DNA from: a virus
DNA: 28,132 bases
IMG/VR virus record: IMGVR_UViG_3300035162_000936
Span: 1 to 28,132 of that record
Direction: 5' to 3' (one strand)
In this document: piece after piece, positions 1 to 28,132 of the stretch
How the letters are laid out: each line of letters starts with the position of its first letter
How positions within the stretch are numbered: position 1 is the first letter of the stretch
The notes under the pieces: generated by a model
Told to the model about the DNA's origin: nothing
What the model saw: only the letters and a program-made list of their open reading frames with translations
The model's database searches: none
Position numbers and translations under genes: made by a program

Positions 1-1
1 T

Positions 2-388
2 TTATTTGATAATGATAAAGACATGGCTCTTAATTTAGGTTTCACAGGATTCCGTAGAGGTTATGATTTCTACAAGTCTGACTGGAAATACTTAAACGAT
101 CCTACTATGAGAGGTGGTCTTAATGCAGGTAAAGTCAATGGACTTTTAGTTCCAGCTGGTTCTACAACTGTATATGATCAAGTCTTAGGTAAGAACGCTA
201 AGAGACCATTCTTACATGTTCGTTACAGAGCTTCAGAAACTGAAGACAGACGTTACAAGTCTTGGATTACTGGTTCTGCTGGTGGTGCAAGAACAAGTGA
301 CTTAGATGCAATGGAAGTGAACTTCTTGAGTGAGAGAGCTGTATGTACTTTAGGTGCAAACAACTTCTTCTTATTCCAAGATGCATAG
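2..388 (+). CDS. Major capsid protein, C-terminal part (5' end outside window)
   Basis: The reading frame is open from base 2 to the TAG at 386-388. The ATG at 23 is internal, since codons LFDNDKD precede it in frame, so this is the last ~128 residues of a longer protein. The C-terminus contains TSDLDAMEVNFLSERAVCTL followed by GANNFFLF, which I recognise as the typical end of crAss-like/HK97-fold major capsid proteins (an acidic segment, then an 'LSER...GA.N' strand). The role would be formation of the icosahedral shell. Position agrees: a strong terminator follows at once, then head and neck genes. The identification rests on remembered family resemblance and gene order; the missing N-terminus prevents a check of the full fold. 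Another abundant head protein is the main alternative. Confidence 0.72.
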   Translation, partial: LFDNDKDMALNLGFTGFRRGYDFYKSDWKYLNDPTMRGGLNAGKVNGLLVPAGSTTVYDQVLGKNAKRPFLHVRYRASETEDRRYKSWITGSAGGARTSDLDAMEVNFLSERAVCTLGANNFFLFQDA

Positions 389-404
389 TAAATAGTAGTA
401 ATAT

Positions 405-440
405 TTACCCTCGTTATAATGACGAGGGTAATTATTTTTT
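405..440 (+). terminator. Rho-independent terminator after the capsid gene
   Basis: Positions 405-414 and 422-431 form a 10-bp perfect stem (TACCCTCGT / ACGAGGGTA plus one closing T-A pair). Two more inner pairs are possible around a short loop. The T-rich tract ATTTTTT at 434-440 follows. It starts 17 bases after the capsid stop codon, so it would end or attenuate the capsid transcript. Confidence 0.9.
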
Positions 441-465
441 ATAAATCAAATTAAATTATATTATA

Positions 466-1221
466 ATGGCAACAAAAAAAGTAGAGTACAAAGCAAAATC
501 CTATCGCTTAAAAGGAGGTCAATCCCCTTTATCATACATGTTATCATCTCGACATTCATCGAGATCACCTTTATTACATTTTAACGAAGAAACAGGAGTT
601 AATGAACCATTACGCTATGCGCGTAATCAAAAGTCACCTTTTGAAAATGAACAAGATGGTAATGCTATATTAGAGCCAATTGTTTTTGAAGATGGTATGT
701 TAACTGTTAGTAAAGAAAATCAAGTATTACAAAAATTTTTAAGTTTACATCCAAGTAACGGATTTGTATTTGAGGAAATAAACAAAGAACGTGATGCTGC
801 GGCTGAATTAGAACAAGTTGAATTTGAGTTAGAGGCTCAAATAGAAGCTAAAAAAATCACTAAAGACACTTCTAAATTAACACAAATATGTAGAGTGTTA
901 ATGGGTAATGCTGTAGAAAACATGACAACAGCGGAGTTAAAAAGAGATATATTAGTTTATGCTAAAAACAATCCAGAAGATTTCTTAGACACTCTTAATG
1001 ATCCAATGTTAGAGCTTATGGATGATGTGTATCAGTTTTTTAACTTATCACTTTTATCTGCAAGAAACAATGGAAAAGATGTTTATTACAATCTTCCAAA
1101 TAACAAAAAGAAAATGCTTACTATTCCTTTTGGAGAAGACCCTAATTTTATAGTTGCTTCATTTATGAAAAGCGATGATGGTTTAGAAGTTTATAAACTT
1201 CTTAAGAATAAAATAAAGTAA
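466..1221 (+). CDS. Conserved head-module protein of unknown function (251 aa)
   Basis: The start ATG lies 25 bases after the capsid terminator. The product is soluble and has no signal peptide or membrane segment. The N-terminal third is basic and Ser/Pro-rich (SSRHSSRSP near residue 30). It is followed by a segment containing LRYARNQKSPFENEQ and EPIVFEDGMLTV. Then comes a strongly helical, charged segment (about residues 104-135, likely coiled coil) and a helical C-terminal half. I have a vague memory of similar proteins beside capsid genes of marine Bacteroidota phages, but no function. Location between the capsid gene and the neck genes suggests a capsid-associated or head-completion role; this is inference only. 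It is odd in being bracketed by terminators on both sides (405-440 and 1245-1273) with no TAnnTTTG promoter between, so expression probably depends on read-through of the first terminator. Confidence 0.85.
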   Translation: MATKKVEYKAKSYRLKGGQSPLSYMLSSRHSSRSPLLHFNEETGVNEPLRYARNQKSPFENEQDGNAILEPIVFEDGMLTVSKENQVLQKFLSLHPSNGFVFEEINKERDAAAELEQVEFELEAQIEAKKITKDTSKLTQICRVLMGNAVENMTTAELKRDILVYAKNNPEDFLDTLNDPMLELMDDVYQFFNLSLLSARNNGKDVYYNLPNNKKKMLTIPFGEDPNFIVASFMKSDDGLEVYKLLKNKIK

Positions 1222-1244
1222 AACTAATAACTAACTGGAAAATT

Positions 1245-1273
1245 AGCTACCTTAAAAGGGTGGCTTTTTTTTT
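1245..1273 (+). terminator. Rho-independent terminator
   Basis: AGCTACCT and GGGTGGCT pair as an 8-bp stem including two G-T wobbles, with a short A-rich loop, followed by nine T residues (1265-1273). The T tract runs directly into the promoter motif at 1276. Confidence 0.88.
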
Positions 1274-1285
1274 GTTATCTTTGTA
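1270..1285 (+). promoter_or_regulatory. Bacteroidota-type promoter (-7 element TATCTTTG)
   Basis: TATCTTTG at 1276-1283 matches the Bacteroidota -7 consensus TAnnTTTG. It lies 33 bases before the ATG at 1317. No clear TTG -33 element is visible, because the region where it would lie is the terminator stem. The block TTTTTTTTTG-Y-TATCTTTGTA is repeated almost exactly at 1645-1665, which argues for function rather than chance. Confidence 0.78.
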
Positions 1286-1316
1286 CTTTATTAACCCATT
1301 AAAACCTTTTTATAAA

Positions 1317-1595
1317 ATGGCAAAATTTCTTAAAATCACAAATGCTCCTATTACTGGTCAATTGATTAGTCTTGACGGAGTTAAAGCAGTTGCTACGGCA
1401 ACAGCTGAAGCAGTAACAGTTACAATTGACTATGTTGATGGAACTACTACAACAGTTACAACAGCGGCTCAAGCGTATCATGATGTGTACACTTCTATAT
1501 TAGATAATATGGAAGTAGCATTAGCTACATCTTGGCAGAATCCTTATTTTGAAGTAAGTCTTCCAAAAGCTGTAACAAGTATTGTTAATGCATAA
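1317..1595 (+). CDS. Small conserved virion-region protein (92 aa), function unknown
   Basis: I place the start at the ATG at 1317 (MAKFLKI...), not at the in-frame GTG at 1260: the GTG lies inside the terminator stem and upstream of the promoter at 1276. The 92-residue product is Thr/Ala/Val-rich. It has a predicted beta-rich N-terminal half (ITGQLISLDGV, then VTVTIDYVDGTTTTV) and a short helical C-terminal half ending near TSWQNPYFEVSLP. There is no signal peptide, and Cys is absent. It has its own promoter and is closed by its own terminator at 1619-1653, so it is a single-gene transcription unit inside the structural module. That layout suits a protein needed in a high or separately set amount, such as a head decoration or minor capsid protein, but this is inference. 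Similar small proteins seem common in marine Bacteroidota phages; none known to me has a proven role. Confidence 0.85.
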   Translation: MAKFLKITNAPITGQLISLDGVKAVATATAEAVTVTIDYVDGTTTTVTTAAQAYHDVYTSILDNMEVALATSWQNPYFEVSLPKAVTSIVNA

Positions 1596-1618
1596 CAGCA
1601 TTAATTAAACAATTAAAG

Positions 1619-1653
1619 AGAGGTTCTAAAAAAAATAGGGCCTCTTTTTTTTT
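1619..1653 (+). terminator. Rho-independent terminator
   Basis: AGAGGTTCT at 1619-1627 pairs with AGGGCCTCT at 1637-1645 (9 bp, two G-T wobbles), with an A-rich loop, followed by nine T residues (1645-1653). It closes the 92-residue gene and abuts the next promoter. Confidence 0.9.
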
Positions 1654-1665
1654 GCTATCTTTGTA
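1652..1665 (+). promoter_or_regulatory. Bacteroidota-type promoter (-7 element TATCTTTG) for the tail genes
   Basis: TATCTTTG lies at 1656-1663, 15 bases before the ATG at 1679. It is the second copy of the terminator-T-tract/promoter block and differs from the copy at 1265-1285 only at the base after the G (C instead of T). It should drive the tail operon that starts with the ring-protein genes. Confidence 0.78.
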
Positions 1666-1678
1666 AAAAGAATTAATT

Positions 1679-2650
1679 ATGCCAATAAACGAAGTACGAA
1701 ATACGGTATTAGCAATAGCGAACAAAAACAACTACGGATATATTTCACCACAAGACTTTAATCTTTATTGTGCGCAAGCTCAAATGGATATGTTTGAGGA
1801 TTATTTTTACCAGTACAATACTCAGTTACTTAAAGAAAACCAAAGAGCATCTGGTACAGGATATGCTGATATTACAAAAGGATTAATAGAGGTTATTGAT
1901 AGTTTTTCAGCAACCCAAACTTTAATATCTCCTGGTATAAATTTATTTAACTTACCTTCTAATTATTATTTAATTAATAAAATTAATTATTACCCTACGG
2001 TAAGTACATCAGGAACAATAACAGCAGCAGGTGCGTTAACTTTAACAGACGCTACAGCTACTTTTACAAGTACGGTGACGGCAGGTCAACTTGTTTCATC
2101 TACGTCAACTACAAGCACTACAGCGGGCCAGACAGCTTATGTTGTTAGTGTTGATAGCAATACTCAATTAACTTTGTCTCAAAGTATATTTGGAACTGCA
2201 CAAACAATTGGAAATAGTTACACAATTGTAGCTAACACTGGTATTGTAGAAGTGGAGAGAGTCAATCAAGATAAAATATTTTATTTAAATTCTTCACCTC
2301 TTACATCTCCGTCCGCAGGATATCCTGCATACGTTTTAGGTGGTGCTACTACTACAGAATCAGGAAACACAATAAGTGTTTATCCAACTACATTAACAAC
2401 ACCAGGAACAATAATGTCTCAGTATGTTAGGTATCCTAATCCACCAAACTGGACTTATGCTACTTTATTAGCTGGAGAGCCTTTATTTGATCCTACGGCT
2501 GATGACTACCAAGACTTTGAATTACCATTATCTGATGAGCCTACTTTGATAGCAAAAATATGTCAGTATGTAGGTATTGAAATAAGAGAGGCTGATGTTT
2601 ATAATTTTGGTACTCAAGAGTTACAACAAGAACAACAAACACAAGGATAG
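1679..2650 (+). CDS. Neck/tail ring (connector) protein, crAss-like type, with beta-rich insert
   Basis: The N-terminus reads like a recurring family in Bacteroidota phages: INEVRNTVLAIANKNNYGYI, then SPQDFNLYCAQAQMDMFEDY, then an ID.F segment and a 'FNLPSNYY' strand. These proteins stack as rings between portal and tail tip in crAss-like podoviruses. About residues 107-187 form a Thr/Ser/Ala-rich insert with beta character (GALTLTDATATF, then TAYVVSVDSNTQLTLS) that interrupts the core between 'INYYP' and 'GIVEVERVNQDKIFYL'. The C-terminus is Gln-rich (QELQQEQQTQG). The gene has its own promoter 15 bases upstream, and its stop TAG directly abuts the next ATG, so it is coupled to the second ring-protein gene. 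Exact ring position cannot be told from sequence. Confidence is moderate on the family and lower on the mechanism. Confidence 0.68.
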   Translation: MPINEVRNTVLAIANKNNYGYISPQDFNLYCAQAQMDMFEDYFYQYNTQLLKENQRASGTGYADITKGLIEVIDSFSATQTLISPGINLFNLPSNYYLINKINYYPTVSTSGTITAAGALTLTDATATFTSTVTAGQLVSSTSTTSTTAGQTAYVVSVDSNTQLTLSQSIFGTAQTIGNSYTIVANTGIVEVERVNQDKIFYLNSSPLTSPSAGYPAYVLGGATTTESGNTISVYPTTLTTPGTIMSQYVRYPNPPNWTYATLLAGEPLFDPTADDYQDFELPLSDEPTLIAKICQYVGIEIREADVYNFGTQELQQEQQTQG

Positions 2651-3574
2651 ATGGCATATATAAACGACTACGCATATTACGCAAATTCAGGAACAGCGCC
2701 AACGAACGCTAATTGGGGTTCGTATCAGTATGTTTCATTGGCAGATATAGTTAACAATTTTATGTTAATGTATCAAGGAAACCACGAATTGATAAACAAC
2801 ATTGAAAGATATCAAATATTATTTCACGCAAAGAGAGGCGTTCAGGAATTAAACTATGATGCAATGAAGGAAATAAAAATTCTTCAATTAGACATCACTC
2901 AACAATTACGATTTGTATTGCCTCAAGATTATGTAAATTGGGTTAGAATTTCTCAATTTAGAAATGGAGGTTTACATCCTTTATCTGAAAATATTCAAAC
3001 AAATTGGTCTTCTGCTTATTTGCAAGACAATAGTTCTAATATTTTATTTGATCAAAACGGAAATGTTTTAAGACCACAAGATTCAGAAGTAGATTTAGCA
3101 AGAATTTTACGAGGTAATAAAAGTATATATTTAAATCAAAGTAGTGCATATAACGGATCTGAAGGATATTGCTGTGATGGTAATTGGTATTTTGATTATG
3201 CTATAGGCGCACGATTTGGTTTAAATACTGAAACTGCAAACTCAAATCCTACGTTTACTATAGATAAACAATCTGGTGTAATTAATTTTAGTAACATATC
3301 AGGTGCTGCCTCTATTGTTTTAGAGTATGTGTCAGACGGTATGAAAAACGGTGTTGACACTGAAGTGCAAGTAAATAAATTATTTGAAGAATATATTTAT
3401 GCTTATATTAAATATTCTATTTTAAATGGTAGATTAGGTGTGCAAGAGTATGTTGTAAATAGAGCAAGAAAAGATAAATCTTCTCTACTACGAAATGCAA
3501 AAATAAGACTAAGTAATATACATCCTGGAAGACTTCTAATGAATTTAAGAGGCCAGAATAAAATTATAAAATAA
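2651..3574 (+). CDS. Tail tubular/ring protein, crAss-like type (307 aa)
   Basis: The region WGSYQYVSLADIVNNFMLMY, followed by HAKRGVQELNYDAMKEIKIL and then LPQDYVNWVRIS, matches my memory of the crAss-like tail tubular (P22 gp4-like) family. There 'YISL.DI.NNF', 'FHA.RG.QEL' and 'LP.DYV....IS' are constant. A central variable part includes GYCCDGNWYFDY. The C-terminal part is helical and basic (NRARKDKSSLLRNAKIRLSN). The protein is expected in the neck below the portal, as a ring or adaptor for the tail barrel. The gene starts at the base after the previous stop and is followed, one base after its own TAA, by the muzzle gene. This gives near-continuous translation of the tail proteins. Confidence is good for the family. 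Confidence 0.75.
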   Translation: MAYINDYAYYANSGTAPTNANWGSYQYVSLADIVNNFMLMYQGNHELINNIERYQILFHAKRGVQELNYDAMKEIKILQLDITQQLRFVLPQDYVNWVRISQFRNGGLHPLSENIQTNWSSAYLQDNSSNILFDQNGNVLRPQDSEVDLARILRGNKSIYLNQSSAYNGSEGYCCDGNWYFDYAIGARFGLNTETANSNPTFTIDKQSGVINFSNISGAASIVLEYVSDGMKNGVDTEVQVNKLFEEYIYAYIKYSILNGRLGVQEYVVNRARKDKSSLLRNAKIRLSNIHPGRLLMNLRGQNKIIK

Positions 3575-3575
3575 T

Positions 3576-6500
3576 ATGCCAATAGTTACAACAAATTTTA
3601 TTGCAGGTAGAATGAATAAATCTGTGGATGAAAGACTTCTTCCTCCAGGTGAATATGTTGATGCAATGAATGTACGTTTAGGTTCTACAGAAGCTACTGA
3701 AATAGGAGCTGTAGAGAACTCAAAAGGAAATGAGCAGCTAACTACTATTCAATACAACGGAGTGGCTTTAAGCACTGCTGCTGTGTGTATAGGGGCGTAT
3801 GAAGATGGCGTTAGAGAAACTATTTACTGGTTTATTCATGACGGTTCAAATACTGAAGCTCCTGATGGAGTTGTTGATTTAGTGGTGTCATATAACACTA
3901 CTAATCAAATAGTTAATTATCATGTAATTACAGTTGGAATTTTAAATTTTGACCCTTTATTTTTAATAACAGGAATTGATTTAATTGAAGATTTATTATT
4001 TTGGACAGATGACAAAAACCCTCCGCGAACATTAAATATAAACAGAAATTACCCAGAACCAATTGCAAATGTAGATCAAATTATAGAAGAAGATATATCT
4101 GTAGTGGTAAAGCCACCTGGTTTTGAAAACATTGTAGGTGCAAATATTCCTTTACCAGCGCCAACATTAAATTTTTTAAATATTGCAGGTAATCAAAACT
4201 ATATAGAAAATAGATTTTTATGTTTTGCATATAGATATAGGTATGAAGATGGGCAGTATAGCGCAACATCTTTGTTTACCAATCCAGGTTTTGTTCCTCG
4301 TCCATTTCAATTTAGTACAAAAAACTATTGTAATGACGGAATGTTAAATCTTTACAATGGTATTGAAGTTAAATTTTCTACTGGTAGTTCAAGAGTAAAA
4401 GAAGTTGATTTATTATTTAAAGACACTAATTCAAATACATTAAATGTAATTGAAAGATTTAAAAAAGAAGATTTTGGTTGGGCTAATAATACAAGTAAAT
4501 CTTACACTTTTACTAACAATAAAATATACACTGTATTAGGTAATGATGAATTACTTAGACAGTTTGATAATGTACCACGATTAGCAAAAGCTCAAACAAT
4601 ACAAGGTAATCGCTTAATGTATGGTAACTACGTAGATGGTTATAATATTTCAAGACCAGATGCAAATGGAAACACAATTGCTGTAGACTATAACACAAGT
4701 TTAATTAATACTCTTTTAGGGTTTTCTGAATTACCATTAGGTCTTTTAAATAGTGGATTAACATACACTTTAGATCCAAATCCTGGACAAAGTGAAGTTA
4801 TTGATAATTCAAAAGTTACTCTTAATTTTTCTGCAATTGCTGACAAATTAAAAGCTAATTCTTTAATAGGGCTTACATTTAATTTTGACAGTGATAAAAG
4901 AGTTTTTTTCCCAACAGGAACTACTGCTGCTACTGCAAATATTGATTTTAAAAATCAATCTTTTAGTCTTTCTATAAATATAACATTAGATCAAGACTAT
5001 TCAAGTCCTTATGATTTTTTTAATAGCCCTTTGTTTGCAGAACGTATTGGGACTATTCTTGGCACTAATTTTCAACCTATTGCTACAGCAGATCAAGGAA
5101 ACTCATTAACAGATTTTTTTAATAATGAACTTTCTTCTCCAGCCATAGGAACGTATCCTTTTGTTAAATCTAACAGTAGTATTTCAGATGCGTCAATACA
5201 ACAAGGATTTAATATTTCAAACTTTTCTCCAGGATCAAACACATGTGATATTCAAACTATTGCAATGGCATTTCTGAGTACTGATACATCAGATCCTGCT
5301 AATCCTATAACTACTAAATTATATGAATATTTTAGATTTATATCTGTAGAGTCTGCTTTTACAACAGACTTAGATACAGGAAGTTTACATAGTGATCGTG
5401 ACTATGAAACAGGTATTGTATACAGTGACGAGTACGGAAGGTCTTCTACTGTTTTGGTTTCTGAATATAATACTGTTTATGTAGAACCTGGTAACAGTGT
5501 TACTTCAAATAGCATACAAGTTGCGGTATCGTCCAGAGCGCCATATTGGGCTGAACGATATAAATTTGTAGTCAAACCAAGTAAAGCAGGTTATGAAACT
5601 ATTTTTTGTAATTTTTATTATATTAGACCAAGTGATAATATGGTTTTCTTTAGGCTTGAAGGAGATAACGCAAATAAAGTTCAAAAAGGACAAACTCTTG
5701 CGGTAAAAGCAGATGTAAGCGGACCATTATCAAGAGTTGAAACATGTGAAATTTTAGAAATAAGTGCAGAGCCAACCAATTTTTTAGATGATGATAATGA
5801 ATTTGGCGATGGGTCTTTTCAATTAAAAGGTTTATACATGCAAATCAAAAATCAAAATTTTGATATTGTTATACCAGATGATTCTCTTATAGAATTTGGA
5901 AATGTAAAAAGAAAATCTTCTGGTAGAGGAAGTGCCAGTTGTAATATTCAACGAAAACTTGCATATAAATGTTTTACAACAGATAATGTTACTAATGTAA
6001 CCACAAATTATACTGTGCCAGGTGGTACTGTTATAAGAATAAAAGTAAGAATGTTTCGTAATGACACTTTTAATGGAAATGAATGTGAAGAAAGACTGTG
6101 GGAGTGGGAACAAGAATATATAGCAAGTAAAGATTACTCTGACATGAGAAGATGGTGGATTGGAGATAATATAAACCCAGATCTTGCACAGCCAGGAAAT
6201 GTTGTTATAGGTGATGTAGAAACTGCGGCATTATATGATAGCACTTTAGTAGCTCCAAACGGTTCAACTGGTCCATATATAGCTGCTGGTATGAGCTGTA
6301 CTCGTGACGCAGTAACTTTTCAGTGGTTACAAGATGCTGGTGTAACAGTAAATGATCCTTTATATTTAGGGGTATCTTCTGGAGTTCCAGGTTGTAATAG
6401 AGTAATAAACCCTGATAGAACATCTGACTTAGATGTTGAATTAATAGTTTTTAGAGCAAATACTTTAGTGGTATTTGAAACAGAACCAAATGATGCTAAT

Positions 6501-8384
6501 GCAGAATTGTATTACGATGCGTCTCAATCTTTTCCTGTATCGCAGCCAGATGGTTTTCATATGTCTGGTGTTAATAGTGATTTAGGAGATCAAAACCAAA
6601 CTGCTTCGCAAGATGCTGTAATAAATTTAGATTTTAGAGATTGTTTTTCTTTTGGTAATGGAGTAGAAAGTTTCAAAATAAAAGATCAATTAGCTGGAAG
6701 ATCATTTCAGTTAGGTCAAAGAACTTTAGCTGTTTCTAATCAAGACTTTAAAGAAGCTGATAGATTTGAAGGTATTACTTATAGTGGTGTTTTTAGCAGT
6801 AATAGTGGAGTAAATAATTTAAATGAATTTAATTTAGGTTTAGCAAACTTCAAAGATTGTGAAACTTCATTTGGGCCAATACAAAAAATGCATGCTCGTG
6901 AAACAGATATTTTAGTTTTACAAGAAGACAGAATTACTTATGTATTAGCAAGTAAAAACTTAATTAGTGACAGTACTGGCGGAGGTGTTATCGCTTCAGT
7001 TCCTCAAATTTTAGGAACTCAAATAGCTCGTATTGAAGAGTATGGTATTAGTTATAATCCTGAAAGTTTTGTATCTCACGGATATGACATGTTTTTTACT
7101 GATGTAAAAAGAGGTGCTGTATTAAAATTAAGAGGTACAAGTAGAAATAATGATTCTTTAGAAGTAATATCTCAACAAGGAATGCGTTCTTGGTTTAGGG
7201 ATGAATTTTATGAATCAGTTCAAACACAAAAATTAGGTGGCTTTGATCCTTACATGGATGAATATGTTTTAGCAATGAATTGCGATCAAATACCTTTACC
7301 TCCAGAAATTTCTCAGTGTGGTTATAAATTACAAAGAAATGGATTATTAGCTGGAGCATCAAATGCTATTGTTAGTGTTATAAATTATGGTGCATTAATA
7401 GGTACAGCTAATTTTAATTATAGTATTTCTTCTGGTTCAATAACAATTTCTGTATTATGGAATGGTGTTACAACAACAAGTACTACTTTAACTGGATCTG
7501 GAACATTTAGTTTTAATAAAACTTTAAATAGCCCTGCTAATGCAACAGTAACATTTACTGCGATTACAGCAGCATCTTTTGTAGTAACAGCTGACTGTGT
7601 CACTCCTACAGAAATAACAGTTGTAAAAATTGTTATGAACTCTCCAGAACAAAGTGGAGAATTTATTCATGTAGAATATCAGTGGGAAGATACTGCTAAT
7701 ATTAGTCCAGTAGATTCAGATTTAGCAGAGTTAGGTTCAAGTAATTTAGTAGCTTCAAGTTATGATGCTCAAACAGGAGTAAGATCTTTAGGAGTTTTCC
7801 CTTATGATGGTATAGATTTAACATTGCGTTCTAATAAAATAAATTTTGATACTTTTGATTGGGGTTATCCTAATGATAATTTTAAATATTTATCAAGCAA
7901 TAATTTGTATGCCAATAACCAAGCAAATATAGCGTCATTATTAGCAGCGGCTACTACAGTATCAAACGGATCTGTAACTAACCCATCAGCTGGGTTATAT
8001 CAAACAACAATAAATAATTTATCTTTACCAGTAGGTAATCAGTATTTATATTTAATATATGATTATAGATTAATTAGTTGTCAAGAGTTTTGTTATGACG
8101 CAAGTTCCTCTGCATCTGCGTGTTGTGATTGTGCATTTACGTATACATCATATTTAAGTAGTACTATGTTTTCCACACAATCAATTGTTTGTGGTCAACC
8201 ATTAAATGTAACATACTATCATTCAGGAAGTAGTACGTTGCCAGTATATGGAGATTTTGTATATTCTGCATCAGATGGAGCTGTTGGAAGTAATTTAACA
8301 ACAGGATTATATAAAATAAGTGCAACAAGTTATATAACAGTAAATCAATTTGGCTTAGTTACTGCGGTAACTACATGCCCATAA
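3576..8384 (+). CDS. Giant tail stabilisation/muzzle protein, crAss-like, with C-terminal adhesin repeat (1602 aa)
   Basis: The N-terminus has the signature NFIAGRMNKSVDERLLPPGE followed by YVDAMNVRLG, typical of the crAss-like 'stabilisation' protein that forms the barrel and muzzle of the short tail. A beta-propeller-like region includes DLLFWTDDKNPPRTLNINRN. A conserved central block (about residues 1098-1230) contains MHARETDILVLQEDRITYVL, NPESFVSHGYDMFF and GGFDPYMDEYVLAMNC. After it, residues ~1250-1350 look like an Ig-like beta insert. The last ~105 residues form a Cys-rich module with seven cysteines, including a CCDC cluster, and end in TTCP. This end resembles the C-terminus of the next gene product. 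The length exceeds that of the plain crAss-like proteins I know, because of the Ig-like and C-terminal additions. Start is the ATG one base after the upstream stop. The added C-terminal parts may be exposed and involved in host recognition (inference). Confidence 0.78.
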   Translation: MPIVTTNFIAGRMNKSVDERLLPPGEYVDAMNVRLGSTEATEIGAVENSKGNEQLTTIQYNGVALSTAAVCIGAYEDGVRETIYWFIHDGSNTEAPDGVVDLVVSYNTTNQIVNYHVITVGILNFDPLFLITGIDLIEDLLFWTDDKNPPRTLNINRNYPEPIANVDQIIEEDISVVVKPPGFENIVGANIPLPAPTLNFLNIAGNQNYIENRFLCFAYRYRYEDGQYSATSLFTNPGFVPRPFQFSTKNYCNDGMLNLYNGIEVKFSTGSSRVKEVDLLFKDTNSNTLNVIERFKKEDFGWANNTSKSYTFTNNKIYTVLGNDELLRQFDNVPRLAKAQTIQGNRLMYGNYVDGYNISRPDANGNTIAVDYNTSLINTLLGFSELPLGLLNSGLTYTLDPNPGQSEVIDNSKVTLNFSAIADKLKANSLIGLTFNFDSDKRVFFPTGTTAATANIDFKNQSFSLSINITLDQDYSSPYDFFNSPLFAERIGTILGTNFQPIATADQGNSLTDFFNNELSSPAIGTYPFVKSNSSISDASIQQGFNISNFSPGSNTCDIQTIAMAFLSTDTSDPANPITTKLYEYFRFISVESAFTTDLDTGSLHSDRDYETGIVYSDEYGRSSTVLVSEYNTVYVEPGNSVTSNSIQVAVSSRAPYWAERYKFVVKPSKAGYETIFCNFYYIRPSDNMVFFRLEGDNANKVQKGQTLAVKADVSGPLSRVETCEILEISAEPTNFLDDDNEFGDGSFQLKGLYMQIKNQNFDIVIPDDSLIEFGNVKRKSSGRGSASCNIQRKLAYKCFTTDNVTNVTTNYTVPGGTVIRIKVRMFRNDTFNGNECEERLWEWEQEYIASKDYSDMRRWWIGDNINPDLAQPGNVVIGDVETAALYDSTLVAPNGSTGPYIAAGMSCTRDAVTFQWLQDAGVTVNDPLYLGVSSGVPGCNRVINPDRTSDLDVELIVFRANTLVVFETEPNDANAELYYDASQSFPVSQPDGFHMSGVNSDLGDQNQTASQDAVINLDFRDCFSFGNGVESFKIKDQLAGRSFQLGQRTLAVSNQDFKEADRFEGITYSGVFSSNSGVNNLNEFNLGLANFKDCETSFGPIQKMHARETDILVLQEDRITYVLASKNLISDSTGGGVIASVPQILGTQIARIEEYGISYNPESFVSHGYDMFFTDVKRGAVLKLRGTSRNNDSLEVISQQGMRSWFRDEFYESVQTQKLGGFDPYMDEYVLAMNCDQIPLPPEISQCGYKLQRNGLLAGASNAIVSVINYGALIGTANFNYSISSGSITISVLWNGVTTTSTTLTGSGTFSFNKTLNSPANATVTFTAITAASFVVTADCVTPTEITVVKIVMNSPEQSGEFIHVEYQWEDTANISPVDSDLAELGSSNLVASSYDAQTGVRSLGVFPYDGIDLTLRSNKINFDTFDWGYPNDNFKYLSSNNLYANNQANIASLLAAATTVSNGSVTNPSAGLYQTTINNLSLPVGNQYLYLIYDYRLISCQEFCYDASSSASACCDCAFTYTSYLSSTMFSTQSIVCGQPLNVTYYHSGSSTLPVYGDFVYSASDGAVGSNLTTGLYKISATSYITVNQFGLVTAVTTCP
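8128..8381 (+). repeat. Coding repeat, copy in muzzle C-terminus (shared with 9630-9917)
   Basis: This protein-level repeat reads CG....(V)TYYHSGSSTLPVYGDFVYS and ends with FGLVTAVTTCP. The partner copy in the next gene reads CG....TLLYHNGTGTLPQVGDTIYS and ends ASGVVQTTYNCP. Shared are CG, YH.G..TLP..GD..YS and the terminal G.V...T..CP. A weaker third copy lies at about 9179-9417 in the next gene (TPNVGNWVFSDANGSTYL then NGVVVSSAAC). Confidence 0.65.
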
Positions 8385-8396
8385 ATAAATTAATAA

Positions 8397-9920
8397 ATGG
8401 CAGCATTAGGAACATATTGTTTTGATGGATTAAATTTTTCACAGGCCTCGGCTTTGTATACGGACTCAACCCTAACTACACTTTCGCCAGATGGTTGGTA
8501 TTCTCAATCAAACATTATAAGACAACAATTAAATGGTGTTTTATTAAATGCTCAACCATGTGGTACATGTTTAATTTCATGTGGTTCAGGTGTTGATGCA
8601 TCTTTTAGTAGTAATGGTTTTTTTAACGCTGACATTGATTTAGCGAATGACACTGGTGCGGTTATTTTATATTTTTATATGGGTAGTTCTATCCCTGACG
8701 GTGTACTAACAACATATAATGGTAGTACATATAATAGACTTACTTGTGAAGGAAACCACAATACTTATACAATAGTTGATGGCTCTAACACTCAAGTTGA
8801 TTATTCAGGAATTAACAATCAAGGCACTGGAAGAATTACTTATGTAGGTAATAGTAATACCTCTTTATTAAGTGACTCACCTTATAACACAACACCATCA
8901 GGTACTTGTACGTCTGGGGATAAACCTCAAAACTATACATATACTGGATCTTCATATGTAGCTCAAGGTACTTATGAAACAGTAACTGTGGCTTCAAACG
9001 AGATTGGAGTAAATCCAGGAGGAGCAAGTAGAGTTTTTACTATGGTTGTTCCTAAGACTTCTGCCAGTCCATCAACAATTAATTTGTTAATTGGCGCGCC
9101 TATGTGTGGAACATTTTTTAGATGGGAAGTAGATTGTCCAGTAGCTTTACCAAGCTTTACTGCCTCTGCGGCTCAAAGCACAACAGCTTGTGCGGCATCT
9201 ACAACAACATACTATTTTGCAAGAAACGCAACAGGAACATCTAATGCGTTTGTAGTTGATACAAATACAACTCCAAATGTAGGTAACTGGGTTTTTTCAG
9301 ACGCAAATGGTTCAACATATTTAAATGATACGTCTACTATACAGTATTACATAATAGCAAATACAACTGCAATCGGTGTAAGAAACGGTGTTGTTGTTTC
9401 GTCTGCTGCATGTTCTTCTTCAAATAGTTTAAGACTTACTGACTGTGTAACAAGTGACCCTTGGACAGCTACTAATACATACAATAATACAGTTGGAGAG
9501 GTTATACAATATAGAATTGGAAGCCCAGGTTCAGGAACAATATATTGTGGTACAGTAAGTCTTGTAAATCAATCAGGTGTTAATGACGCAACAATAGAGA
9601 ACGGTAATGTGTATGGTTGTGGTGACACAGTGCATTGTACGCCTACAAGTAATAACACCTCGTTTTTCGCTACATCAGGAACTACTACTCTAAATGACGG
9701 AACGTGTGGTAATACAACAGGTACACTATTATATCATAACGGAACTGGAACTTTACCTCAAGTTGGGGATACAATTTATTCAGGATCAACTTCTGGATCA
9801 TCAACGGTTACGTGGAGTAACTATAGAGGAATGGGTCCAGCTGACGTAGCAGATGGTGTTGTAACCACTGCAATAGTAAATGCATCAGGGGTTGTTCAAA
9901 CTACATATAATTGTCCATAA
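8397..9920 (+). CDS. Cys/Ser/Thr-rich adhesin-like tail protein with repeated modules (507 aa)
   Basis: The product is extremely rich in Ser, Thr, Asn and Gly. It has about 16 cysteines and very few Lys/Arg, unlike the other virion proteins here. The N-terminus (LYTDSTLTTLSPDGWYS, then QPCGTC) resembles modules in flavobacterial phage tail proteins. At least two internal modules (about residues 260-341 and 412-507) follow a common plan: a Cys, aromatic strands, P.VG..V.S, a Thr/Ser strand, then G.V and a closing Cys. The last is clearly related to the end of the neighbouring muzzle protein. No catalytic motif is visible. Candidate role: receptor-binding decoration or fibre attached to the muzzle. 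That is inference from composition, repeats and position. There is no signal peptide, so the cysteines would only oxidise after lysis if disulfides form. Confidence 0.75.
   Translation: MAALGTYCFDGLNFSQASALYTDSTLTTLSPDGWYSQSNIIRQQLNGVLLNAQPCGTCLISCGSGVDASFSSNGFFNADIDLANDTGAVILYFYMGSSIPDGVLTTYNGSTYNRLTCEGNHNTYTIVDGSNTQVDYSGINNQGTGRITYVGNSNTSLLSDSPYNTTPSGTCTSGDKPQNYTYTGSSYVAQGTYETVTVASNEIGVNPGGASRVFTMVVPKTSASPSTINLLIGAPMCGTFFRWEVDCPVALPSFTASAAQSTTACAASTTTYYFARNATGTSNAFVVDTNTTPNVGNWVFSDANGSTYLNDTSTIQYYIIANTTAIGVRNGVVVSSAACSSSNSLRLTDCVTSDPWTATNTYNNTVGEVIQYRIGSPGSGTIYCGTVSLVNQSGVNDATIENGNVYGCGDTVHCTPTSNNTSFFATSGTTTLNDGTCGNTTGTLLYHNGTGTLPQVGDTIYSGSTSGSSTVTWSNYRGMGPADVADGVVTTAIVNASGVVQTTYNCP
9630..9917 (+). 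repeat. Coding repeat, copy at the end of the adhesin-like gene
   Basis: This is the partner of the copy at 8128-8381. It aligns through the pattern CG, YH.G..TLP..GD..YS and the terminal ...CP. Similarity is at protein level; no long DNA identity is visible, so the duplication is old or was acquired from another phage. Confidence 0.65.
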
Positions 9921-9936
9921 AAATAAATAAATAAAT

Positions 9937-10752
9937 ATGTCTTTAAACTGCGAATCATATACATTATCATACAGCGAAACATCTAAAGGGTGGCCATCGT
10001 TTTACTCATTTGTTCCTGAATTTATGATAGGAATGAATAGTTATTTTTATAGTTTTAAGGGAGGTAATATATTTAGGCATAACACAGGAGCTGCACGTAA
10101 TACATATTATGGTCAGTATAGTAATTCTACTATAACAAGTGTGTTTAACCCAGAGCCTACTTTAAGTATTAAGTTATTTAAAACATTATCATACGAAGCA
10201 ACAACAACGGTAGTTGATAGCAATGAAGCAAGATGGGAGTGTACTCGACTACTTACAGATTTAACTGATGGTAACCCAGGGTCAATGTTGGAAACTTACT
10301 TTGAGGAAAAAGAAGGAGAGTGGTTTAGTTACCTTAGAACAAATGCTGGTACAGTAAACTGGAAACAACGTTCTGCAAATGGTGTAGGTGTATGTACAAA
10401 TGTAACTGGACCTAACACTGCAACTGTAGTTACTTTCGCAACACCTATTGGTTCATTACTAAATATTGGAGATACAGCATACGCAGCAACTTTAAATGCT
10501 GGAGTTGCGACTACAGCACCTATTTTAATAGGAGAAATTATTGCAAAATCAAGCACAAGTATTACTGTAAATGCTTCTCCAGGAGGAAGTACAGTTCCAA
10601 CGGTTGGACAGTTTATTATGTTTATAAAAAATGCGGTTGCAGAGTCTCATGGAGCGAGAGGATATTACTTAGAATTTAAGTTAGAGAACAACTCTACATC
10701 TCCAGTTGAACTGTTTGCCGTAGGAAGTAGTGTGATGAAAAGTTATCCATAG
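9937..10752 (+). CDS. Virion structural protein (271 aa), tail-tip associated candidate
   Basis: The N-terminal block SKGWPSFYSFVPEFMIGMNS, followed by YFYSFKGGNIFRHN, is a pattern I associate with a conserved virion protein family in Bacteroidota and marine phages ('GW.SFYSF.P....G.N...F.F..G...HN'). The middle (about residues 147-225) is a small beta-rich module with GSLLNIGDTAYA and SSTSITVNASPGG. The protein returns to a conserved end, FIMFIKNAVAESHGARGYYL then VGSSVMKSYP. No enzyme motif is seen. It follows the adhesin-like gene after a short A/T tract with three tandem AAAT units and ends just before a promoter, so it closes the tail operon. A part of the tail tip or muzzle is likely; the exact role is not known to me. 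Confidence 0.72.
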   Translation: MSLNCESYTLSYSETSKGWPSFYSFVPEFMIGMNSYFYSFKGGNIFRHNTGAARNTYYGQYSNSTITSVFNPEPTLSIKLFKTLSYEATTTVVDSNEARWECTRLLTDLTDGNPGSMLETYFEEKEGEWFSYLRTNAGTVNWKQRSANGVGVCTNVTGPNTATVVTFATPIGSLLNIGDTAYAATLNAGVATTAPILIGEIIAKSSTSITVNASPGGSTVPTVGQFIMFIKNAVAESHGARGYYLEFKLENNSTSPVELFAVGSSVMKSYP

Positions 10753-10754
10753 AA

Positions 10755-10768
10755 TTTTGTTATCTTTG
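10755..10768 (+). promoter_or_regulatory. Bacteroidota-type promoter (-7 element TATCTTTG) before the GNAT gene
   Basis: TTTTGTTATCTTTGT matches the two upstream promoter copies, with the TATCTTTG core at 10761-10768, 17 bases before the ATG at 10786. No hairpin terminator precedes it, so it would add internal transcription for the acetyltransferase and ejection-protein genes rather than insulate them. Confidence 0.72.
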
Positions 10769-10785
10769 TTATTAAATTATATCTA

Positions 10786-11193
10786 ATGGAATTTAATATA
10801 CGTAGGCTTAACGAAAATGATTGGGATACATTGGTGTCTTGGTGGGATGAATGGCCAGGTTGGCAAAACCCTCCTAAAGACTTTTTACCAGAAAATGGTA
10901 CAGGTGGTTTAATAGTAGAAAAAGATAATGTTCCTATTGTTGCAGGATTTATGTATTTCACAAATTCTGAAGGAGTTTTATTAGAGTGGATTGTGTCTAA
11001 CCCATCTTATAAAGATGATGACAGACAGGATGCTATTGAGTTTTTAATTCTTACTTGTGAAGAATACATAAAAGCTAACGGTAAAAAATATATATTTAGT
11101 ATTGGAAGAAACAAAAATTTAATTGAAACTCATAAAAAGTTAGGTTACCATGTGGATGAAAAAACATCTCATGAAATAATAAAAAAAATATAA
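10786..11193 (+). CDS. GNAT-type N-acetyltransferase-like protein (135 aa)
   Basis: Length and layout fit a compact GNAT fold. The N-terminal strand-helix is IRRLNENDWDTLVSWWDEWP. Beta strands GGLIVEKDNVPIVAGFMY and VLLEWIVSNPSY would build the central sheet, followed by a helix (QDAIEFLILTCEEYIKANG) and the C-terminal GNAT-like segment NLIETHKKLGYHVDEKT. The acetyl-CoA loop after the 'WIVSNP' strand is atypical: the expected R/Q-x-x-G-x-G/A glycines are replaced by Lys/Asp/Arg residues (KDDDRQD). Activity is therefore uncertain. The family's usual reaction is acetyl transfer from acetyl-CoA to an amine; the substrate here is unknown. It sits behind its own promoter and one base before the first ejection-protein gene, so a role in modifying a virion or host protein is possible (inference). 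Confidence 0.72.
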   Translation: MEFNIRRLNENDWDTLVSWWDEWPGWQNPPKDFLPENGTGGLIVEKDNVPIVAGFMYFTNSEGVLLEWIVSNPSYKDDDRQDAIEFLILTCEEYIKANGKKYIFSIGRNKNLIETHKKLGYHVDEKTSHEIIKKI

Positions 11194-11194
11194 T

Positions 11195-12082
11195 ATGGCA
11201 TTATTTACATCAATAGCAGCTGGTGTAGGATTAGCAATTTCAGCAACATCAGCTGGAATGAGTTTTTCTCAAGCAGCAAAGCAAAAAAAAATAGCATCAA
11301 AAGCTAATAAAGCAACTGATAGATTAATGAAGGAGGCTGAAAGAAAAGCTGAAGTTGAGTTTATGCAAAAACTTAATGTTCCTTTAGATGCTTATGATAG
11401 ACAAGAAGAGCGTAACATACAAAGTCAACAACAAAACATTGAGATGTTACAACAAGGTGACCCTCGTAATGTATTAGCTGGTTTAGGTTCTGTTGGAGCA
11501 GGAGCTACTAATTCAGCAGAACAAAACCGTATTGCTAAAGGAAAAGAATTATTTGCTTTACAACAAATGCAAGTTCAAGAGCAATCAGATATTAATCAAG
11601 ACGTTAAAGACCTGAAGGTTGGTGCAGCTGCCGATCAAAGCATGAGATCAAGAGATGCTCAAGAAGCGTCAGCAGCAGCTATGCAACAAGGTGTTGCATC
11701 AGTTGGTCAAGTTGTTCAAGGAGCTGCAAGTTTAGTGCCTTTATTTTCTAAAAGCGGAGCAGATAGAGCAGCCTCTAAAATGGCAGATGGTATATTTGGA
11801 GAAGACGCTACTGCGGTTGCAGCTGGAAAACAGTCTAATTTATCTACAACATCAGTAAATCAACCAGGTACAACAGCTGAAGGGCAAAAACAATATGCAG
11901 ATTACGTAGCAGCTGGAGATATGAAAAATGCAGCATTATTTGCTCCAACTTCAACAATACCTTTAGGTAGAAATCAAGTTATATCAAGATTGCAAGATGG
12001 AAGGTTTACGGATGATCAACTAAAAGCATATAGAAAGACTGGCGTATATGATCAATCTTTTTATGATATTTTAAATAGATAA
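11195..12082 (+). CDS. Candidate internal (ejected) virion protein, T7 gp14-like (295 aa)
   Basis: The N-terminus carries a hydrophobic Ala/Gly/Ser segment (about residues 3-26, SIAAGVGLAISATSAG) that could insert in a membrane. It is followed by long charged and Gln-rich helices (QSQQQNIEMLQQ, LQQMQVQEQSDINQD) with coiled-coil character. A second weakly hydrophobic stretch (about 170-185, VASVGQVVQGAASLVPLF) lies before a flexible C-terminal region. This layout is that of small internal core proteins of podoviruses such as T7 gp14, which are ejected and help form the channel through the cell envelope. Order also fits: small, medium and giant internal proteins follow one another here as in T7 gp14-15-16. 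No sequence identity with T7 is claimed. It lies one base after the GNAT stop. Confidence 0.62.
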   Translation: MALFTSIAAGVGLAISATSAGMSFSQAAKQKKIASKANKATDRLMKEAERKAEVEFMQKLNVPLDAYDRQEERNIQSQQQNIEMLQQGDPRNVLAGLGSVGAGATNSAEQNRIAKGKELFALQQMQVQEQSDINQDVKDLKVGAAADQSMRSRDAQEASAAAMQQGVASVGQVVQGAASLVPLFSKSGADRAASKMADGIFGEDATAVAAGKQSNLSTTSVNQPGTTAEGQKQYADYVAAGDMKNAALFAPTSTIPLGRNQVISRLQDGRFTDDQLKAYRKTGVYDQSFYDILNR

Positions 12083-12087
12083 ACAAC

Positions 12088-14322
12088 ATGGCAGAAGAAA
12101 CTTCAAGACCTTCAGGGGCTAATAAATATTCAGTTTACGCACAAAGAAGTGTAGATAGTACACAAGTTAATTGGAATGAAATATCAGGACAATTAGTTAA
12201 AGGCTTAGATACCATACGTGCTGAAAGGCAAGCTAAAAAAGATGAAATTGAAAAAGCTACTCAAGAGTCTATTGAACAACTTAGTCAAGTTCCTGAAACT
12301 GGTACACAAGAAGCAGCTTCTTTATTAATAAATGCAACATCCATGTCTGTTGAGGCTGTGAGGACTCAAAACAATTTAATGAAGCGTGGTTTAATTAGTC
12401 CTAAAGATAATATGCTTTTTATGCAACAGCAAAAAACTGGATATAAAAGTCTAAGTGCAGCTGTAAAGAATTGGGATGATTGGGCTGTTGAAGCTCGTAC
12501 AAGACTTGAAGACCCAAATATATCGTCAGGTAATTTAGAGACTTTTACTAATTTACAAACAGAAGCTTTAGGTAACTTAAGAAACAAAAAATTGTGGACT
12601 AACCCTACTAACGGTAAGATGCAGTTAGTGACAATGGGTAAAAACTCAAAAACTGGACTGTATGATGTAATGCCAGATTACGAAGCTCGAAAGCAAGACT
12701 ACCAAGATCCAAATCAGATAATGAATTTCATGAAGTATAAAAATGCTGGTGTTGATGTTAATGAGTTGGCAAAAAAACAAACAGCTAATATAGCTCAAAT
12801 TGTAACAGCTAATCGTGAAAGACTAACGGCTCTTGGAGGAGGAGGTGGTATTAATTCTTTTGATGATTTTAGACAATTAGGAGAATTTGGCAAGGATGAA
12901 AATGGAGGTGCAATTACTTACGATATGTGGAAGACTGATAACATTGATGCTATGGTTGGTGATATTACAGATACATCAAATCTTAATGCAGCAGAGATGT
13001 TAACAAATGCTGGGTATGCTTTTGCTCAGACAGAAAGCCAGTTTTTAGCAGAGAATAAAGGTAAAGATATATCAAAATGGATTAAAGTTGATATGTCTAC
13101 TGGGCAACCAGTTCCCGAAATGAAAGAAGCTCAAATGAAACAAGCGCGTAGACTTGCGGATGTTGCAATTGAAGCTCAAGTAAGTCACATTGTTAAATTG
13201 ACTGAAGGAAAAGGCGCTAAAGAAGCACAACAGCCAAATTCAGCTACTTTAGCACAACAAAAAGACGATAGTAAACTTATTGCGTTTATGGATGGTGTTA
13301 ACTCGTTAGTTTCAGATGACTCAAGTAAATTTGATGCAGAAGCTAATGATCGTATTGTTGCATTAAATAAAGACCAAACAGACCCAGCAAAAAGAATTGA
13401 TAGTATTGTAAGAGACGATGATGAAATCCTTATAACTTATCAAGATGGTACAGTAGAACCAATAAATAGATTAGATGATAGTGGTAATCCTAAACCTGCA
13501 AGAGTAATTTCTCAAGAGCTATGGAGATACGTAACAGATCAAGGAGATGATTCATTTAAATATGCAGCGGATCTTTATGCAAAAGAGCCAGGAGGTGGAT
13601 TTAGAAGTACTACAAGAACAGCGACAGCTGAAGAACAAACAAGCTTTTTAGCTAATAAAAGAGCTGTAGAAGCAGTAGGACCAGCTCCTACACTTCCAGA
13701 ATTGCCTGGAACTCCAACTCCAACTCAGATTAATGAAAATGCAGATAAATTTGAAAAAGAATCAAAAGAATATGCTTTAAAATTAAAAGCAGAAATTGAA
13801 GCACAAGGTAAAAAAGTAAGCGCTAATGATTTAAAAGACATAGAACGACAGATTCTTAATGGTGGGGATGCAAGTAAATATGCATCGTTAGCTCCTTTTA
13901 AAGAAATAAAATCATCTTCTGAAGTTGATATGGTAATGGGAGAAACTATGGTTTCACCAATTGGATTTATGAAAGAGAAATTAGATGATTATTTAGGTAA
14001 TTCAGATACTCAAAAACAAGTGCAAACTGCTTTTTCTGAAGTTTTCTCATATTTCTTACCTGATGAGTTTAAAAATGGTGCTAAATTAACATGGGACGAT
14101 AGTAAAAATCAAGTAATTATAACCTATAGAGATAAAAACAATAATGAAACTACATTACCAGCTATTCAAATGAGTGATAGTATGGGTAGCAGGACTTCAA
14201 CTTCAGCAGCAACTGAAATGATACGTAAAGCAGCAGTTGATGTTACGAATATAGAAAACAAAATTCGTCAATCAAGAAATAGAAAAGATACCAGAAAAAA
14301 AGCAAGAAAATTTAATGGATAA
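12088..14322 (+). CDS. Candidate internal/cargo virion protein (744 aa)
   Basis: This long, soluble, mostly helical protein has no signal peptide and no recognised catalytic motif. Features seen: an N-terminal charged helix (AERQAKKDEIEKATQESIEQ), a glycine run (residues ~250-255, GGGGG), a Pro/Thr-rich linker near residues 530-545 (PTLPELPGTPTPTQ) and a very basic C-terminal tail (RQSRNRKDTRKKARKF). Its place between the 295-residue membrane-active candidate and the giant 3045-residue protein, with an 8-base overlap with the latter (ATG at 14315 inside its end), suggests the middle member of an ejected protein set (T7 gp15-like position, crAss-like 'cargo'). This is inference from position and composition. 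I do not recognise the family with certainty. Confidence 0.68.
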   Translation: MAEETSRPSGANKYSVYAQRSVDSTQVNWNEISGQLVKGLDTIRAERQAKKDEIEKATQESIEQLSQVPETGTQEAASLLINATSMSVEAVRTQNNLMKRGLISPKDNMLFMQQQKTGYKSLSAAVKNWDDWAVEARTRLEDPNISSGNLETFTNLQTEALGNLRNKKLWTNPTNGKMQLVTMGKNSKTGLYDVMPDYEARKQDYQDPNQIMNFMKYKNAGVDVNELAKKQTANIAQIVTANRERLTALGGGGGINSFDDFRQLGEFGKDENGGAITYDMWKTDNIDAMVGDITDTSNLNAAEMLTNAGYAFAQTESQFLAENKGKDISKWIKVDMSTGQPVPEMKEAQMKQARRLADVAIEAQVSHIVKLTEGKGAKEAQQPNSATLAQQKDDSKLIAFMDGVNSLVSDDSSKFDAEANDRIVALNKDQTDPAKRIDSIVRDDDEILITYQDGTVEPINRLDDSGNPKPARVISQELWRYVTDQGDDSFKYAADLYAKEPGGGFRSTTRTATAEEQTSFLANKRAVEAVGPAPTLPELPGTPTPTQINENADKFEKESKEYALKLKAEIEAQGKKVSANDLKDIERQILNGGDASKYASLAPFKEIKSSSEVDMVMGETMVSPIGFMKEKLDDYLGNSDTQKQVQTAFSEVFSYFLPDEFKNGAKLTWDDSKNQVIITYRDKNNNETTLPAIQMSDSMGSRTSTSAATEMIRKAAVDVTNIENKIRQSRNRKDTRKKARKFNG

Positions 14323-17300
14323 ATTTACAGAGTTATATAGCTATTTAAAAGAAGAAGGGTTAACAGATTTATCTTCTGAAGAATTTAAAGATAAGTATGC
14401 GGCAGGAACTGCCAATAATACGGAATTATATTCTTATTTAAAAGATGAAGAGTTAACAGACTTAGATGCAGAAAAATTTAATGCTGTATATTTTCCTGCT
14501 TTAGAAAAAAAAAATCCAAACGAAAATTCTCAGCCAAATGTGGAGGAGGTTATTACGGATTCTACTACCGAAACTCCAGAGGTCGTAGATACTTCTGTGG
14601 ATTCTACCATAGTTGAAACACCTTTAAGTGACAATACTGTAGTAGATGTAGAGCAAGAAGACACCATGGTTACCGAGTACCCTGCATACGATGGTCGTGA
14701 GCAAGGTAAAGAATTTGATGACCCTATTACTTACGATTCAACAGACTCACAATTTGATCAATCTTTGGCTTTTGTAACTAAAGATTTAGTAGACAGGAAC
14801 GAAGAAGAGGTCGTTGATAGAATGAAGTATCATTTTGAAGATTACGGATTTGACTTTGAAGAAGGTGGTAGTGTGTTTGATGGAGTTGATGGTATGACTG
14901 TTACATCTAAAGATGACCCAACTAAAAGTATTAATGTAAATCTTGACCCATTTTTTAAAGATTTGTTTGGTGGTGAGTCAGGACCAGCACAAGAACTTAA
15001 AGAATTCTTAAAAGCCAACAGAAGAACTGACAGTAAAATGTCAGAACTAACAACTGGATACGATAGAAATAGAAAAAAATATTTTAGTCTTGAAGGAACA
15101 AAAGAGGATATAGCAGATGTTGAAAATACAGCTAAAGCCCTTAACACAAAATATAAAGTTTACTTAGACGCTCAGACTACACAAGAATCTGAAATGGATG
15201 TTTTGATGGGGCAGAGCCAAGAAATAAAAGCAACGCCTGAATGGCAAGTAAAATATCAAAATGCTTTAGCTAATGGAAAAAGATTACAGCAAACACGAAA
15301 CGTATTAGGAGATAATTTTAAGGAATACAAAAAACTTAAAACATTAGTTGACTCATCTGTCGGAAATTATATCGACATGAAAGAATCAAGTGATAGTACA
15401 TATCTTGGAGGGTTATATAATAATTTAGTTGGAACTGGTATTAGTGACAACCTTGCGGCTCTTTGGGGTGGTGTTGTTGATGGATATTACAAGGCAGTCC
15501 AGTCTGTAAACGAAGATTTTGGGATGACTCCTGAAGAAAAAAAAGATCGTTACATTGATATAGCAAGAGACCTTAAGTACCCAGTCCCTGAAAATATAGA
15601 GGATGAAGCTGTTTATAAAAAATGGTTAGATGGTTTGCAGGATCAAGGAATTGATGGTGAAGAAAAAGTAAAAGATGAAGATAGATTAAGAAATCTTTCT
15701 AAAGGTTTATTTTCTGAAGAAACTTTAGAACGACTTAAAGCTGATGGTTATGATTTAAGTAAACCAACACTAAACGGTAAGTTTTTTAATAAAAATCAAT
15801 CTGGATTAAATAAGTTTTTAAACGGTCAATACATTGACCTTCCTGATTATGCATATGATAAAACAAGAGGTGAAAGATTAAAAAGATTAGTCTTAGACCA
15901 AGAGGTAAAGGAAAATAAAAACCCACAAAAAGATTCTATTAAAAAATACTTTAATGAGATGCTGTCCCTGGATGATGTATCTGATGAGAAGTTTGCAAAA
16001 CAAAATAGAGATGGTATTATTGACATAGATACTCCGTTAGGAACAATTCCTGTAACTGAAGGGCTTACAGGTCTTTCTAAATCACTTCCGTCTGTATTGG
16101 TTTCATATTTATCAAGAGGTAAAATTGCTCCAGCTGTAGGCCTTGGAGCTGCTAAAAGAAATTTAATCGCAAGAGGTTTAGGGTTAACTACTAAAGGAGG
16201 GATAGCTCAAACTGTTTCGTTTTCATTATTACAGGCTGAAGCCATGAATGAAGAGATGAACAACGACCCTGACTTTAAGTATGTTACAGAGTCAGAAAGA
16301 AAAAATATTGTTATACCTACAGCTATTACAGTAGGTATATTAGAGCGTTTAGGTTTTAGACACTTAATAGGAAACAAGACTATAGTAACTGGTCTAATGA
16401 ATACGGTAACTAATATGTTACCTAAAGGAGCAACCGCAGTTATGTTTAGAAATACTATGAACAAGGTTGTGCAAAACAGAATTGCTAAAGGTCTTTTGTC
16501 TAATAAAGCAGTTAAAGCTACGATGACGTTTACTAATCGAGTTGCAAGAGCAACAGCGGCAGAAGCTGAAACAGGTGGACTACAGCAATTTGCTGAAATG
16601 GGTTATAAAGATGTGTGGAATAACATGAACAATAAGGAAATGTTTGACCAAACTAAATTTGATTTATGGTCTTTAGAGTTTTGGAAAACTATTGGGCATG
16701 CAGCGGCAGCAGAAGCTGTTGGTGGTTTTGTTATGGGTGTACCTGGAGCTGTAATTAACGCAGCCAAGAGAGGAAGCGAAGAGCTTATATCTGATGATAT
16801 GGTCGAGCTTTTTGATCAGATTGCTAATGATGGATTAACAAGAAAGGCTCATAAAACTCAATTAGACTTAGATGTAGCAGCAGGAACAAGAACTCAAAAA
16901 GATGTAGATCAAGAAATGTTAGACTTTGACACTTTAACAGGTGCATTAAAAGATCTTCCATCTGATATGGATTCAAATTCAAGAAAGAAAGGATTAATTT
17001 TAATTTTTGAGCAGCAAAAGTTAGAAGCTGAAATGGCTAAAATGAATAAGAATTTAAATTCTTATAAGACAAAAGAGGCAAGAGTAGAAGAAATAAAAGA
17101 ATCAATTGGTCAGTTAGGTACTGATCAAGCTCAAGCTAATACTAATTTAAAAAATGAAACTGAAGGAATTCAAGAATCTGTTTTAGTTACAGAAGAAGAT
17201 GCCACAAAATCTTTACAAGATAAGGGGGTGCAAAACCCTACAGTTGAACAAATAAAAACCGAACAAGATGCCTTACAAAAGCAAAGCACAGAGAGCCTGG

Positions 17301-20300
17301 ATGCACAAGAATCTACCACAAGTAGCGAAACGATGGGACAAAGCATATCCAACGAGCAGTCTACCAACGAGGGTGACACCAGCAATAAAACCAAAGAAAA
17401 AACGAAGTCCGAAAAGAAAGTAAGTGAAGATGATCAAAATGATATTGATGACTTTTTTGGAGATACAGTTTTAGATGAGGTAGAAACAACTTCAGATAAT
17501 TTATCTATAAACCGTAAACAAAAAGAAGGAAGCACTGAAATTGAAAACACATCTCTGGCAGCTGCTGTTGTTAACAAAGCTAAAAAAGCAGCACGTGCAA
17601 TTAAAAAACTCGCTCCTAATGTAAAAATTGTATTACATGATACTCAAGCTGAGTATGAGAAATATGGGACAAAAAATAGCAGAGGGTACTACAATCCTAA
17701 TAGTAAGGTTATACATATTAATTTAACTAAAGCTAAAGGTAATACAGTGGCACACGAAGTTTTTCATGCGGTGTTTTTAGAGAAAATATCAGGTGGAGAC
17801 ATTCAAGCTAAATTAGCTGCTAAAAAATTAATAACAGCTGTAAGAAAAACTTTACCAGCTGACTCTATGTTAGCTAAACGAATAGATAAGTTTGCTCAAA
17901 ATTATGATGAGAATTTTAAAGATGAAGAATATTTAGCTGAATTATTTTCGTTAATGTCTAATGAATATAAAACATTAAAGAAACCAGCTAAAAACAAAAT
18001 AATTGAATTTATAAGATCAATGGCTGCAAAGGTAGGTATTGAAATACCTGGTGGATTTGGTAAAACAGATGAGTCTGTTATTGATTTTCTTAATACATTT
18101 TCTCAAAAAGTTAGAACTGGTACTGAAATAACAGAAGGCGATGTAGATGTTTTAAATAAAATTGACAAAGAATTAGATGTAGAGCAAGAACAAGGTGATT
18201 CTGGGCAAGTTGGTACTTTTACTTTTGAAGGTAGAGAATCAAAAGCTCCAGACATAAACACTGACACCAGACCTTATGCAAAAAATATTATTCAGAAAGA
18301 CTTGACATCATATAAAGGACAAAACTTTGTGACTAACATGTATGACTTTACAAATGCTGGACCAACTGATATAGGTGCTGGTATTGTATTAGACTTATAT
18401 GGAGGTAAAAATTATGTTGCTGACATGATGGAAAAAATAGGAGCTAAATTAGGAGAAGTTTCTAATCTTGCTGCTTTTAATAGTAAAGAAAATGCTGAAG
18501 GATTTATTAAAAATTCTATTGATGGTGATGCGAATTTATTTGCTCCACACGTAGGAACTAAAGAAGGTTCGTGGCAGTTTCAACAAAATATTTTTGCTCA
18601 ATTAACTGAAAAATTATTAGATAACAATATTATAACCAATAAAGAATTAATTGAAAGTTTTAATAGTGGTTTAACCAGTAAGGATGGCAAATCTGCTTTA
18701 AAGACATTTACTGAAGCATATTCAAAAGCACAATCAAAAGAAGGAAGTAACCTTCCTAAATTAAAAAACACAAACAACTTAAATGATTTTATAGAAAATC
18801 CTAAAAAATTAGTTGAACTGTTAGATATTGATAATAATTATTCACCAGATTTAAGAAAAATATTAAACGATAAAATAGCTGCTAATGATAAAGTCAAGAA
18901 CGCTTTAGGTGTTAAAAATAAAATTCAATTTGCTGAAAAATTAGAAGACCCTATGAATGTAGGTAGTAAAGCTTTTGATTTAATTGGTGTTATAGAGTTT
19001 GATAATACTACTTTTGAAGCACCTTCAAGACCAAAAAAGGGAGATGCTGATTATCATCCTTCTTTTGCATGGACAGTAAGAGCAAAAATAAAAGCAATTG
19101 TTCAACCTACAACGTTTTATCAAAGTACTGAAGCTACTGATTCCTATACTAAGTTTAATAAAGATGAGGTAGTTGTTTCTACAAAAACTGATGTTAAAGA
19201 TTCAAAAGGAAATTCATTAGAAAAGTTATATAAAATAGCTCTTAAGGACACCAGAAAATACAGAACAAACAAACAAGGTAAAAAAGTAATAGCATCAGGT
19301 AAAGCTCCATTCTCTGGTACATTTGAAGATTTTCAGAAAAGTAAGTTTAAAAGTTCAAACGTAGCAAGTAGTGCAGGATCAGGCCCTAAAGTAGCTACTG
19401 TAAAATCAGAAATAAGAGAAGGTAGGGAGCAGTCTACTGAACAACAAGTAAAAGATCAAACTGGAATGCCAGCAAGTGGTTACTACAGCGCTCAAGCGAT
19501 GGTCTCCGATATACAAAGACAGTTTAATAGAATTGGTCCAGGATACACAGCTAAAAGAGCCAAGTTAGGAGCTTATGGTGGCGGTGGCGGTGTTTATGTA
19601 AATGGTCCTAAAGGGAGAGTTAAAAACCCTACTCGAACAGGCCGTCAACAAGTAATGGATAATGAAAATGATTTATTAAGAGTCATTGTAGCTGGTAGAC
19701 AAGAAGGTGGCTTTACAGATGCTGCAATATTAGATTATTTAAAACGAAGAAAAAGAAAAGTTGATGGTAAAACCGTTGCTGCTTATAATATTAAAGAAAT
19801 AAGAGGTGCGTTTAAAGTTTTAGAAAGTGAAGCTTTTGACTCTTACATGTTTAGAGAGTATCCTAAAAGTTTTAACGACATAAAAGGTGGTTTCTTAGCT
19901 GGTCTTAAATTAATGAAACAGGTTGACAATTACTATAAAAAATTAGTTCAAGACAATAATTTAATAAAAGACAGGATAAAGAAAAATAAAAAAACAAAAC
20001 AAATTCCTTTATCAGACGAGCAACTTAATTTAAAAGTTTTAGATTTTTTCATGGACCAGGCTGGTTATAAAAGCGCAGGTGTTAAAGGTAAAAGACAAAC
20101 ATCTCAGCAACTCGCAATGGAACGTGATATGTTAGAAATACTTCTTCCAGACCCTTTAAAAGCTAATCCACAGCGTATTGCTGCTATAAATAAAAGAATT
20201 AAAAACATCAAATTTGACGAGAAAAATTTAAAAGGAGTTCAGAGAGCATTACGAAATTATATTCGTATGGTTCTTCCAAGAGACTTGTACACTAAAAAAG

Positions 20301-23300
20301 AAATCACTGATTTAATAGATAAAATAAACAGAGTTGATGCTACTAATTTTGACTCAATTAAAGATGAGGTTTTTAAAATAGTAACAATAAAAACTAATAC
20401 TCGTCTTCAGAATATTCTTTTTGAAATACTTAAAAAAGATTACACTGTAGTTCAAAGTGGTAGGTTTAAAGGTGTTAAAATAGATAACAAAACACGTAAA
20501 AAACTAAACCGTATAAATAAATTAATAGTTAATCCAGAGGCAACTGAAAAAGAAATAACCAAAGCAAATAGTAAATTATTAGATAAATTTAATAAAATTG
20601 CAAAAGAAGAGGTTGAAGGTGAAAAAGGTGGAGATGTTGTTACAATTAATAAGAAAGATTTTTCTGAAAATGACTTAGAAGCAATGGCTGAAATTACTTT
20701 AGCTATGCAGATAAATACTTCATTTACTCAAGAAATGAATGACCCTGGAAAAACTACTCAATTAAACTCAGTAGTAAGTAGTCTTAATCAAATTGAAACT
20801 ACTGGTAAAGCAAATCTTGAATACCAGTTATTACAGGATGCAATTAAATACAGAGAAAATGACAGAGCTGTATATAAAGACATGACAGGTGTTGATTTAG
20901 ATGCTAAACAATCTCTCATTGATCAAGGAATTCCTGAAAATGAAATAACGGAATACATGATTAATAAAGAGTTTCGTGAAATGAGTAAAGATATTGCTCT
21001 TGATGCTAAAGAAGGTGGAGGTTTAAAAGTAAAGGGTGTTATAAAAAGATTTAGAGGTTCTATAAACAGTGTACTGTTATCTATTGAGCAGGGTGTTTTT
21101 GGTACGGCAGAAGATATGACTGGATTAATTGATAGAATCTCAAATCAGCCAGGAGAAATATTTGAAGGAGCCACTCAAGATATAACTCAGAAAGAAATAC
21201 GTAAAGCTTCAAGAATGTTTAAAGGAAGAATGCTTAACCAACAATTAATTTTTTCTGAAAAAATGACTGAGTTGTTTGGTAAAAGATGGACAGCAAAAAA
21301 TAGAAAAAATGCACAAGAAAGTGAAACTATTGTTCGTAGTGTAGTAAAAGCAGAAATGTTACAAAACCAGTTAAATGAGATTAAAAAAACTATTACTAAA
21401 AAAAATAAATCAGAAGTAGCTGCTAAAGTAAAAGAGATAGAAAAGAAAATAGGAGAGAACACTATAAGTATTAGCCAGAACCAATTACTTTATTATTATT
21501 CTCAAATGCAAGATCCTTCGTTAAATCAAAGTATGATTAATACTTTTGATGCTACACGATTAGGAAATGAGACTTTTGAGAATGAATTTAATAGTCGTAT
21601 AAAACAAGAGATTGCTGATAAATTAGATGACAAATTAATTCAATTGTCAGAATGGATGATAGGAGAATATTATCCAGAATCATACGATCATTATAATAAT
21701 ACTTACAAAGAAGTGTATAGAACAGATATGCCATGGAATCAATTCTATGCTGGTAGAGTTTATAGACAAAACGAAAATGAAGCTGAAGGATTAGATTTAT
21801 TAGCAGATAGTCAGTCATGGATAACAAATGTTGGTGCTGCCAGTACTAAAGCAAGGAAAGCAAACACTAATCCAATAAATAAATCAGATGGTATAGATGC
21901 ATTGTTGAATTATACCAAAGACATGGAGTATTTTGCTGCGTATGCAGTTCCAATTAGAAATATTAATAAAATATTTCAGTCACCATTAATTAAAGAAACT
22001 ATTAAGGATAAGTATGGACCACAAATATGGAAGTATATTAATGATTCTATTACAAAAATTGCCAATAAAGGAATACAGGCTCAAAACGAAACTAAAATAA
22101 TAAATACGTTTAATAATACTTTTTTATTATCTCGATTAGGTTTAAATCCAACACTTATTTTAAAGCAGATGACTTCATTTATTACCTATGGTAATGACAT
22201 TGGTTATTTAAATTGGGTTAAAAACGCAGCTATGAGTACTGTTAAAGCACGTACTTTAGTTAAAGAAGTTTTAGATAATTCAGTAGTCCTGCAAGATAGA
22301 TACGGCAAAAGCATTACAAGAGCTGTAGAAAATTATACCGATGATAAGTTTGAGAGAATGAATGGTGGGTTGCTTGAAAAATTTGGGTTAACTAACACTA
22401 AGCAAGATCAAATTAGTAAAATACTAATGTGGACTACAATGGCTGGTGATAAAGGAGCTATTTTAGTTGGGGGTGTTCCTAATTATTTATATTATAAAAA
22501 TAAATTTAAGAAGAAAAACCCTAACGCTACAGAACAAGAAGCAATCGATCATGCTATTATAAAATTTGAAGCTGACACGTTAAGAACTCAGCAGTCATAT
22601 GATTTACAGGACAAAGATTTCTTACAAACTAAAGGAGCTTTTGTTAGAGCCTTTAATATGTTCCTAACAACTCCAAAACAATATTTCCGTAGAGAGATTA
22701 TTGCAGCGAGAAACATGTATAGAATTATTAAGAGTGGTGGTAAATCAGGTAAAGGAGTTGTAAAAGATAATGGAGAATTAGATTACTGGAGAAGTTTAGG
22801 TAAGTCTGCAAGAAGTTTAGCAGTGTACCACGTGGTTATGCCAGTTATTTTTCAGTGGGTATCTCAAGGTCTTCCAGGACTTTTAAGAGGCTCTGATGAT
22901 GAAGACAAAGCAGAACTTGCAAGAGCTGCAATTATGGGTAACTTAAATGCTTTATTTATTATTGGTAAAGTTATAGAATCAGGTTTTGAAGCTGCGGCTG
23001 GTAAACCATGGGTAGGCACACCATCTACAATACCAGTCTTAGGGCAAACTGCTTTATTAGCTAAATTATATGCTGATATCGGTAAAATTAAAGATCCAAT
23101 TAAAAGAGAAGAAAAGGTTAATAAATTTATGGCCGAAGCAATTTCATTAACTGGTATACCAGCTGGACAGCTTCGTAAAATGATGAAGAACTTTAGCACA
23201 ATTGGTGACTCAAAAAATTTAGGGGAATTTATTTTAAAAGTATTTAATTTCTCTGAATACGCTCAAGGTAAAAAAGGAGGAAAAAAATCCAGAGGTTTGT

Positions 23301-23452
23301 TTGATTTAACACAGCGAGAATTAAAAAAATATAAACCAGAATTGTATAAAAAACAACAAGAGCTTAAAGAAAGAATGCCTAAACAAAGAGACCTTCAAAA
23401 AGAAGTCAAAGCAAAAATTAGAGAAAAATTACTCGATCAAATATATAAGTAA
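14315..23452 (+). CDS. Giant polyvalent virion protein with zincin metallopeptidase domain (3045 aa)
   Basis: This is the largest gene of the window (one third of it). Layout: two copies of a 31-residue-period helical repeat (residues 5-28 and 36-59); an acidic linker (60-150); helical regions; hydrophobic Ala/Gly-rich segments at ~580-820 that could be membrane-active; a Ser/Thr/Lys/Glu linker (~940-1050); and a zincin domain with AHEVFHAVF (HExxH at 1147-1151) and a likely third ligand in DEEYLAELF (E1205 or E1209). Long helical regions follow, then a conserved C-terminal block (~2600-2820) with LGLNPTLILKQMTSF and RAFNMFLTTPKQYFRREI, typical of large polyvalent-protein domains, and a basic tail. 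The family is known to enter the host with phage DNA; proteolysis of a host or virion target is inferred. The start overlaps the preceding gene by 8 bases. No RNA polymerase DFDGD motif was found; IDGD at ~1402 is in an unrelated context. Confidence 0.8.
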   Translation: MDKFTELYSYLKEEGLTDLSSEEFKDKYAAGTANNTELYSYLKDEELTDLDAEKFNAVYFPALEKKNPNENSQPNVEEVITDSTTETPEVVDTSVDSTIVETPLSDNTVVDVEQEDTMVTEYPAYDGREQGKEFDDPITYDSTDSQFDQSLAFVTKDLVDRNEEEVVDRMKYHFEDYGFDFEEGGSVFDGVDGMTVTSKDDPTKSINVNLDPFFKDLFGGESGPAQELKEFLKANRRTDSKMSELTTGYDRNRKKYFSLEGTKEDIADVENTAKALNTKYKVYLDAQTTQESEMDVLMGQSQEIKATPEWQVKYQNALANGKRLQQTRNVLGDNFKEYKKLKTLVDSSVGNYIDMKESSDSTYLGGLYNNLVGTGISDNLAALWGGVVDGYYKAVQSVNEDFGMTPEEKKDRYIDIARDLKYPVPENIEDEAVYKKWLDGLQDQGIDGEEKVKDEDRLRNLSKGLFSEETLERLKADGYDLSKPTLNGKFFNKNQSGLNKFLNGQYIDLPDYAYDKTRGERLKRLVLDQEVKENKNPQKDSIKKYFNEMLSLDDVSDEKFAKQNRDGIIDIDTPLGTIPVTEGLTGLSKSLPSVLVSYLSRGKIAPAVGLGAAKRNLIARGLGLTTKGGIAQTVSFSLLQAEAMNEEMNNDPDFKYVTESERKNIVIPTAITVGILERLGFRHLIGNKTIVTGLMNTVTNMLPKGATAVMFRNTMNKVVQNRIAKGLLSNKAVKATMTFTNRVARATAAEAETGGLQQFAEMGYKDVWNNMNNKEMFDQTKFDLWSLEFWKTIGHAAAAEAVGGFVMGVPGAVINAAKRGSEELISDDMVELFDQIANDGLTRKAHKTQLDLDVAAGTRTQKDVDQEMLDFDTLTGALKDLPSDMDSNSRKKGLILIFEQQKLEAEMAKMNKNLNSYKTKEARVEEIKESIGQLGTDQAQANTNLKNETEGIQESVLVTEEDATKSLQDKGVQNPTVEQIKTEQDALQKQSTESLDAQESTTSSETMGQSISNEQSTNEGDTSNKTKEKTKSEKKVSEDDQNDIDDFFGDTVLDEVETTSDNLSINRKQKEGSTEIENTSLAAAVVNKAKKAARAIKKLAPNVKIVLHDTQAEYEKYGTKNSRGYYNPNSKVIHINLTKAKGNTVAHEVFHAVFLEKISGGDIQAKLAAKKLITAVRKTLPADSMLAKRIDKFAQNYDENFKDEEYLAELFSLMSNEYKTLKKPAKNKIIEFIRSMAAKVGIEIPGGFGKTDESVIDFLNTFSQKVRTGTEITEGDVDVLNKIDKELDVEQEQGDSGQVGTFTFEGRESKAPDINTDTRPYAKNIIQKDLTSYKGQNFVTNMYDFTNAGPTDIGAGIVLDLYGGKNYVADMMEKIGAKLGEVSNLAAFNSKENAEGFIKNSIDGDANLFAPHVGTKEGSWQFQQNIFAQLTEKLLDNNIITNKELIESFNSGLTSKDGKSALKTFTEAYSKAQSKEGSNLPKLKNTNNLNDFIENPKKLVELLDIDNNYSPDLRKILNDKIAANDKVKNALGVKNKIQFAEKLEDPMNVGSKAFDLIGVIEFDNTTFEAPSRPKKGDADYHPSFAWTVRAKIKAIVQPTTFYQSTEATDSYTKFNKDEVVVSTKTDVKDSKGNSLEKLYKIALKDTRKYRTNKQGKKVIASGKAPFSGTFEDFQKSKFKSSNVASSAGSGPKVATVKSEIREGREQSTEQQVKDQTGMPASGYYSAQAMVSDIQRQFNRIGPGYTAKRAKLGAYGGGGGVYVNGPKGRVKNPTRTGRQQVMDNENDLLRVIVAGRQEGGFTDAAILDYLKRRKRKVDGKTVAAYNIKEIRGAFKVLESEAFDSYMFREYPKSFNDIKGGFLAGLKLMKQVDNYYKKLVQDNNLIKDRIKKNKKTKQIPLSDEQLNLKVLDFFMDQAGYKSAGVKGKRQTSQQLAMERDMLEILLPDPLKANPQRIAAINKRIKNIKFDEKNLKGVQRALRNYIRMVLPRDLYTKKEITDLIDKINRVDATNFDSIKDEVFKIVTIKTNTRLQNILFEILKKDYTVVQSGRFKGVKIDNKTRKKLNRINKLIVNPEATEKEITKANSKLLDKFNKIAKEEVEGEKGGDVVTINKKDFSENDLEAMAEITLAMQINTSFTQEMNDPGKTTQLNSVVSSLNQIETTGKANLEYQLLQDAIKYRENDRAVYKDMTGVDLDAKQSLIDQGIPENEITEYMINKEFREMSKDIALDAKEGGGLKVKGVIKRFRGSINSVLLSIEQGVFGTAEDMTGLIDRISNQPGEIFEGATQDITQKEIRKASRMFKGRMLNQQLIFSEKMTELFGKRWTAKNRKNAQESETIVRSVVKAEMLQNQLNEIKKTITKKNKSEVAAKVKEIEKKIGENTISISQNQLLYYYSQMQDPSLNQSMINTFDATRLGNETFENEFNSRIKQEIADKLDDKLIQLSEWMIGEYYPESYDHYNNTYKEVYRTDMPWNQFYAGRVYRQNENEAEGLDLLADSQSWITNVGAASTKARKANTNPINKSDGIDALLNYTKDMEYFAAYAVPIRNINKIFQSPLIKETIKDKYGPQIWKYINDSITKIANKGIQAQNETKIINTFNNTFLLSRLGLNPTLILKQMTSFITYGNDIGYLNWVKNAAMSTVKARTLVKEVLDNSVVLQDRYGKSITRAVENYTDDKFERMNGGLLEKFGLTNTKQDQISKILMWTTMAGDKGAILVGGVPNYLYYKNKFKKKNPNATEQEAIDHAIIKFEADTLRTQQSYDLQDKDFLQTKGAFVRAFNMFLTTPKQYFRREIIAARNMYRIIKSGGKSGKGVVKDNGELDYWRSLGKSARSLAVYHVVMPVIFQWVSQGLPGLLRGSDDEDKAELARAAIMGNLNALFIIGKVIESGFEAAAGKPWVGTPSTIPVLGQTALLAKLYADIGKIKDPIKREEKVNKFMAEAISLTGIPAGQLRKMMKNFSTIGDSKNLGEFILKVFNFSEYAQGKKGGKKSRGLFDLTQRELKKYKPELYKKQQELKERMPKQRDLQKEVKAKIREKLLDQIYK
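14327..14491 (+). repeat. Two tandem 24-residue coding repeats, 31-residue period
   Basis: Residues 5-28 and 36-59 of the giant protein share TELYSYLK(E/D)E.LTDL..E.F...Y with identical spacing. Each unit predicts two short helices. Their place at the extreme N-terminus suggests a small docking or oligomerisation module. Confidence 0.8.
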
Positions 23453-23457
23453 AATGT

Positions 23458-23697
23458 ATGGCATTTGATGAACACCTTTGCATGTTGCAAAGCTATAGAA
23501 TTTTAACTGGGAAAGACTCTTTCAACACACTGCTGGAAGAGTTTGAACAAGTGGAATTAGTGTTCGACCCTACACGTAAAGTTATTGTCATGGATTATGA
23601 TGCTTACGATTTAGTAAGGTACTATTTTGAAGCCAGAGAAGATTATGAAAAGTGTGCCGAAATACATTGGGCTAAGTGTAAGGCTAAAAATTTTTAG
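23458..23697 (+). CDS. Small acidic protein of unknown function (79 aa)
   Basis: The start is the ATG at 23458, five bases after the giant gene's stop; the ATG at 23454 is out of frame and hits a stop after four codons. The product is acidic and aromatic (FDPTRKVIVMDYDAYDLVRY, YFEAREDYEKC) with three cysteines. It is predicted as a helix, two strands and a helix. I do not recognise it. It is the last gene of the left transcription unit and ends in AAA AAT TTT TAG, the palindrome it shares with the converging gene. It could be a late accessory protein; no function is proposed. Confidence 0.7.
   Translation: MAFDEHLCMLQSYRILTGKDSFNTLLEEFEQVELVFDPTRKVIVMDYDAYDLVRYYFEAREDYEKCAEIHWAKCKAKNF
23684..23697. 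other. 14-bp perfect palindrome containing both convergent stop codons
   Basis: CTAAAAATTTTTAG is fully self-complementary. Read on either strand it gives AAA AAT TTT TAG, so both converging genes end in Lys-Asn-Phe-stop. Flanking bases (23683 G, 23698 A) do not extend it. As RNA it would form only a weak A/U hairpin. Confidence 0.95.
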
Positions 23698-24004
23698 AAT
23701 AATTCCTACGTTCTGCTTCTAATTTGTAATATAAGAAAGCTTGAAAACCATTAACATGCGAGTCTGTTGGAAAAAAATACTTCCAACCTTTTGACCTTCC
23801 TTTATTAATGTAATAGAAAAAAGCAACAGCAACTTTACCACCAGTTTTTGCAAAATTTACACAGGCCGTATGGTCTGAAGTTGGTATAATTTCTTCAACA
23901 GAGAATGTTTCATTATTTACATTGCCAACCCTTTCATTATTAGAATACCTTTCAGCGATTGTATTACAGAAGTCTTGTAATTCTGTTGCGATTCCTTTAT
24001 TCAT
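23684..24004 (-). CDS. Unknown protein, last gene of the replication operon (106 aa)
   Basis: The ATG at 24004 overlaps the stop of the 38-codon gene in an ATGA junction, so translation is probably coupled. The N-terminal part is helical (IATELQDFCNTIAERYSNN). A middle sheet contains TACVNFAKTGGKVAVAFFYY. The C-terminal part has GWKYFFPTDSHVNGFQAF followed by a basic helix (YYKLEAERRNYSKNF). The small size, the strand-rich core and the exposed 'GWKYFFPTDSH' loop hint at a compact nucleic-acid- or protein-binding domain, but I recognise no family and propose no function. Its 3' end overlaps the convergent + strand gene by 14 bases, exactly the palindrome. Confidence 0.78.
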   Translation of the reverse strand: MNKGIATELQDFCNTIAERYSNNERVGNVNNETFSVEEIIPTSDHTACVNFAKTGGKVAVAFFYYINKGRSKGWKYFFPTDSHVNGFQAFLYYKLEAERRNYSKNF

Positions 24005-24117
24005 AACCTTTGTTGTAGTTTTTGTATTTTTAATAAAATTTTAGAAGATTGAGGTAACTTTTTAAGTCTTAGTATTTCTTTAATAACTGAGGGCTTATCA
24101 TCTATTTTAGATTTCAT
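24001..24117 (-). CDS. Tiny coupled ORF (38 aa), unknown
   Basis: The ATG at 24117 lies inside the end of the previous gene (11-base overlap with the gene ending at 24107), and the stop TGA forms an ATGA overlap with the next start at 24004. It therefore bridges an otherwise 100-base gap in an operon where every other junction overlaps. The peptide is MKSKIDDKPSVIKEIL followed by RLKKLPQSSKILLKIQKLQQ and RL. It is strongly basic and would form one or two amphipathic helices. Support is positional only: start and stop fit the overlap style of its neighbours. It could be a small DNA- or RNA-binding peptide or only a coupling leader for the 106-residue gene. Confidence 0.5.
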   Translation of the reverse strand: MKSKIDDKPSVIKEILRLKKLPQSSKILLKIQKLQQRL

Positions 24118-24301
24118 CTGACAAAGATTTAATTAATTCATTCATTGTATGTACAATATTCTTTGCATTTTTTTTAGCTGCTTCATGATCTCTTTCCATT
24201 AAATCTTCGTAAAGATTGTCTGTCAACGAATGCAAGTTATTAGTTACATAATTTATATGAGTAATAGCTTGAATATCATCAGCAGAAACAGGGTTAGGCA
24301 T
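24107..24301 (-). CDS. Small helical protein, unknown (64 aa)
   Basis: The ATG at 24301 shares its A with the last base of the preceding stop (TAATG junction). The product is almost wholly helical after a short N-terminal loop (MPNPVSADDIQAITHINYVT, then a helix-rich segment ending MNELIKSLSDEI). It has mixed charge and no Cys. Such short helical proteins in phage early operons are often partners or inhibitors of host proteins, but nothing in the sequence points to a target. I do not recognise it. Confidence 0.7.
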   Translation of the reverse strand: MPNPVSADDIQAITHINYVTNNLHSLTDNLYEDLMERDHEAAKKNAKNIVHTMNELIKSLSDEI

Positions 24302-24531
24302 TAGTCTAAAGAATTAAGTATTTGTTTACCGATAGCTGCGTCAATTTTGCCAATAGCTTTGTACAGTTTTTTTGATTTTGATTTTGTAATCTGTCTTTCT
24401 GTTTGTGTAGATTCTTTACCCAAGTTTGTGTAAAGAGTGCAGTCTATAAATAATAATGTGTCAATTTTTTTATTATCTGACCAAGTTTTAAAGTTTAAAA
24501 TCTTGTCTATGTCTTCTACGTTATAATCCAT
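24301..24531 (-). CDS. Unknown protein in replication operon (76 aa)
   Basis: The ATG at 24531 lies 11 bases inside the end of the DnaA-domain gene, and its stop overlaps the next start by one base. The N-terminal half is acidic (MDYNVEDIDKILNFKTW) with a short hydrophobic strand (DTLLFIDCTLYTNLG). The C-terminal half is Lys/Ser-rich and basic (ERQITKSKSKKLYKAIGKID). No motif is recognised. Coupling with the DnaA-domain gene suggests linked expression and perhaps a shared replication role (inference). Confidence 0.7.
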   Translation of the reverse strand: MDYNVEDIDKILNFKTWSDNKKIDTLLFIDCTLYTNLGKESTQTERQITKSKSKKLYKAIGKIDAAIGKQILNSLD

Positions 24532-25045
24532 TTAGAAATGTATTTACTTTTCTTTCAAAAGCTGAAAACCTGTCACCTGTTCTATGTTCAATATCCGCAA
24601 CCAACTTATAGAACCTTTCGTACTTACCAGTGTAGTGTTTTATTTGCGTTTTTAAGGTGCTTACTTCCAAATTTAAGTTTTTATTTTGGTTTACGAGGAA
24701 CTTTATCCTATTTTTTAAATCAGAGTCCAGTATCGGAACATAGTTTTCAACATTTTCAAGCCAATTATTGATGATATTATTGTATGTATATTGTAGGTCA
24801 TGATCATATTTCATGAGGTACGGAAGCTGGTTTAGACTGTGTAACACTGTAGCATGGTTTTTGTTGAAAACTTTTGCAATATCAGTTAGGCTCATTCGTA
24901 AATGTTTTCGTAAAATATCGTATACAACTGCACGACCAAATACATACTCTCGTTTTCTTGAATCAGCTCGTGGGTCAATACCTGTCTCTTCAATTACATT
25001 AAATATTATAGCTTCTATTGTTTGTTCTTTTGGTGATAAATTCAT
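24521..25045 (-). CDS. DnaA domain IV-like DNA-binding protein without ATPase (174 aa)
   Basis: Residues ~28-95 match the DnaA C-terminal DNA-binding domain. SLTDIAKVFNKNHATVLHSL (52-71) corresponds to the bacterial signature 'SL.EIG..F..RDHTTVLHA', including the His-x-Thr-Val-Leu-His recognition helix, and it is preceded by the basic helix RKREYVFGRAVVYDILRKHL. The AAA+ domain of cellular DnaA is absent. Instead a C-terminal helical region (about 108-165) with Leu/Lys/Asn heptads looks like a coiled coil, probably for dimerisation. The family binds DnaA boxes in double-stranded DNA; a phage version could mark the phage origin, compete with host DnaA or regulate transcription. It sits between an unknown gene and small coupled genes in the replication operon (ATGA junction at 25042-25045). 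Confidence is high for the domain and low for the exact role. Confidence 0.82.
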   Translation of the reverse strand: MNLSPKEQTIEAIIFNVIEETGIDPRADSRKREYVFGRAVVYDILRKHLRMSLTDIAKVFNKNHATVLHSLNQLPYLMKYDHDLQYTYNNIINNWLENVENYVPILDSDLKNRIKFLVNQNKNLNLEVSTLKTQIKHYTGKYERFYKLVADIEHRTGDRFSAFERKVNTFLNGL

Positions 25046-25359
25046 TTTATGTAAGATTTTAAATTTATTAGGTCTAAATATTCATCGACTTCTATAAGGT
25101 GAAAGTCTGTTAGTTTTAAAAATTTTCTTGGCAATCTAAGTATTTCTATAGCAAAATATACTGGCTTTCCTCTATGAATTACAAACCCTCCGACCACGTA
25201 TGTTGTTAATTTATTTATTGGATAATCTTTTACGTTGGAATCAATGTAATCTGATATTAATATTTTAAGCGTTATATCTTCTAATTCAGAAATAGAGTCT
25301 ATAAAATCATCCTCCACTTCATACCCTCTATCCTTTATATACTTCGGTTTTAAACCCAT
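25042..25359 (-). CDS. Unknown protein in replication operon (105 aa)
   Basis: The start ATG at 25359 overlaps the nuclease gene by 32 bases, the longest overlap of the operon; no other in-frame Met lies near, so this start is favoured. The product has an N-terminal basic stretch (MGLKPKYIKDRGYEVEDDF), an acidic helix (SISELEDITLKILISDYIDS) and a strand pair (TTYVVGGFVIHRGKPVYFAI). It ends in a helical tail rich in Leu and Asp. No family is recognised. An ATGA overlap couples it to the DnaA-domain gene. Confidence 0.72.
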   Translation of the reverse strand: MGLKPKYIKDRGYEVEDDFIDSISELEDITLKILISDYIDSNVKDYPINKLTTYVVGGFVIHRGKPVYFAIEILRLPRKFLKLTDFHLIEVDEYLDLINLKSYIK

Positions 25360-25567
25360 ACTTCTCTAATTCTTTTAATCTGTATTTTTGTAATTCAGAT
25401 AACACTCCTTTTGGTTTTTTTATTTCTGAAAATAAAACATCACATCCACGAGGCAAAGCAAGTAAGTCTGGTATACCATTCTTATTTGTAAGCTTTAGTT
25501 TTATAACATAGTAACCCTCTGCTTCAAGTTCTTTTATCCTTTTGTTTTGTATTTGTTGCTCTGTCAT
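25328..25567 (-). CDS. VRR-NUC-type PD-(D/E)xK endonuclease (79 aa)
   Basis: The catalytic core of the PD-(D/E)xK fold is visible: NGIPDLLAL (D34) and then FSEIKKPKG (E48-x-K50), followed by a conserved Gln (Q60) in the next helix. The N-terminal helix (RIKELEAEGYYVIKLKL) and the strand before the glycine also match. Length is at the short end of VRR-NUC/Holliday-junction-resolvase-like phage nucleases. The expected activity is Mg-dependent cleavage of branched or flapped DNA during replication or recombination. It is coupled by ATGA to the SNF2-like helicase upstream, a common pairing in phage replication modules, which supports a joint role in processing forks or recombination intermediates. 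Confidence 0.86.
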   Translation of the reverse strand: MTEQQIQNKRIKELEAEGYYVIKLKLTNKNGIPDLLALPRGCDVLFSEIKKPKGVLSELQKYRLKELEKYGFKTEVYKG

Positions 25568-26793
25568 AAAGTTAATAAATCTCTTTTAAAATGTCTTAAG
25601 GTATAATCTTTTTTCTTTGTAACTGCCTTGTATATGTCAGCTTCAATTCCTCCACGAGAAAATATCCAGTACACATCACTCTCTAACCTTTCCTTGGTTG
25701 TCATACGATCTCTGGACTGCCAGTAGCTGGTGGCTGAAAAATCTATATTGTAATAAACAAGTGCGTCAGCTTTACGTAAACTAATTCCTTCTCTACCACT
25801 GACAATTTGCAAAGCTATGGTTTTATTAGTTTCATTAAACGTACTTAAATCTGTACATAAATCATCTCCATAAACTTCTTTTAATGCGTTAAGCTCTTCC
25901 TTGAACTTATAAAATATTCCAATTTTTGCATCAGCAAAATTATCATGAATGAATTGAGCTTTACTTAAATCTAAAATCATAGAGTTTCCAGACTCAAATT
26001 TTACAGTCCCTGAATACATTTGATGGAGTTTCATCATTAGCTTTACTGGTGTATCTGCCAATATTACATCATCATTACCTTCAATAACTAAATGTTTTTT
26101 TAACTTATTTGCTAATTGATATGTCATTGGACTCATTTCTACCTCCAACACATGCTCCCTTGTTTTTACTTTAAACCCAGCTTCTTTCTGAGTGTAAGAG
26201 ATTGTGTGTGGTTTCATTTCATCAATAATAATATCCAAACCATGACTGTAATCATTAATTAGAAAACTGTTTATTTTTCTCTGCTTGATGTTTACGTATT
26301 TTTTAGCAAACTTATAGAAAGTTTTATACTCACTAAAAGGATGGTTAAGCATTACAGAAACCTGATGGTACATTTGACTGTAAGATTCTGGTGTAGGAGT
26401 ACCAGATAAAAATATAACAAATGGATTGTTTTCTAAGATCAAAGAACGTACTTGAGTGGATCGTTTGTTTCTTTTCGGAAAAGCACCCATTCCATGAGCT
26501 TCATCACATATTACCATGTCCCAACCAGTTTGGTCTATTTTATGTAAAGACTCGTAATTTATTACAGTAATGCTGTAGGATGGATTAAGGAGCTTGTAAT
26601 CATCCTCAATACTGCTTATAGCTTTTTTCTTGGTAATAAATAAAAGGTTAGATACTGGCAAAAGCGCACTTACACCCAAGCTCGTGAGAGTTTTACCAGT
26701 CCTTACCTCCATTGCAAGATAAACAAATTTATCTTTTTGTAACAGAGGTTTGGCCTTATTCATTACTTCTAATTGATAGTTTCTGAATTCCAT
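25564..26793 (-). CDS. SNF2-like SF2 DNA helicase/translocase (409 aa)
   Basis: I choose the ATG at 26793 (MEFRNYQ...), one base after the upstream stop, rather than an in-frame TTG at 26805. The motifs are in order: RNYQ near the N-terminus; motif I AMEVRTGKT (K34); motif II DEAH (97-100) in VICDEAHGMG; motif III SGTP (130-133); and, in the second RecA lobe, a motif V region IVSGREGISLRKAD and motif VI QSRDRM (359-363). This is the pattern of phage SNF2-like helicases, and it is complete though compact. It should use ATP to move on or remodel DNA at forks. Downstream it is coupled by ATGA to the VRR-NUC nuclease, and upstream it almost touches the primase-helicase gene. Confidence 0.9.
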   Translation of the reverse strand: MEFRNYQLEVMNKAKPLLQKDKFVYLAMEVRTGKTLTSLGVSALLPVSNLLFITKKKAISSIEDDYKLLNPSYSITVINYESLHKIDQTGWDMVICDEAHGMGAFPKRNKRSTQVRSLILENNPFVIFLSGTPTPESYSQMYHQVSVMLNHPFSEYKTFYKFAKKYVNIKQRKINSFLINDYSHGLDIIIDEMKPHTISYTQKEAGFKVKTREHVLEVEMSPMTYQLANKLKKHLVIEGNDDVILADTPVKLMMKLHQMYSGTVKFESGNSMILDLSKAQFIHDNFADAKIGIFYKFKEELNALKEVYGDDLCTDLSTFNETNKTIALQIVSGREGISLRKADALVYYNIDFSATSYWQSRDRMTTKERLESDVYWIFSRGGIEADIYKAVTKKKDYTLRHFKRDLLTL

Positions 26794-26794
26794 A

Positions 26795-28132
26795 TTAAAA
26801 ATCAAAGTTACCGTTAGTTTCTAACTCATGCTTTGTTCTAAAACGCAACCATCTACCAACAGAATCTCTATCAGCTTCAGGCTTACAGTCATACTTAAAC
26901 ATTGAGTATGCTTCAAGCCACTTATTAAATTTAGTTCGTGAAACTGTCATTTTTGATTTAGGTGCAAAATCAGGATTGTCATCAACAAAATCCAAGTATA
27001 AATCATTTTTATAAACCTTGTAGCCTTTAGCTAACTTATCATTAATGTTATTAGTTCCAATCAATCCACACCACTCTAAAAACTCGTGGCATGTAGCAGC
27101 AGATAGCTGTCTGATTTTTAAGTTTACAAACTTAGACTTAACAAGTCCATGCATCATATATTCTTGTAAGCAACCAATCATGTAGTTGTCAAACTCACAC
27201 CACTCATCATCATCCCACTCTCCAAACATCAGCTTTCCAAACTCCTTTAATGGTGTTACATCTTTAGTGTAGTACTGAGCTAATTCCAGCTCCCACTTTC
27301 TTCTTGCAAAAGAAGAACCTTGCCCTTTGATAGCATAGTTCGTAGTTATAGCAATTTTTGGAGATTTGCTGAATGGAATTTTAATAGCATCTTTATTCTT
27401 TTTTTCTAAAACTAATCCCTCTGTTATAACACTAAAAAGTCTTTCAAAATCAAAATGTTTTTTAACATCATCAAAACACAAAACCTGCGTGTCTACGCTT
27501 ACGGTTTGATAAGCAAAACTTTTCTCAAAATTAAACGACTTACCATCTATAAATACTAACTTCTTCATGTGGCTCAAAGCGTTCATAAACAATCCCTTCC
27601 CTGTCCCCCCTTCAGGGTTGTCTGATATAACCTCGTCATTTAAAATAACGGCTGGACAGTAGGAAAGATTCTTCCACTGGTGTAACAAGTATCCTATTGT
27701 AGACTTCATAGATTTAATTCTGCTATCGTCCTGACCACATATGTTAGTTATAAACTGTTGGTAGTCACATCCATCTCCTTCACACAACTGGAAGTTACGG
27801 TCAATTACATGATCGTTCCAAACGTACCCACCTAAGTCCAAATAATCAATCTTTGTTATTGAATCATGCTTAACTTTTACAGCTCCGTTTTTGTAGTAAA
27901 GGTATGCTGTGTCTTTGTTGTCTTCAATAAAGTAAACATCTATGGAATTTAATAAAGTCAGGAACTCCTCTCTAAAATAACGAGTATGCTCTGCAAAATA
28001 ATTATATACTGACAGGTCATCAACCTCCAGCAAATAATTTAAAATAAAATCTTTAATCTCTTTCTCTGAAGTATGGTCTATAAGATTATTTGTAACTTTA
28101 ACAAACACGTAGTTTTTACTACCTTCAGGATT
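26795..28132 (-). CDS. D5/SF3-type primase-helicase, C-terminal part (5' end outside window)
   Basis: The frame stays open to the right edge: codons NPEGSKNY lie upstream of the GTG at 28108, so the N-terminus (probably a primase domain) is missing. Visible motifs are Walker A in NPEGGTGKGLF, Walker B in QVLCFDDV about 40 residues later, the SF3 sensor-like strand KIAITTNYAI, and an arginine pair in SFARRKWELEL that can act as arginine finger. The C-terminal ~100 residues look like a winged-helix region of D5-type helicases (MTVSRTKFNKWLEAYSM). The role is unwinding, and perhaps priming, at the phage replication fork. The stop TAA is one base before the ATG of the SNF2-like helicase. Confidence is high for an SF3/AAA+-type helicase and moderate for the primase fusion. 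Confidence 0.82.
   Translation of the reverse strand, partial: NPEGSKNYVFVKVTNNLIDHTSEKEIKDFILNYLLEVDDLSVYNYFAEHTRYFREEFLTLLNSIDVYFIEDNKDTAYLYYKNGAVKVKHDSITKIDYLDLGGYVWNDHVIDRNFQLCEGDGCDYQQFITNICGQDDSRIKSMKSTIGYLLHQWKNLSYCPAVILNDEVISDNPEGGTGKGLFMNALSHMKKLVFIDGKSFNFEKSFAYQTVSVDTQVLCFDDVKKHFDFERLFSVITEGLVLEKKNKDAIKIPFSKSPKIAITTNYAIKGQGSSFARRKWELELAQYYTKDVTPLKEFGKLMFGEWDDDEWCEFDNYMIGCLQEYMMHGLVKSKFVNLKIRQLSAATCHEFLEWCGLIGTNNINDKLAKGYKVYKNDLYLDFVDDNPDFAPKSKMTVSRTKFNKWLEAYSMFKYDCKPEADRDSVGRWLRFRTKHELETNGNFDF

Follow-up and report, generated by a model that had tools for sequence, protein, structure and literature searches.

Why do two neighbouring genes in the tail region of a marine crAss-like phage end in the same cysteine-bearing module, and what might this module do there? 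The locus lies in a viral sequence (IMG/VR record IMGVR_UViG_3300035162_000936, positions 1 to 28,132), and by the window we mean this whole stretch of 28,132 nucleotides. An initial annotation, made from the letters alone, had placed open reading frames of 1602 and 507 amino acids (here A and B) at 3576-8384 and 8397-9920, and both coordinates and lengths hold. It took them for neighbouring tail genes. A is indeed a muzzle protein; what went unseen is that the muzzle is split around B and resumes on a third gene, C. The features of the locus are as follows.

3576..8384, + strand: A, N-terminal muzzle chain, 1602 aa (PF25731 crAss_MUZ; phrog_14478; BLASTP pieces to phi38:1, elemoA and MW202828)
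7281..8381, + strand: A residues 1236-1602, extra segment ending in the module, without a counterpart in the one-chain muzzles of phi38:1 and elemoA
8145..8381, + strand: first copy of the module, A 1524-1602 (93 bits with an HMM that itself includes this sequence; profile-profile alignment; AlphaFold2 pLDDT 90 on 8103-8381)
8336..8380, + strand: terminal block of A, conserved at the DNA level and containing a 7-bp inverted repeat, 8356-8362 / 8367-8373 (synonymous-codon identity)
8397..9920, + strand: B, 507 aa, between both muzzle chains (homologues in the same place)
8568..9143, + strand: B 58-249, predicted beta-sandwich (AlphaFold2 model; middling structural matches only)
9150..9416, + strand: second copy of the module, internal and weaker, B 252-340 (56 bits with an HMM that itself includes this sequence; hhalign E 4e-13 to the A-tail)
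9432..9638, + strand: optional Cys unit, B 346-414, with no relation to the module (AlphaFold2 confidence low over 345-417)
9660..9917, + strand: module copy 3, B 422-507, exchanged cassette (HMM 82 bits, the model including this sequence; exchange tests)
9937..10752, + strand: C, 271 aa, C-terminal part of the muzzle (PF25729 crAss_MUZ_C; BLASTP E 2e-29 to phi38:1)

The pattern that the initial annotation had noticed at the ends of A and B is a single module of about 80 residues with a conserved cysteine pair, and the weaker copy it suspected inside B is also real. Single-sequence BLASTP finds only limited similarity between A and B, 25 residues at 44% identity (E 0.002), which extends to 94 columns at 22% identity (E 2.5e-5) with BLOSUM45 and the composition correction off. 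Profile alignment, named at the time as able to refute the idea, reveals significant similarity when alignments of relatives are compared: E 4e-18 for the A-tail against the B-tail, 4e-13 for the A-tail against the inner copy and 9e-7 for the inner copy against the B-tail. In these alignments identical rows were collapsed into one, and muzzles L074-L079, whose ends differ, were omitted from the A-tail set; L001 is in effect the virus of the window itself. None of 100 column shuffles matched any of the three real profile scores. Against other segments of the muzzle alignment (two overlapping C-terminal ones excluded), the best score was 15 for the B-tail, versus a real score of 97, and 22 for the inner copy, versus 73.

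A module HMM from alignment A1, in which all three window copies are included, found no copy at E <= 0.001 in the remaining window ORFs of at least 60 aa; it also recovered an inner copy in L074 that a regular expression had missed. There is only a weak hint of a fourth copy, near the N-terminus of B: hhalign gives it probabilities of 44% and 30% with two of the sets but 2% with the third, for which 3 of 100 shuffles do equally well. The Cys unit of B has no similarity to the module, and units of this type stand alone at the end of B in L004, L006, L007, L012, L013, L014 and L044. Across 147 module copies, C30, Y39, P47, G84 and C92 (numbered on 8103-8381) are at least 90% conserved, and the two cysteines may form a disulphide.

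Both parts of the muzzle are recognized by Pfam, with 43.8 bits for PF25731 on A and 44.2 bits for PF25729 on C (cut-off 27 in each case), and phrog_14478 matches A at E 1e-229. Residues 8-1232 of A correspond to 8-1072 of the phi38:1 muzzle and residues 8-271 of C to 1078-1323; the two parts lie on separate ORFs rather than on one polypeptide, and the modules are located at the break. The muzzles of phi38:1 and elemoA are one chain each, as is gp44 of PhicrAss001, described as a hexamer at the tail tip (PMC10172136). The locus resembles this crassvirus muzzle in following ring-protein-like genes, in having both the N- and C-terminal muzzle Pfam domains and, by homology, in its tail-tip position; it differs in being spread over three genes, the break being where B and the A-tail with its module lie. 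The additional 367 residues of A have no Pfam match at E up to 0.1. Searching the PDB with A and C (phmmer) returned no crassvirus chain and one chance-level match each.

The same boundary is repeated in nine further loci (L072, L075, L088, L149, L151, L166, L168, L184 and L187), where the A part stops at phi38:1 residues 1072-1078 and the C gene starts at 1078-1088. In the first set, each of the 52 complete C homologues is a stand-alone ORF (251-322 aa). The boundary is harder to place in L098 and L159, where the phi38:1 match reaches residue 1110 in one chain and no C gene was identified. The L159 muzzle also carries an insertion with a putative Ig domain (He_PIG, above cut-off) and a weak BACON-like stretch (E 0.0075, below cut-off and not in a whole-chain scan at E up to 0.1). 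The module is found at the end of 66 of the 68 complete muzzles examined, all except L074 and L079. L074 and a relative from Manatee Spring combine the split with a muzzle chain that has no end module, and the Manatee Spring record has no module anywhere.

The junction between A and B is unusually conserved at the DNA level in the window's clade. Synonymous-codon identity is 98% in the last 20 codons of A versus 71% gene-wide, a value that 1 of 1581 sliding windows reaches; the start of the muzzle gene is well conserved too (92% over its first 20 codons). The effect is much less marked in five other groups (151/1596, 203/1447, 330/1553, 430/1476 and 89/1788). The 45-nt block at the end of A has at most 10 substitutions in 28 of the first 79 loci. 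We considered an RNA hairpin here and rejected it: the inverted repeat is real, but the 113-nt fold is no better than shuffled sequences (z +0.8; 158 of 200 as good). Of a diversity-generating retroelement as the source of variation we see no sign in the window, itself a fragment: eight further proteins scanned with Pfam gave no reverse transcriptase match.

Spread by duplication or exchange had been suggested for the module, and exchange is what we observe for B's terminal copy. The window and L049 share 96% identity in the B core and 57% in the terminal module; the opposite is seen for L049 and L024 (core 72%, module 92%) and for L059 and L058 (54% and 82%). At the DNA level the window and L049 are 88-100% identical over the B core, 95-100% in C and 67-75% in the module. 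A clade of the window and L049 is rejected by the module data (p-AU 7e-7), and a clade of L049 and L024 by the core data (p 0.006). On a 51-row muzzle tree, the state of the module changes at least five times. The B terminal module comes and goes among relatives: 34 of the 51 B homologues are without any terminal unit, so this copy is dispensable, and B homologues carry one to four module copies overall. The A-end copy showed no sign of exchange in the comparison of relatives, and for it that part of the suggestion is not supported. Nor is a recent tandem duplication of A and B tenable, given their 22% identity over 94 columns (44% over the best 25) and the 80-91% identity of the closest relatives' A ends to that of the window. 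Judged by this divergence, the A and B copies are old paralogues.

The module is also present beside fibre genes in cultured phages. In seven Cellulophaga phage records that we opened, it forms the C-terminal part of a 145-150-aa protein whose gene has a one-base overlap with the preceding tail gene; the latter carries fibre-repeat (phi18:1) or S74-chaperone (phi38:1) Pfam domains. These small proteins belong to phrog_21885, a family of Cellulophaga phage hypotheticals (phi17:1 gp62, phi18:1 gp62, phi38:1 gp086). Its C-terminal half (about 65-140) is the module: 11 of 13 module representatives match it, as do two window copies out of three, those closing A and B (E 8e-5 and 8e-6), although the profile is not specific, also matching Methanocaldococcus jannaschii, one of 14 control genomes. 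The window matches start at profile position 65-66; the copies lack the N-terminal 60 or so residues of the family and sit on muzzle-locus proteins, not beside a fibre gene. No muzzle-type module was found in cultured phages by tblastn with three single modules, a three-module protein and the 977-aa L090 carrier, and the whole of B found only MW202828, via its first 58 residues. In IMG/VR the module DNA pattern occurs in at least 120 stretches. A bacterial origin was tried and not adopted: the pattern, which is narrow and could miss divergent bacterial or prophage copies, occurs 0 times in the GTDB collection (84,980 species genomes), and one protein query found no relative there.

Comparison of cultured relatives with different isolation hosts gave a mixed picture. 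Between phi17:1 and phi18:1, the first 55 residues of the small protein are 92% identical and the lysin 99%, while the module is 31% identical, again divergent relative to its flanks as in the B terminal copy. Between phi18:1 and phi12:1 (isolation hosts #18 and #12) the module is 98% and the fibre ends 53% identical, and between phi38:1 and Calle_1 the values are 90% and 36%. The module is strongly different in one of three comparisons and similar in the other two, in which the fibre ends differ, so on its own it does not seem to follow the isolation host. In Maribacter phage Molly_1, a BACON domain (PF13004/PF19190) fills the module slot after a similar N-terminus (49% over 53 aa). BACON, known from Bacteroidota phages, has been proposed as a glycan binder; its Pfam title is 'Putative binding domain'. 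The module differs from BACON in its conserved cysteine pair, and BACON is not among the eight Pfam families found in 13 module representatives at E up to 10.

AlphaFold2 predicts a confident beta fold for the module. Foldseek against the PDB gave 25 matches, none significant (best E 2.7), and VIA-align against 67 chains gave no Z >= 2, both searches having limited sensitivity for so small a domain. In BFVD there are 86 matches at E <= 10 and four at E <= 0.001, among these the small phi17:1 protein of phrog_21885 (TM 0.73, E 2e-5), which adds to the profile matches in tying the module to that family, and one from an uncultured virus. For the B 58-249 region, VIA-align Z reaches 8.3 to SIDT1 (range 58-332) and 7.3 to a collagen-binding domain (58-247), values within the range common for unrelated folds. 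The sole PDB match of the whole B model under E 0.001, a cocaine esterase, is not credible (TM 0.08).

On balance we lean towards the module being a small beta domain with a cysteine pair that serves as an exchangeable tip adhesin of marine flavophages and crAss-like phages, mounted here on a split muzzle; binding itself we infer. Its description as surface-type gains from the setting, a muzzle at the tail tip by homology and fibre-adjacent genes in cultured phages. Tip adhesins that can be exchanged are known already, chiefly from fibres and spikes. Among fibre tips of this sort, such as T-even gp38-type adhesins, a small gene right after the fibre gene likewise has a conserved N-terminus and a variable C-terminus; unlike in those, the domain here is also built into the muzzle locus. 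The muzzle chain is broken between the equivalents of phi38:1 residues 1072 and 1078, with A gaining 367 residues that end in one module, B bringing two more and C resuming the muzzle. Should the three chains come together 1:1:1 in a six-fold muzzle like that of crAss001, about 18 modules would be exposed at the tail tip and could bind a cell-surface glycan or protein multivalently beside the ejection gate. The last module of B is a cassette gained, lost and swapped, perhaps by recombination in the conserved flanks, while that of A stays with the muzzle.

Several other readings were weighed. The module could serve assembly or stability, capping or trimming protein ends in the manner of a foldon or fibre chaperone without making contact with the host. 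It is frequent at chain ends (within 10 residues of the C-terminus in 86 of the 108 complete module ORFs of L085-L204), and the small module gene occupies the slot just after the fibre gene where fibre chaperone genes also sit. The phi18:1 product gp62 is labelled 'hypothetical', next to neighbours (gp59-gp61) annotated from MS/MS, so its protein may be absent from that virion, and in L086, L110 and L129 the module precedes an S74-chaperone-like end (two tested, both below the Pfam cut-off). We nonetheless regard this as unlikely: an assembly domain should stay with its partner, yet the module is swapped or lost while neighbours remain 90-100% identical, ranges in number from one to four among B homologues and gives way to BACON in Molly_1.

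Slightly less probable again is a general retention domain for a non-receptor target, such as particles, polysaccharide or a mucus-like matrix in the water column. The module occurs in phages as different as Cellulophaga siphophages (38-39 kb) and crAss-like podophages, and on one contig in genes away from the muzzle; its similarity across isolation hosts in two of three comparisons and the proposed glycan binding of its Molly_1 substitute would agree with such a role. Placement at the ejection gate would fit host contact better, and the phi17:1 and phi18:1 modules are strongly divergent. That split and modules are neutral, the products of gene fission in a surface loop and accretion of dispensable domains by illegitimate recombination, seems very improbable. 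The B terminal unit is often missing, copy number and linkers vary widely and two complete muzzles do without the end module; against this stand the conservation of the cysteines, Tyr, Pro and Gly in 147 copies and the module's presence at the end of nearly all complete muzzles (66 of 68).

Returning to the adhesin, a broader proposal is that in an aquatic crassvirus group the 'conserved gatekeeper' muzzle is a three-chain complex carrying a rack of interchangeable adhesin modules at the chain break; with one on A and as many as four on B, a hexamer would hold up to 30. Receptor binding would be physically coupled to the opening of the gate, specificity would change by a swap of the B-end cassette, and the fold would be phage-specific, without a solved relative. 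We offer this tentatively and think it rather doubtful as a whole. In this locus a swappable domain of fibre-associated type sits on a split crassvirus muzzle, the part thought to gate ejection. If host binding is true, these modules narrow down the domains worth testing for host recognition in marine crAss-like phages, most of them uncultured, and the cultured Cellulophaga phages with the module make testing feasible now.

A head-fibre role for small module genes near the terminase gene was considered and dropped: the L126 protein had no PDB match at E up to 10, and the phi38:1 module gene follows an S74 gene. The idea had been prompted by crAss001 gp21, a head fibre numbered beside the portal gene product gp20.

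The 28,132-base virus record is that of a crAss-like phage, and its muzzle locus contains the following genes.

1679-2650: virion gene in the ring-protein place
2651-3574: virion gene in the ring-protein place
3576-8384: A, the muzzle N-terminal chain (1602 aa), with a PF25731 match
8397-9920: B (507 aa)
9937-10752: C (271 aa), with a PF25729 match

Pfam covers the crassvirus muzzle with two families, PF25731 and PF25729. Searches of the PDB by sequence gave no crassvirus match for A or for C. Cellulophaga phage phi38:1 and Flavobacterium phage elemoA_7-9A encode the muzzle as a single protein with PF25729 near its end, whereas the window encodes A, then B, then C. Residues 8-1232 of A align piecewise to residues 8-1072 of the phi38:1 protein, and residues 8-271 of C align to residues 1078-1323; thus, the A and C parts are only about 5 residues apart in phi38:1. 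At this break the window has about 367 extra A residues that end in a module of about 80 residues with a conserved Cys pair, followed by B. The same boundary was found in nine relatives (L072, L075, L088, L149, L151, L166, L168, L184, and L187), and the C homologue is an ORF of its own in all 52 complete cases of the first set of loci. In that set the module ends 66 of 68 complete muzzles, the exceptions being L074 and L079. The three chains are predicted to form a single muzzle together.

The architecture varies among relatives. In L075-L077, A is fused to a stretch resembling the B core (the part of B before its terminal unit), giving proteins of 1805-1810 aa that are followed by C, and B carries four modules in L088, L168, and L204. 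In L098 and L159 a muzzle-like chain roughly 2190 aa long contains at least three modules and Thr-rich linkers, and no C gene was identified beside it; the L159 chain (L159:5532-12104) includes a putative Ig domain (He_PIG, 32 bits against a cut-off of 24). A weak BACON-like stretch was also seen in this chain. The Manatee Spring relative MW202828 has a split muzzle with a 183-aa B and no module.

The initial annotation proposed that A and B end in a common module. This was borne out, modestly on single sequences and strongly on family alignments: hhalign E-values were 4e-18 for the ends of A and B, 4e-13 for the A end and the inner B copy (residues 252-340), and 9e-7 for the inner and terminal B copies. 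None of 100 column shuffles matched any of these three scores, and reversed alignments scored at background level. There is only a hint of a fourth copy at the B N-terminus, which had probabilities of 44% and 30% against two sets and, against the third, a score equalled by 3 of 100 shuffles.

Across 13 module representatives C16, P33, G77, and C85 are invariant, and across 147 copies conservation reaches at least 90% for two Cys, one Tyr, the Pro, and the Gly (consensus xxFxxSxxxxxxxxxCxxxxxxTYYHxGSGxxPxxGDxVYxxxxGxxxLxxGxYxxxxxxxIxVxxxGxVxxxxxC). AlphaFold2, run on the 147-copy alignment, predicts a domain that is mainly beta, with a single short helix (mean pLDDT 90, pTM 0.79). Foldseek against the PDB gave a best match of only E 2.7, and VIA-align gave none with Z of 2 or more; among predicted viral structures, Foldseek recovered phi17:1 gp62 (TM 0.73) along with further viral proteins that are likewise uncharacterised. 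No Pfam entry matches the module significantly, and phrog_21885 (PHROGs, no assigned function) matches 11 of the 13 representatives.

An inner copy was recognised in 51 complete B homologues; of these, 34 stop after that copy, eight have a terminal module, seven have a different Cys unit, and two, the window and the near-identical L001, have both. On the muzzle tree these four states require at least eight changes, and the module state at least five. In pairwise comparisons the terminal module travels independently of the B core: 96% in the core and 57% in the module for the window and L049, 72% and 92% for L049 and L024, and 54% and 82% for L059 and L058. At the DNA level, identity between the window and L049 is 88-100% in the B core, drops to 67-75% in the module, and returns to 95-100% in C. 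In AU tests, module data rejected the groupings window+L049 (p 7e-7) and window+L049+L003 (p 6e-4) and did not reject L058+L057+L054 (p 0.30), while core data rejected L049+L024 (p 0.006) and L058+L059 (p 0.011) and did not reject window+L015 (p 0.13). The optional Cys unit (CG...C[GN]D..HC; window 9432-9638, also in L004 and L044) replaces or precedes the terminal module and has no sequence relation to it.

The A module gives no apparent sign of exchange, a reading taken from pairwise identities of 36 pairs. In no pair did the last 100 aa of A exceed the muzzle body by over 3 points (examples are 91% vs 94%, 84% vs 88%, and 86% vs 83%), and in distant pairs they fell well under it (L059/L058, 52% vs 72%). 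At the DNA level, synonymous identity among ten relatives is 183/187 over the last 20 muzzle-gene codons (window 8336-8380), against 71% gene-wide. This stretch includes a 7-bp inverted repeat. The ends of eight other genes gave 55-81%, the first 20 muzzle codons are likewise high (92%), and the conservation at the end of A is marked only in the window's clade. The stretch may serve as an anchor for recombination or regulate B.

A search of IMG/VR with a DNA pattern of the module core gave at least 120 stretches; the same pattern gave none in the GTDB collection. Among the stretches listed, 118 of 120 have at least one module ORF by HMM (129 ORFs together); 90 of these 118 loci have a BLASTP match to a crass-like reference set, which is not a count of crass-like phages because many of the matches are to the module itself. 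Complete module ORFs in these stretches are often small (65 of 108 have at most 162 aa), and in 86 of the 108 no more than 10 residues follow the last module. Three proteins (L086, L110, and L129) have the module before an S74-like chaperone end; the two tested, L086 and L129, scored 19.1 and 17.1 bits, under the Pfam cut-off of 22. Where N-terminal parts are at least 70% identical, modules are less than 45% identical in 22 of 58 pairs, which come from 50 different single-module proteins of 91-299 aa, are not independent, and include some N-terminal parts of about 30 residues. The contigs of L057 and L058 have five and six module copies by HMM, some in genes distant from the muzzle. The six on the 105-kb L058 contig (G004) include a second 1605-aa frame plus one of 529 aa about 60 kb away; either this assembly combines two phages, or the muzzle system is duplicated.

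Muzzle-type modules as tblastn queries gave no match among 50,697 phage records. With L143, a phrog_21885 member, 23 records matched (some being the GenBank and RefSeq entries for a single phage). In 15 of them, from Cellulophaga phages, the match covers at least 80% of the query; in the other eight, from Maribacter phages, it covers query residues 1-53. In phi17:1, phi18:1, phi18:2, phi12:1, and phi12:3 the module gene overlaps the preceding tail gene by 1 base and lies before the holin; in phi18:1, Pfam identifies fibre repeats in this tail gene. The same 1-base overlap with the preceding gene occurs in phi38:1, where that gene has an S74 chaperone domain, and in Calle_1. Maribacter phage Molly_1 has a similar N-terminus followed by a BACON domain. 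Phages phi17:1 and phi18:1 are 99% identical in the lysin, 83% in the fibre, 92% in the N-terminal 55 aa, and 31% in the module; phi18:1 and phi12:1 share 98% in the module and 53% in the fibre end, and phi38:1 and Calle_1 share 90% and 36%. Thus, module and fibre end vary separately. Of three comparisons across isolation hosts, one showed a strongly different module. PMC11946311 reports that phi18:1 infects strain #18 well and #17 at six orders of magnitude lower efficiency, which fits the module divergence from phi17:1 and proves nothing. In phi18:1, gp59-gp61, ahead of the module gene, are annotated from MS/MS; the module gene is not.

The module is most simply read as a tip adhesin. A compact domain would be placed at exposed ends of virion proteins and swapped as a cassette; in the window's group it is incorporated in the muzzle locus. 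For crAss001, PMC10172136 proposes that the muzzle crass domain touches the cell surface and starts gate opening. Binding, exposure, disulphide formation, stoichiometry, and coupling to ejection are all predictions for the module. Exchangeable adhesin domains are already a known kind; in the open-paper literature, searched by terms other than the name phrog_21885, neither the module family nor a split muzzle bearing modules was found described.

Small module proteins such as L126, L087, L097, and L141 share a basic N-terminus (MALGNANxSAQxRGKN...). Two examples, L087 and L141, have the small module gene upstream of a ~196-aa ORF, a ~740-aa ORF that is probably the terminase, and the portal gene. 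In the window, the tail genes are followed by a 3045-aa ORF (14315-23452) with no Pfam match at E up to 0.1, and the minus strand encodes DnaA C-terminal-like (24521-25045), SNF2/ResIII helicase-like (25564-26805), and DUF5906-like (26795-28108) genes.

Follow-up and report, generated by a model that had tools for sequence, protein, structure and literature searches.

The ejection genes of phage T7 run in the order gp14, gp15, gp16. In the model proposed for the cargo proteins of PhicrAss001, cargo exits the head partly unfolded, ahead of the DNA (PMC10172136). The virion RNA polymerase of N4 is an ejected protein of ~3500 residues, in which an HExxH domain (C1, 2124-2375) precedes a large helical C-terminal domain (PMC12633501, PMC5512222). 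For the polyvalent proteins of phages and conjugative elements, packaging together with self-processing has been proposed, and their zincin core has been described as a helix, three strands, a helix bearing HExxH and a helix bearing a glutamate (PMC5512222). Here we analyse a 28,132-bp virus record (the window) with a 3045-aa gene product that combines features of these systems, and compare it with relatives from viral contigs.

Gene context of the giant protein

The + strand of the window carries a series of virion genes, with Crassvirales-like signs. A 271-aa protein matches crAss_MUZ_C, the C-terminal domain of the crAss muzzle, above the Pfam cut-off, and two further products match virion PHROGs, namely the terminal part of a major capsid-type protein (PHROG 13704) and, at 1602 aa, a structural protein (PHROG 14478). 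Downstream of the muzzle gene are encoded proteins of 135, 295, 744 and 3045 aa. Nearly all listed non-redundant relatives have the corresponding trio of a ~200 to 350 aa protein with a hydrophobic N-terminus, a ~410 to 780 aa protein and then the giant, the comparison with the T7 cassette being one of gene order, size and hydropathy only. The giant is annotated as a "structural protein" in related phages, and because of these annotations and the conserved trio, the preliminary description of the chain as ejected-type is supported; it is probably carried in the particle and injected into the host. Pfam and PHROGs returned nothing useful for the chain of the window giant itself, and a 416-position profile of its C-part had no PDB profile match.

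Residues 600-950 of the giant are common to most divergent relatives. Candidate membrane segments had been suggested at about residues 580-820. A hydropathy scan (19-residue window, threshold 1.3) confirmed one Gly/Ala-rich stretch in this range (796-814, mean 1.58) and detected another at 2869-2887 (1.34), which bears out the suggestion only in part; the membrane argument is weak. The first 62 residues (window 14315-14500) comprise two copies of an ELYSYLKxEELTDLxxEEFxxxY repeat, and similar short words (LYSYL, LYDALS, DFLAT) stand at the N-terminus of most relatives, which is possibly a packaging or docking signal. The 135-aa protein (window 10786-11193), encoded after the muzzle gene and ahead of the ejection trio, is GNAT-like by eye, for which Pfam gave no confirmation; proteins of like size and start recur at the same place in many relatives. 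Genes of replication type, encoding a DnaA C-terminal helix-turn-helix, VRR-NUC, a SNF2/ResIII helicase and a DUF5906 protein, occupy the - strand at 24521-28132.

Table 1. Coordinates of the ejection genes and of the features of the giant protein, in window positions
Feature	Window position	Strand	Basis or remark
295-aa protein, hydrophobic N-terminus	11195..12082	+	T7 gp14-like by position
744-aa protein	12088..14322	+	T7 gp15-like by position
Giant, putative polyvalent/ejection protein, 3045 aa	14315..23452	+	ORF; gene order same in relatives
N-part, residues 1-1060, with weakly hydrophobic stretch 796-814	14315..17494	+	Coverage by relatives; hydropathy
Putative additional junction motif RKQK (R1067), N-terminal to the zincin	17513..17524	+	Low confidence; consistent in the close clade only
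Zincin-like domain, ~residues 1079-1290	17549..18184	+	Alignment A2, AlphaFold model, structural neighbours
K1120, zincin position co-varying by charge with motif position 2	17672..17674	+	
HEVFH, residues 1147-1151 (two zinc ligands and catalytic Glu, predicted)	17753..17767	+	
E1204/E1205	17924..17929	+	E1205 likely third zinc ligand, constant wherever readable
Junction motif 1, RESK at R1307	18233..18244	+	
Cargo module, residues 1309-1606, predicted EVE/YTH-like fold with helical insert	18239..19132	+	
Junction motif 2, REQS at R1704	19424..19435	+	
73-residue segment between the last two motifs	19436..19642	+	Recurrent in relatives
Junction motif 3, RQQV at R1777	19643..19654	+	
Conserved C-part, residues 1781-3045	19655..23449	+	

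The zincin-like domain

A domain of ~200 residues in the giant contains HEVFH and, from residue 1203, DEEYLAE with the glutamate cluster E1204/E1205/E1209. Both elements are located where the first reading of the sequence had put them, and the low-complexity flanks noted around them are present. Any HExxH appeared in only 0.25% of 2000 whole-chain shuffles. Scans of viral contigs gave 31 loci, then 79, with further loci added by later scans, and the domain was found in more than 150 marine phage contigs. HExxH, whose conservation in homologues had been proposed as a check, is kept in all 90 loci compared (the first loci checked). Forty of these read HE[IAMT]FH and were therefore not retrieved through an HEVFH word, and such conservation in relatives retrieved through other words rules out HEVFH as a chance motif. 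E1205 is constant wherever readable in the 90 loci, while E1204 is altered in one locus and E1209 in two (variants of the cluster include NDERIAEL, DEEYLAQL and NEERLAQL). As the sole residue of the acidic cluster that never changes, E1205 probably provides the third ligand.

The AlphaFold model of the domain (pLDDT 72) has a helix, strands at 49-53, 69-72 and 77-81, the HExxH helix at 89-103 and the Glu-bearing helix at 148-165, the same order as in the zincin core of polyvalent proteins. Foldseek found no significant match in the PDB; with VIA-align, many zincins were recovered at Z ~4-5 (anthrax lethal factor, PPEP, collagenases, aminopeptidases), and structural neighbours are mostly zincins. 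The best sequence-profile match was to IrrE, over a strand and HExxH (E 0.13, weak; another at 0.61). This match to IrrE/ImmA-type (M78) peptidases falls below family thresholds and indicates a similar working principle only, membership not being claimed; the similarity to lethal factor, PPEP and IrrE serves as a fold hint only. In BFVD, the model had strong matches to viral giants and to a protein of the Flavobacterium elemo phages, which was also found by tblastn without any HEVFH pattern. We consider the assignment sound because invariant ligands combine with fold and profile matches that are individually weak, and these data, together with the predicted secondary-structure order, support the earlier reading of the domain as a zincin-like metallopeptidase (gluzincin).

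Cargo slot and junction motif

Alignment of the window giant to 75 divergent relatives showed that residues 1100-1250 are common to practically all of them and residues 650-1050 and 1800-2950 to about two thirds, as against only ~17 of the 75 for residues 1350-1700. The relatives hold other material in this slot, ~30 to 1620 residues in length, in which Pfam recognises ART-PolyVal (L002, L023), GNAT (L017), a methyltransferase (L047), an N6_N4 DNA methylase (L083) and LPD23 (L024, L132). Directly after the zincin there is a slot that accommodates one exchangeable, effector-like module or several. Chains that combine a number of unrelated domains of effector type, as expected of polyvalent proteins, are found among the relatives; the window giant itself has the zincin and one module with an EVE/YTH-like model. 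Twenty-six copies of this module are listed among the relatives, and in L130 and L131 it lies far from the zincin. Its model is confident (pLDDT 84), and the first 23 rows of the VIA-align output are all of YTH, EVE or ASCH type (Z 5.7-3.9), the next and unrelated row having a Z of 3.1; neither Foldseek against the PDB nor a sequence profile gave a significant match. A function as a reader of modified bases is plausible for the predicted fold, not established.

Some modules of the relatives deserve mention. The LPD23-bearing cargo module of the L024 giant includes a second HExxH (HELQH, residues 1798-1802), and a module between RQQK sites in the L023 giant (residues 1366-1552) resembles small protein kinases by eye, with no match in Pfam. 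The first slot modules of L013, L036, L039 and L088 give no BLAST alignment; they and the window module have a faint pattern in common (xFxxxDxxxxG ... GGxxY ... HPxF) and may constitute one very diverse superfamily.

A short word, R-[E/Q/K]-Q-[K/hydrophobic], is found at each slot junction. In the window the junctions read GRESK, GREQS and GRQQV, in L023 GRQQK, PRQQK, IRQQK and RRQQK, and L073 has seven RQQ sites. Counted in 22 non-redundant proteins against block shuffles, the slot contains 44 instances of R[EQ]Q where 2.35 are expected (shuffle maximum 5), the motif, like the charge statistic given below, having been found after looking at the data. Outside the slot there is no excess (N-part 4 against 6.7 expected, zincin 1 against 0.8, C-part 8 against 10.3). 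In 28 more distant relatives that were not used for motif discovery, RKQK (11 against 0.9) and PRKQ (8 against 0.1) are among the leading words; these word counts were unsupervised and replaced a held-out segment test, for which C-part landmarks were available in 4 proteins only. The motif also lies close to module boundaries, in that the window-type cargo module starts 3 to 9 residues past it in 22 of the 26 listed copies and typically ends 23 to 30 residues ahead of the next one. The last two sites are 70 to 80 residues apart in 17 of 42 proteins. A strict-form site is absent from 5 of 35 zincin proteins, and the first site of the window, RESK, is itself outside the R[EQK]Q form. Further sites at R1067 and R128 are inconsistently kept and are candidates only. 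No earlier description of the junction motif was found in the literature searched, which did not cover most subscription papers.

Scanning with HEVFHAVF could have biased the collection towards zincin-bearing relatives, and a second scan was anchored on the C-part as a check (alignment A5 was too diverse as a query, and a scan with a single C-part sequence gave five loci, all close relatives of known ones). Of the proteins with a complete 5' end in the C-part scan, 59/69 match the zincin profile. Five profile hits extend over a fragment only and lack HExxH in the aligned part, with HExxH just outside in at least four, and the remaining proteins have another HExxH type or none. The non-redundant exceptions of the latter kind (L191, L193, L194 and L204) show neither slot content nor a surplus of the motif, which fits motif and cargo belonging together, the numbers being small. 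At the corresponding point of their chains, L191, L193, L194 and L034 (Tenacibaculum phage Gundel_1, gp074, residue 1337) carry a different type, HEFGH, HEYGH or HEMGH. A close relative of the giant (47% in the zincin) is encoded on L090 (JAAGZR010000163.1), a contig assigned to an Aliivibrio MAG; a phage contig was probably drawn into that bin, and its host is uncertain.

The motif is held at the protein level, since its codons vary (Arg as AGA, CGT, AGG and CGC; Gln as CAA 50 times and CAG 49 times) and the flanking DNA is unrelated, identity between sites dropping to ~0.3 immediately outside the four motif codons. The same two properties largely rule out a DNA recombination site. Within a protein the sites are uniform, position 2 (E/Q/K) being identical in 82 of 106 within-protein site pairs (permutation 37.6 +/- 4.9). 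All sites of a protein change together, as expected for sites read by one enzyme.

Comparison of every zincin column with motif class pointed to K1120, just ahead of the strand RGYY, a column with a basic residue in 12 of 18 E-class proteins and an acidic one in 16 of 19 proteins of the K class, and zero same-charge cases in this first set. The family-wise p is 0.001 against a tree-based null (class simulated on a tree built without the K1120 column, maximum taken over all columns), a value that is somewhat flattering because the statistic was picked after a first look. Later loci again include no same-charge case, with 2 basic and 4 neutral among six E-class proteins and 20 acidic and 4 neutral or gapped in the K class; the imbalance of this set and its clumping on the tree make it supporting evidence for the co-variation, short of proof. 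The window has K1120 with motifs RES, REQ and RQQ, mainly of E-class, as expected. This pattern suggests that the zincin recognises the junction motif, partly by charge.

Proposed self-processing and known systems

Whether the protease would act on the host, on the virion or in delivery had been left open, and our data point to its own chain, as the motif-flanked cargo co-varies with the zincin. The first interpretation is partly supported: it had recognised the zincin and the ejected type of the protein, leaned on membrane segments that are weakly supported, and overlooked both the slot with its cargo and the motif at the junctions. The explanation that we favour, and to which we would give roughly two chances in three, is that the giant of a crAss-like/flavophage-type podovirus is a virion-packaged, ejected polyvalent protein whose self-processing zincin cuts the R-[E/Q/K]-Q junctions and frees the cargo. 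We infer that the motif is cut and that the zincin is the cutter, and what follows on bond position, timing and cargo function is likewise conditional. The chain would pass through the tail, after which the zincin would refold and read the junction motif partly by charge, K1120 being set against the Glu of E-class motifs. It would then cut its own chain at the junctions, most plausibly after ejection, so that cargo is set free in the host cell and the N- and C-parts remain at the ejection channel. For the window, the pieces would be of ~146 kDa (N-part and zincin), 44 kDa (the EVE/YTH-like cargo), 8 kDa and 145 kDa (C-part). Points against this explanation are the five zincin proteins without a strict-form site, the deviating RESK of the window, the choice of motif and charge statistic after inspection of the data, the small number of E-class proteins among the later loci and the non-significant Foldseek matches of the zincin. 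On a bolder version, for and against which we see equal chances, self-cutting after entry at a lineage-specific code word (R-E/Q/K-Q) releases changeable effectors, among them ADP-ribosyltransferases, possible modified-base readers, methylases and acetyltransferases, and co-evolution of charge would make the codes of different lineages mutually incompatible.

An alternative, which we regard as unlikely, is cleavage of the junctions as the virion matures, with either the zincin or a distinct prohead protease as the enzyme, so that the pieces fit into the head and can pass the tail and the cargo is packaged free. Cutting of this kind is familiar from the prohead proteases of T4 and phiKZ, which cleave internal head proteins at short motifs. 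P1 DdrB is likewise cut before packaging (PMC5512222). A separate protease is disfavoured because R[EQ]Q[KR] turns up in 239 other ORFs from these loci about as often as expected (2 observed, 1.6 expected) and because the motif co-varies with the giant's own zincin, although the zincin itself might still cut inside the head; the same lack of enrichment in other genes led us to reject the motif as the site of a general phage protease. Rather less probable is a zincin that serves as an effector cutting host proteins, with the motif as a linker, a docking word (for a chaperone or the portal) or a mark of module boundaries. Injected zincin effectors of other systems have been discussed (PMC5512222), and in L025 and L084 the zincin is kept although the slot is almost empty. 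A passive linker, however, leaves both the uniform position 2 and the opposite-charge co-variation unexplained. We see very little chance that the domain is a zincin-like fold that is no longer a protease and has a structural role only; the weak similarity to solved zincins would allow this, but the two His, the catalytic Glu and E1205 stay unchanged down to ~35% identity, which would be surprising in a dead domain. Least probable of all is that the motif simply reflects module exchange, being a short stretch of DNA kept as a place of recombination, since modules do move between proteins and positions but the synonymous codon changes and unrelated flanks described above speak against it, and twelve variable bases would be too few for homologous recombination.

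Among known systems, the T7 gp14/gp15/gp16 cassette and the PhicrAss001 cargo genes (PMC10172136) resemble the window in gene arrangement, with a row of three genes that follows the tail genes, each larger than the one before and the first encoding a hydrophobic N-terminus, and the muzzle domain is shared with crAss phages. This likeness is one of order, size and hydropathy, and the giant differs from those proteins in being much longer and in having a zincin and cargo. The N4 virion RNA polymerase is also an ejected protein with an HExxH domain ahead of a large C-terminal domain, but it carries an RNA polymerase, of which none was recognised in the window giant, and it is packaged unprocessed despite its zincin-like domain, which counts against the self-processing explanation (PMC5512222). 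In the elemo phages, KNV10_gp21 (3694 aa) has the same zincin (37-38% identity over 177 residues) with HEIFH, NEEKLSEL and, after the zincin, RQQK at residue 2079; its N- and C-parts are different, so that only the zincin aligns.

The closest parallel is with the polyvalent proteins (Iyer et al., 2017; PMC5512222), which are also giant multidomain chains with zincin, ART-PolyVal, GNAT, methylase and LPD23 domains. If self-processing holds true, giant phage proteins could be divided into effectors by sequence alone, and early effectors of a DNA phage would be delivered as a polyprotein. The self-processing idea of 2017 becomes directly testable, also in the cultivated elemo phages of Flavobacterium. 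We found no recognition sequence named in that work, whereas here a slot-restricted junction motif co-evolves with the zincin; judged from sequence, what is new would be a candidate recognition code, its confinement to cargo junctions and its co-evolution with the protease.
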